Shown here: positions 1-48,926 of the stretch, one piece after another
How the letters are laid out: each line of letters starts with the position of its first letter
Position numbering within the stretch: position 1 is the first letter of the stretch
DNA from: an uncultured Clostridium sp.
GTDB taxonomy: Bacteria > Bacillota > Clostridia > TANB77 > CAG-508
Reading direction: 5' to 3'
Length of the DNA stretch: 48,926 bases
NCBI GenBank assembly: GCA_945946655.1
Contig: CAMEWM010000002.1
Span: 1 to 48,926 of the forward strand
Translations under genes and position numbers: made by a program
Notes under the pieces: generated by a model
The model's database searches: none
What the model was told of the DNA's origin: nothing
What the model saw: only the letters and a program-made list of their open reading frames with translations

Positions 1-476
1 ACTCCATCCTTATCCATTGCAACAACTTTTACTTTATAACCCATATCTTTTTCTAAATTTTCACATATTACTGTATCTGTTAATATATCATTCTTTTTTA
101 TCATTACATACGCACTATCGTCTTCTGTTATTTTTCTTATATAAAATGTATAACTTATTATCTCACTCTTGGTATCTGTTGCACTTGCTGTCGCCATAAT
201 ACTTGTATCTGTCTTCTTTTCTAACTCTAAGTTTATGCCTATTATTCCAGCTTCTCCATACTGTGTCTTGTCTTCAATCACTTCACCATATAAGGCATCC
301 CTATTCTGAGTTGTGCTGTTTTGCATCTTTCCTACTTCATCTTTTGCTTCTTTACTTTTGGATATCATGCCATTGTCTCCAACAATCGCTCCTATTGATA
401 TTCCTGTCAATATAATCAGAACAATTATTGTTATCACTAGTGCAACTAGTGTTATTCCGTTCTCATCTTTCTTCAT
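1..476 (-). CDS. Prepilin-like secreted protein, C-terminus cut by window edge
   Basis: The open frame runs off the left edge; about 158 N-terminal residues are visible. The protein begins MKKDENG and continues ITLVALVITIIVLIIL. This is a class III prepilin-type signal: a short basic leader ending in Gly, then a hydrophobic helix, cleaved by a prepilin peptidase. After the helix come a polar region (residues 30-60) and a beta-rich segment (residues 85-158) that resembles a fibronectin type III or Ig-like domain. A GGAGAG ribosome binding site lies 8 bases before the ATG. Proteins with this N-terminus are common in gut Clostridia as secreted pseudopilins or as pilin-anchored surface proteins. 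The full length and function are not visible. The prepilin signal is certain; the domain call is tentative. Confidence 0.8.
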   Translation of the reverse strand, partial: MKKDENGITLVALVITIIVLIILTGISIGAIVGDNGMISKSKEAKDEVGKMQNSTTQNRDALYGEVIEDKTQYGEAGIIGINLELEKKTDTSIMATASATDTKSEIISYTFYIRKITEDDSAYVMIKKNDILTDTVICENLEKDMGYKVKVVAMDKDG

Positions 477-516
477 AAGTTTACTCTCCTTTTCTCCACT
501 ACCATCATTTCTAAAT

Positions 517-1950
517 TTATAGAAATCTGGCCATTTGAACTCCTGAACAAGAAGCCATCATTAATCCTCTTGTCATTCCTCCGCCGTCCCCTATTGAATA
601 TAGACCTTTAATATTGGTCTCAAAATGGTTATTTATCTCTACTTGATTACTATAAAATTTTATTTCTGGTGCATATAATAAATTGTCTTCATTTGCAAAT
701 CCTGGAACAACTGTATCTATTTGTTTAATAAATTCCAATATATCAGTCATTGTTCTATATCCAATTGCAAATGTTATATCTCCTGCAACTGCTGAGGATA
801 AAGTTGGTTTTACACTATTAGATTTTAATTCCTGTTCCCACGTTCTCTTTCCTTTTAGTATATCTCCTAGTCTTTGAACAAGCACATTACCATTACCTAA
901 TTCATTAACATTTTTAGCAACATTTCTTCCATAATCAATTGGTTTATGGAAAGGATATGTAAAATGATGTGATACGAGCAATGCTAAGTTCGTATTTGTG
1001 CTTTTTCTTTCTTTATATGAATGTCCATTAACAAGGCTAATTCCTTCATCATACACTTCTTCTGATACAAATCCACTTGGATTCTGGCAGAAAGTTCTTA
1101 CTTTATCTTTAAACGGTGCTGGTCTACCCACGAATTTTCCTTCATACATATATTTATTTACTTCCTTCATTACCTCATCTGGTAATTCATATCTTACACC
1201 TATATCAACAATCCCCGGTTTTGTTTTTATTTTGTGTTTTTCGCACATATCAACTAACCAGTTTGCACCTTTTCTGCCTACTGCAACAACAACTTTATCT
1301 GCATATATTGTTTCTATATCTTCATCTCTATCATACTGTTTATATTTTGATTTTCTTACTTTTACTCCTTTTACTTCTCCATCTGAAATTATCAAGTCCT
1401 CTACTATAGTTTCAAATAACATGTCCACTTTATGGTTTGCTAGATAATCTTCCAACCTTTTATACAATTCATGTGCTTTTTCTGTTCCTAAATGCCTAAT
1501 TGGAATACTTATTAAATTTAGTCCAGCTTTTTTTGATTTTTCTTGTAGCTTACTAACTTCATCTTTAAATTCCAATCCTTCAAGTTTTTCATCTGCTCCA
1601 AATTTTAGATATATCTTATCTGTATAATCTATTAATTTTTTTGTTTCTTCAACTCCTATATAATCTTGTAAATTTCCACCCACATATATATCATCATCTT
1701 CTGGGTTATATAAAGACAACTTTCCATCTGAAAAAGCTCCTGCTCCAGAGAACCCACTTGTTATATTGCAAAAAGGTTTGCATTTTATACATTGTTTTTT
1801 CTCTTCTAATGGGCAAAACCTATTTTCTACTTTTTTCCCTTGGTCTATTAGTAATATTCTTTTGTTAGAATTTAATTGTGTTAATTCATATGCGGTAAAA
1901 ATAGCACTTGGTCCCATGCCAACTACTAATACATCATATTTCTCATTCAT
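517..1950 (-). CDS. FAD-dependent oxidoreductase (COG2509-like)
   Basis: This 477-residue flavoprotein has an N-terminal Rossmann FAD-binding motif (VVGMGPSA, about residues 9-16) and a C-terminal GDGGGMTRG segment typical of the uncharacterised FAD-dependent dehydrogenase family COG2509. A CPLEEKKQCIKCKPFC segment near residue 50 supplies four cysteines and is shared by this family. The substrate is unknown; the family is predicted to be a soluble oxidoreductase. A GTG six bases upstream (1956) is an alternative start, but the ATG matches the usual Met-Asn-x-x-Tyr-Asp start of relatives, and an AAGGAAGG ribosome binding site precedes it. The gene has its own promoter, so it is probably not part of the rqcP operon upstream. 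Confidence 0.85.
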   Translation of the reverse strand: MNEKYDVLVVGMGPSAIFTAYELTQLNSNKRILLIDQGKKVENRFCPLEEKKQCIKCKPFCNITSGFSGAGAFSDGKLSLYNPEDDDIYVGGNLQDYIGVEETKKLIDYTDKIYLKFGADEKLEGLEFKDEVSKLQEKSKKAGLNLISIPIRHLGTEKAHELYKRLEDYLANHKVDMLFETIVEDLIISDGEVKGVKVRKSKYKQYDRDEDIETIYADKVVVAVGRKGANWLVDMCEKHKIKTKPGIVDIGVRYELPDEVMKEVNKYMYEGKFVGRPAPFKDKVRTFCQNPSGFVSEEVYDEGISLVNGHSYKERKSTNTNLALLVSHHFTYPFHKPIDYGRNVAKNVNELGNGNVLVQRLGDILKGKRTWEQELKSNSVKPTLSSAVAGDITFAIGYRTMTDILEFIKQIDTVVPGFANEDNLLYAPEIKFYSNQVEINNHFETNIKGLYSIGDGGGMTRGLMMASCSGVQMARFL

Positions 1951-1987
1951 TAGCACTCATTCCTTCCTTTATAACTTTTACCTTCAC

Positions 1988-2016
1988 ATTATATATAAAT
2001 ATATTTATCTTCGCAA
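1988..2016 (-). promoter_or_regulatory. SigA-type promoter of the FAD oxidoreductase
   Basis: On the minus strand a TTGCGA -35 box and a TATAAT -10 box are separated by 17 bases, about 40 bases before the start codon. Confidence 0.6.
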
Positions 2017-2070
2017 GCTAAAACACAATATTGTATTAAATTTTAAACACAAAACCATTATCTAATAACA

Positions 2071-2310
2071 TTATTGTATCTCTTCTACCATCTGTGGCAT
2101 GTTTTTACCTTGAACCATTGGTATATTTATTATTCTAAATTTTGATGTTTTATCTCCAAATTTAATTTCTATTATATCATTAACTTTAACTTCATAACTT
2201 GGCTTTGCTGGTCTTCCATTTACAATTATTCTTCCTCCATCAGCAGCCTCATTAGCAACAGTTCTCCTTTTTATTATTCTAGAAACTTTTAAAAATTTAT
2301 CTAACCTCAT
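2071..2310 (-). CDS. rqcP: S4-domain RNA-binding protein RqcP (YabO)
   Basis: This small basic protein of 79 residues is almost entirely one S4 RNA-binding domain. It opens [17 protein letters not shown] and has the [14 protein letters not shown] turn, closely matching Bacillus YabO/RqcP. In that family the protein binds the 50S subunit with RqcH and supports C-terminal alanine tailing of stalled nascent chains in ribosome quality control. The start lies 15 bases after the addA stop, so the two genes are very probably co-transcribed. In Bacillus the gene sits elsewhere (the yabN-divIC region), so the addA pairing is a local arrangement. Confidence 0.9.
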
Positions 2311-2325
2311 GTTGATTTTCTCCTT

Positions 2326-5300
2326 TTATATTTCTATTTGTATAAATTGGTTTAAGTATAAGCTATATATTCCCATATTTTTCACTTTTGTATTTAGTGA
2401 CTTCTCCAGTGCTTCTTTATATAAATTTAGTTGTTCTTTATATTTTTCTACTAGTAGTTCTTCCTTACCTTTTTCTACATAATCTGTTTTGTAGTCTACA
2501 AGAACAATGTTGTCATTTTTATCTATATAATATAAGTCTATAATACCTTGTACTAGAATGTCTTCATCCATTTCCTTACTTATATTATTGTATAATTTAC
2601 TTGCTTTTACATTTATGTAAAAAGCTTTTTCTTTATTAATCTCTTTTGCTTCTTTTAATTCTTGCCATAAATTAGATCTAGTGTATCCTAACAGTCTATT
2701 AGCATCTATACAATCAGCTTCAGTACTGCTAATTATTTCTTTCGTCCTTAGTTCTTCTATTAAATTCTGTATTTTTAGTAAATCATACTCCTCTTTTTCA
2801 TTCATTTTTTGCACACATAAATGCATCACTGTACCTTTTTGTGCATTGGTGATTTTGTTGTCTTTACTATCTTTTAAGAATTTAGGTTTTGCACTTATTG
2901 ATGTTTGAGTGCTATCTTCTTGAATATCAATTTTTAAATCTTTCGTTCTTTCTTGAATTTGCTCTGCATTTGCTAATTCTTTTATCTTTGTTACTGATGT
3001 TTTGGTTGGTATTTCTGAAACTTCTGTATATGGATACTTCCAATTTAATAATTGTTTTATCTTATCTTTGGTTTCTTGATTCTCTACATTATTATGGCTT
3101 TCTGCATTATTTTTTATTTTTGCATATATATCTTCTATTTCATTATCTTCTTGCTTCGAATTTTTTATTAAATCCGCTTTTTTGTTTATATTTACACTAA
3201 ATACATCTTTTGTACTAGCTGTTCCTTCTTTTAAGTAAATTAATTCAATCCAGTCTAAATATGTTTTGTATTTTTGTAATAGATATGGATTGATTTTCTT
3301 ATTATCTTCAGAGTATATTTCTAAAACTTTCTGCTTGTCAGACATTTTTTTATTTACATCTTTTTGCCTTCCAACAACAATTAATTTTTCTTTTGCTCTT
3401 GTTAAAGCTACATATAGCACTCTCATCTCCTCTGATATTGCTTCATTTTTTGCCTTTATAGAAAGAGCTTTTTTAGCTAAAGTTTTAAATTCTATATGTC
3501 TTTCTGAATTTATATATTGTGGTCCTATTCCCAAGTCTTGGTCTAGCAAAATTTTTTCATTTAAATCTTGAAAATTAAATTGTTTTCCCGTTCCAGCCAA
3601 AATTACTACTGGAAATTCTAGTCCTTTACTTTTGTGAATACTCATTATCCTTACAACATTTTCATTTTCTCCTATTATTTTTGCAGATGTTAGATCTTCA
3701 CTATTAAATTTAATTTTATCTATAAAATTAATAAAGTTAAATAATCCTTTAAAGCTGGCAGATTCATATTGTTTTGCTCTTTCGAACAACATTTTTAAAT
3801 TAGATACTCTCAAATTTCCATTTGGCATTAAACTTACATAATTCATATAACCAGTTTTTATATAAATGTTCCAAATCCATTCATCCAATGCCATATATTG
3901 TTCATCTTCTCTTAACTCTTCTAGCAATCCTAAAAATTTTTTTACTTTTGGTGTATCTGTTTTTGTAAGGGCATCATAAAAATTAGAGTTTCTATCATTC
4001 ATTCGTATTTCAATAAGCTCATTATCTGTAAAATTGCCTATTGGCGAACGCATAACTGTAACTAACGGAATATCCTGCATTGGATTATTTATAATTCTTA
4101 ATAAAGACATTATTGTCTCTATTTCTGTTGATTGTAAGTATTCTCCAGAGCTGTCACTATATACTGGAATTCCTAATTCAGATATTTCTTTCTCATATAT
4201 ATTAGCTACTCCAGTCATACTTCTTAATAATATTGATATGTCTTTATATTTTATATCTCTTTTTCCTAATTTTTTATCTACTACTTGATATTTACTGTCT
4301 ATCAATTCTTTTATTTTTTTAGCAACAAATCTAGCCTCTAAGACAACGTCTTCAACTCTTTCTTCTGTCTGATTATCTCCTTCGGTATTTTCTATGTTAT
4401 TGTCTAATTCTTGCTCTGTTTTCCATATATCATTATCTTCATCACTGGTATCTATAATTTCTATTTCTGTTTTCAAATTTTGCTCTGAAATATCCACATA
4501 TGATGCACCTAAATTTAAATATTCATCTTGATTATAGTCAATATCTCCAAGTTCCTTGCTCATGATATTTTCAAATACTAAATTTGTAAAATCTAATATA
4601 TTTTTTCTACTTCTAAAGTTTTTAAATAGTTGAATTTTTCTATCTTCACTATCTCCTGGATATAATTTATATTTATTATACTTCTCTATAAATAGCTGAG
4701 GCCTTGCCTGCCTGAATTTATAAATACTTTGTTTTACATCTCCAACCATAAATATATTATTGCCTTTTGAAACACTAGTTAAAATATATTCTTGCACTAA
4801 GTTACTATCTTGATATTCATCTATATCAATCTCTTCAAATTTTTCTTCATATCTTTTTGCAATATCTGTTTTAACAACATTCCCTAATTCATCTTTTTTT
4901 ACAAGCATTTTTAGAGCTAAATGCTCCATGTCATTAAAATCCATAATATTTTTTTCTCTTTTTTTCTGATAAAATCTATCTGAGAATTCTAATATTAATT
5001 TTTTTAGTTTTTCTAATATTGTATACATATATTCAATATCATCATTAGCCTCTTGAGATAAACAATTAATTAAATCTTTTACTTTCTTAAATTCATCTTT
5101 TACACTATCCCTTATGTCTTTTGCTTCATCCTTTAAATCATTTGTAATTTTTTTATCAGTTGGCCATGTTTTATTCTTAAATTCAGATATTATTGTTGCA
5201 CTTTTGTCCCAATCTTTTAGATTCTCTTTTATATATAAATAATTATTAATATCTTCGTTTATTACATTTGTATACTTTTCAAGTTCTGGAAATCGTTCCA

Positions 5301-6019
5301 TTTTTCTTTTTAGATTTTGTAATTTTAAAATTCCATTCTCTAGTATCTCATCAACATTTTGTATTATAATCTTTCCCCATGGTGTATTTGAAAAATTACT
5401 ATATTCAGCATTTTCTTTAATATCAAACATTTTTACTTTTTCTTCAAGCCATTCTTCTGGAAATGGTGAAGCTTGTATGTATGTATAAATATTCAATATT
5501 AAATCCTTCAAATCTTCATCTCTATTATATTTTGTATACGTATCTATTAAATCTAAAAAATCTTTATCGTTTTCAATGTATTTTTCTTCAAATATATCAT
5601 CCAATACTTCTTGCTTTAACAGTAAAATTTCTGTTCCATCAGCTATTCTTGTATTAGCAGATACATCTATTTCATAAAAATTGTTTTTTATTACATCTAA
5701 ACAAAAAGAATCTATTGTACATATACTTGCCTTGTTCAAAAGTATTATTTGTTTTTGTAAATTGGCATCATCTGGGCTTTCTTCTATTTTTTTATAGATT
5801 GCATCTAAAATTCTTTCTCTCATTTCGCTTGCAGCAGCATTTGTAAATGTTACTACCAAAATTTTATCTATATCCACTTTGTCATCTATTATTTTTCTTA
5901 TTATACGCTCAACTAAAACTGCAGTTTTTCCACTTCCGTGCAGCTGCAGCTACTAATATATTTGACCCTTTTTTACTTATTGCATTTTGTTGTTCCTCTG
6001 TCCATTTTACTTCTGACAT
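2326..6019 (-). CDS. addA: ATP-dependent helicase/nuclease subunit AddA, with a one-base frameshift
   Basis: AddA is the UvrD-like helicase and nuclease subunit of the AddAB recombination enzyme, which resects double-strand breaks. Visible motifs are VTFTNAAASEM (Ia), DEYQDSN (II), GDVKQSIYKFR (III), MSIHKSKGLEFPVVIL (V), YVALTRAKEKL (VI) and, near the C-terminus, the RecB-type nuclease motif GIIDLY...VDYKTD. The natural start is the ATG at 6019, behind a GGGAGGG ribosome binding site, giving MSEVKWTEEQQNAISKKG and then VAAAA. An extra base at 5938 breaks the frame in the Walker A motif: without it the protein reads AAAGSGKTAVLVER. The intact remainder is open from 5877. Removing one base would give 1230 residues, the normal AddA length. 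No addB is visible upstream. Either the frameshift is a sequence error or the gene is inactive. Confidence 0.9.
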
Positions 6020-6047
6020 TTCTGCCCTCCCATAAATACTTTTTCTT

Positions 6048-6076
6048 AGTATATATTAATTTATAACGTTAATCAA
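6048..6076 (-). promoter_or_regulatory. SigA-type promoter of addA-rqcP
   Basis: On the minus strand TTGATT and TATACT are separated by 17 bases, about 28 bases before the true addA ATG. Its position supports 6019 as the real start. Confidence 0.65.
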
Positions 6077-6144
6077 GGCTTAAAAATGATTATTTGTCTA
6101 TATTCTGGTTATACTATATTTAATAATTTAATAGGAGGATAATA

Positions 6145-6606
6145 ATGGATAATAAGGTTTCTAATAAAGAAAAAGATAACAACATTAATTTAACAATTTT
6201 AAATGAGATTAACAAAGCTGCTAAAATGGGCATGGATTCAATTTCATATGTTATAAAAAAAGTGGATGATGAAAATATGAAAGAAAACTTATCTACTCAA
6301 TTTTCCGAATATGGAAAAATAGTTGATAAGGTCAATACTCAATTTGATCACTATGGCGAAGTTCCTGACGAAACTCCAATTACTGACAAAATGATGGGCT
6401 GGACGGGAGTACAATTAAATACTATTACAGACAAAAGCAATTCTCATATTGCAGAGATGATGATTCAAGGTGGAGATATGGGCATAATTGAATGTCAAAA
6501 ATTATTAAATCATAATCCATACGCTGATCAAGAAGTAAAAGATATTCTTAATGATTTTATGAATATGCAAAAAAATGATATTGAACAAATGAAGAAGTTT
6601 TTGTAA
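6145..6606 (+). CDS. Small helical protein of unknown function
   Basis: This 153-residue soluble protein has no signal peptide and is predicted almost wholly helical, with a KAAKMGMDSISYVIKKVDDENMKENL opening and a later IAEMMIQGGDMGIIECQKLLNHN helix. The pattern suggests a four-helix bundle, like ferritin-like or CotF-like small proteins of Clostridia. I recognise this as a recurrent unnamed clostridial type but cannot name a function. An AGGAGG ribosome binding site sits 7 bases before the ATG. The gene is a single unit, divergent from addA and closed by a strong terminator. Confidence 0.75.
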   Translation: MDNKVSNKEKDNNINLTILNEINKAAKMGMDSISYVIKKVDDENMKENLSTQFSEYGKIVDKVNTQFDHYGEVPDETPITDKMMGWTGVQLNTITDKSNSHIAEMMIQGGDMGIIECQKLLNHNPYADQEVKDILNDFMNMQKNDIEQMKKFL

Positions 6607-6619
6607 TTACTCAAATTAA

Positions 6620-6659
6620 AGAGACGAATTTGCTACTACAAATCCGTCTCTATTTCTTT
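6620..6659 (+). terminator. Rho-independent terminator of the small helical protein gene
   Basis: A stem AGAGACG.ATTTG / CAAAT.CGTCTCT with one mismatch and a short loop is followed by a T-rich run. The T run overlaps the CCA end of the convergent tRNA-Phe gene. Confidence 0.75.
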
Positions 6660-6734
6660 GGTGCCTTGAACTGGAATCGAACCAGTGACACAAGGATTTT
6701 CAGTCCTTTGCTCTACCAACTGAGCTATCAAGGC
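6659..6734 (-). tRNA. tRNA-Phe (GAA)
   Basis: A 76-base cloverleaf. The acceptor stem is GCCTTGA/TCAAGGC, followed by TA and a GCTC D-stem. The anticodon loop CTGAAAA contains GAA. The T-loop is GTTCGATTC, the discriminator base is A, and CCA is encoded. It is the third gene of a Val-Asp-Phe operon. Confidence 0.97.
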
Positions 6735-6752
6735 AACTTTTAAATAAAAAAA

Positions 6753-6829
6753 TGGCGACCTGGAACGGGCTCGAACCGTCGACCTCTAGCGTGACAGGCT
6801 AGCGTTCTAACCAACTGAACTACCAGGCC
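6753..6829 (-). tRNA. tRNA-Asp (GTC)
   Basis: A 77-base cloverleaf with acceptor stem GGCCTGG/CCAGGTC (one G-U pair), anticodon GTC in loop CTGTCAC, T-loop GTTCGAGCC, discriminator G and encoded CCA. It lies between tRNA-Val and tRNA-Phe. Confidence 0.97.
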
Positions 6830-6873
6830 GTAAATAAAAAAATTTAGAATATTCTAAATTTTCTTATAAAGAA

Positions 6874-6949
6874 TGGTGGTCGCTATAGGGCTCGAACCTA
6901 TGACCCCCTGCTTGTAAGGCAGATGCTCTCCCAGCTGAGCTAAGCGACC
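6874..6949 (-). tRNA. tRNA-Val (TAC)
   Basis: A 76-base cloverleaf with acceptor stem GGTCGCT/AGCGACC, anticodon TAC in loop CTTACAA, T-loop GTTCGAGCC, discriminator A and encoded CCA. It is the first gene of the tRNA operon. Confidence 0.97.
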
Positions 6950-6967
6950 ATTTCTTTCGACTTTCTT

Positions 6968-6996
6968 AGTATACTAGACTTTTACATTTTTGTCAA
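6968..6996 (-). promoter_or_regulatory. Promoter of the tRNA-Val/Asp/Phe operon
   Basis: A near-consensus TTGACA and TATACT with a 17-base spacer on the minus strand, 19 bases before tRNA-Val. This is the strongest promoter match in the left part of the window, as expected for stable RNA. Confidence 0.8.
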
Positions 6997-7036
6997 TACT
7001 AATTTTTAATTTTTTATAATTTTTTTGTATTATAAA

Positions 7037-7068
7037 CGGATTTTATTTACACTTATAAATAAAATCCG
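7037..7068 (-). terminator. Terminator downstream of alr
   Basis: An inverted repeat with arms CGGATTTTATTTA and (T)AAATAAAATCCG lies 8 bases after the alr stop. The T-run after it is interrupted, so it is a moderate terminator. Confidence 0.55.
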
Positions 7069-7075
7069 CTATACC

Positions 7076-8215
7076 TTATTTTTCTATTCTTGGTAGTCTT
7101 TGTCCTAATCTGCATAGTAATTCATCTGTAATTGTATCTGCTTGAGTTGCTATTTCTTCAGCACTTATTTCTGTTTGAGCTCCTATTAAAGTAACAACAT
7201 CTCCCTCTTTAATATCATTTATTGCAGATACATCTATCATTAATTGATCCATGCATACTCTACCTATTATTGTTGCATATTTTCCATTTACATATACTTT
7301 AGCATTCTTTCCTGATAGATTTCTCGGATAGCCATCTGCATATCCAATAGATACTGTTGCTATTTTCATTTTCTCTTTTGCAATGTATGTTCTTCCATAA
7401 CTCACTGCCTCATCTTTATCTATATACTTCACACTGGTTATTCTCGCTTTTAGCTCTAAAACAGGCTTTAAATTTGGCTCTATTTTAGCATTATGTTCTT
7501 TTGTACAGTAGATTCCATACATTATAATACCTGGTCTAACATAATCACATTTAATTTCAGAATAGTTTAAAATTCCATAACTGCTTTGTATATGCAATTT
7601 TCCCGGATTATATCCTAATCTTTTTATTTCTTTTACACAATCAAAAAAGTTGTTTATTTGTTTATTGGTAAAATCAATGTCTGCAACTTTCAAACTATCT
7701 GCTGAGCTTAAATGCGTATACATTCCTAATATATCGATATTATTTAGTTTAAATATTGAAATAATTTTTCCAATATCCTTACAGTTTTCTCCTATACGAT
7801 TCATTCCTGTATTTAATTTTATATGAGTTTTTATTTTCCCATTATTTACTATTTCATTTACTTTTTCATTTAGTTTTTTTGCATAGTCATAATCTACTAT
7901 CGTCTGTATTAAATCATATTTTTGAACATACTTAATATCTTCAATATTCGTGTATCCTAATATCAGGATATTACCTCTTATGTCATGTTTTCGTAATTCT
8001 ATTGCCTCAGATAAAGTAGCAACAGCAAAATCTTCTATCCCAATTTTACTTAATTTTTTTGCTACATTTATCATTCCATGTCCATATGCATTTGCTTTTA
8101 CTACTGCCATAATTTTGCAATCTTTTGAAATTAATTTTTTTATTTGTTCAATATTATTTTGCAAATTTTGCATATCTATCTCTATCCATGCTCTATCTTT
8201 ATATATTTCTTCCAT
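7076..8215 (-). CDS. alr: Alanine racemase
   Basis: Alr interconverts L- and D-alanine with pyridoxal phosphate and supplies D-alanine for peptidoglycan; in spore formers alanine racemases also modulate germination. The 379-residue protein has the PLP lysine in VVKANAYGHG (Lys40), the N-terminal TIM barrel segments MNRIG and HIQSSYG, the catalytic tyrosine in VSYGRTY, and the GRVCMDQLMID motif of the C-terminal beta domain. The length is typical. It lies downstream of groEL on the same strand, with a 70-base gap containing a weak hairpin. Confidence 0.95.
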   Translation of the reverse strand: MEEIYKDRAWIEIDMQNLQNNIEQIKKLISKDCKIMAVVKANAYGHGMINVAKKLSKIGIEDFAVATLSEAIELRKHDIRGNILILGYTNIEDIKYVQKYDLIQTIVDYDYAKKLNEKVNEIVNNGKIKTHIKLNTGMNRIGENCKDIGKIISIFKLNNIDILGMYTHLSSADSLKVADIDFTNKQINNFFDCVKEIKRLGYNPGKLHIQSSYGILNYSEIKCDYVRPGIIMYGIYCTKEHNAKIEPNLKPVLELKARITSVKYIDKDEAVSYGRTYIAKEKMKIATVSIGYADGYPRNLSGKNAKVYVNGKYATIIGRVCMDQLMIDVSAINDIKEGDVVTLIGAQTEISAEEIATQADTITDELLCRLGQRLPRIEK

Positions 8216-8244
8216 TGTTTTTTCTTCCTTTTATATACGCATAA

Positions 8245-8272
8245 CAAGCACACAAAATAATCTGTGCGCTTG
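8245..8272 (-). terminator. Hairpin between groEL and alr
   Basis: An inverted repeat (arms CAAGCGCACA and TGTGTGCTTG on the minus strand, imperfect in the middle) follows the groEL stop. There is no good T-run, so it may stabilise mRNA rather than terminate. Confidence 0.35.
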
Positions 8273-8285
8273 TATGTTTTTTATT

Positions 8286-9923
<1,638 letters not shown>

Positions 9924-9955
9924 TTACCTCCTAATAATAAATTGAATTAATAAAT

Positions 9956-10237
9956 CTATTCAGCAATAGCTAATATATCACTTTGTTTTACTATAATATA
10001 ATCTTCTCCTTCATACTTTATTTCTGTCCCAGCATATTTGCTAAATACAACTTTATCTCCAACTTTTACATACATTTTTATTTCATTTCCATCTACATTT
10101 CCGCCAGGGCCTACAGCAATTACCTCTGCTATTTGTGGTTTTTCTTTGCTTCCTTCTGAAAGTATTATTCCACTTTTTGTAGTTTCCTCTGCTTTTGTCA
10201 TTTTTAAAACAACTCTGTCTGCTAATGGTTTTAACAT
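9956..10237 (-). CDS. groES: Co-chaperonin GroES
   Basis: This 93-residue protein forms the heptameric lid of the GroEL chamber. It has the N-terminal LKPLADRVVLK, the mobile loop (EETTKSGIILSEGSKEKPQ, residues 17-35), and GDKVVFSKYAGTEIKYEGEDYIIVKQSDILA. It is first in the groES-groEL operon, behind a strong AGGAGG ribosome binding site. Confidence 0.98.
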   Translation of the reverse strand: MLKPLADRVVLKMTKAEETTKSGIILSEGSKEKPQIAEVIAVGPGGNVDGNEIKMYVKVGDKVVFSKYAGTEIKYEGEDYIIVKQSDILAIAE

Positions 10238-10305
10238 ATAAAATTACCTCCTTAAATTTTTATATTTATATAAAACATTTTCTGTCGATAGTCACCTTTT
10301 GCGTT

Positions 10306-10332
10306 TTAGCACTCTTTCTTCGTGACTGCTAA
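10306..10332 (-). promoter_or_regulatory. CIRCE operator (HrcA site) of groESL
   Basis: The plus strand reads TTAGCACTC, nine bases, then GACTGCTAA. The consensus is TTAGCACTC-N9-GAGTGCTAA, so it matches at 17 of 18 positions, with G to C at the third base of the second arm. It lies just downstream of the -10 box, where bound HrcA would block transcription. The hrcA gene is not in the window. Confidence 0.92.
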
Positions 10333-10334
10333 TA

Positions 10335-10362
10335 ATCTATACCTTTTATTAGCAAAAGTCAA
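10335..10362 (-). promoter_or_regulatory. SigA-type promoter of groES-groEL
   Basis: On the minus strand TTGACT is followed 15 bases later by TATAGAT (or 17 bases later by TAGATT). The start point would fall at or inside the CIRCE element. Confidence 0.7.
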
Positions 10363-10432
10363 TAGAGATTGCTAATTTTCACAAAACTTTCACATTACAT
10401 TCTATTCTGGCAATTTGAATTTATTACAAACA

Positions 10433-10461
10433 TTGATTTTTCAGCATATTTCGTGTATAAT
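10433..10461 (+). promoter_or_regulatory. Promoter of the small acidic ORFan gene
   Basis: TTGATT and TATAAT with a 17-base spacer, followed by AGGAGGG 8 bases before the ATG. Confidence 0.75.
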
Positions 10462-10492
10462 ATATATTATAAATCTATAGGAGGGATTTATT

Positions 10493-10705
10493 ATGGCTTT
10501 TGAATTTTATAACATGTTACCTGGCGATGCCCTCGTTTCCGAAATCCGGCGGACATGCACTGGCTCTCAATTAGAAAAGAATCTGGAAATTGCGAGACAA
10601 CTCGCATTCTATGACTCCATGTATAATGAGAGTTTAACCTTCGGCGAATTTGTCGAGGCATACCATCCACGTGATGATTCTGAGGCCGAAGAGGACCCCG
10701 AGTAA
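10493..10705 (+). CDS. Small acidic protein of unknown function, atypical base composition
   Basis: This 70-residue soluble protein opens MAFEFYNMLPGDALVSEIRR and ends in an acidic tail DDSEAEEDPE. I recognise no family. Codon use is visibly richer in G and C (GCC, CTC, CGG, GAC, CCC) than the neighbouring AT-rich genes. It nonetheless has a strong promoter, a strong ribosome binding site and its own terminator, whose hairpin includes the stop codon, so it is very probably expressed. The composition suggests recent acquisition, or selection on a highly expressed small gene. It converges with pyrG, with only 20 bases between them. Confidence 0.75.
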   Translation: MAFEFYNMLPGDALVSEIRRTCTGSQLEKNLEIARQLAFYDSMYNESLTFGEFVEAYHPRDDSEAEEDPE

Positions 10706-10725
10706 TTCGGGATCCCCTTTTTTTT

Positions 10726-10727
<2 letters not shown>
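10691..10727 (+). terminator. Terminator overlapping the stop codon of the acidic ORFan
   Basis: The stem has arms GAGGACCCCGA and TCGGGATCCCC (two mismatches). The TAA stop lies in the loop, and ten T follow. Confidence 0.85.
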
Positions 10728-12360
<1,633 letters not shown>

Positions 12361-12390
12361 TTATAACTTATTTTTTATCATAAAAACAAA

Positions 12391-12440
12391 AGAAAATAGG
12401 CTAAACACCCAAAAAAGGTGTTTTTTTTTAGCCTATTTTT
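12391..12440 (-). promoter_or_regulatory. Terminator-like hairpin in the pyrG leader (putative attenuator)
   Basis: Between the pyrG promoter and its start codon lies a long stem (arms AAATAGGCTAAA...ACACC and GGTGTTTAGCCTATTT on the minus strand, with a bulge of A residues in the first arm) followed by TTTTCTTTTGTTTTT. Because it sits inside the transcribed leader, it can act as an attenuator as well as terminating read-through from the upstream membrane-protein gene. Bacillus pyrG is controlled by leader attenuation through reiterative transcription; the GGGC start that mechanism needs is not seen here. Confidence 0.7.
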
Positions 12441-12462
12441 TGTTTTTCATTAACTAATAATT

Positions 12463-12491
12463 ATTTTAACAAATATATATTATTTTTGCAA
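12463..12491 (-). promoter_or_regulatory. SigA-type promoter of pyrG
   Basis: TTGCAA and TAAAAT with a 17-base spacer on the minus strand, immediately after the stop of the upstream membrane-protein gene and about 120 bases before the pyrG ATG. Confidence 0.65.
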
Positions 12492-12497
12492 TACTTT

Positions 12498-13760
12498 TTA
12501 CTTATTCCATTCAAAACTATTTACTACATCTTTTGTATACTCTTCTAATTCATCTAATATATCCTCACTATTTGTATATGATATTGCAGTTATATACGCT
12601 ATTTTTCCATCTTGATATATATAATAATCAAATTCCATTGTAGTCTCATATTTCATCATTAATTCTATAGCATCATAACCGTTTGAGGTAGTAAATACAT
12701 TAATATTATATCCATCATAATCTAAATATTCATTAATATATATTTCTAATATTGACCTTAAATCATTTATCGAATTGTAATTGCCAGATGCACTTTTATC
12801 ATAAACAATACCTATGGTTGCAGGATATGAATGCTCACTATTTTTTTCTCCATCTGTATCTAAATATTTATAATATATCCAACCAGCATCTTCTGTATAG
12901 TCTTCAAATAAATTCCAAGATGTATCTATATTAAAGCTTACATCATCATTATATACTTTCTTTACCTCTTTATTCATTATGCCTCCAAATGAAAGCATAA
13001 TTGCTACTATTAATATAATAGCTGTACATGCTGTTACTACAATTTTACTTACTGAATAATGTATCTTGATGTTTTTTTCATCATCAGAACTATAATAATA
13101 TTTTCCTTTGTATTTTCTTATTATATCTAACTGTTTTAAATATTCAAAGTAATCATTATATTTGTTTTCTTTGAAATCCGCTAATATTTCTTCTTTAGTA
13201 ATAGTTTTCTCTTTCTGAATAGCACCATATTTTTCAAAAACCGGTTTTAATTCATCTATAGATTTTTCTTTAAATTCTTGTTTTTCTTTATTATCTGATG
13301 AAAATAAATTTATATTAGATATATTTAGTAATAATTTTCTCTTTATTATTGTTCCTACAATATATACTCCTAATGTTCCAAACACTAATGAAAATAAGTA
13401 GTCTTGCAATATATTAAGTAAAATACTCCTATTTGCATATAAATTTTTTATTGTTGCTACACTAATTGGTAAATTTGATTTAATCAACAATCCTAAAGGA
13501 ATTAGAAGCAGTACCATTATTGAAACCGTAATAAATGTTAAAATTAATAATATAATTGGCAATTTACTATTTACTTTTCCTTTCAGCCACTTATATCCGT
13601 AAAATTCAAAAATTGGAATTAGTATTGTTAGTGCTAGCAAGAATAACCATTCGCTATATACATAGCAAAAAGCTAATGGAATTGCTGCAATTATTCCTCC
13701 TATTATTCCCCCTATTATTCCTAAAAAATAATTTTTTTTTCTTTCGATTCTATCCTCCAT
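12498..13760 (-). CDS. Multi-pass membrane protein of unknown function
   Basis: This 420-residue protein has four or so N-terminal membrane helices (within residues 12-145, including LGIIGGIIGGIIAAIPLAF and LPIILLILTFITVSIMVLLLI). A charged cytoplasmic segment follows, residues 150-230, with DELKPVFEKYGAIQKE and KEEILADFKENKYNDYFEYLKQL. A further helix (VVTACTAIILIVAIMLSFGG) leads to an external domain of about 150 residues with Trp-Asn-Leu-Phe and Trp-Ile-Tyr-Tyr motifs. The membrane-anchored outer domain resembles lipoprotein-like sensor or PsbP-like folds, but I do not recognise the family. The ATG at 13760 is preferred over TTG at 13766 because GGAAGG lies 8 bases before it. Confidence 0.8.
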   Translation of the reverse strand: MEDRIERKKNYFLGIIGGIIGGIIAAIPLAFCYVYSEWLFLLALTILIPIFEFYGYKWLKGKVNSKLPIILLILTFITVSIMVLLLIPLGLLIKSNLPISVATIKNLYANRSILLNILQDYLFSLVFGTLGVYIVGTIIKRKLLLNISNINLFSSDNKEKQEFKEKSIDELKPVFEKYGAIQKEKTITKEEILADFKENKYNDYFEYLKQLDIIRKYKGKYYYSSDDEKNIKIHYSVSKIVVTACTAIILIVAIMLSFGGIMNKEVKKVYNDDVSFNIDTSWNLFEDYTEDAGWIYYKYLDTDGEKNSEHSYPATIGIVYDKSASGNYNSINDLRSILEIYINEYLDYDGYNINVFTTSNGYDAIELMMKYETTMEFDYYIYQDGKIAYITAISYTNSEDILDELEEYTKDVVNSFEWNK

Positions 13761-13793
13761 AATCAATTCCTTCCTCTTTCCTTATATTTAATA

Positions 13794-13822
13794 ATATAAC
13801 ACAAGTTTAAAAACATTTTCAA
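13794..13822 (-). promoter_or_regulatory. Promoter of the multi-pass membrane protein gene
   Basis: TTGAAA and TTATAT with a 17-base spacer on the minus strand, about 35 bases before the start codon. Confidence 0.55.
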
Positions 13823-13855
13823 TAATTATTATATTTTTTATGTAAAAGTATTAAT

Positions 13856-13885
13856 AAAAGATAATCTAATCATAGATTATCTTTT
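13856..13885 (-). terminator. Terminator of the spoVA operon
   Basis: A perfect 13-base-pair stem (AAAAGATAATCTA and its complement) with a four-base loop, 15 bases after the spoVAE stop. Confidence 0.7.
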
Positions 13886-13900
13886 ACAATCAACAATTTT

Positions 13901-14287
13901 TTATTGTTTTTTTATTTTTGGTTTTGCTATTAGTGAAGCTAAGTATCCAAAGAATATTGCAGCAGCAATTCCTCCTGCATTTGCTTTTACTCCTCCGATA
14001 AATGCTCCTAATAGTCCAATCTCTTTTACAGATTCTATTGCTCCTTTTGCCAAATTTGCTCCAAATCCTGTAAGCGGTACCGTGGCTCCTGCACCTGCAA
14101 AATCTATTAAATATTTATATATGCCTAATCCTCCAAGTATAGCTCCTACAGTAACAAAAATTACTAATATTCTAGCTGGCGTTAGCTTTGTCTTATCTAG
14201 CAGTATTTGACCAATTATACAAATAGCTCCTCCTGTTACAAAACATCGTAGTAACTGCATCCAATCAATACTTTGTATAAATTCCAT
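13901..14287 (-). CDS. spoVAE: Stage V sporulation protein AE
   Basis: This 128-residue membrane protein has four hydrophobic segments and the Gly-rich FAGAGATVPLTGFGANLAKGAIE motif shared by SpoVAC and SpoVAEb. It is a component of the inner-membrane channel that moves calcium dipicolinate into the forespore and releases it at germination. It is last in the operon dodecin-like/spoVAC/spoVAD/spoVAE. The lysine-rich end (KPKIKKQ) is normal for the family. Confidence 0.95.
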   Translation of the reverse strand: MEFIQSIDWMQLLRCFVTGGAICIIGQILLDKTKLTPARILVIFVTVGAILGGLGIYKYLIDFAGAGATVPLTGFGANLAKGAIESVKEIGLLGAFIGGVKANAGGIAAAIFFGYLASLIAKPKIKKQ

Positions 14288-14305
14288 AATAAACTTTCCT
14301 TCCTT

Positions 14306-15310
14306 TTATATTTCTATAGATATAGCATGCGCTATTCCTGGAATGGACTCTCCCTGTTGCATACTTGTCGAATTCATAAGTGCACCAGTAGCCATTAATA
14401 ACAATCTTTTTATTTTCTTTTCCTTCAATTGTTTAAAAAAGTACCCTGAGAATACTGTTGCAATACATGCACATCCACTACCACCAGAGTGCGTATCTTG
14501 TTTTTCTTTGTCAAACATTAAAACTCCACAATCATTATACTTTGAATTTATATTATAGCCTTTACTTTGAGCCATTTCCTTTAGAATTTCCTTACCTATA
14601 TGTCCTAGATCTCCTGTTATAATAGCATCATAAAAACTTGGCTTTCTTCCTGTATCTTGAAAATGTGTAATTAGTGTATCTAGAGCAGCTGGTGCCATTG
14701 CAGCTCCCATATTATTAGCATCTTTTATTCCCATATCTACTATTTTGCCTGGTGTAATATTTGTTATATATGGTCCATCACCAGTAGAAGATAGAATAGC
14801 AGCCCCTGCTCCAGTTACAGTCCATTGCGCTGTTGGTGGTCTTTGTGTCCCTAACTCTAAAGGAAATCTAAATTGTTTTTCAGCACTACAAAAGTGACTT
14901 GATGTAGCACAAATCACATTGTTAGCAGCATTTCCTTCTATAAACACAGAACCTAAGCACATACTTTCTACAAATGTAGAACATGCTCCAAATACCCCAA
15001 AGAATGGTATATTTGCATCTCTTAATCCAAAATCAGATGATATACATTGGTTTAATAAATCTCCTGCAAAGCAATAATCAATATCTGTATTCGCTAAATT
15101 AGATTTCGAAATAGCTAAATTAACAGTTTCCTTTATTATCTTACTTTCCGCCTTTTCCCACGATTTTTCTCCCCAAAACTCATCCTCTAAACATTTATCA
15201 AAATATCCCGCCATAGGTCCATCTGCTTCTTTTGGTCCAACAATTGATGCTGTTTGCAGTATAGTTGGTGGGTTATCAAAACATATAGTTTGTTTACCTA
15301 TTTTATGCAT
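14306..15310 (-). CDS. spoVAD: Stage V sporulation protein AD
   Basis: SpoVAD is the soluble, thiolase-fold component of the SpoVA channel and binds dipicolinic acid. The 334-residue protein shows the family landmarks: IGKQTICFDNPPTI start, GPKEADGPM, FGVFGACSTFVE, ATSSHFCSAEKQFRFPLELGTQRPPTAQWTVTGAGA, and the C-terminal GGSGCACIATVFSGYF. It lies 16 bases after spoVAC and 18 bases before spoVAE, within one operon. Confidence 0.97.
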   Translation of the reverse strand: MHKIGKQTICFDNPPTILQTASIVGPKEADGPMAGYFDKCLEDEFWGEKSWEKAESKIIKETVNLAISKSNLANTDIDYCFAGDLLNQCISSDFGLRDANIPFFGVFGACSTFVESMCLGSVFIEGNAANNVICATSSHFCSAEKQFRFPLELGTQRPPTAQWTVTGAGAAILSSTGDGPYITNITPGKIVDMGIKDANNMGAAMAPAALDTLITHFQDTGRKPSFYDAIITGDLGHIGKEILKEMAQSKGYNINSKYNDCGVLMFDKEKQDTHSGGSGCACIATVFSGYFFKQLKEKKIKRLLLMATGALMNSTSMQQGESIPGIAHAISIEI

Positions 15311-15325
15311 AAAATTTGCTCCTTT

Positions 15326-15766
15326 CTAAAACATTGATGCTATTATTCCAATTATTACTGATGCAGATATTCCAAATACTAATACTGGACCCGCAACAGT
15401 AAACATTTTTCCTCCAACACCCATAACATATCCCTCAGATTTGTATTCGATGGCAGGAGATACAATTGAATTTGCAAAACCCGTTATTGGTACTAATGAT
15501 CCTGCACCTGCAAATTTTCCAATTCTATTAAACACATTTAATGCCGTTAAAATAGCTGATATCGCAATAAGTGAAATAGATACTACCGTTGACGCTAGAG
15601 TATTATCCATTCCTTTATACATACAAAAGTCCATTATGATTTGACCTATTGAGCATATTAGCCCTCCAACCCAAAATGCATTAAAACAATCTTTTAATAT
15701 GGGAGAATTTGGGGATTTTTTATTTACATACTCACTATATTCTTTTTGTGTATTTATTTTTTCCAT
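15326..15766 (-). CDS. spoVAC: Stage V sporulation protein AC
   Basis: This 146-residue membrane protein has several hydrophobic helices and the motif FAGAGSLVPITGFANSIVSPAIE. In Bacillus, SpoVAC acts as a mechanosensitive channel for dipicolinate. The cytoplasmic start carries a KKSPNSPILKDCFNAFWVGG segment typical of the family. It is followed by spoVAD with a 15-base gap. Confidence 0.96.
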   Translation of the reverse strand: MEKINTQKEYSEYVNKKSPNSPILKDCFNAFWVGGLICSIGQIIMDFCMYKGMDNTLASTVVSISLIAISAILTALNVFNRIGKFAGAGSLVPITGFANSIVSPAIEYKSEGYVMGVGGKMFTVAGPVLVFGISASVIIGIIASMF

Positions 15767-15777
15767 AAAATTACCTC

Positions 15778-15984
15778 CTATTTTCTATCTCTATCAATCA
15801 TAAAAGTTAAATCTACATCCGCATAATACTCTGTTATTTTCTTACCACTAATTTTGGCCTTTTGACTAATAATTGTCACTCCTGTTAGATAATCTATCGT
15901 TTTAGATGCTTCCGCAATCGTTTGTAATATTGCATCTTTCCAAGATACTGTTGATGTTCCTGTTATCATTAAATGCTTTTCCAT
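15778..15984 (-). CDS. Dodecin-like small protein in the spoVA operon
   Basis: This 68-residue protein matches the dodecin pattern: an initial beta strand then TGTSTVSWKDAILQTIAEASKTIDYLTGVTI, a GKKITEYYADVDLTFMID tail, and no membrane segment. Dodecins are small dodecameric flavin or CoA-binding proteins; the equivalents in spore formers lack a proven role. It ends 12 bases before spoVAC and is the first gene of that operon, which suggests forespore expression. The family call rests on motif spacing only. Confidence 0.75.
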   Translation of the reverse strand: MEKHLMITGTSTVSWKDAILQTIAEASKTIDYLTGVTIISQKAKISGKKITEYYADVDLTFMIDRDRK

Positions 15985-16061
15985 ATATTAACCTCCATTT
16001 TTTATTAAAAATAGCTTTTCCTTTTTTTATAAAATTATGCAAAATATATAATTTTCACAAA

Positions 16062-16087
16062 AAAATAAGAGGATAACCTCTTATTTT
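16062..16087 (-). terminator. Terminator of tcdA
   Basis: A stem AAAATAAGAGG/CCTCTTATTTT with a four-base loop, followed on the minus strand by a run of T, just after the tcdA stop. Confidence 0.8.
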
Positions 16088-16091
16088 ACAT

Positions 16092-16790
16092 CTAATATTT
16101 TATAATATCTTTCACAATTTCACTTGCTATTATTAAACCACAAACTGAAGGCACAAAGCTTATGCTTGCAGTAGTTCTCTTGTTTTCCTCGCTATTATCA
16201 AATCTTGTTGGATTTTCTTTTGAATATACAACTTTTGTATGGTATATTCCACTTTCTTTCAACTTTTTTCTTATTACTTTTGCAAGTGGGCATACTGATG
16301 TTTTACTGATATCTGCAACTTCTATCATCGTCGGATTTAATTTATTTCCCATTCCCATCGCAGAGATTATTTTTATGCCTTTATCATGTGCTTGTCTTAT
16401 TAAAGAAAGTTTTGATGATACAGAATCTATTGCATCAACTATGTACGTATAGTCTTGTCTTATTAATTTATCAGCATTTTGTTCATTGTAAAATTCTTTA
16501 TAAATTTCAACATTTGCATTTGGATTTATTTTTAGAATTCTATATTTTTCCACTTCCACTTTATCTTTTCCGACAGTAGTTGTATCTGCAATTAATTGTC
16601 TATTTATATTTGTCACATCTACACTATCTTTATCCACTAACACAAACCTTCCAATTCCAGCTCTTGCCAATGCTTCTACTGCATATGAGCCAACTCCTCC
16701 ACAGCCAAAAACTGCAACAGTTGCATTTTTTAATTTTTCTATATTATCTGCCCCTATTAGTAGTTCTTCACGTTCTAACCAACTTTCCAT
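16092..16790 (-). CDS. tcdA: tRNA threonylcarbamoyladenosine dehydratase (ThiF/MoeB family)
   Basis: TcdA cyclises t6A37 of ANN-decoding tRNAs to ct6A in an ATP-dependent reaction. The 232-residue E1-like protein has the nucleotide-binding motif VFGCGGVGSYAVEALARAG, the adenylation motif DKDSVDVTNINRQL, VVDAIDSVSSK-like text (YIVDAIDSVSSK), and the TcdA-typical ISAMGMGNKLNPTMIEVADISKTSVCPLAK. The closing ASISFVPSVCGLIIASEIVK is also diagnostic. It is a single gene with its own promoter and terminator. Confidence 0.93.
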   Translation of the reverse strand: MESWLEREELLIGADNIEKLKNATVAVFGCGGVGSYAVEALARAGIGRFVLVDKDSVDVTNINRQLIADTTTVGKDKVEVEKYRILKINPNANVEIYKEFYNEQNADKLIRQDYTYIVDAIDSVSSKLSLIRQAHDKGIKIISAMGMGNKLNPTMIEVADISKTSVCPLAKVIRKKLKESGIYHTKVVYSKENPTRFDNSEENKRTTASISFVPSVCGLIIASEIVKDIIKY

Positions 16791-16814
16791 TTCATTGTCC
16801 TCTTTTATAAATTT

Positions 16815-16843
16815 ATACTAACATAACATTCCAATCTTTTCAA
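16815..16843 (-). promoter_or_regulatory. Promoter of tcdA
   Basis: TTGAAA and TAGTAT with a 17-base spacer on the minus strand, 25 bases before the start codon. Confidence 0.55.
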
Positions 16844-16851
16844 CATTTTAA

Positions 16852-16896
16852 ACAAAAAAAATGAAACATTCAGACGTATCACCTTCAATGTTTCAT
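16852..16896 (-). terminator. Terminator of infC-rpmI-rplT
   Basis: A stem ATGAAACATT/AATGTTTCAT with a 16-base loop region, followed by eight T on the minus strand, 18 bases after rplT. Confidence 0.85.
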
Positions 16897-16913
16897 CTTC
16901 TTATTTATACTAA

Positions 16914-17267
16914 TTATTTTGCTTTTTTAGCTACTTCTGCAACTTTTGCAAAAGCTTTTGGATCAGATACAGCCATTTCAGCTAACATTTTTCTATTGAT
17001 AACAACATTTGCCTTTTTTAATCCATTTATTAATTGGCTATATGTTAATCCATTCATTCTTGCAGCTGCATTTATTCTAGCTATCCATAATTTTCTGAAA
17101 TTAGATTTTTTATCTTTTCTTCCAACAAAAGCATAATTTCCAGATTTCATGACTTGTTGTTTAGCCATTCTAAATCTGTAGTGTTTTGCTCCATAATATC
17201 CTTTTGCTCTTTTTAATATTTTGTTATGTTTTTTACGAGTAATTATTGCTGTTTTAACTCTTGCCAT
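16914..17267 (-). CDS. rplT: 50S ribosomal protein L20
   Basis: This 117-residue basic protein has the L20 signatures [53 protein letters not shown] and [28 protein letters not shown]20 is needed early in 50S assembly. In low-GC Gram-positive bacteria it also represses this operon by binding the infC leader, which is present here. Confidence 0.98.
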
Positions 17268-17293
17268 TTTCTATTCACCTTCCTTAATTCTTA

Positions 17294-17500
17294 CTATTTG
17301 TTACCATATGGTAATAATTTTTTGATTCCTGCTTCGCATGTTTTGTCTGCATAAGCATCTTGAACTTTTCCTCTAGCTTTAGCTCTTGGTGTCTTATTTG
17401 CTAATAAGTGTCTTCTGTTTGATTTTGTTCTTTTTACTTTTCCAGTTGCTGTATATGAATATCTTTTTTTAGCAGCTTTATTTGTTTTTAATTTTGGCAT
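17294..17500 (-). CDS. rpmI: 50S ribosomal protein L35
   Basis: This 68-residue, very basic protein begins MPKLKTNKAAKKRYSYTATGKVKR and has the RRHLLANKT motif. The usual L35 length is about 65. It sits between infC and rplT, the standard order. Confidence 0.98.
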   Translation of the reverse strand: MPKLKTNKAAKKRYSYTATGKVKRTKSNRRHLLANKTPRAKARGKVQDAYADKTCEAGIKKLLPYGNK

Positions 17501-17571
17501 AATTTTTTCCTCCTTAAATGTTTTGGGATTTTTCCCTTATATATAAATAGTTTATTTAACTATCAATATTT

Positions 17572-18087
17572 TTATTTTTCTACTTTCTTAGCTAATATTA
17601 CAAACATGTTCTTTCCTTCTAATAAAGGCTTCTTTTCAACAGTAGCAATATCAGATAAGTTTTCTATAAACTCATTTAAAGTTTCTTCTCCAGCTTTAAC
17701 ATAGTTTAATTCTCTTCCTCTGAATCTAACAGTTATCTTTACTTTGTTTCCATCTTCCAAAAATCTTCTTGCATTTTTTGCTTTAAATTCAAAATCATGT
17801 TGTTCTATGTTTGGAGTCACTCTAAGTTCTTTTAATTCGAATGTTTTTTGATTTTTTCTTGATTCTTTCTCTCTTTTAGCTTGTTCGAACTTATACTTTC
17901 CATAATTCATAAGTTTGCAAACTGGTGGTTGTGCATTTGGTGAAACTAAGGCTAAATCTAACTTAGCATCTGCCGCTTTATCTAAAGCTTCATCTAATGA
18001 AACAACTCCTAATTTTTCTCCATTTGCTCCAATTAATTGAACTTCTTTTGCTCTAATTTTTTCATTAATTAGTAATTCTTGTTTTAT
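17572..18087 (-). CDS. infC: Translation initiation factor IF-3, with an apparent AUA start codon
   Basis: IF-3 binds the 30S subunit, prevents premature subunit joining and rejects non-standard start codons. Both domains are present: INEKIRAKEVQLIGANGEKLG and PVCKLMNYGKYKFEQAKREKE (N domain), then ELRVTPNIEQHDFEFKAKNARRFLEDGNKVKITVRFRGRE (C domain). The frame stays open upstream to an ATG at 18138, but that ATG lies inside the leader terminator hairpin. A perfect GGAGGTG lies 6 bases before an ATA at 18087, and from there the protein (171 residues) aligns residue for residue with Bacillus IF-3, which uses ATT. A rare start codon allows IF-3 to repress its own synthesis. Confidence 0.95.
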   Translation of the reverse strand: MKQELLINEKIRAKEVQLIGANGEKLGVVSLDEALDKAADAKLDLALVSPNAQPPVCKLMNYGKYKFEQAKREKESRKNQKTFELKELRVTPNIEQHDFEFKAKNARRFLEDGNKVKITVRFRGRELNYVKAGEETLNEFIENLSDIATVEKKPLLEGKNMFVILAKKVEK

Positions 18088-18089
18088 AA

Positions 18090-18237
18090 AAAACACCTCC
18101 AAAAAAATAAGATTGACTTTCAAAAAGCCAACCCACATTTCACAGCCTGTAAATATAAGATTTACAGAGATACAATATTTATCTTACCTTTTGCTACATT
18201 GCGAAGGTGAGAAGTGGATTGCTTCTTCTTGAACATT
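18090..18237 (-). promoter_or_regulatory. infC operon leader (L20-leader type) ending in a terminator
   Basis: The transcript from the infC promoter has a leader of about 145 bases. Its first part contains the AAGAAGC...CCACTTCTCACC pattern found in the Firmicute infC-rpmI-rplT (L20) leader. A second hairpin is formed by GTAAATCTTATATTTAC. The leader ends with a hairpin GTTGGCTTT...AAAGTCAAT followed by CTTATTTTTTT, a terminator only 20 bases before the infC start. In the known system L20 binding favours this terminator. The class assignment is by motif, not by covariance search. Confidence 0.75.
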
Positions 18238-18241
18238 ATTT

Positions 18242-18270
18242 ATTTTACTACATTTTTTAAAATTAGTCAA
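18242..18270 (-). promoter_or_regulatory. SigA-type promoter of infC-rpmI-rplT
   Basis: TTGACT and TAAAAT with a 17-base spacer on the minus strand, directly upstream of the leader. Confidence 0.75.
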
Positions 18271-18292
18271 GTATTTTTTATAAATTATTATA

Positions 18293-18313
18293 CCCGCCAG
18301 TACATATGGCGGG
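18293..18313 (-). terminator. Terminator-like hairpin after the GGDEF gene
   Basis: A GC-rich stem CCCGCC/GGCGGG with a nine-base loop, 11 bases after the stop. It lacks a clean T-run on the minus strand. Confidence 0.5.
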
Positions 18314-18323
18314 GTTAGGAAGA

Positions 18324-19244
18324 TTATTGTTTCATTTTCGTTTTTTCATTATACATATCTTCATCAGCTGTCTTAATAGCTTCTTTTACAGCTTCTGTAA
18401 CGCTTTTTCTTCCAGGAATATAAGTTGCTCCTCCAACAGCTACGTTTGGAAAAAGTGGTTCGCTCTTATGCTCTTCATTCACTTCAGCTTGTAACATAGA
18501 CTTCAATCGTTCTAAAACTTTTGAATCATCATAGTTTTCACACTCTCTAATTAACTTCAGCTTTTCCCCTCTCTTGAGAATAACTGCAAATTCATCACCA
18601 CCAATACGATAGCAATTTCCAACTCTCTGATAGGTGCGTTTTATGACTTTTCCAATCTTCTGGAGTATAATGTCTCCTGCTTGATGTCCATAGTTATCAT
18701 TGATTTTTTTGAAATCATTTAAATCCAAAATCAAAATGATAGTTTCATAATCCAATTTTTTCAACTCAGCTTCATATGAGGCTCTATTTAGCAAACCAGT
18801 AAGGCAATCAGTTTCATGTTTCAATGTTCCATAATATAACACAAACATTAAGTTACCTACTGAAATAGTTAAAAACTCTGTTGTATTACCTACTAATTGG
18901 ATTATTATTACTGATACTATAAAAAATAACATTTCAATCAAGATTGACTTGTTCCGCCCCTGATGTACGTCTTCAATTTTAAGCATTCTCGCGAACATAA
19001 CGATAACTAAAAGTGCAATAATTAATTCAATAACATTGAAATCTTCTATTAAATTAATATGCATTCCGTTTAATATTTTATCTAGTAACTCAAAAATAGT
19101 TCCTAAGATAACCAATGCAGAAATTCCTATAAGTTTCCGTTTTTCTTTCCTTTCTAAATCATTGCTGTTAATAATGTATGTAATTAAAAACAGCTGAATA
19201 AATGCAGAAATGTACGTGTACGTGATAATACTGTAATAAATCAT
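18324..19244 (-). CDS. Membrane-bound diguanylate cyclase (GGDEF)
   Basis: This 306-residue protein has about six N-terminal membrane helices (residues 5-140) and a C-terminal GGDEF domain (from DCLTGLLNRASYE near residue 146). The active-site motif is GGDEFAV, and the substrate-binding segment DLNDFKKINDNYGHQAGD is intact, so it should make cyclic di-GMP. The usual inhibitory RxxD site five residues before the GGDEF motif is absent (GNCYR). The output is unknown, but cyclic di-GMP often controls exopolysaccharide and surface fibres, both of which are encoded nearby. Confidence 0.92.
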   Translation of the reverse strand: MIYYSIITYTYISAFIQLFLITYIINSNDLERKEKRKLIGISALVILGTIFELLDKILNGMHINLIEDFNVIELIIALLVIVMFARMLKIEDVHQGRNKSILIEMLFFIVSVIIIQLVGNTTEFLTISVGNLMFVLYYGTLKHETDCLTGLLNRASYEAELKKLDYETIILILDLNDFKKINDNYGHQAGDIILQKIGKVIKRTYQRVGNCYRIGGDEFAVILKRGEKLKLIRECENYDDSKVLERLKSMLQAEVNEEHKSEPLFPNVAVGGATYIPGRKSVTEAVKEAIKTADEDMYNEKTKMKQ

Positions 19245-19388
19245 GTTTTATTTACCTCTTCCTTTCTTTAGACAACCTTACTATAAGTTACCTTTGTAAA
19301 ATCACTTTACGTCCATGATTATATCACATTTACATAATATTTGCAAATATATGTATTATTTTAATATTTACGATTTTTTCTATTAGTC

Positions 19389-19417
19389 TTGACTTTTTCC
19401 TTATTTTGTAATAAAAT
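19389..19417 (+). promoter_or_regulatory. SigA-type promoter of rplM-rpsI
   Basis: TTGACT and TAAAAT with a 17-base spacer, about 115 bases before the rplM start. Confidence 0.75.
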
Positions 19418-19422
19418 ATTAA

Positions 19423-19525
19423 AGCGTAATTGAATATGGCATATATAAGAACTTCTCCCCGGTAGTTTTTATATTATGATTTCATATATAGAAAATTTAA
19501 TAATTATTGAAATGGAGGGTATTTT
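19423..19525 (+). promoter_or_regulatory. rplM leader, possible L13 autoregulatory RNA
   Basis: A leader of about 105 bases contains a stem formed by ATATAAGAACT and AGTTTTTATAT around TCTCCCCGGT. Firmicute rplM-rpsI operons commonly carry an L13 leader RNA at this place. The position and size fit, but I cannot confirm the consensus without a covariance search. Confidence 0.45.
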
Positions 19526-19530
19526 TTACC

Positions 19531-19965
19531 ATGAATAATACAACATACAGTATTAAAAAAGAAGAAATAGAAAGAAAATGGTATATAATTGATGCTGCTA
19601 ACAAGCCATTAGGAAGAGTTGCTGCAGAAGCTGCAAAATTATTAAGAGGAAAACACAAACCAACTTACACCCCTAATATGGACGCTGGCGATCATGTTAT
19701 TATCATAAATTGTTCAAAAGTAGTTTTAACAGGACACAAATTAACACAAAAAATCTATAGACATCATTCTTCATATATTGGTGGAATGAAAGAAGTTCAA
19801 GCTAAAGATATGTTAGCTAATAATCCAGAAAAGATGATGACTTTAGCAGTAACAGGAATGCTTCCACATAATAGTTTAGGAAGACAAATGGCTAAAAAGT
19901 TAAGAGTATATGCTGGAGCAGAGCATGAAAATATGGCTCAAAAACCAGAAGTATGGAATTTTTAA
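19531..19965 (+). CDS. rplM: 50S ribosomal protein L13
   Basis: This 144-residue L13 has the landmarks [61 protein letters not shown] and the family motif [27 protein letters not shown]. The upstream ATG at 19507 would give a longer protein, but it overlaps the GGAGGG ribosome binding site that serves the ATG at 19531, so the shorter start is chosen. rpsI follows after 19 bases. Confidence 0.97.
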
Positions 19966-19984
19966 TTAGGAGGGAAATAAAGAA

Positions 19985-20392
19985 ATGCCTAGAACAAAAA
20001 AAGAACAAGTAGTTTTTAATGGTACAGGAAGAAGAAAAAGTTCAATCGCTAGAGTTAGAATTATGAGTGGAAAAGGAGATATTACAGTTAATGGAAAACC
20101 ATTAGATGAATATTTCGGAGAAGAAACACTAAAAGTTATAGTTAGACAACCTTTAACAGTTACAAATACATTAGATAAATTTGACGTTATTTGTACAGTA
20201 AAAGGTGGTGGATTCTCTGGTCAAGCTGGAGCAATTCGTCATGGTATAGCTAGAGCATTAAATGCAGCTAATTTAGAATATAGACCAGCTTTAAAAGCAA
20301 ATGGTTTCTTAACAAGAGATTCTCGTTCAAAAGAAAGAAAGAAATATGGTCTTAAGAAAGCTAGAAAAGCACCTCAATTCTCAAAGAGATAA
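19985..20392 (+). CDS. rpsI: 30S ribosomal protein S9
   Basis: This 135-residue S9 shows [59 protein letters not shown] and the C-terminal [20 protein letters not shown] tail that reaches the decoding-site tRNA. It is last in the rplM-rpsI operon. Confidence 0.98.
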
Positions 20393-20414
20393 TATCTTAT
20401 CGATTGTATTGTTT

Positions 20415-20455
20415 AAAAGCCTTGAAAGTATTTATACTTCAAGGCTTTTTGTTTT
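20415..20455 (+). terminator. Terminator of rplM-rpsI
   Basis: A stem AAAAGCCTTGAAAGTA/TACTTCAAGGCTTTTT with one bulged base, a four-base loop and a T-run. Confidence 0.88.
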
Positions 20456-20470
20456 ATGTTTTTAGTAATT

Positions 20471-21237
20471 TTAATTAGAATTATTAATTTCTTCTATAAT
20501 TTCCTTTCCTGTCATTTCACAAGGAACATTTATTCTTTTTATATAATCTTTATTAAATTTATTAAAATAATTTACCCCTATATCATACACTTGCATATCA
20601 ATTCCATTTAGTTTCAAAACCCATACAGTAGCCTTTGTATATGCTCCATATGGATATGAAAATATTTTTACATATTTCTTACCTAAGTTTTTTCTATGAT
20701 TCTATAAGATTCTAATACATCGTCTCTAATCTCTTTGACATCAAGCTTATCGTAAAACACATGTCTTTTACTGTGACTGCATATTTCTACAATCCCACTA
20801 TTTTGCATTTCTAAACATTCTTTCCATCCTAGATATCTTTTTCCATTTATTTCCTTTCCTATTTTATCTGTAACTATGAAAATAGATGCCTTGATATTGT
20901 ACTTATTTAAAATAGGATAAATATACTCATAATTGCTATAATACCCATCATCCATATTAATTAATATGGGCTTGTTTGGAAGCTCTATTTTTCCATTATA
21001 AGCTTCGTTAAGTTCTTCCATGGATATAAATGTATACCCATTTTCTAAAAGAACTTTTATATTTTCCTCAAAACTTTGAGGTGTATTAATATAATTGAAA
21101 TTTTCTGGATCATTCTCAGGAACTACGGTCGTAAAATCATGATAAAGTAATATTGGTATTTTTACATCTGATCTTTTATTATTCTTATATTGCCAAAAAG
21201 CAATAATTATACTTGCTATTATTATGACTAATATCAA
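20471..21237 (-). CDS. Polysaccharide deacetylase, membrane-anchored, frameshifted near the C-terminus
   Basis: This is a NodB-fold carbohydrate esterase (CE4) with an N-terminal membrane anchor, acting outside the cell on an N-acetylated glycan. Visible motifs are PILLYHDF, the metal and catalytic DDGY in INMDDGYYSNYEYIYP, and the HxxxH zinc ligands in CSHSKRHVFY. The frame hits a stop at 20683 after IIEKT. One extra A in the six-A run at 20688-20693 would restore a reading NLGKKYVKIFSYPYGAYTKA and on to 20471, matching the conserved FxYPYG end of the family (255 residues in total). The annotated start is a TTG without a ribosome binding site; an ATT at 21264, seven bases after AGAGGTG, gives a better start (IKIRYLIITLILV). 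Divergent from a family-2 glycosyltransferase. Confidence 0.85.
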
Positions 21238-21372
21238 TGTAATAATTAAATATCTTATTTTAATTTTAGGTCACCTCTATATATTTTATTCACTTTATCG
21301 TTTTTTTTGATATTTTTTTACATTTTTCACAATTTCTCTACATCTTTCATACGATATTATGAGGTGATAAAA

Positions 21373-22647
21373 ATGTTTTTAATATCAACTATGACTGCAT
21401 TTTTCTATCTTATATTTTCTATTTTTATAAATATTAGTTGGATTACTGAAATAGCATGCTATTTTGGATATTTCTTAGCAATATATCTGGTAACCTTTAT
21501 AGCATTAATTCCTGGTTTTAATTTTGTTTTTATGTTCATTAGTTTATTGTTTAGCAAAAAAGAGAGAAAACAATGTATTCACAAAGAAGATGATGTTACT
21601 ATATTAATACCAGTTTATAATGCCAAAAACTGTATCGAGGAAACAATTAAATCTATTAGATCTCAAAAATATTGTGGAGATATTTATATCAATATAATTG
21701 ATGATGGTTCTACTGATGGTTCATTAGAATTGTTAAAGTCTATGGATTTAGATTCAAAAATAACGCTATTTGAATCCCCTCATATGGGCAAAGCATTTGC
21801 TCTGAATAAGGGATTACAGCATGTCAAAACGGATTATACAATCACAGTAGATAGCGATACAATTCTTCATCCATTAGCTGTAAGAAATATCATGAATAAA
21901 TTGCTAAACTCAAGTAAAAAAACTGCAGCTACAGCTGGATGCATATTTGTAAAAAATGCTAAAAAAAGTTTTATTACAAAGTTACAGGAATGGGATTATA
22001 CCTTAGGAATATTTGGTGTAAAATTGTATCAAGGAAATTATAATTCAACTTTAGTCGCTCAAGGTGCATTTAGTGCTTATAAAACAAAACTTTTAAAAGA
22101 AATAGGTGGATGGCAAAATTGCGTAGGAGAAGATATTGTTTTAACTTGGGACTTATTAAGTAAAGGATACGAAACTAATTTTGCTAAAAACGCAATTGCT
22201 TTTACTGAAGTTCCAGAAAAGTTATCTGCTCTAGGAAAACAAAGAAAAAGATGGGCTACAGGAATGATAGAAGCTTTTAAAAAGACAAAAATAATAACTT
22301 CTAAAAACATGAACTTTAAATCAAAATTCTTAATGTGCTTAAATATATTTTTCCCTTTTATAGACCTTGCTCTTTTAATATTTATTCCATTAGGTTTAAT
22401 CTTATTAGCATTTGGAAATCAATTACTAATAGGATGGCTATCTTTACTTGTTATCCTTCTTGGAATGTTACTTTGTTTAGTTGTTGAAATTAAAAGAAAA
22501 AATATGTTAAAAGAAATTGGCTGTAAATTAGAAAAAAGAAGTATATTAGCTTTTATATTTTATGTTTTATTATATGCATTTACTTTGGCTCTTTACTGTT
22601 TAATTGGTTATATTTCAGAATTAATAAATGCAAAAAAAGAATGGTAA
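21373..22647 (+). CDS. Processive family-2 glycosyltransferase (PgaC/IcaA-like)
   Basis: This 424-residue membrane enzyme has two N-terminal helices, a GT-A domain (ILIPVYNAKNCIEETIKSI, DDGSTDGS, the DxD in TVDSDTILHPL, GEDIVLTW, and QRKRWATG), and three C-terminal membrane helices. The Q(R)xRW signature with flanking helices marks a processive synthase such as those for poly-N-acetylglucosamine, hyaluronan or cellulose. The ATG at 21373 follows GAGGTG by 6 bases, so the longer reading from 21307 is rejected. Its divergent neighbour is a polysaccharide deacetylase, the same pairing as icaA/icaB or pgaC/pgaB, so a partially deacetylated amino-sugar polymer is likely. Confidence 0.9.
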   Translation: MFLISTMTAFFYLIFSIFINISWITEIACYFGYFLAIYLVTFIALIPGFNFVFMFISLLFSKKERKQCIHKEDDVTILIPVYNAKNCIEETIKSIRSQKYCGDIYINIIDDGSTDGSLELLKSMDLDSKITLFESPHMGKAFALNKGLQHVKTDYTITVDSDTILHPLAVRNIMNKLLNSSKKTAATAGCIFVKNAKKSFITKLQEWDYTLGIFGVKLYQGNYNSTLVAQGAFSAYKTKLLKEIGGWQNCVGEDIVLTWDLLSKGYETNFAKNAIAFTEVPEKLSALGKQRKRWATGMIEAFKKTKIITSKNMNFKSKFLMCLNIFFPFIDLALLIFIPLGLILLAFGNQLLIGWLSLLVILLGMLLCLVVEIKRKNMLKEIGCKLEKRSILAFIFYVLLYAFTLALYCLIGYISELINAKKEW

Positions 22648-22674
22648 GTAAAAAACTCCTAGAAATGTTATAAT

Positions 22675-22706
22675 GGAAAGAGGGGCTATTATTAGCCCCT
22701 CTTTCC
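22675..22706. terminator. Bidirectional terminator between glycosyltransferase and HNH genes
   Basis: A perfect 14-base-pair stem GGAAAGAGGGGCTA/TAGCCCCTCTTTCC with a four-base loop. It abuts the stop codon of the convergent HNH gene. T-runs are short on both sides. Confidence 0.7.
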
Positions 22707-23338
22707 TACACTCTAACAACATTTTCAAGCCTTATTACCGGAATATACGCTATATCAAAATCTCTCGCAAACAATACCGTGTTATATCCATCCAACAACC
22801 GCCCATTTTTATCTACCACAGCTGGTCGCGGAAAATGCTGGTATTTTTCATAAAACTCTTGTATCTTGTAATATCTTTTTCCTCTTGTGTATTGTCCATT
22901 ATCTTCGCAGATCACCTTATCCCTTTCTTCATACTCTATCCATTCTTCTGGAAGTATAAAACCAATAGTTTTAAATATAGATTCTCTTTCCTCTTTAATT
23001 TCAGCTAAATATTGCTTAGCTTCTTTCTTAGGAAGTTCCCTCCATATCAAAAATTCTTCATGGGTTAAGTTGCTCTTGCTAGAATTGCATTTTGGACAAC
23101 AAGGAAATAGATTATTCGTGATACTTACACCGCCAGTATCTCTGGGATACCGATGGTCAAGCGTACTTGCTTTTCCACGTTTTATTCGTTTATTACAGTA
23201 TATACACTTCTTTCTTTTGCAAGCATATGTTAAGTCATACATAAGACTTTCATATGATACCATTCTGTATATATATAGCATCCCGTTTAGGACTTTTGCA
23301 AATGGTGTTTCAAATTTTTCTGGCAGGTCCATAATCAT
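22706..23338 (-). CDS. HNH endonuclease-like protein with a ParB-like C-terminal segment
   Basis: This 210-residue protein has a zinc-type HNH core: CIYCNKRIKRG, then LDHRYPRDTGG, NNLFPCCPKCNSSKSN, about residues 45-95. The two CxxC pairs, the DHRxP catalytic histidine and the late Asn are all present. The C-terminal part (about residues 165-210: PRPAVVDKNGRLLDGYNTVLFARDF then IAYIPVIRLE) resembles a ParB/sulfiredoxin-like N-terminal domain, which recognises nucleotides. The ATG at 23338 follows GAGGTGG by six bases; a GTG at 23353 is less likely. The gene is single, with its own promoter. Function unknown; a house-keeping or defence nuclease is possible. Confidence 0.8.
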   Translation of the reverse strand: MIMDLPEKFETPFAKVLNGMLYIYRMVSYESLMYDLTYACKRKKCIYCNKRIKRGKASTLDHRYPRDTGGVSITNNLFPCCPKCNSSKSNLTHEEFLIWRELPKKEAKQYLAEIKEERESIFKTIGFILPEEWIEYEERDKVICEDNGQYTRGKRYYKIQEFYEKYQHFPRPAVVDKNGRLLDGYNTVLFARDFDIAYIPVIRLENVVRV

Positions 23339-23386
23339 GATATTCCACCTCACTCATGAGAAACGTTTGCAGTTGCGTACTGCTTT

Positions 23387-23416
23387 ATATATATCATAAA
23401 ATCTTTCAGTTTACAA
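23387..23416 (-). promoter_or_regulatory. Promoter of the HNH gene
   Basis: TTGTAA and TATATA with an 18-base spacer on the minus strand, about 50 bases before the start. Confidence 0.45.
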
Positions 23417-23439
23417 GTAATTATTATCATAAAATATGA

Positions 23440-23474
23440 CATGGTGGAGAGCTTAATTGTACTCTCCACCATGC
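23440..23474 (-). terminator. Terminator after the small GC-rich membrane protein gene
   Basis: A perfect 12-base-pair stem CATGGTGGAGAG/CTCTCCACCATG with an eleven-base loop, 10 bases after the stop. The T-run is weak. Confidence 0.65.
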
Positions 23475-23483
23475 CATCTCGTC

Positions 23484-23741
23484 TCACATCACCAGCCAAG
23501 GCAGCAGCCATCTGATGAGGAGAAGTGATAAGAATATCACAATCGTCAGAATCCGTCCAACAAAGAAGATGTTGTAACAGACCTTGAAGGGTTTGAGTTT
23601 CTTTGTCAGCTGGAAAATCAAGCTGAGAATCCAAGAAAGCACCGTGCCTACCAGGATAACCCAGAAGATCGAGCTCGTGATGTCAACTGCGACAGCCACG
23701 AATCCCAGGATGAAAAGAACTACAATTGCCAGATACTCCAT
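23484..23741 (-). CDS. Small membrane protein of unknown function, atypical base composition
   Basis: This 85-residue protein has three predicted membrane helices (EYLAIVVLFILGFVAVAV, FWVILVGTVLSWILSLIF, and ILTIVIFLSLLLIRWLLP) and a basic loop KKLKPFK. I recognise no family. Its codons are richer in G and C than its neighbours, as in the 70-residue acidic gene at 10493. It has a strong promoter, an AGAGGTG ribosome binding site six bases before the ATG at 23741, and its own terminator, so it is an expressed single gene. A longer start at 23759 overlaps the ribosome binding site and is rejected. Confidence 0.75.
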   Translation of the reverse strand: MEYLAIVVLFILGFVAVAVDITSSIFWVILVGTVLSWILSLIFQLTKKLKPFKVCYNIFFVGRILTIVIFLSLLLIRWLLPWLVM

Positions 23742-23793
23742 ACTGTACACCTCTTTCATTTTTTCAAAAAATCCAATTCGGATTGCTAACTTT

Positions 23794-23822
23794 ATTATAG
23801 CATATTTTAGCTATTTTTTCAA
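23794..23822 (-). promoter_or_regulatory. Promoter of the small GC-rich membrane protein gene
   Basis: TTGAAA and a perfect TATAAT with a 17-base spacer on the minus strand. Confidence 0.75.
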
Positions 23823-23844
23823 ATTTAGATATTATCATAGATCT

Positions 23845-24528
23845 TTATTCCCCATTATAGTAGAAATCCGGAACATTCCCCACTATAACAGATTCTGCAA
23901 TTAAAACCTGATTATCAATTTTTTGCTTAATTGTATTATATGGAGTCAATATTGTAGCCTCGCATGTTAGCAACAAATAAATCCTATGTAAAGTCTGGTT
24001 TATCCCCTGTGCTTTAAATTCAGATTCTAATTTAGTATCTACATTTCCCACATTTGTTATCTTAATATGAATTTTAGGTCCTGATGCAGAAAAAAGCTTT
24101 ATTCCTAAAATGCTTCCAGAGTATATGTATATATCAGTATTCTCTTCTTTTCTAAATCTATTAATAATGTTTACTGGAATATCTGACATTATTTGATTTA
24201 TATTTTTTGTATTTGTTTGTAACATTTTTATATTTCCTTCATTATCCCTTATTATTGTAATCAAGTCATCATATGAATACTTATCCATAATTACAGTAGC
24301 TTCTTCATTAGATATTTGTGTTGCTATATTTTTTGCTTTATCAATACACAAATCGTTTATTATTGGATTAATTGCTTTCGTGATACTACAAAATGTTAAT
24401 ATGGCAATTAAAATTATAGCAATAATACTAATTATAGAATTTTCTTTATTATTTCCACTTTTATTTGTCAGATAATTGTTTTTTGAGAAGCATAACCTTG
24501 GTCTCGAATATATTTTACTTTCTTGCAT
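23845..24528 (-). CDS. yunB: Sporulation protein YunB
   Basis: This 227-residue protein has an N-terminal membrane segment (IISIIAIILIAILTF, about residues 35-52) and an extracellular domain. The YunB-specific features are KAKNIATQISNEEA, the loop GPKIHIKITNVGNVDTKLESEFKAQGINQTLHRIYL and the C-terminal ESVIVGNVPDFYYN. YunB is a SigE-controlled sporulation protein of the mother cell with unknown biochemistry. The ATG at 24528 is preceded by AAAGGA; an in-frame TTG at 24543 overlaps that site. It lies downstream of sipL, separated by a terminator hairpin. Confidence 0.9.
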   Translation of the reverse strand: MQESKIYSRPRLCFSKNNYLTNKSGNNKENSIISIIAIILIAILTFCSITKAINPIINDLCIDKAKNIATQISNEEATVIMDKYSYDDLITIIRDNEGNIKMLQTNTKNINQIMSDIPVNIINRFRKEENTDIYIYSGSILGIKLFSASGPKIHIKITNVGNVDTKLESEFKAQGINQTLHRIYLLLTCEATILTPYNTIKQKIDNQVLIAESVIVGNVPDFYYNGE

Positions 24529-24548
24529 GTTTATTCCTTTCAATAAAA

Positions 24549-24568
24549 GGAGTGAATAGTTTCACTCC
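24549..24568 (-). terminator. Terminator between sipL and yunB
   Basis: A stem GGAGTGAA/TTCACTCC with a four-base loop, followed by TTTTATT on the minus strand. Because yunB starts only 20 bases later, it may act as a partial or attenuating terminator. Confidence 0.65.
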
Positions 24569-24575
24569 CTATCGC

Positions 24576-26099
24576 TTATCTTGGTATAAATAACTGCTCT
24601 CCTGGCATTATTACATCTGGATTTTCTATGCTATTAACCTTAACAATTTCATCAACAGTACTTCCAAAACGTTTTGCTATTTTCCACAATGTATCCCCTA
24701 CTTTAGTGTAATATATTACTATGCTAAAGCTTTCTCTATTTTTTACTTCAGTTTCATTTATACTCTCTATTAAGCTTATCTCGCCCTCTTTTATTACATT
24801 TAGTTTAAAATTTAAATCTATTTTAATATCTATTGTATTGTCTGACATCACTACAAAGTCTTTCTTTACCAAATTGATATTCGTCTCTATTTTAGATTTA
24901 TTAGTTATATTAGATGAAGTTACTGCAAATTCAAATGGTTCTATTACATTTTTTACATTTATTCTTGACGAATGTTCTTCCTCATATATAAATGTCAGGT
25001 TTAATTCTCCTTGATAATTAACTCTACCATCCTCTACTTGATTGTTTATTATTGTTGTTCTAACCTCAACATCATATATTTTGTTTTGTCTTATTTCTTC
25101 TATTTTTTCTTGCTTTCTCATATTAAAAGTTTCATTTATTTCATTTTTATCTATAATTACTTTCATGGTCTTTTTAGTATATTTAATTTCTGCCGTTTTA
25201 CTATAAAGGTCTTGTATCATATTAATTTCATGCTGTTTATATACAAAGCAAAACACTTCTATCTCCGCCTCTACATGCATAGAATGCTCTTCTACATTAT
25301 TAGGCTTTACTAGAATATTTTTTAATTCATATGACACGTCACATAAGTTTTCTTCGTTTACATCCTGCATATCTATAAAGCCCATAACAGGAATAGTTGC
25401 GTTTACTGTATTTATTCTTCCATCGTCGGTTAAATACATTATTTTAAATACTGCATCTGCTTTTGTTAGTACTTTATTATAACTAATTTTATTTTCCTTA
25501 TTTTCTAGGGATATCCCTACTTTTATTATTTCTGATAAGTTATCAACATTATCTATAGCGACTGTATCTTTAGCATATACTTTAGTCGATCCATTCCCGA
25601 TTAGTGAATTTATATTAACTTTTTCATTTAATAATTGCATATCTGATCTATCTTCTATTGAATCTATATATTCAACATTTTCATTTGAATATGCAGTTAC
25701 TGCCAATTGTACATTAGCTTTTAGGCTCACTTTTCTGCCATTAAGTATTTTGCATTCTATATTTGTTAATTCCGATCTACATTCTAGTTGCATATTGCTC
25801 TTTATTTCTTTCATATCTATAGTCCTAGAAAAATCAATACTTGTATTCAATGCTCTCATACTTGAATTTTCATCATCTGCAATATAAATAACATAAGAAT
25901 TTATACTTCCATCTAGTTTAATTTTTCCATCTTGAATTTCTTTTTTATACATACATATATTTCCGTTTGCCGATACTATACTTAAAACATCTGGTTTTAC
26001 ATCTGGAACAATCTCATCACCTTCTACTGTTATTTTTTCATTCTTTTGTCCAACTATTTGATTTATGCATAAATTATTTTTGGATAATTTCATAGCCAT
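24576..26099 (-). CDS. sipL: SipL-like spore coat assembly protein (DUF3794 and LysM)
   Basis: This 507-residue protein has repeated SPOCS/DUF3794 domains. It opens with KLSKNNLCINQIVGQKNEKITVEGDEIVPDVKPDVLSIV and ends with a LysM domain (YTKVGDTLWKIAKRFGSTVDEIVKVNSI then PDVIMPGEQLFIP). SipL of Clostridioides difficile has the same layout and binds the coat ATPase SpoIVA through LysM. It is a mother-cell protein with no signal peptide. The ATG at 26099 follows AGGAGG by seven bases; the longer reading from 26144 is rejected. Confidence 0.88.
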   Translation of the reverse strand: MAMKLSKNNLCINQIVGQKNEKITVEGDEIVPDVKPDVLSIVSANGNICMYKKEIQDGKIKLDGSINSYVIYIADDENSSMRALNTSIDFSRTIDMKEIKSNMQLECRSELTNIECKILNGRKVSLKANVQLAVTAYSNENVEYIDSIEDRSDMQLLNEKVNINSLIGNGSTKVYAKDTVAIDNVDNLSEIIKVGISLENKENKISYNKVLTKADAVFKIMYLTDDGRINTVNATIPVMGFIDMQDVNEENLCDVSYELKNILVKPNNVEEHSMHVEAEIEVFCFVYKQHEINMIQDLYSKTAEIKYTKKTMKVIIDKNEINETFNMRKQEKIEEIRQNKIYDVEVRTTIINNQVEDGRVNYQGELNLTFIYEEEHSSRINVKNVIEPFEFAVTSSNITNKSKIETNINLVKKDFVVMSDNTIDIKIDLNFKLNVIKEGEISLIESINETEVKNRESFSIVIYYTKVGDTLWKIAKRFGSTVDEIVKVNSIENPDVIMPGEQLFIPR

Positions 26100-26142
26100 A
26101 TTTTTACCTCCTATCAATCTTAATTTATGTATATTATTAAGC

Positions 26143-26176
26143 AAAAAAAAAAATTCCTATTTTTTAGGAATTTTTT
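26143..26176 (-). terminator. Terminator of veg
   Basis: A stem AAATTCCTA/TAGGAATTT followed on the minus strand by a long T-run, 6 bases after the veg stop. Confidence 0.85.
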
Positions 26177-26181
26177 CATTA

Positions 26182-26487
26182 TTATCTTATATTATATTCT
26201 TTTCTTTTCTTCTTAGATTCATCTTCTGGTGGTATTATCGGACTATAAGTTTGTCCATCAAACACTTGAAGTTCAACAGTTCTTGTTAGTATATCAGTGT
26301 AACTATATGTTACATTTCTTTGATTTTCATCATATTTAACTATAAAAATACTTGGATATACTTTTTCTAACGTTGCCTCTTTTTCAAATGGTCTGTTTCT
26401 TCCTAGAGAACCTTTCACAATTATCTTTTGTCCAATCTTTTCACTAATATCTGTCTTTAGATTTGTAATGTCATTTGGATAAATCAT
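26182..26487 (-). CDS. veg: Veg-family protein
   Basis: This 101-residue protein matches the Veg family (DUF1021): NLKTDISEKIGQKIIVKGSLGRNRP, YPSIFIVKYDEN and the diagnostic VTYSYTDILTRTVEL. In Bacillus subtilis Veg is highly expressed and stimulates biofilm matrix gene expression through SinR. The Bacillus protein has 86 residues; this one has a charged C-terminal extension (PPEDESKKKRKEYNIR). Its neighbourhood here contains matrix-like genes, but the link is only positional. Confidence 0.93.
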   Translation of the reverse strand: MIYPNDITNLKTDISEKIGQKIIVKGSLGRNRPFEKEATLEKVYPSIFIVKYDENQRNVTYSYTDILTRTVELQVFDGQTYSPIIPPEDESKKKRKEYNIR

Positions 26488-26517
26488 GATATATCACCAC
26501 TCCTTTAAGATGTGCTT

Positions 26518-26546
26518 ATTATACCATTTTTTACAAAATAAGTCAA
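26518..26546 (-). promoter_or_regulatory. Strong SigA-type promoter of veg
   Basis: TTGACT and TATAAT with a 17-base spacer on the minus strand. The Bacillus veg promoter is also known to be very strong. Confidence 0.85.
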
Positions 26547-26674
26547 AAAGCGTCATTACAGTTTATTCTTCTGTAACTAGCTATTTACAAGTCTTTTAAC
26601 GTTTTCATCGTCTTTTATTACAATTGTATTACATTTTTATAAATTGCTTATCTGCTCTAGTATCTAAATATATA

Positions 26675-26714
26675 AAAATAGATATACTAATCTATAGTAT
26701 ATCTATTTTTATTG
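26675..26714 (-). terminator. Terminator of the first TasA-like gene
   Basis: A perfect 15-base-pair stem AAAATAGATATACTA and its complement with a five-base loop, about 20 bases after the stop. The region 26550-26674 shows nothing else that I can assign. Confidence 0.75.
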
Positions 26715-26734
26715 TTTTGTTTATTTTTGTATCA

Positions 26735-27727
26735 CTATGGAGCTGTTGCTGTAAATTGTAAATCAAATTTAATATTTGAACCTGATGCACCATTTTCACA
26801 GTCAACATCTTGTCCTTCAACCCACATATATACTCTTATCTTTGTTACTCCTGCTTTTAATTGCTTAAACTCTATAGTTGATGTACTGCTATCAACTGTT
26901 TTGTATGCAGGAGTTATAGCAGAGAAATATGTATCACTTGGATTTGCAGTTGTTACTTGTTTCATTGGTATAGTGCTTGCTGGTATATTAGCTTTTATTC
27001 CATAATAAGGTATTAATGAACCTCCTGTAGTAGTTGTCGTTACTTGGTAATAATCACGAGCAGCTGCCACACCTAATGATGTATGTGTATTATAGTTTGG
27101 TTCCCATATATCTGCTGTTCCACCAGTTAAAGATAGTTTTCTCATAGTAGAAGGATCTGTATCTGCAGTAGTATTTCCCTCTGTTATAAAAGCTACACGT
27201 GCCGCATTTTTTAATCCTTGATCCTTATCTCCAGCAAATGTAACCTTTGAATTAGGCGTCATATATATAGTTGTATCTGTATCAACTTTTAAGAATAAAT
27301 CAAATGCAATGTATCTTCCATTTGTTCCTGTTGTGTCTGTTTGTTTTGTTGCTGATAAATAATACTCTCCACCTTTAGTATCATCTGCCTCAACAACGCC
27401 ATAGAATATATCCATTTTTCCATCGGTTACATTTCCGGCACTTGATACTGGCTCTAGATTTGTTTCAGGCAATTGATTTACTAAATCTGTATAAGTTCCT
27501 GCAGCTGTTGACAAATCTTTTTTTTCTAGTACAGTTTTCCAATTTGTTGCATCTGCTGAAATCTGTAAACCATTAGATGCCTTAACATTTACTTGCAATG
27601 TACTTACAGTTACTGTTTGGTTAGCTGTAAACCATGCATAAGATGATGTGATTAGTAATAATGCCATTAATAATAGTAGCAATATTGCTGATTTTAAACT
27701 TGTTTTCTTTTGCTTCTTTTTACTCAT
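26735..27727 (-). CDS. TasA/camelysin-like secreted protein (SipW-type signal)
   Basis: This 330-residue exported protein has a basic N-terminus (MSKKKQKKTSLK), a hydrophobic core of L-rich text and the SipW-type cleavage region TSSYAWFTANQTVTV. The rest is beta-rich and Thr/Ser-rich. Near the C-terminus is MWVEGQDVDCENGASGSNIKFDLQF, with a close counterpart (IWIEGDDPDCVDALIGG) in the next gene. The N-terminal pattern is that of substrates of SipW-like signal peptidases, which include the fibre proteins TasA and camelysin. It is monocistronic, with a strong promoter and a row of phased boxes upstream, so it could be the most abundant subunit. The ATG at 27727 follows GAGAGGA. Confidence 0.82.
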   Translation of the reverse strand: MSKKKQKKTSLKSAILLLLLMALLLITSSYAWFTANQTVTVSTLQVNVKASNGLQISADATNWKTVLEKKDLSTAAGTYTDLVNQLPETNLEPVSSAGNVTDGKMDIFYGVVEADDTKGGEYYLSATKQTDTTGTNGRYIAFDLFLKVDTDTTIYMTPNSKVTFAGDKDQGLKNAARVAFITEGNTTADTDPSTMRKLSLTGGTADIWEPNYNTHTSLGVAAARDYYQVTTTTTGGSLIPYYGIKANIPASTIPMKQVTTANPSDTYFSAITPAYKTVDSSTSTIEFKQLKAGVTKIRVYMWVEGQDVDCENGASGSNIKFDLQFTATAP

Positions 27728-27768
27728 TTTATATAATTCCTCTCTCTCCTTATTTTCTATGTATATTA

Positions 27769-27797
27769 AAGATACCACACTATAAATTTCAAGTCAA
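27769..27797 (-). promoter_or_regulatory. SigA-type promoter of the TasA-like gene
   Basis: TTGACT and TATCTT with a 17-base spacer on the minus strand, about 40 bases before the start. Confidence 0.65.
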
Positions 27798-27812
27798 TAT
27801 TTGCTCTATATT

Positions 27813-27868
27813 TGTAATTTAATTGTAATTTTATGTAATATTATGTAATACAAATGTATATTTTGTAA
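27813..27868. promoter_or_regulatory. Helically phased TGTAA/TTACA boxes upstream of the TasA-like promoter
   Basis: Five TGTAA copies, starting at 27813, 27824, 27834, 27844 and 27864, plus one variant TGTAT at 27855, occur at 9-11 base intervals, that is, one per DNA turn on the same face. They lie just upstream of the -35 box. This is the usual layout for cooperative binding of an activator or response regulator. The regulator is unknown. Confidence 0.5.
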
Positions 27869-27890
27869 CATTTTACTATCAAAAAGAAAA

Positions 27891-27917
27891 AAGTGTCATT
27901 TTTTATAAATAACACTC
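27891..27917 (-). terminator. Terminator after the 260-residue anchored protein gene
   Basis: A stem AGTGTCATTT/AAATAACACT with one mismatch, followed on the minus strand by TTTTTTCTTTTT. Confidence 0.7.
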
Positions 27918-27946
27918 TTAACCTTTGATAAAATATCATTTTTAAT

Positions 27947-28729
27947 TTATTCTTGTTTAATATGTTCTTCTGTTATATCCATATGCATTTTCATCATTCC
28001 GCCAATTAAGGCATCAACACAATCTGGATCATCTCCTTCAATCCAAATTACTATTGTAAATCTGTCTATATCACCAGATTTAAAATCTTTCCTTTGTTTT
28101 TCCAATACAGTTAAATCATTTTTAAATGCAATAGTTCCTGTTTCTGCTTGCCCTGTTCTTTCATTTGCCTTTGCATACACTTCTTTTTCTCCATTTCTAA
28201 ACACCATGACTCTTATTGCTCTATCTACATTTTTTACAACGTCATCAACTAATATTGTATACCAATAATTTATGGTATCTGCACCTTTATTTTCTATATA
28301 AAAAGTATATGCTATATAATTATCTCCATTATGAGTTCCTTCTCCTTGTGTATCTATGTCAGTTGGAAGCCAATTAATTGATATGTTATCTACGAATTCT
28401 AACTGTTCCACTTTTAATATTTTCTTCTCATCTTTTTCTGACAATCTCTCATACATTACAAGTCCACTCTTTCTTGCAAGTTCATCATCTAGAGCAACTG
28501 TGAAAGCTCCTCCTTCATAAAATAATCTTAACAAGAAATATATTATAATTAAAAATAATGCTATAATTAAAAGTCCTAACTTTATTATCCTTATATTCTT
28601 TTCTCTTCTTTTTAGCTTTTCTGAATCAAGTTCAACTCTGCCTTTATCTTCTTTAGATAATATTTTATTTTTTTCAATAATATTTTTTACTTGTTCATCT
28701 GCATCATTTTTCTCTTTTTTCTTAAACAT
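27947..28729 (-). CDS. Membrane-anchored surface protein related to the TasA-like set
   Basis: This 260-residue protein has a charged cytoplasmic N-terminus of about 48 residues (rich in Lys and Glu), one membrane helix (LGLLIIALFLIIIYFLLRLFY, about residues 51-72) and an external domain. That domain contains IAYTFYIENKGADTINYWYTILVDDV and IWIEGDDPDCVDALIGGMMKMHMD, the latter shared in pattern with the previous gene. Bacterial surface proteins of this layout are often co-encoded with SipW-type peptidases. Unlike its neighbour it lacks a Tyr-Ala-x-Phe cleavage site, so it may remain anchored and act as a base or partner. Function is inferred only from context. Confidence 0.75.
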   Translation of the reverse strand: MFKKKEKNDADEQVKNIIEKNKILSKEDKGRVELDSEKLKRREKNIRIIKLGLLIIALFLIIIYFLLRLFYEGGAFTVALDDELARKSGLVMYERLSEKDEKKILKVEQLEFVDNISINWLPTDIDTQGEGTHNGDNYIAYTFYIENKGADTINYWYTILVDDVVKNVDRAIRVMVFRNGEKEVYAKANERTGQAETGTIAFKNDLTVLEKQRKDFKSGDIDRFTIVIWIEGDDPDCVDALIGGMMKMHMDITEEHIKQE

Positions 28730-28880
28730 TCTTCATTCTCCTCTTTTGCATTACATATTATTAAAGAAAAAATAATCTCCTCTCTTCTTTTTATAAATCA
28801 TTGATTTAGTTTTCATTTTATAGTACAATTATTATAATATATTTAAATATAATAAATCAATATTTTAATGAGGTAAACAT

Positions 28881-29480
28881 ATGAAAATTTCTAAAAAGTT
28901 TATGTTAATAGTTCTTACTTGTATTTTGTTAGTTTTATTAATGTTTCTAATTTCTCAGGTTTATGCGAAATATATAACTTCTGTATCTGGAAATGCTTCT
29001 ATAACAATATCTAGATGGAATATAAAAGTTAATGATTTGTCTATAAAAAACAATTCGGATATTTCTTCTAAAATCGTTCCTGTATTTCCAGGAAATGACA
29101 ATATTGCAAGTAATATAATAGCTCCTACAGCGGAAGGATATTTCGATTTAGTATTTGATTTTACAGACGTTGACGTTTCTTTTAAATATGATATTAATAT
29201 TACAGCAGATGACAGTAGTGCCGTATCTGATATAGTTGCAACCGGATATTCTATAGATGGAGGTAATAAAGTAACTTTTACAGACTTTAATTCTCCTATC
29301 AGTGATACAATAAAATTATCTGATAATGTAAATTCAAGAACTATTCGTGTATATGTTATGTGGAACGACGATCCAGATACTTCTTCTATGAACAACATTG
29401 ATGATACAGCATCCACTTTAAAGTCCGATAGTTCAGCTATTTTAAAAGTTTCTATTGGTTTTACTCAAGTGGCAGAATAA
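28881..29480 (+). CDS. TasA-like secreted protein (SipW-type signal)
   Basis: This 199-residue protein has a SipW-type signal: MKISKKF, a hydrophobic run, then ISQVYAKYITSVSGNASITISRWNIKVN. Beta-strand-rich sequence follows, with PVFPGNDNIASNIIAPTAEGYFDLVFDFTDVDVSFKYDI, the kind of immunoglobulin-like strand pattern seen in TasA and camelysin. It is the only gene of the set on the plus strand between the two minus-strand units, and is divergent from the 260-residue anchored protein. GAGGT precedes the ATG. A strong terminator follows. Confidence 0.8.
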   Translation: MKISKKFMLIVLTCILLVLLMFLISQVYAKYITSVSGNASITISRWNIKVNDLSIKNNSDISSKIVPVFPGNDNIASNIIAPTAEGYFDLVFDFTDVDVSFKYDINITADDSSAVSDIVATGYSIDGGNKVTFTDFNSPISDTIKLSDNVNSRTIRVYVMWNDDPDTSSMNNIDDTASTLKSDSSAILKVSIGFTQVAE

Positions 29481-29499
29481 ATTAGATTTAATAAAAAGC

Positions 29500-29536
29500 G
29501 GTTAAAACTATAATTTTAATAGTTTTAACCTTTTTT
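29500..29536. terminator. Terminator between convergent TasA-like genes
   Basis: A perfect 11-base-pair stem GGTTAAAACTA/TAGTTTTAACC, with a T-run on the plus side and a shorter one on the minus side. It can serve both the plus-strand gene and the ten-gene minus-strand operon. Confidence 0.85.
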
Positions 29537-29579
29537 GTAATTCAATGTCTTGCTTTTATTTATCTAATATTTCCTAATA

Positions 29580-30200
29580 TTATTTTTTTTGCTCAGCAAT
29601 TAAGAATAAAGATAGATGTAAGCTACTTTCATCAGGATAGTTCTGATTAAACTCATAAGCTTTTTCTCCCCAATAAGTATCAGCTTCATCATCTCCTGAT
29701 TCATATGGCCACTCTACAGATATTATAAATAGTCCTTCTCCATTTGTGTTCTCAAGTTGAGTTTTATCTACTGTCACCGTTATTTTGAAAGGATAATTGT
29801 TATTAATTCTATCATTTAGTTCTTCTTCTGTACAATTTTCTCCAACTGTATATCTTTCACCTAGTACAGTTAGAGATTGATATTTATATGTTAAGTCTGC
29901 TACTGATTCTCCTGCATTTTGTACTTTAATTTCCTTTGTATATGTTTGCATTCCAGGATATATAGTACTAACATCTATTTCAATATTTGTAACAGCCTCA
30001 TCATCTCCAACTTTAAATGTAACATTCCAAGATGTAACATGTGCAGATAATCCGCCTGATACTCTAGTAGCAAAAACAAACCATGCATATGAATTAAATA
30101 CTAAGAGTACAACCAAAATTATTAAGGTTCTTAATTTAACATATTTTTTTATAAAACCTTTTTTATTATCTTTTGAAGTATCATTTTTTATCTTCTTCAC
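29580..30200 (-). CDS. TasA-like secreted protein, last gene of the ten-gene operon
   Basis: This roughly 206-residue protein has a basic N-terminus, a hydrophobic core LIILVVLLVF and the SipW-type cleavage text NSYAWFVFATRVSGGLSAHVTSWNVTFKV. The mature part includes STIYPGMQTYTKEIKVQNAGESVADLTYKYQSL, an Ig-like strand pattern typical of TasA relatives. The start is uncertain: GTG at 30200 follows AGAGGAA by a suitable distance, while the ATG at 30248 would overlap the upstream signal peptidase gene by 68 bases. Either way the two genes overlap, which indicates translational coupling of peptidase and substrate. Confidence 0.82.
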   Translation of the reverse strand: MKKIKNDTSKDNKKGFIKKYVKLRTLIILVVLLVFNSYAWFVFATRVSGGLSAHVTSWNVTFKVGDDEAVTNIEIDVSTIYPGMQTYTKEIKVQNAGESVADLTYKYQSLTVLGERYTVGENCTEEELNDRINNNYPFKITVTVDKTQLENTNGEGLFIISVEWPYESGDDEADTYWGEKAYEFNQNYPDESSLHLSLFLIAEQKK

Positions 30201-30789
30201 TACGTTCCTCTTTTTCATCTTTATCATTTTCTTCTTGATCTTCGTCATCTTTTTCTTTACGTATTTTAATAATTTTTATTATTATTAAAACTGTAAGTGG
30301 TATAAAAATCAAGAAATAAAATCCATATAAATTATTTATTATCTTACTTATGAAACTTAAAATATGTGTTTTATATATTACGACTCCATAAACTTGACTC
30401 TCCGATACAACAGGATCTTCTTCAGTATTTGCGATTCCTTTGGTATGGAACTTATAACTATCTCCATCTCTTTCTACGTCTATAACTCTATGAGTAATTA
30501 TTTTGTCTTGAAAAGAACCTTTTTCTCCTAAGTATACTATGTCATCTCCAATTTTTATTTTACTTGGATCAATCTCTTTTGATATTAATATATCTCCAAC
30601 TTTATATTCTGGTACCATACTTTCTGTTACAATATTGAATACTCTTATACCACCAATACTAGCATTGTTGTTTGTAAATCTCTGAAATAAAACAACTATT
30701 AATATTAATACTACTAAAATCACTAATAAGTAATATAAAATATTTCCTATTATTTTTAATGCTTTATTTTCACTTATTTTCTTTGCCAT
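30181..30789 (-). CDS. SipW-like (ER-type) signal peptidase I
   Basis: This 202-residue membrane protease has an N-terminal helix (residues 13-35), the catalytic Ser57 in TESMVPEYKVGD, and His100 in ITHRV, where bacterial P-type enzymes have Lys. The downstream GIANTEEDPV supplies the acidic residue, a second helix spans about residues 148-176, and a charged, Glu/Lys-rich cytoplasmic tail follows. The Ser-His arrangement is that of SipW and archaeal/ER signal peptidases, which mature TasA-like fibre subunits. Its gene overlaps the TasA-like gene that follows, so that protein is the probable substrate. Confidence 0.93.
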   Translation of the reverse strand: MAKKISENKALKIIGNILYYLLVILVVLILIVVLFQRFTNNNASIGGIRVFNIVTESMVPEYKVGDILISKEIDPSKIKIGDDIVYLGEKGSFQDKIITHRVIDVERDGDSYKFHTKGIANTEEDPVVSESQVYGVVIYKTHILSFISKIINNLYGFYFLIFIPLTVLIIIKIIKIRKEKDDEDQEENDKDEKEERSEEDKK

Positions 30790-30806
30790 TTTATTTTCCT
30801 TTCGTT

Positions 30807-31937
30807 CTACTTTTTTATTTGCGCTAAGTATTTATTAATATGTTTATTAAATATATTTTGTATTTCTTGTAAAGTTGCTTGACTTCTATATTTTATAACT
30901 GCATATTTTTCTCCAATCATATCTTTTAAATCTTTCATTGATATGTCGGTATTCATATCTATAACTTTCTCTAGCATCTTGCTAATTACAATATCTTGTA
31001 CTTCTTTTTGTTTTTCTTCATTTTCTAATTCATCTTCTTTGTCTTTATCAATGGTACTCATTATTAGATAATTTAAAAAGAATGAATCATCCATTAGACT
31101 CTTTAAGTCACCATCATCATTATAGTCCTTTTTTTCATCCATCTTTTTAGTTTTGTCATCCATGTTTTCTCTTAAATATGACCATAATTTCATTGCATAC
31201 TGGAAATTAACGTTTTTTAAAACAACATTTGTCTTTTTAATTGGTTCTCTAACCAATGTTATATGCTTTTTATCTATAACTTTGTATACTTCTGCATTTG
31301 TTAAATCTGATATCTTTACTTCTAGTTTTGCAATTCTTTCAAGCAAATCGTCTGGATTACCTGATTCTCCTTTCGAATCTTCATCATCAATTTTTGCACT
31401 TAGAGATAAATTTAAATCCACTTTTTCATCACCAATTTTTGACGTTCCGGTATATCCAAAAAATTTATCATTCTTTGAACCTTCATTTTGAAATTGTTCT
31501 AGTGTTTTTTTCTTTTGACTTAAAAAGAATTTCATATTCTGAATAAGAGTATAAATGAGTCTATTTTCATAAGTGTCATAACTTTCTTCTTTATCTATAT
31601 TTAAAATTTTAGATGGTTTTACATCTCCTGTTTTCTTATCTACTTCCTGAATGAAATTAGTATTTTTAGATAGATTTTTTATACTTTCAACTGTTATTCT
31701 TCTTGCACGCTCTATTTTTACTACTTCTTCTTCATTAATAATAAACCTATTTGGACTACGAAAGATATTATCTATATAAGGAACTGTTTCTTCCATTATC
31801 TCTATCCACTCAGTATCTTTTATTACTTTTTCATAATCTGTCTGCACATGCAATTTTGAATCCAGATTTTTTTTAAATGTTTCTTCTTTTTGCTTACTTG
31901 CACTTTGATATATATCAATTATTCGTGAATCTTCCAT
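30807..31937 (-). CDS. DUF2357/McrC-like protein without a visible nuclease motif
   Basis: This 376-residue, highly charged protein has no signal or membrane segment. The segment YDTYENRLIYTLIQNMKFFL (about residues 120-140) resembles the conserved Tyr-Asp-Thr-x-Glu-Asn-Arg motif of DUF2357/McrC-type proteins, which partner McrB-like GTPases or ATPases. LKNVNFQYAMKLWSYLRENM (about 240-260) is similar to a second element of that family. I do not see a PD-(D/E)XK nuclease motif. It follows the McrB-like AAA+ gene by 44 bases, the order expected of an mcrB-mcrC pair. The family call is by motif and context and needs a profile search. Confidence 0.55.
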   Translation of the reverse strand: MEDSRIIDIYQSASKQKEETFKKNLDSKLHVQTDYEKVIKDTEWIEIMEETVPYIDNIFRSPNRFIINEEEVVKIERARRITVESIKNLSKNTNFIQEVDKKTGDVKPSKILNIDKEESYDTYENRLIYTLIQNMKFFLSQKKKTLEQFQNEGSKNDKFFGYTGTSKIGDEKVDLNLSLSAKIDDEDSKGESGNPDDLLERIAKLEVKISDLTNAEVYKVIDKKHITLVREPIKKTNVVLKNVNFQYAMKLWSYLRENMDDKTKKMDEKKDYNDDGDLKSLMDDSFFLNYLIMSTIDKDKEDELENEEKQKEVQDIVISKMLEKVIDMNTDISMKDLKDMIGEKYAVIKYRSQATLQEIQNIFNKHINKYLAQIKK

Positions 31938-31981
31938 CTTTCCTCCTATAATTTATTATTTACTGATTAGCTTTTTACAAA

Positions 31982-33508
31982 CTATGTAAGCTTCTTTAGT
32001 CTCATCATATAATCTATACATTCTTTCATTTTTCCTTTTCCAAATGTTTTATCTAAGAATTCTATATATGGTGTTATTTCATCTCTTATATACGAAATAT
32101 TTAACTGTTCAAATTTTCTCAATACTTTTTTAGCCATGAAGTAGTCAACACCTGCAATTTCGTCTCCTCCGCATGCTACATATACAGGTACAAATTTCTT
32201 CATATGAGAAACAATACGGTTACCAAATGCTATACGGAAATGTTTTATTGTATAGTCATCCATTTGTTCTATTTTAGCAAGAGTATCTTCAGAAACCTGA
32301 TGTTCCTGCATTGCTGTTGTAAATAACTGATCTAAATATGTATAATTTATATCCATTGGTGGCATATCTATTGGTTCAAATACTTTACCCTTATCGTTAA
32401 TATCTATTGGCATTGCTCTATCATAAACCTTATCTGTAACCATAAATGTAGAGTCATCGTTATTGATTGTTCCTATATACCACATATTTGGCGGTATTTT
32501 CAACTTTCCATCTATTAATCTTTTAGGGTCTGTCTTCCAACTACTTGGAACGATTTCTATAACCCACTCATTTTTATTTGGCATTTCTAGAATTGATAAC
32601 ATTTCAGCAAAATAATACTCAACACGTGCAATGTTCATCTCATCTAGAATTATTGTATATACATCATCTGTATATCCTGCTTTATACATTTCTTTTAAAA
32701 CTTCAGTTTCATTAAACTTTTTTGTAAATTCATTAAAATACCCAAACAACTCAGTTCTATCTCTCCAAGAAGGTTGTACAGATGCAACACATGAATCATG
32801 TTTTAAAAATTTTCCCCATGCATATGCTAGAGATGTTTTACCAGTTCCTGATATACCTTGTAATATAACAAGTTTTGTTGATGCCAATGCAGATATAAAT
32901 AGTCTCATCATATCTATTGTATAATATAGATGAAGTCTTGATGCAGCAAAATTTCTAAAGTGATCACATAGTTCAGGAAGTGTAAATGCATTACCATAAT
33001 TCTTAATCTTATAATTAGCAAACTGTTCATCTATAGCTATAAGTTTAGCAAATCTAGTACCTTGTTGTGTTGGATCCTCCTCTTCTTTTTCGTCGCTCTG
33101 TTCTTCTTCTGGACTTTCTCCAGGCTTTAATCCTAGTTGTGAAACCTTCATTGCTAAAATCTCATCTTTTTCTTTTACAAGTTTAGCTACTTGTCCATTT
33201 AAAGAAGAAATTTCTTGCAATAAAGCATCTTGGTCAATTGTTTTCTTACGTATCTTACCATATTTTCGTATAGTAAAAAATATAAGGAGTCCCACTAGCA
33301 CAAATATTAGCACAATTAATCCTATAGCAATTACAACTAAAATCCACTCTGGCATAGAAAAATCACCTTTATAATTATCAATTATGCTTGAATATGACTT
33401 TACATCTACAAGTACTTTTAGTCCTTTCCATATTCCACTAAACATCATTCCTATTCCAGAAAAGAACTGTCCTAGAAATTCATACAAAAATTTTGTAAAA
33501 GTTTCCAT
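31982..33508 (-). CDS. Membrane-anchored McrB-like AAA+ ATPase
   Basis: This 508-residue protein has a hydrophobic N-terminal segment (about residues 8-35) and a clear helix (about 55-82). A coiled-coil-like stretch (85-120) and an acidic linker (ESPEEEQSDEKEEEDP) follow. The AAA+ domain starts near residue 200: Walker A GISGTGKT (218-225), Walker B TIILDEMN (285-292) followed by IARVEYYFAEMLSILE, sensor GTINNDDST (346-354) and an arginine in VYDRA. The DEMN...EML and GTINNDDST text is that of the McrB/MoxR-like clade. McrB normally drives DNA restriction from the cytosol; here the enzyme is tied to the membrane within a surface-protein operon. Its activity is inferred, not shown. Confidence 0.82.
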   Translation of the reverse strand: METFTKFLYEFLGQFFSGIGMMFSGIWKGLKVLVDVKSYSSIIDNYKGDFSMPEWILVVIAIGLIVLIFVLVGLLIFFTIRKYGKIRKKTIDQDALLQEISSLNGQVAKLVKEKDEILAMKVSQLGLKPGESPEEEQSDEKEEEDPTQQGTRFAKLIAIDEQFANYKIKNYGNAFTLPELCDHFRNFAASRLHLYYTIDMMRLFISALASTKLVILQGISGTGKTSLAYAWGKFLKHDSCVASVQPSWRDRTELFGYFNEFTKKFNETEVLKEMYKAGYTDDVYTIILDEMNIARVEYYFAEMLSILEMPNKNEWVIEIVPSSWKTDPKRLIDGKLKIPPNMWYIGTINNDDSTFMVTDKVYDRAMPIDINDKGKVFEPIDMPPMDINYTYLDQLFTTAMQEHQVSEDTLAKIEQMDDYTIKHFRIAFGNRIVSHMKKFVPVYVACGGDEIAGVDYFMAKKVLRKFEQLNISYIRDEITPYIEFLDKTFGKGKMKECIDYMMRLKKLT

Positions 33509-33537
33509 TTTTTACCTCATTATATTTTCTTTTGATA

Positions 33538-34536
33538 TTATATTTTTATTAATCTCTTTATAATAGATTCATTTGCAATTATTGTATTATAATATTCTAG
33601 TTTTCTACTAGCTATTGTATAATAAAATGCATTTAATCTTTCAAAATTAGCATATTGTGGCTCAAATGAGTCATCTAATATAACTGCAAATTTAAATCCA
33701 TTTCTCATCAATTCATAAATATTTTCTTTATTTTTTAAAAATTCTTTATATGTTATTTTAAAATTTATTTTGTCTTGAACAGCAGAATTATTTATAATTT
33801 TTAATAAACTTGCTAATTTTCTGCTTTTGTTAAATAAGTTTGTGTTAAATTCTATTATGTATTGCCTTTTAAAATTACCTCTTAATATATCTTGAATAAC
33901 TTCTACTGATATTAAGTTATATTCTACAAATAGTTTGTCCTCTGATATTAATCCTGAATTAAAAACATTCTCTATAGCTTGATTACTATATATCATTGGG
34001 AATTTAATATTGTATTTTAAATTTACTCTATTTGCATTATTTGCACCTTCATAATCTGAAATTTTTAGTACAAACTCTTCTGTCTCAAATTTTTTTAAAA
34101 ATTTTTCTTTTTTATTTGAATACTCTATAAATATATTATAAAAATTTTTTTTAAAATCTTCATTATCTTTTTTTAAGAGTTTCTTTCTTATTTTATATAA
34201 TTTTTCTATAATTTCATCTATATCAACCCTATAAGAAATCTTATCAAAATATAATATGTAATAGAAAAATAATCCCATATTTTCTATTAATTTTCTTTTT
34301 TCGGGCATATCTCTTACAATACTAGCTTCCGCTTCTTTTATTGCATTCAAATAGTTTTTTCTAAAGGTTAGATTATCATCTTTAGGATAGAAGTTATAAA
34401 ATCTAACATTCAAATATGCGTCCATATACCTTAATGCTATTTTTTTGCTGTATGAATTTTCAAAAATCAGCTTAATGTATGAAAACACTTCCTCTTGTGT
34501 AATTTTTGTATACTCTTGCATTACATTGCTTGTCAT
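33538..34536 (-). CDS. Protein of unknown function, upstream of the AAA+ gene
   Basis: This 332-residue, Lys/Asn/Phe-rich protein has no signal peptide or membrane segment. The N-terminal half is helical (TKITQEEVFSYIKLIFENSYSKKIALRYMDAY). The C-terminal half alternates strands and helices: QYIIEFNTNLF, INFKITYKEFLKNK, FKFAVILDDSF, which loosely recalls a degenerate TIM-barrel such as an EAL domain, but no catalytic motif is visible. It lies 29 bases before the McrB-like AAA+ gene and 17 bases after a secreted-protein gene, so it is probably the third component of the intracellular module. I do not recognise a family. Confidence 0.7.
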   Translation of the reverse strand: MTSNVMQEYTKITQEEVFSYIKLIFENSYSKKIALRYMDAYLNVRFYNFYPKDDNLTFRKNYLNAIKEAEASIVRDMPEKRKLIENMGLFFYYILYFDKISYRVDIDEIIEKLYKIRKKLLKKDNEDFKKNFYNIFIEYSNKKEKFLKKFETEEFVLKISDYEGANNANRVNLKYNIKFPMIYSNQAIENVFNSGLISEDKLFVEYNLISVEVIQDILRGNFKRQYIIEFNTNLFNKSRKLASLLKIINNSAVQDKINFKITYKEFLKNKENIYELMRNGFKFAVILDDSFEPQYANFERLNAFYYTIASRKLEYYNTIIANESIIKRLIKI

Positions 34537-34553
34537 ATTTTATAACCTCCAAA

Positions 34554-35486
34554 CTATTTTGTAGTAACTTTTATTATTGATTTAGAATTTATTATAGGAT
34601 AAGTATAATCTTTATTTACATCTACTTTATAAAATCTTACAACAGCACTAGATATTGGCTCTACTTTAAAAGTCATACTGTTTATATAATTACTCCCATC
34701 TATATTTGTAGTAGTTGTGTTAATAGCATTTAAATAATTGGTATTCGTCATATCTAGCAATATCTCTTTAGGATCAAACTCTAGTGTAATTAAAGCTGAA
34801 TAACATTTTTCTTTATTTTCATTTGATAAATTCAAAAAAGTATCTACATCTATTTTATCACCCACATTATATGAGTCAAATGCTGTTTGCACCTTATAAT
34901 ATGATAGGGTATTTGTTATATTTAAGTCCAAATACTGACTTGATGATGAATCTACAATTTCATACGATAGGCTTTCTTTTCCAACTACTAATGTAAATCT
35001 AGCCTTTAATGTTTTTGTATATTGTGCAGTTGATGTAGCTGTTATCTGTACTGTTACTTTATCTCCTGTTTGCAATCCTGTATTTGGAGTTATTATCAAG
35101 TTAAAATAATCACTATTAGTATCTGCCGAAATAACTCCACTTGTTTTACTTAATTGGCAGGTTGCATTTGACGTACATTCATATGCAATGTCATATCCTA
35201 TATCGTATGTAGCCTTTTTTAAGTTATTTTCCATACTGTTCATATTTACTGTAATTGTATAAGGATCTACACCTGTCCAGTTATCAATTTGATAAATTGC
35301 TAGACTTTCTTTTAACTTATCACTATAGAAATAAAATTCTTTTGTCCTGACAAAAAAGTTATTTATTCCATTTAAAACATATCTACCAAAAGCAGAAATT
35401 AATGTTATAAAACATAAAGCTAAAACAAGTAGTATTATTACTTGTTGTTTTTTATAAATGCTTTTTGTTTTACTTCCTTTTTGCAT
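34554..35486 (-). CDS. Secreted TasA-like protein with a membrane anchor or signal
   Basis: This 310-residue protein has a basic start, a hydrophobic helix (VIILLVLALCFITLISAF, about residues 15-32) and then FGRYVLNGINNFFVRTKEFYFYSDKL, a pattern seen in surface proteins co-encoded with SipW-like peptidases. The outer part is a beta-sandwich type: TITVNMNSMENN, CTSNATCQLSKTSG with two cysteines that may form a disulfide, and KVTVQITATSTAQYTKTLKARFTL. The C-terminal VVRFYKVDVNKDYTYPI resembles a cohesin-like end. It is operon gene 5, the largest secreted protein of the ten-gene cluster. Confidence 0.72.
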   Translation of the reverse strand: MQKGSKTKSIYKKQQVIILLVLALCFITLISAFGRYVLNGINNFFVRTKEFYFYSDKLKESLAIYQIDNWTGVDPYTITVNMNSMENNLKKATYDIGYDIAYECTSNATCQLSKTSGVISADTNSDYFNLIITPNTGLQTGDKVTVQITATSTAQYTKTLKARFTLVVGKESLSYEIVDSSSSQYLDLNITNTLSYYKVQTAFDSYNVGDKIDVDTFLNLSNENKEKCYSALITLEFDPKEILLDMTNTNYLNAINTTTTNIDGSNYINSMTFKVEPISSAVVRFYKVDVNKDYTYPIINSKSIIKVTTK

Positions 35487-35505
35487 ATATGTTACCTTCC
35501 TTAGT

Positions 35506-36078
35506 TTATATTACCTGTCTTGAATTCACTGATATTTCTATCCCCTCAATTATGTCTTGATAATTGATAGTATTATATTTTTTAGGAAAATATAATACTA
35601 ATTGATACACATTTGTTTCTTTTTTTGTATATGTAAATGTTTCTGTATCTGTCGTCATTTTTCTAAAATATGTGCTATCATTATCTTGTATGATATCATT
35701 AGTTTTTATTATATTAGTTGCTCCTGCATCATTATAATTTTCATTCATATATAGTTCATATTCTATTGGTAAGTTGGTAGTAGCTCTAATTGTTAAGTCA
35801 TATTCCATATCAGTCTCACACGTATTTGTTCCTTCTGTATTTGATATAGAAAAATTATACACATATGGATCATCACTTGGAAATAATGAATCCAAATTTA
35901 AATTCATATTCTGATAGTCCTTATTTATTACATAAAAAGCTACCTGTATATTTGGATTTGCATTTGCTCCACTCTCATATCTAGACAAAGTAAAAGAAAT
36001 CAACTTAATTAAAAGAATTAAGCTTAGTAAAAGTATTAATATTTTAACAATTTTTTTTGCTAATTTTTTGTTTTTCAT
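35506..36078 (-). CDS. TasA-like secreted protein
   Basis: This 190-residue exported protein has a hydrophobic helix (IVKILILLLSLILLIKLISF) followed by TLSRYESGANANPNIQVAFYVI, a SipW-type mature start. The outer part is beta-rich with DDPYVYNFSISNTEGTNTCETDMEYDLTIRATTNLPIEYELY, typical of the Ig-like fibre subunits. It lies 24 bases after a signal peptidase gene, its probable processing enzyme. No catalytic motif is visible. Confidence 0.78.
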   Translation of the reverse strand: MKNKKLAKKIVKILILLLSLILLIKLISFTLSRYESGANANPNIQVAFYVINKDYQNMNLNLDSLFPSDDPYVYNFSISNTEGTNTCETDMEYDLTIRATTNLPIEYELYMNENYNDAGATNIIKTNDIIQDNDSTYFRKMTTDTETFTYTKKETNVYQLVLYFPKKYNTINYQDIIEGIEISVNSRQVI

Positions 36079-36102
36079 TCTTTTACTTCTCCTTTGTGAA
36101 CT

Positions 36103-36603
36103 TTATTCTTTTTTATGAGGCTTATAATAAACAACAGCAGTGATTAATATTACAGTAATTACAATTCCTATTAAAACTGACGGCGTCGTTAATACTTTTT
36201 TCCAAATTCCTACATGTGGAATTACAGCAACAACCTTTCCTAATATTTGACTATACGATATTGGCAAATCTTGACTACTATTTGCATCTCCTTTTGTTAT
36301 TATTTGTGTTCCACTTATTTCTAAAACTCTATGCGTCACAAAATGCTCATTTTCTTGGTAAACCACTATATCATTTTTTTTAATTTTATCTGTTATCTTT
36401 ACAATAACCAAATCTCCTATTTCTATTGTCCCAGACATACTTCCAGTTGCTACCTCAAATGCTGTATATCCAAAAATATTAGCATTTTGTTTATGTTGAA
36501 CTTTTGTCTGTATTACATAACCTACCGCAATTATAACTAATATAGATATAATTACAATTACTATATCTAATATTATAGATAAAATTTTTTGCAATATTTT
36601 CAT
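36103..36603 (-). CDS. SipW-like (ER-type) signal peptidase I
   Basis: This 166-residue peptidase has an N-terminal helix (residues 5-32) and a catalytic Ser55 in VATGSMSGTIEIGDLVIV. His91 in FVTHRV and the acidic loop TKGDANSSQD follow. A C-terminal helix (LIGIVITVILITAVVYY) is followed by PHKKE. It is catalytically complete and closest in layout to Bacillus SipW. It lies between two genes for TasA-like proteins, which it probably processes. Confidence 0.94.
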   Translation of the reverse strand: MKILQKILSIILDIVIVIISILVIIAVGYVIQTKVQHKQNANIFGYTAFEVATGSMSGTIEIGDLVIVKITDKIKKNDIVVYQENEHFVTHRVLEISGTQIITKGDANSSQDLPISYSQILGKVVAVIPHVGIWKKVLTTPSVLIGIVITVILITAVVYYKPHKKE

Positions 36604-36611
36604 TATCTCTC

Positions 36612-37232
36612 CTATGGTACATATTCTTTTATTTCTTCACCAAGATATTGAGTTGCTGTAACATTAATTGGTATGTTTATTGTATAACTCTTTAGTGTTC
36701 CTATTGTAGTATCCATTTTATTGTTATTTTCATCATTTTCCCAGTTTATTTTTACTTTAATTTTATTTGTTTTTCCATTTTTTATATCACTAAGTGGTAT
36801 AACTCCTGTATATGTGTTCTCATCAGTTCTTATTAATGTGTTGTTATTTTCAATTTCTTCTACAGATACTATGTTTATTCTATCATTAATTAAATACGAT
36901 TTATCTAAGTTTACAGAATATTTTATAGATACATTGGTATTTTTAGGGTCTATTATTATATAAAAACTTCCTGAAACTCCTGGTGCTGCTTTTCCTGGTG
37001 CCACATGACTATTTTCTTCGATTTCAAAAGTATCTATCGTAAATTTGTTACTATTCTCAGAAGTTATATTATTGTTATTAACATATATTAGCCATGTTGC
37101 ATTATCTTGTTTTACAACTCCTTGCCCTTCACTATAAAAAAGGGCATATGTATTGATTAATCTATATGCCACAACTAAAATCATAAATAATATTACTATA
37201 ATTAAGATTTTCTTTAATATTTTTTTATTCAT
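36612..37232 (-). CDS. TasA-like secreted protein
   Basis: This 206-residue exported protein has a hydrophobic core (ILIIVILFMILVVAYRLI) and the SipW-type mature start NTYALFYSEGQGVVKQDNATWLIYVN. The mature part has HVAPGKAAPGVSGSFYIIIDPKNTNVSIKYSVNLD, an Ig-like strand pattern shared with the 199-residue plus-strand protein (PGNDN...GYFDLVF). It is gene 2 of the operon, between a degenerate and an intact signal peptidase. Confidence 0.82.
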   Translation of the reverse strand: MNKKILKKILIIVILFMILVVAYRLINTYALFYSEGQGVVKQDNATWLIYVNNNNITSENSNKFTIDTFEIEENSHVAPGKAAPGVSGSFYIIIDPKNTNVSIKYSVNLDKSYLINDRINIVSVEEIENNNTLIRTDENTYTGVIPLSDIKNGKTNKIKVKINWENDENNNKMDTTIGTLKSYTINIPINVTATQYLGEEIKEYVP

Positions 37233-37241
37233 TATACTTCC

Positions 37242-37778
37242 TTATTTAGAATTTTCTTTTGACTGTTTTCTTTCTTCTTTAATTTCTGAAAATACAACTG
37301 TTAATTCATAAAGGAATGCTATTAATGATGGAAATACTATCAAAAATAAGAATCCCCATTTTGACTCTAAAACACCTAATATTCCACCAACAACAGGAAT
37401 AACTGTTGCATTTTTTGTTGCTCCTAAAACATATTGACTAGAGACTTCATGATCTTTACCAACCGTAAATGTTATCTCTTTAGATGTTATAATTTCTTTA
37501 TTAGTAACTTGTGCTAAAGCAACTTCTACCTTTTTATCTTGTGAATTATAGAAAAAAACTTTATCGCCTATATCTATTTTACTTTTATTTCCTGAATTTA
37601 CTATTATTAAATCTCCTTTGTTGAAATCTGGAGTTAGATCCTCATTGGTAACTAAAATTATAGAATTGTCACCAAATTCACTTATTTTATACTCATTGTA
37701 TGATAATAAACATATCGTTGTAAGAACTGCTATTATAGCATAAATTATAACGAGTATATTAACAATAATTCTTTTCAT
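37242..37778 (-). CDS. Signal peptidase I-like protein that lacks catalytic residues
   Basis: This 178-residue protein has the layout of the SipW family: an N-terminal helix (residues 3-27), the strand pair VTNEDLTPDFNKGDLIIV, the IDIGDKVFFY motif, IPVVGGILGV and a C-terminal helix. The catalytic Ser-Met pair is replaced by Asp-Leu (position 47), and no histidine stands where relatives have Thr-His-Arg. It should therefore be inactive and may be a scaffold or regulator. It is the first gene of the ten-gene operon. The ATG at 37778 follows GAGGGAGG; an upstream TTG at 37796 is not needed. Confidence 0.82.
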   Translation of the reverse strand: MKRIIVNILVIIYAIIAVLTTICLLSYNEYKISEFGDNSIILVTNEDLTPDFNKGDLIIVNSGNKSKIDIGDKVFFYNSQDKKVEVALAQVTNKEIITSKEITFTVGKDHEVSSQYVLGATKNATVIPVVGGILGVLESKWGFLFLIVFPSLIAFLYELTVVFSEIKEERKQSKENSK

Positions 37779-37832
37779 TTTTTCCTCCCTCGACAATTCT
37801 TTTATCGACTAAAAATTATTAGATTTTTAATA

Positions 37833-37861
37833 ACTATATCATACCGATTTATTTTTTTCAA
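37833..37861 (-). promoter_or_regulatory. SigA-type promoter of the ten-gene surface operon
   Basis: TTGAAA and TATAGT with a 17-base spacer on the minus strand, about 55 bases before the first gene. No other promoter is obvious inside the operon, where gaps are 9-44 bases. Confidence 0.6.
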
Positions 37862-37907
37862 TATATTTTGACATTTTTCTTAGTGTATATTTTTCCAGCT
37901 AATAGAT

Positions 37908-37941
37908 AAAAATGGCTTGTTTGTTCAAGCCATTTTTTTGC
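37908..37941 (-). terminator. Terminator of the sigma/anti-sigma operon
   Basis: A perfect 12-base-pair stem AAAAATGGCTTG/CAAGCCATTTTT with a six-base loop and T-run, 12 bases after the anti-sigma stop. Confidence 0.88.
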
Positions 37942-37952
37942 TTTGTCTTATT

Positions 37953-39020
37953 CTATTTTTTTGTTAATTCTACAATCTTTTCTTCTCCTTCAATTTCGTA
38001 TTTTATATACATTTTTTCTGTTGTCATCCTCTTATTAACAGGAAATTCTACTCTTATTCTATCTCCATTTGTTCCAGTATAGTAATATCCATCACTCGAT
38101 TTATATTCATTTCCATTCTCATCATATAAAGTAACTTTTTTGCCATTTATACCTTTTATATTAGCTATGAAAATCGTACTTGTATCTGTTACATAAAATC
38201 TTTCTAGCTGAAAGTTCTCTACATTTTTAGAGACTAAATATTCATTTCCTATTGACGAATAGAACTTATCTGGAACATCTAACTCTATATTCCATATACT
38301 GTTTGAAATTTTTTCATAGTCTCCCCCCAACATCTTATTTCCTTGTCCATATCCAATTCCATACACTTTCAAATGTAGCTTTTTAGCTCTTGGGAAATTT
38401 TCTTTTGCTTTAATCATGTTATTAATAATCACATTATCTTTCTTATATGTTATATATTGAGCATTAGATGATGACCAATACTCTGGAATTTCTCCATTTT
38501 CCAATTTTATTTTCTTCTCTTTTGCAAATTCTCTTACTATATTTCTATTAGTTCCTAATGGATCTATATAGTACACTTCATTATTTTCATTATATAGCAC
38601 ATATGCAAAACTCATTCCCTCTTCATCTATTTCAATACCATCAGACATTTTAAAATTAAATTCTATGCTAATATCATTATCTGACATAAAGAATGAATCT
38701 ATTTTTAATCCAACTCCATCAGAATATATATAATCCATATCTAGATTTTCTACATATCCATTAGTGATCGCGTCTGATATGCTTTTTGAACCATATACTA
38801 CATTTCTATTTTCATATTCTACTATTGCATTTTTTGCTTGCACGCCACCTACTACTAATAAACATATAACTAGCATTGCAGCAGCTACTCTTTTCATATA
38901 AGAATATTTTTTTACCTTTTCATCTTTATTTTTCATTTGATACTCCTTTCCAAATTCAGACATAGCGATATTTAATTTTGTGTTCTCTAGAATTTTATCT
39001 GTAAAATCTTTATTCTCCAT
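37953..39020 (-). CDS. DUF4179-type membrane protein, probable anti-sigma factor
   Basis: This 355-residue protein has a cytoplasmic N-terminus of about 45 residues, one membrane helix (VAAAMLVICLLVVGGVQA, about residues 45-62) and a large external domain. The outer part (KSISDAITNGYVENLDMDYIYSDGVGLKIDSFFMSDNDISIEFNF) is the DUF4179 pattern common in proteins encoded with clostridial ECF sigma factors. Its start codon overlaps the end of the sigma gene by 11 bases, so the two are translated together. By analogy it holds the sigma factor at the membrane and releases it on an external signal. Confidence 0.85.
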   Translation of the reverse strand: MENKDFTDKILENTKLNIAMSEFGKEYQMKNKDEKVKKYSYMKRVAAAMLVICLLVVGGVQAKNAIVEYENRNVVYGSKSISDAITNGYVENLDMDYIYSDGVGLKIDSFFMSDNDISIEFNFKMSDGIEIDEEGMSFAYVLYNENNEVYYIDPLGTNRNIVREFAKEKKIKLENGEIPEYWSSSNAQYITYKKDNVIINNMIKAKENFPRAKKLHLKVYGIGYGQGNKMLGGDYEKISNSIWNIELDVPDKFYSSIGNEYLVSKNVENFQLERFYVTDTSTIFIANIKGINGKKVTLYDENGNEYKSSDGYYYTGTNGDRIRVEFPVNKRMTTEKMYIKYEIEGEEKIVELTKK

Positions 39021-39558
39021 AACTATATCCTCCTTCTTCTAAAAATTTCTTTATCTTTTTCCTTATTCTGTGTAGTTTAGTTTTTGCATTTACCTCTGTA
39101 ATTTGCATCTCTTTGGCAATTTCACTTATCGTTTTAGAATAATAATAAAATAATATAAAAATATTTCTATCATCTTCTTTCATTGCATCTAAAGCTTTCT
39201 TTATAATCTTATTCTTTTCTTTTTGCTCAACTAATAATTCTATATCTTTCGATTCGCTAATTATATCTACATATTTTTCTATGTTGTCATTCAGATATTG
39301 ATTTCTAAATTTATTTTTTACCAAATTTCTTGTTATTTTAGCTATATATGGCTCAATCGGCATTTCTATTTTCATTTTATCTCTATTATTCCACACAGCT
39401 AAAAACACATCTGAAGCAATTTCCTCAATATCCTCATCCGATAATTTGCTAGACATATTCGTAATTATTTTATATACATAATTACTGTATTTCTTGACTA
39501 TTTCTTCAATTTCAAATTTATTTTCATATTTATAAGTACGTATTAAATTCTTTTCCAA
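39010..39558 (-). CDS. ECF-type RNA polymerase sigma factor
   Basis: This 182-residue protein has a sigma region 2 (KKYSNYVYKIITNMSSKLSDEDIEEIASDVFLAVWNN, then PYIAKITRNLVKNKFRN) and region 4 (ALDAMKEDDRNIFILFYYYSKTISEIAKEMQITEVNAKTKLHRIRKKIKKFL, helix-turn-helix). It lacks regions 1 and 3, as ECF factors do. The chosen start is a TTG preceded by AAGGAG at a rather long distance; a palindrome TTTGTATACAAA sits between them. It is first in an operon with a DUF4179 anti-sigma gene, and next to the surface operons it may control. Confidence 0.92.
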   Translation of the reverse strand: MEKNLIRTYKYENKFEIEEIVKKYSNYVYKIITNMSSKLSDEDIEEIASDVFLAVWNNRDKMKIEMPIEPYIAKITRNLVKNKFRNQYLNDNIEKYVDIISESKDIELLVEQKEKNKIIKKALDAMKEDDRNIFILFYYYSKTISEIAKEMQITEVNAKTKLHRIRKKIKKFLEEGGYSYGE

Positions 39559-39727
39559 TTTGTATACAAATCTCCTTTTATTCTTTAGATATATCTACTT
39601 ATATATTAACATTTTCTTAAAAAAGGTTACAGTTTTTTATAATATTTTTTCTAGCTTCAGAAACATTTAATTCGACTCCTTCTCTAAGCTCTATCGAGAA
39701 AATAAACAACATTTTTAATATTATATG

Positions 39728-39750
39728 TGTAAATTGTAATATAAATGTAA
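39728..39750 (+). promoter_or_regulatory. TGTAA boxes upstream of the 326-residue protein gene
   Basis: Three TGTAA copies (starting 39728, 39735 and 39746) lie about 22 bases before the -35 box. The same pentamer occurs as a phased row before the TasA-like gene at 27813, which suggests a common regulator. In this AT-rich DNA three copies alone could be chance. Confidence 0.3.
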
Positions 39751-39771
39751 TAAAATAACTCTTATTTATTA

Positions 39772-39800
39772 TTGCTATTTTTCTTAAAAATGTTTATAAT
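39772..39800 (+). promoter_or_regulatory. Promoter of the 326-residue protein gene
   Basis: TTGCTA and TATAAT with a 17-base spacer, followed by GGAGG before the ATG. The remaining intergenic stretch (39559-39727) shows no gene or clear element to me. Confidence 0.65.
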
Positions 39801-39826
39801 ATAATTAGTATTTTTGGAGGACACAA

Positions 39827-40807
39827 ATGATTAAACTAAATTCAAAAACGAACAAAGGCAATGTCATAAAACTTATAAATATAGAAGTCGCTTCTGTTAA
39901 TGCATCATTAGACTCTCAAAAAGCATTTAGTAAACAAATACTAGTGTTTTTAAAGAGTTTTATTGGTAATGTTGAAGTTGACTCTATTTTTGCTGATAAC
40001 GTTAATAAGTTTATTTCTGATACTAGCTATTATTTGTCTAAAATAAATTCTAATATTGCTTTATACAATAATTTGTTAGAAATATTAGACAATATAAAAT
40101 TTAATTGTCCTTCTATTGAATATAGTACTACTGTTAATAAAATAACTCAATACAACAAAAAATTTGCATCTTCAACTGAAGAAATACTGAAAAATAATTC
40201 AGATATTGAGAAGTTTATACATTCTATGTCTACTATAGATATTTCTGAATATATTTCAGTTGATAACATTGATAAGATAGAAAGTTTAGCTGGCTCTGAT
40301 GACACTACAAATGATGATTCTGCTTCTAAACCAGCTCCTGCTAGAAAGAGAAAAAATTCAGTTTCATTAGTTGAAAATACTTTAACAATTTCTGAGACTA
40401 CTGGATTAGTAACTCTACCTTATAAAATTTCGGATTTAAAAAAGTCATTACGTAATGAACCAGAAAAATATGGTTCTCTATCAGATGTTATATTATCACA
40501 ATATAGTATACCGCTTAGAAATTATAGATTTTCTGCAATTTCTAGATTTAAAGAGGCATATAAATTAATAATAGATAAAGAACATGGAACAAAAAGAGAA
40601 GCATTAAACTTAGCAACAGAGTTATTTACTAATTACAATTTACATCCAGCCATAATTACAGCTTGTAAAAATTTAAACGAATTAGATGTTTACCTATCTT
40701 GTTTGGAATTTAATGAATTAGAAGATTTTCACTTCTTCAAAATAGTTTATGAAGCTTTACCAGTCCCTATAAAAAAAAGTAAACATGATAAAGAAGTAAT
40801 AGCATAA
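39827..40807 (+). CDS. Soluble protein of unknown function
   Basis: This 326-residue protein has no signal peptide or membrane segment. The N-terminal half (to about residue 160) is helical and looks coiled (DNVNKFISDTSYYLSKINSNIALYNNLLEIL). A low-complexity linker follows (GSDDTTNDDSASKPAPARKRKN), then a conserved-looking globular domain: LTISETTGLVTLPYKISDLKKSL, SLSDVILSQYSIPLRNY, ELFTNYNLHPAIITACKNLNELDVYLSCLEF. I do not recognise the family. A strong promoter and AGGAGG-like site indicate expression. It is divergent from the sigma gene, so a role in the surface system is possible but unproven. Confidence 0.75.
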   Translation: MIKLNSKTNKGNVIKLINIEVASVNASLDSQKAFSKQILVFLKSFIGNVEVDSIFADNVNKFISDTSYYLSKINSNIALYNNLLEILDNIKFNCPSIEYSTTVNKITQYNKKFASSTEEILKNNSDIEKFIHSMSTIDISEYISVDNIDKIESLAGSDDTTNDDSASKPAPARKRKNSVSLVENTLTISETTGLVTLPYKISDLKKSLRNEPEKYGSLSDVILSQYSIPLRNYRFSAISRFKEAYKLIIDKEHGTKREALNLATELFTNYNLHPAIITACKNLNELDVYLSCLEFNELEDFHFFKIVYEALPVPIKKSKHDKEVIA

Positions 40808-40839
40808 AATAAGAGTAGCTTTCTAGCTACTCTTATTTT
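40806..40839. terminator. Bidirectional terminator between the 326-residue protein and signal peptidase genes
   Basis: A perfect 15-base-pair stem AAAATAAGAGTAGCT and its complement with a four-base loop. T-runs on both sides let it serve both convergent units. It overlaps the stop codon of the plus-strand gene. Confidence 0.88.
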
Positions 40840-40845
40840 TATACT

Positions 40846-41430
40846 TTATTTATTTTTTTCTTTTTCACTTTTTCTTTTTTTAGTTAATTGTATTTTATAA
40901 CTATTGTAACTAAATCTCAAGCATAATAAGATTATTATTATAACAGTAGTTACTTTGCTTTCAAAGATTCTAAACAACCAGCCTACTACTGGAATTTTTA
41001 TTACTATTCTTGCTTTTATATCTGATAATTTTTTTTCTTCTAAATCCTCTTGATAATTATTATCTGCTTTTGTCATATATGTAAATTTTCCATCATTATT
41101 TTTTATCTTGAATAACCTGTGGTATCTTATTGAATTATCTATATCATAGCCTATGATTTCACCTTCATTAACATTTTTTACTTTACAGCCAATTAACAAA
41201 CTATTCTTTTTAATTTCAGGAGACATTGAATCCTCTTTTTCAGTAGAAATATATATATTAAATATTTGTGCATATTTTTTATTTCTAAATACATTGTTAC
41301 ATAAATATAAAATATTATATATTATCAAACAGCAAGCAAGAAAAATGCTAATACATTTTAGCATTTTTCTTAATAATATTGCTATAACTTTTTTTATTTT
41401 ATTTTTTGCCCATGAATTTTTCGTCTTCAA
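40846..41430 (-). CDS. SipW-like signal peptidase I, divergent active-site context
   Basis: This 194-residue protein has a basic N-terminus and membrane helix (CISIFLACCLIIYNILYLC), Ser68 in EKEDSMSPEIKKNSLLIG and His104 in IRYHRLF, then the acidic loop TKADNNYQED and a C-terminal helix. The catalytic Ser and His are kept, but the usual Gly-Asp after the serine motif is Asn-Ser and the Thr before His is Tyr, so it is a diverged member. The start is a TTG that lies 32 bases inside the upstream peptidase gene, implying translational coupling. It is the last gene of the giant-protein operon. Confidence 0.82.
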   Translation of the reverse strand: MKTKNSWAKNKIKKVIAILLRKMLKCISIFLACCLIIYNILYLCNNVFRNKKYAQIFNIYISTEKEDSMSPEIKKNSLLIGCKVKNVNEGEIIGYDIDNSIRYHRLFKIKNNDGKFTYMTKADNNYQEDLEEKKLSDIKARIVIKIPVVGWLFRIFESKVTTVIIIILLCLRFSYNSYKIQLTKKRKSEKEKNK

Positions 41431-41989
41431 TCCTTTTCTTTTCTCTCCTAGTTTCGCTTTTTTCTTTCATTTCGATTCTATTTAAGTAAATTATTAATGA
41501 TATTAATACTACTAAAATTATAACAATTCCATTCTTTAGCCCTGATATTACTTTTCCTAAATACGGAATTTTCATGACCTGCTTTCCTTCGATATCATCA
41601 AATGTTAAAATTTCATGATCTTCAACATTATTGTTATCACCTTTTGTGACATATGTCTTTTCTGTTCCATTATCATTTATTTGCACTATTCTATGTGTAA
41701 TTACTTCTTCATCTATCTTAAAAGTTATAATATCATTTACTTTTAATTGTTCTTCATCTACTTTTTTAATTATTATTGCATCTCCTTTTTTTATCTCTGG
41801 TTCCATACTCTCTGTTGAAATTAGATAAGCTTTATAGATATAAAAGCTAGGAGTATCAAATTTGTCTATATAAGACATATATAATAAAACTATATTGTAC
41901 AATATTATTACTAAAAAGATGAATACAATCTTTTTTATTCTGTTATTAATCTCTTTTCGTCTTTTTATTGAATCTGCGTCGTACTTCAT
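41399..41989 (-). CDS. SipW-like (ER-type) signal peptidase I
   Basis: This 196-residue peptidase has a basic N-terminus, a helix (IVFIFLVIILYNIVLLYM), Ser61 in STESMEPEIKKGDAIII, His99 in VITHRIVQIND, the loop TKGDNNNVEDHE, and a second helix (IVIILVVLISLIIYL) with a charged tail. It is catalytically complete. It starts 26 bases after the giant beta-helix gene, so it is the likely enzyme for that protein or for another substrate upstream of the window edge. Confidence 0.94.
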   Translation of the reverse strand: MKYDADSIKRRKEINNRIKKIVFIFLVIILYNIVLLYMSYIDKFDTPSFYIYKAYLISTESMEPEIKKGDAIIIKKVDEEQLKVNDIITFKIDEEVITHRIVQINDNGTEKTYVTKGDNNNVEDHEILTFDDIEGKQVMKIPYLGKVISGLKNGIVIILVVLISLIIYLNRIEMKEKSETRREKKRIEDEKFMGKK

Positions 41990-42015
41990 TTGTTTTCCTT
42001 TCTTTTATATCTATT

Positions 42016-45000
42016 TTACTTAATTATCAAATATTCGTAAGCCTCTCCTATATATTCATCATTATCATATAATTTTACTACTATTTTGTATGTTCCTGTT
42101 TTTAAATTAGTTCCTAAATCAATTGAATATGTCATATTAGCCGTAGGACTATTACTTACAATATACTCTTTTTCATTCTTAGTATTAGTTGGTGCAATTG
42201 TAACATAATCTGCTAAATCAACCAATTCATATGCTTGAGAGTATATGTTTGAATAATCTCTTCTATATAAAGATATCGCTAAATTAGGATTATCAAGACC
42301 TGACGAATATTCTATGTTGACTACTACATCATTATTTCCATGCGATGTATATCCTGTATCCTTTTCTACCATTTTAGATTCATCATCTGTATATACTTTA
42401 AGTCCATATGTTGATTCTATTATAGTAATTTTCACTTCTGCAGTATCAGAAGATTCTATTCCATAATATATACCATCTGGTGAGCCAAATGTTTCTACTT
42501 TTATTGTATAATCACCTGTTGCTAGTACTGTATTATTTGCTGTATCTACTATTATTTTTGAAAGTACGTTTGATACTTTTTCTGCTGTGCATATTCTTAC
42601 TGTTCCATCTATTCTTGGGTAGTATTTTATACCATCTAATTCAAACGATACACCAAGAAGCGAATCGCTATTTAGTCTATTTCCATTATTGTCGTATATA
42701 GATATTTTAATACCCATTTTATCATCAAAGAATTGAGTGTCATATACAGTTTTTGATGATACAACATCTTGTTTAAAATCAGTCTCTACCGTTAATGTAA
42801 ATTTATTTCCTAGGTACACGACATCTTTATTAGTAGAAGCAGTCACATTTATTTTTGCATCTTTATTTGTATATACACTATACACCATTGAGTCTCTTTG
42901 TATACCTAGAACTCCAAGAAGTGTCTGATCTTCTTCGTCTCTTAACTCCATAAGTAACGAATTTTGATCTAAATCATATTCAATTTGATTCTCACTAAAG
43001 TCTATATGGAATATAAAGTTCTCATATATCAAGTCCTGATCTTGGTTGTAATATTGTTTACAAGCTTCTACTTCATTATAATAACTGCTATCGCTTCCCA
43101 TTACAACAAAGTCTGATAAATTGTACACATATTTGTTTGTAGTTTCATCATTTGCAGTAACAACATAATAGTAATATTTATTTGTTATCATATCTATCAT
43201 TGTTATTTTGGTTTTTTGAGGAAATACATATCCTTCTCCAGTTGATTTTCTAGATACTAGTACATGTTTATCCGAATTATATTTTTCATAATAATCGCTT
43301 TCAGAAAAATCTGGTATGTATAGTGAATAATATGTTGAAAACACACTCGAATCTGTTATATTGGTCTCTGTAGTTGTAAATAATCCAAATTCTTCACCTG
43401 GGGTAATAGCCGCTTCATAAAAATCATTTTGATAAAGTGCTGTAGACATTGTTATTATTATATCAATATATGCTATTCTAACATTTAAATCATCTTTCGG
43501 TATTTGTGCCTGTAATCTAATCTTTACACTTCCTAGTTTTTGCGCGATAGATATATTCTCAGAGTGATATAAGCAAAGATTTAACGCTGGTGTAAATGAT
43601 GAGTTATCTCCATTATAGGTTGTAGCACCTGTATATGTACCTCCATTAGCTGTTAGGAAACTTGTTGAACTATTACTCATCCAACCATTGTTACCTGTTT
43701 TCATAGTTAATCCAAAAATTGAGTTTGCATCATCTGGATCTAAAGCAACACTTTCTATTTCGCTAGGTTGTACTAACGATACTCCATCTATTAATCCTGC
43801 TGAAAAACCTGTTAATACAAATTTTATGTTTGGATCAGAGAATCCTGTTAAACCTAACTCATATGTTCCTAATGTTGCATATTTTGAAGCAGTAAGCGAA
43901 ACTTCAAAAGTTGTAACATCCATATCAAGTCCAACTAACCAAATGTAATAAACATCATCTTTCGGTGTTGTGTCTATGTATTTTGTCTTTATATAACCTT
44001 GATTCTCTTCATCATCATAGTTTGAATAGAATCCATCTATAGTTATATCATGGTCTGTTTTGTGCAATCCTCTTACATAAGAATTTGTTGAAAATGTTCC
44101 AGCATTTGTTATTTGGTCTCCATTATTGTATTCAACATTATATAAACCTGTACTTGTACTTGGACTGGTTGAGTTTGTGTATAGTCCAAAGAAGGTCATG
44201 CCGTTCACTTCACCATAAGCTGTAACTTGCTCGTTTGTAGCTATATTTAGGTTCTTACCTTCTAGCATATAAATTCTATTGTCTACATTTCTGGTTGTAT
44301 TTCCATTTTCATCTATTGTAACTTGTGCCTTAACTTCTTGTCCATTTTGATCCACACAGCTTGTGAATTTTTTAAGTAAGTTTGCCCCACAATCTAAGTA
44401 TAGTATTGAATTATTCTTTATTTTTAGTTCATCTATTCTACTTAATGTAAAATCTACGTCTGAATATTCATTTGTTCTATCTTTAGTTCCAGATAATGCT
44501 ATAGCAGAATTATCTAACGTTACTACGTCTGCCCTTTGTATTGATACATTCTTTTGTGGAGAATATACTGAACCATAATTCTTAACATTTATGTAACTAT
44601 ACCCACTCGTACTAGAAGCATTTCCAGATCCAAATATACTACCCTTTATCTGGCATTTATCATGTCCATTTCCATTTATGTTTATGTCTATTCCTACTGT
44701 GACACTTATGAAAGAGAAATCGTAAATTTCTGAACCTGAAGCATTTGCTTCTCCTCCACCAAATACTGTACCACCAATTACTATGTCTCCCATAGTAAGA
44801 CTGGCATCTCCTACTGCATCAAGTCCTATATTTGTAAGTGTATTTCCATAAACAACTGAAGTATTTGCTCCTCCATACACGTTTTTTCCAATACTTCCAC
44901 CAACTATATTAACTGTACTTAGTGAATTGTTGTTTTCCTGTGTTCCTGTTGCTGCTTGGTTTCCTCCTCCAAATACACTTCCTGTTATATTTGTTGATGT

Positions 45001-48000
45001 TCCTTCAACTGTCACATTTACATTTGTATATACTATAGCTGTAGTACCATTTCCACCTGCATATAGAGAATCTTTTAACGTAGCATCTTTTACATGTACA
45101 TATGTACTTCCTGTAACTGTTCCTTCGTTTCCTCCACCATATACATTTCCAACTATAGTGCCACCTAATATTTCCACCTTTGTATTAGTTTCGATACCTG
45201 CTTGGTTACCACCACCATATACCGAGCCAGAAATATTAGCATTGTTATTTATTGTAACATTTGGAGTATTTGTTACTGCTTTATTTCCTCCTCCGTATAC
45301 ATCTGTTACGATTCCGTCACTTATTATTACATTACTTGTTGTATTTGTTCCACCTAAATTGTTGCCACCATATATTTCTTTTACTTCTCCGCCATTTACA
45401 TTTACATTACTTGTAATGTTTTGGCCTCCTTCATTGTTGCCACCATATACAGCATATGCATAACCAGATTTTATAGTTATATTACTTGTTGTGGTTTGTC
45501 CACCTTTGTTGTTTCCTCCAAAGATTGTAAATCCTGTATTAGTGTCTTGGTAGCTGTTTCCGTCATTTCCTTGTCCTTCAAAATTATATGTTAGTCCAAA
45601 TTCACTAGCTGGAACCGATGACATTAAATGTACATCTTTTACTTCATAGGTTCCATTTGCAGGAAGTGAATGTATTGTACCTGTAGTCCATCTACTATCC
45701 TGTGTTATGGTATATTTTCCATTATCTTCTGTTATTAAGCTATCCGAGCTCCAGTTATCTAACAATTTAGAACCTGATGCTTGAATAAATGAACTCCACT
45801 GGTCTATCGTTGTATCTGTATTGTTTGTATATTTAATATTTACTGTTATGTATGTTTCATATCCTGGATTTTGTTGCTTTCTCCAGTCTTCAGCTTCAAC
45901 AGCGGTATAATCTACTTTCATTTTTATTCCGCCGCTTGGTGCGTTTGTGTCGCTTTCTAATGAAACATTACTTTCATTTACTGTACCACTTTGGTTTGAA
46001 CCACCAAATGCATTTTCTATGTTTCCACCTTTAACTGTTACATACGTTGTTGTAACATCTGCTCGGTTTGCTCCTCCAAACACATTTGTCATTTTTCCAT
46101 TATTTATTGTTACATTTGATGTTGTTGTGTTTGCTTGGTTTCCTCCGCCAAACACATTATTGGTTGTTCCACCACTAACTATAACGTTTGATGTAACTGT
46201 GGTTCCACCAGCATTGTTACCACCGTAAACATTACCCATTGTGCCACCAACCATACTTACATTACTTGTTGTAACAGTTCCGCTTGTGTTTGAGCCTCCA
46301 AATACGCTAGTTGCTGTTCCCCCATTTATTGTAACATTTGTAGTAGTAGCGTCTGCAGATTTTCCACCACCAAATATGTATGGAATTTCATTTCCGCTAT
46401 TATTTAATGTAACTGTAGTATTTTGCGTTGCAACTTGGTTTCCACCACCATATACTGCATCTGTTACGCTTGAGCCATTTATTGCAACATTTGTTTCTGG
46501 GCATGTTCCACCTTCATTGTTCCCTCCAAATATATCTCCTGTAGTTCCACCATTTGCATTAATTGTTGTAGTGTTTACTGTTCCAGATTGGTTTGAGCCA
46601 CCATATACTGCTGTTGTCGTTCCACCTGTAATTTCTATATATGTTGACTGGCTACCTGCTTGGTTTCCACCACCATATACCTTTGTAGTCTCTCCATCTT
46701 TTATATAAACGTTAGAATTTGTTACATCTGCAGATTTTCCTCCGCCATAAACATCACTTGAGTTTCCGCCATTTATTGTTACATTTGACGTACCCTCTAG
46801 TATTCCTACATTTCCACCTCCATAAATGTCAGCTGTATGTGTTCCACTATTTATGTTTATGTTTGTCGTTCCAACAGTCTTTGCAATGTTTCCTCCTCCA
46901 AATACGTTAGTTGATAAATCTGCACCAACATTTACATTTACTGTTCCTGTAAACTTTGCCATATTTTCATACTGAGAAAGTCCCATTCCTGCGCCATATA
47001 TATTACCTGTTATTGTTGGAGTTCCAGTTATATTTATTGTTGATGAACCTTCCATTTGCGCTAAATTTGGTTTGTTTGACGCTAAGTTATGTCCTCTTCC
47101 TCCTCCATAAATACTTCCGTTTATGGTTGGTGAACCAGATATGTTAATATTGCTACTTCCATATAAAGTTCCTCCATCTGTTTGAGTTGAATTTGCTGTT
47201 AAGTAGTTTGTATATCCATAGCCTCCACCATATATATCAGCATCAATGGTTCCACCAGATATGTTTATATTTACAACTGTATCTATTCCTTGTCCATAAC
47301 TTTTATACGCATCTGTTGAATTCTCGCTATATCCAGAAACACCACCTGCTCCTGCACCATATATTGTTTGGCTTACAGTTCCGCCAGATATATTGACATT
47401 AACGGTTCCATAGAAATATGAATCACATTTTATTGGGTTATTATCATATCCTCCTATTGCTCTCATATTTCTTCCTAAACAACCACCATACATTTCTGTA
47501 ACATTTCCACCAGTCATATTTATTGTTGCAGTTCCTATAAAAGTATTTATTGGATATTGCCAGTTGTTTGGTCTATAACTCGAGTCACCTATACTTGCAC
47601 CTAATAATCTACCAATATTCCCATTTTTTATATTTAGCTTAACATCTCCGTAAATATTACCACATGTACTTCCTCCACCTAATAAGTTTACATCATATGC
47701 ATAATTTGATGATGTTGTGCTATTTTGAATATCTATTGTTATTTCAGACTTATATAAATCGTCTGTTAATGATGTTCCCATAAAGTTGTGAGAATTATAT
47801 TTAGTAATACTACTTACATCACTGTTACCTGAACTTCCTCCTAACAGAATTCTTCCATATGTACCACTTTTTATCATTATCTTAGCATCTGTTCTAGGAA
47901 GTCTTGTTTCATCATATTGAAGCCATCCTGCAAATATGTGGAACGCTGGCGCATTACCAGATATTAATCCTTGGTTTGGATTTGATGTTGCATAGTTCGT

Positions 48001-48926
48001 CATTACAACACCTTCGCCCATAGTTAGACTGTAACCTTGTAAATAGAAATATGTCTGGTCATTTCTGCCATTAAGCGTTAAATACATAAATGTTGTGTTT
48101 CCATTTAAATATTTATATGTATCGTACGCATTAAAATATAAAGCTCCATTATAGTCTGCACCTTGATATTTACCTGTAAGCGTTACATTTTTTCTATAAG
48201 TTGTAGAAGTTGCAGAATTCATAAAACTTGTACTTGAATAAGTACCCATTATTACAATTACATTTTCATTTCTAGTAGTTTCACTACTAAATTTTCCGTA
48301 AGCAGTTGATAAAGTTCTTACTGGGGTATTTGGTGTAAATCCATCGTTATTATCATTTCCGTTGTTGTAACTGCAATAAATTACGGTTCTCGTACCATAA
48401 GTGTATATTCCCTCTGCACTCATATACGAATATTTTGTATTTGTTGCAACAACTTTGTACTGCATTCCATTTTCTAAATCAGTTATTTGGTTTGTAGTTG
48501 CGCCTTCAATTTCTTCTTCCGCATCTGCTATATCAAGCTTATACCATGTATATGTATAGTCATTTAAATTAAAGTTCTGATCTACTGTACCAGTTCCTTC
48601 TAACCCAGCTGTTAATACATTAGTCTGATTGTTCATTTCAAAAGATACATGAATTTCTAGTTTTGGAACATCAAAGCTAATTACTGCATACGAACGTCCA
48701 TTGCTTATTAAAACATCTACAGAATGTCCTTCAGTCCAGCTCGACTCTATTGTTGCAATATTTTCTGTAAGGCTTTGATCTAAGTTATCATCAATGTACC
48801 AATTATATGTGTAGTTCCCTGTCTGAGCTAAATCATTTACAGTTATTATATATCTAGGACTATCTTTCTCTACACTTCCACTTAGTTCTGGAGTAAAGTA
48901 ATATGCATCTGAAGAACTATCATAAT
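42016..48926 (-). CDS. Giant secreted beta-helix repeat protein, N-terminus beyond the window
   Basis: The frame is open from the right edge to 42016: at least 2302 residues, with the true start outside. The visible N-terminal part holds Ig-like modules (NYTYNWYIDDNL and YTYTWYKLDIADAEEE, about residues 1-150). A beta-helix entry motif, GNDNNDGFTPNTPVRTLSTA, follows. Nearly thirty coils of about 20-25 residues end in (V/I)(Y/F)GG(G/N/S), the pattern of a parallel beta-helix, and are interrupted by a non-repeat domain (plus strand 45530-45955). The C-terminal third is non-repetitive with Ig-like strands and a closing YKIVVKLYDNDEYIGEAYEYLIIK. There is no LPXTG motif or terminal membrane helix, so attachment must use another route. 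It is probably an adhesin or fibre-scaffold protein. Confidence 0.88.
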   Translation of the reverse strand, partial: YDSSSDAYYFTPELSGSVEKDSPRYIITVNDLAQTGNYTYNWYIDDNLDQSLTENIATIESSWTEGHSVDVLISNGRSYAVISFDVPKLEIHVSFEMNNQTNVLTAGLEGTGTVDQNFNLNDYTYTWYKLDIADAEEEIEGATTNQITDLENGMQYKVVATNTKYSYMSAEGIYTYGTRTVIYCSYNNGNDNNDGFTPNTPVRTLSTAYGKFSSETTRNENVIVIMGTYSSTSFMNSATSTTYRKNVTLTGKYQGADYNGALYFNAYDTYKYLNGNTTFMYLTLNGRNDQTYFYLQGYSLTMGEGVVMTNYATSNPNQGLISGNAPAFHIFAGWLQYDETRLPRTDAKIMIKSGTYGRILLGGSSGNSDVSSITKYNSHNFMGTSLTDDLYKSEITIDIQNSTTSSNYAYDVNLLGGGSTCGNIYGDVKLNIKNGNIGRLLGASIGDSSYRPNNWQYPINTFIGTATINMTGGNVTEMYGGCLGRNMRAIGGYDNNPIKCDSYFYGTVNVNISGGTVSQTIYGAGAGGVSGYSENSTDAYKSYGQGIDTVVNINISGGTIDADIYGGGYGYTNYLTANSTQTDGGTLYGSSNINISGSPTINGSIYGGGRGHNLASNKPNLAQMEGSSTINITGTPTITGNIYGAGMGLSQYENMAKFTGTVNVNVGADLSTNVFGGGNIAKTVGTTNININSGTHTADIYGGGNVGILEGTSNVTINGGNSSDVYGGGKSADVTNSNVYIKDGETTKVYGGGNQAGSQSTYIEITGGTTTAVYGGSNQSGTVNTTTINANGGTTGDIFGGNNEGGTCPETNVAINGSSVTDAVYGGGNQVATQNTTVTLNNSGNEIPYIFGGGKSADATTTNVTINGGTATSVFGGSNTSGTVTTSNVSMVGGTMGNVYGGNNAGGTTVTSNVIVSGGTTNNVFGGGNQANTTTSNVTINNGKMTNVFGGANRADVTTTYVTVKGGNIENAFGGSNQSGTVNESNVSLESDTNAPSGGIKMKVDYTAVEAEDWRKQQNPGYETYITVNIKYTNNTDTTIDQWSSFIQASGSKLLDNWSSDSLITEDNGKYTITQDSRWTTGTIHSLPANGTYEVKDVHLMSSVPASEFGLTYNFEGQGNDGNSYQDTNTGFTIFGGNNKGGQTTTSNITIKSGYAYAVYGGNNEGGQNITSNVNVNGGEVKEIYGGNNLGGTNTTSNVIISDGIVTDVYGGGNKAVTNTPNVTINNNANISGSVYGGGNQAGIETNTKVEILGGTIVGNVYGGGNEGTVTGSTYVHVKDATLKDSLYAGGNGTTAIVYTNVNVTVEGTSTNITGSVFGGGNQAATGTQENNNSLSTVNIVGGSIGKNVYGGANTSVVYGNTLTNIGLDAVGDASLTMGDIVIGGTVFGGGEANASGSEIYDFSFISVTVGIDININGNGHDKCQIKGSIFGSGNASSTSGYSYINVKNYGSVYSPQKNVSIQRADVVTLDNSAIALSGTKDRTNEYSDVDFTLSRIDELKIKNNSILYLDCGANLLKKFTSCVDQNGQEVKAQVTIDENGNTTRNVDNRIYMLEGKNLNIATNEQVTAYGEVNGMTFFGLYTNSTSPSTSTGLYNVEYNNGDQITNAGTFSTNSYVRGLHKTDHDITIDGFYSNYDDEENQGYIKTKYIDTTPKDDVYYIWLVGLDMDVTTFEVSLTASKYATLGTYELGLTGFSDPNIKFVLTGFSAGLIDGVSLVQPSEIESVALDPDDANSIFGLTMKTGNNGWMSNSSTSFLTANGGTYTGATTYNGDNSSFTPALNLCLYHSENISIAQKLGSVKIRLQAQIPKDDLNVRIAYIDIIITMSTALYQNDFYEAAITPGEEFGLFTTTETNITDSSVFSTYYSLYIPDFSESDYYEKYNSDKHVLVSRKSTGEGYVFPQKTKITMIDMITNKYYYYVVTANDETTNKYVYNLSDFVVMGSDSSYYNEVEACKQYYNQDQDLIYENFIFHIDFSENQIEYDLDQNSLLMELRDEEDQTLLGVLGIQRDSMVYSVYTNKDAKINVTASTNKDVVYLGNKFTLTVETDFKQDVVSSKTVYDTQFFDDKMGIKISIYDNNGNRLNSDSLLGVSFELDGIKYYPRIDGTVRICTAEKVSNVLSKIIVDTANNTVLATGDYTIKVETFGSPDGIYYGIESSDTAEVKITIIESTYGLKVYTDDESKMVEKDTGYTSHGNNDVVVNIEYSSGLDNPNLAISLYRRDYSNIYSQAYELVDLADYVTIAPTNTKNEKEYIVSNSPTANMTYSIDLGTNLKTGTYKIVVKLYDNDEYIGEAYEYLIIK
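44740..47480 (-). repeat. In-frame repeats encoding the beta-helix coils
   Basis: A series of units of about 60-75 bases each encodes an (S/T)NVTINGG...VYGGGN(Q/E) coil. On the plus strand each unit shows CCACCATATAC or CCTCCAAA(C/T)A close to its start. The units differ in sequence, so they are old, diverged repeats rather than a recent tandem array. Recombination between them could change coil number. Confidence 0.8.
45530..45955 (-). other. Non-repeat domain inserted within the beta-helix
   Basis: About 140 residues between two coils read as a separate globular domain: KVDYTAVEAEDWRKQQNPGYETYITVNIKYTNN, TTIDQWSSFIQASG, and KDVHLMSSVPASEFGLTYNF. The Tyr/Trp-rich strands and the NxTDTTIDQW text resemble cellulose-binding CBM2-like Ig-fold domains. 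The identification is tentative. Confidence 0.55.

Follow-up and report, generated by a model that had tools for sequence, protein, structure and literature searches.

A membrane-anchored, nuclease-less McrBC-like NTPase pair with a predicted EAL-fold partner in a SipW-type signal peptidase operon of an uncultured Clostridium

Introduction

CoCoPALM was named by Bell et al. in one paragraph of a larger study (eLife 2024; PMC11090510). As given in that paragraph, an McrB-like GTPase of the NxD type with an N-terminal transmembrane (TM) or helical region stands with an McrC-like partner and has signal peptidases as neighbours; the N-terminal region is homologous to FtsB, and coiled coils are fused to both the McrB and the McrC homologues (PMC11090510). 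The main text also defines the NxD form of the McrB motif, which has NxD instead of NxxD and is followed by D or E (PMC11090510). No published follow-up on CoCoPALM was found in a literature search.

The locus described here has the NxD motif, an N-terminal TM helix on the GTPase, an McrC-like partner and the association with signal peptidases, like CoCoPALM as described in the main text. The author of a preliminary description of this DNA was aware of no earlier account of the combination, but the naming of CoCoPALM had preceded it (PMC11090510). The main text names no third component, whereas an EAL-fold partner, called X332 below, and its fusions to SipW-type peptidases are found here, together with a degenerate peptidase paralogue and a ten-gene operon. 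As far as the main text of PMC11090510 shows, X332 is undescribed; the supplement may list some details.

Two further systems of the same family can be compared. The McrBC type IV restriction system of E. coli (PDB 6ut6, 6hz4) shares the AAA+ core motifs and the DUF2357 activator with the present locus, but has NxxD where NxD is found here, and the present pair has no nuclease, no recognised specificity domain and a membrane anchor. CoCoNuT type III-A, as far as the published main text goes, shares the NxD GTPase and an McrC homologue without nuclease; its proteins, however, are soluble and are encoded with kinase and phosphatase genes and without signal peptidases. Our preferred reading, at a probability of about 0.58, is that the locus encodes a nuclease-less McrBC-derived NTPase pair of the CoCoPALM type which has been put to a new use, the regulation or powering of surface-protein export or assembly that depends on SipW.

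Organization of the operon

The window, which is the whole stretch of 48,926 nucleotides that was analysed, contains ten minus-strand genes that span 37796 to 29580 and are spaced by -68 to 44 nt. The first encodes the degenerate signal peptidase and is followed by genes for a secreted protein, a SipW-type peptidase and two more secreted proteins; then come X332, the NTPase and the DUF2357 protein, and the series closes with a second SipW-type peptidase and a last secreted protein. With three signal-peptidase-like genes among the ten, this arrangement bears out the earlier proposal of one operon with SipW-type peptidases. In the features below, counts out of 80 refer to the best 80 of at least 557 GTDB stretches.

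37242..37796, minus strand: signal-peptidase paralogue without the catalytic Ser, His and Asp motifs, first operon gene (motif comparison)
36612..37232, minus strand: secreted or surface protein with an N-terminal hydrophobic segment (54/80 loci)
36103..36603, minus strand: SipW-type signal peptidase, Ser, His and Asp kept (profile, motifs)
35506..36078, minus strand: secreted or surface protein, 190 aa (58/80 loci)
34554..35486, minus strand: secreted or surface protein, 310 aa (71/80 loci)
33538..34536, minus strand: X332, 332 aa, helical N-terminal half and EAL-type fold at residues 151-332 (AF2 model, fold search)
31982..33508, minus strand: McrB-like AAA+ NTPase of the NxD branch, 508 aa (motifs, profile matches, TM helix)
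30807..31937, minus strand: McrC-like DUF2357 protein, 376 aa, without PD-(D/E)XK nuclease (Pfam)
30181..30789, minus strand: SipW-type signal peptidase that retains Ser and His and has an acidic tail on the cytoplasmic side; the DUF2357 gene immediately precedes it (profile, motifs)
29580..30248, minus strand: secreted or surface protein, 222 aa, last operon gene (70/80 loci)
29500..29530, no strand: bidirectional terminator-like hairpin at the operon end (hairpin prediction)
28881..29480, plus strand: secreted or surface protein of 199 aa in convergent orientation (linkage seen in 62/80 loci)
27947..28729, minus strand: linked membrane or surface protein, 260 aa (40/80 loci)
26735..27778, minus strand: linked secreted protein, 347 aa (TIGR04088 SipW-type signal at E 0.005, below cut-off; 43/80 loci)
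26488..48926, no strand: portion of an island, ~26.4 kb in length, that separates veg from yabG (contig comparison)

The SipW-type peptidases match TIGR02228 above its cut-off (E 2.8e-24 and 3e-19), and the match to the Bacillus SipW equivalog model lies under the cut-off of that model. Both of these peptidase groups retain Ser and His in nearly all copies, and the 62 orthologues of the first-gene paralogue that were examined gave one match to a loose Ser pattern and 0 for His or Asp. The locus resembles the Bacillus tapA-sipW-tasA fibre operon in having SipW-type peptidases and co-encoded secreted proteins, and we know of no NTPase in that Bacillus operon. The secreted proteins differ from it: although they had initially been called TasA-like, none of the six that were scanned matched Pfam TasA/Peptidase_M73 at E up to 1, which leaves the sub-threshold TIGR04088 match and the gene order as the sole pointers to such a likeness. 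No HEPN or other nuclease was found above cut-off among the neighbour genes, which encode signal peptidases and secreted proteins.

The McrB-like NTPase and its DUF2357 partner

The 508-aa NTPase contains the Walker A motif GISGTGKT, DEMN and GTINNDDST. Its profile matches PDB structures of E. coli McrB (E 6e-6) and the protein matches the PADLOC candidate model PDC-M26A (E 1.9e-34), in agreement with the McrB-type AAA+ assignment first made from the motifs. It consists of a TM helix at residues 48-84, a short helical segment, an acidic linker and an AAA+ core at about 190-505. The TM helix is the single clear one (mean KD 3.5) and is followed by RKYGKIRKK and the linker. By hydropathy, a TM segment is present in the first 110 residues of 81/81 anchored orthologues versus 0/26 soluble NxD relatives, and the membrane anchor with acidic linker that had been proposed thus holds across the orthologues. 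FtsB/DivIC gave no Pfam match in the NTPase, and NCBIfam AmaP gave a weak match under its cut-off (E 7.5e-4). Helical segments are apparent in the NTPase and DUF2357 sequences and in a low-confidence model.

The motif form GT-x-N-x-D-[DE] is common to the NTPase members and the relatives compared, one fragmentary sequence stopping short of the motif. GTINNDDST itself occurs in all clade members sampled and aligns without gaps to relatives of the GTVNMDETT type. In a FastTree phylogeny, the anchored NTPases form one clade with a support of 1.0, beside which stand soluble proteins from Deinococcus, Nostoc and Polaromonas plasmids. The nearest of these plasmid relatives have 36% identity to the NTPase, and their operons carry kinase and phosphatase genes and look like CoCoNuT type III-A as outlined in the main text of its description. 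A soluble NTPase relative of 824 aa is also carried by the phage-labelled record MT835511.

Assignment of the 376-aa partner to the DUF2357/McrC group, suggested earlier, is confirmed by a Pfam DUF2357 match above cut-off (E 4e-12). DUF2357 was matched in 13/13 family members and a PDDEXK nuclease in 0/13, whereas ten of ten soluble McrC relatives have both DUF2357 and PDDEXK_7. Profiles of the family and of the soluble McrC proteins align over 79 columns around the YENR segment with a probability of 97.5%. The conserved KTNxxLKNxNFxxAxxLW is followed by ~120 variable, mostly helical residues, in which no conserved D/E-x-K pattern was found. A hidden nuclease in this protein was rejected on the Pfam negative and the absence of a conserved C-terminal motif, and the loss of the nuclease noted at the outset stands. 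The structural model of the DUF2357 protein was poor (pLDDT 67) and unfit for fold search, and a PDB sequence search with its profile gave nothing meaningful.

X332, the third component

X332 had been taken for an unrecognised helical protein. This is right for residues 1-150, but residues 151-332 adopt an EAL-type fold in a confident AlphaFold2 model (pLDDT 88, pTM 0.84). The best match in the structural comparison (VIA) was to an EAL domain, with a Z of 13.3, an rmsd of 3.4 and 172 aligned residues; all 50 structural matches listed are EAL domains, including MucR, MorA, LapD and FimX, with Z from 13.3 to 10.9. Foldseek again returned the EAL family (E 3e-3). At the sequence level, Pfam EAL was matched below threshold in 3/10 members, a PDB search with the X332 profile gave nothing meaningful, and hhalign of the profile against the true EAL proteins of the relatives was not significant, with the register as expected. 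No invariant positions matching the EAL catalytic positions were found in 65 sequences, and the structural alignment stops ~35 residues short of the EAL C-terminus, the last part of the barrel being absent. X332 is probably a non-catalytic EAL-fold protein, since enzyme activity is unlikely with the catalytic positions unconserved and the barrel end missing.

In four loci (L107, L108, L109 and L111) X332 is fused to a SipW-type peptidase that retains the Ser-Met and Thr-His-Arg motifs. The X332 part comes after the second hydrophobic segment and a long acidic-rich linker, and the closest match in the window to the peptidase half of the L107 fusion is the peptidase at 36103..36603. Both TM helices are visible in three of the fusions; L111, which starts near a contig end, shows only the second. 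In the standard SipW topology, the region after the second TM helix is on the cytoplasmic side, so that X332, which follows this helix in the fusions, is predicted to lie on the cytoplasmic side of the peptidase. The stop codon of the fusion gene overlaps the NTPase start or falls within a few nucleotides of it. Of all the observations made here, these fusions connect the McrBC-like module most directly with the signal peptidases. They are the best hint so far that the export of surface proteins is what the module acts on, and they strengthen that proposal.

The fold of X332 also bears on a different reading, in which the complex is a regulatory gate and not a motor: X332 would sense a signal, perhaps c-di-GMP or the state of a protein, and the NTPase would switch SipW activity or a surface programme without mechanical work. 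The EAL domains of FimX and LapD sense c-di-GMP, and the exclusively EAL structural matches among those listed, the sub-threshold Pfam hits and the fusion to SipW are all consistent with such a gate. The genome encodes a clear GGDEF domain (window 18324-19244) and a true EAL protein, which makes c-di-GMP signalling possible. X332 differs from LapD and FimX, however, in its sub-threshold sequence match, its poorly conserved catalytic positions and its incomplete barrel, and its profile does not significantly match the true EALs of the relatives. Moreover, no Rfam riboswitch, for c-di-GMP or any other ligand, was found in the window and seven related loci, and X332 is absent from the f5 variant (L028, L029) and from loci L102 and L112. 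Taken together, a purely regulatory gate appears unlikely, though it is the strongest of the competing explanations.

Conservation, distribution and genomic context

A scan of GTDB species returned at least 557 stretches encoding relatives, and the best 80 were examined. Among these 80 loci, the DUF2357 gene is present in 79 and a signal peptidase in 77, so that the linkage to signal peptidases proposed from this one locus is retained in related genomes; the 332-aa family, when a wider profile is used, is found in 76 of the 78 loci with upstream DNA. The 332-aa gene is missing from two genomes of a sister family and from L102 and L112. The block of 332-aa gene, AAA gene, DUF2357 gene and signal peptidase is thus conserved in ~80 further loci, and conservation on this scale rules out chance assembly. 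The carriers are uncultured bacteria with small genomes. Among 144 related genomes surveyed, 13 have the anchored NTPase, three further matches that are weak or of other types being left out of this count, and within the genus it is found in 2/6; the distribution is therefore patchy. At least three TIGR02228 peptidase matches were found in 13/13 system-positive genomes versus ~16/131 negatives, a difference that is in part circular, as three such genes belong to the operon. Most SipW-bearing relatives are without the system, and many system-negative relatives still have SipW-type genes, indicating that SipW is independent of it.

The island begins next to veg (26182-26487) and extends towards yabG, which lies outside the window at 52914-53723 of contig C2. 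Besides the operon, it holds genes for other secreted proteins and for a repetitive protein of 2206 aa. In congener G002, veg and yabG are adjacent, and in two other congeners the site beside veg has other genes, one of them PezT-like. Absence of the entire island as a unit from the veg-yabG site of a congener would fit passive co-residence, in which the McrBC-like genes ride in an island of surface-protein genes but have no action on it. Against this stand the strict gene order within one operon across dozens of species, the fusions of X332 to SipW and the overlap in translation with the NTPase gene, leaving simple co-residence highly improbable.

The variable site and the patchy presence also fit an anti-phage defence role, in which an anchored McrBC-like complex would sense infection and the surface proteins or the membrane would serve as effector. 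The family relatives are restriction systems, the PADLOC candidate PDC-M26A is matched, and the nearest outside relatives sit in the kinase/phosphatase operons that resemble CoCoNuT type III-A. For the CoCoNuT cousins, cleavage of RNA is the predicted means of defence. Here, however, the pair is without a nuclease, the operon has no recognised effector, and the association with secretion genes holds in 77 of the best 80 loci. No close relative was found in phages, viral contigs or plasmids, a result that also led to rejection of a mobile phage or plasmid origin. Defence is accordingly considered improbable, less so than passive co-residence and more so than a regulatory gate.

Proposed mechanism

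The one helix seen in its sequence anchors the McrB-like protein in the cell membrane. In the preferred reading of a module that regulates or powers SipW-dependent export or assembly, the AAA+ part of this protein would form a ring on the cytoplasmic side, as expected by analogy with McrB. The nuclease-less DUF2357 protein may be an activator or adaptor of the ring, like the DUF2357 part of McrC. EAL-fold X332, probably without catalysis, would couple the ring to the SipW-type peptidases from the cytoplasmic side, as the fusions suggest. The surface proteins encoded alongside would then be exported, processed or assembled under the drive or gating of NTP hydrolysis; a role in fibre assembly or export is putative.

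Several observations weigh against export. Known TasA scaffolds are described in PMC9674648 as assembling by donor-strand exchange, which leaves no obvious need for a motor. No TasA profile is recognisable in the surface proteins and most SipW-bearing relatives do without the system, while the patchy distribution and the site with a PezT-like gene in a congener would fit a defence island as well. A stronger form of the preferred reading is possible but doubtful: an McrBC-type machine, once a motor of DNA restriction, would now work at the membrane, where an EAL-fold adaptor bound to the inner face of SipW lets it power or gate export and assembly of a surface-protein array, as a new class of energised export in Gram-positive-type bacteria.

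The natural X332-SipW fusions provide a concrete physical link for a system that, as far as the literature search showed, is otherwise known only from one paragraph and from gene neighbourhood. If the preferred reading is true, a family of NTPases known from anti-phage defence would have taken on a role beyond it, and export of the SipW type would be served by a partner of its own that consumes energy.

Operon variants and the insertion site

The veg-yabG site, the place of the ~26-kb island that carries the operon, is variable, since in two congeners (loci L192 and L193) it is occupied by different genes, one of them PezT-toxin-like. The operon occurs twice in a single genome (G046), as diverged copies (L021, L027). 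Loci L028, L029 and L102 represent a variant that lacks the 332-aa gene (X332) and has a different gene order, with the peptidase immediately before the NTPase.

Linkers and neighboring genes

In the fusions of X332 behind a SipW-type peptidase at L108:5935-8343 and L107:7974-10001, the linker contains repeated short TSLYRVISV-like motifs, which are perhaps docking sites. A conserved RFxKLxxID closes the NTPase linker and looks slightly similar to these repeats. A weak NCBIfam match to the AmaP family of membrane anchors, with an E of 7.5e-4 that falls short of the cut-off, covers residues 1-122 of the NTPase (31982-33508).

The catalytic motifs are gone from the signal-peptidase paralogue at 37242-37796 in the orthologues examined, and this protein is a possible scaffold or regulator. 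Immediately upstream of the operon, 37953-39558 encodes an ECF sigma factor and an anti-sigma-like membrane protein, the latter with a sub-threshold DUF4179 match; both may be regulators.

A 2206-aa protein full of short Gly-Gly-Asn-type repeats (42016-48636) has no Pfam match, and no hydrophobic N-terminal segment was found in the ORF as called. Its relatives lie close to the operon at 42 of 80 loci (the best 80 of at least 557).

Elsewhere in the window, a membrane protein (18324-19244) contains a GGDEF domain (Pfam E 2e-26), which makes c-di-GMP synthesis by the source organism likely.
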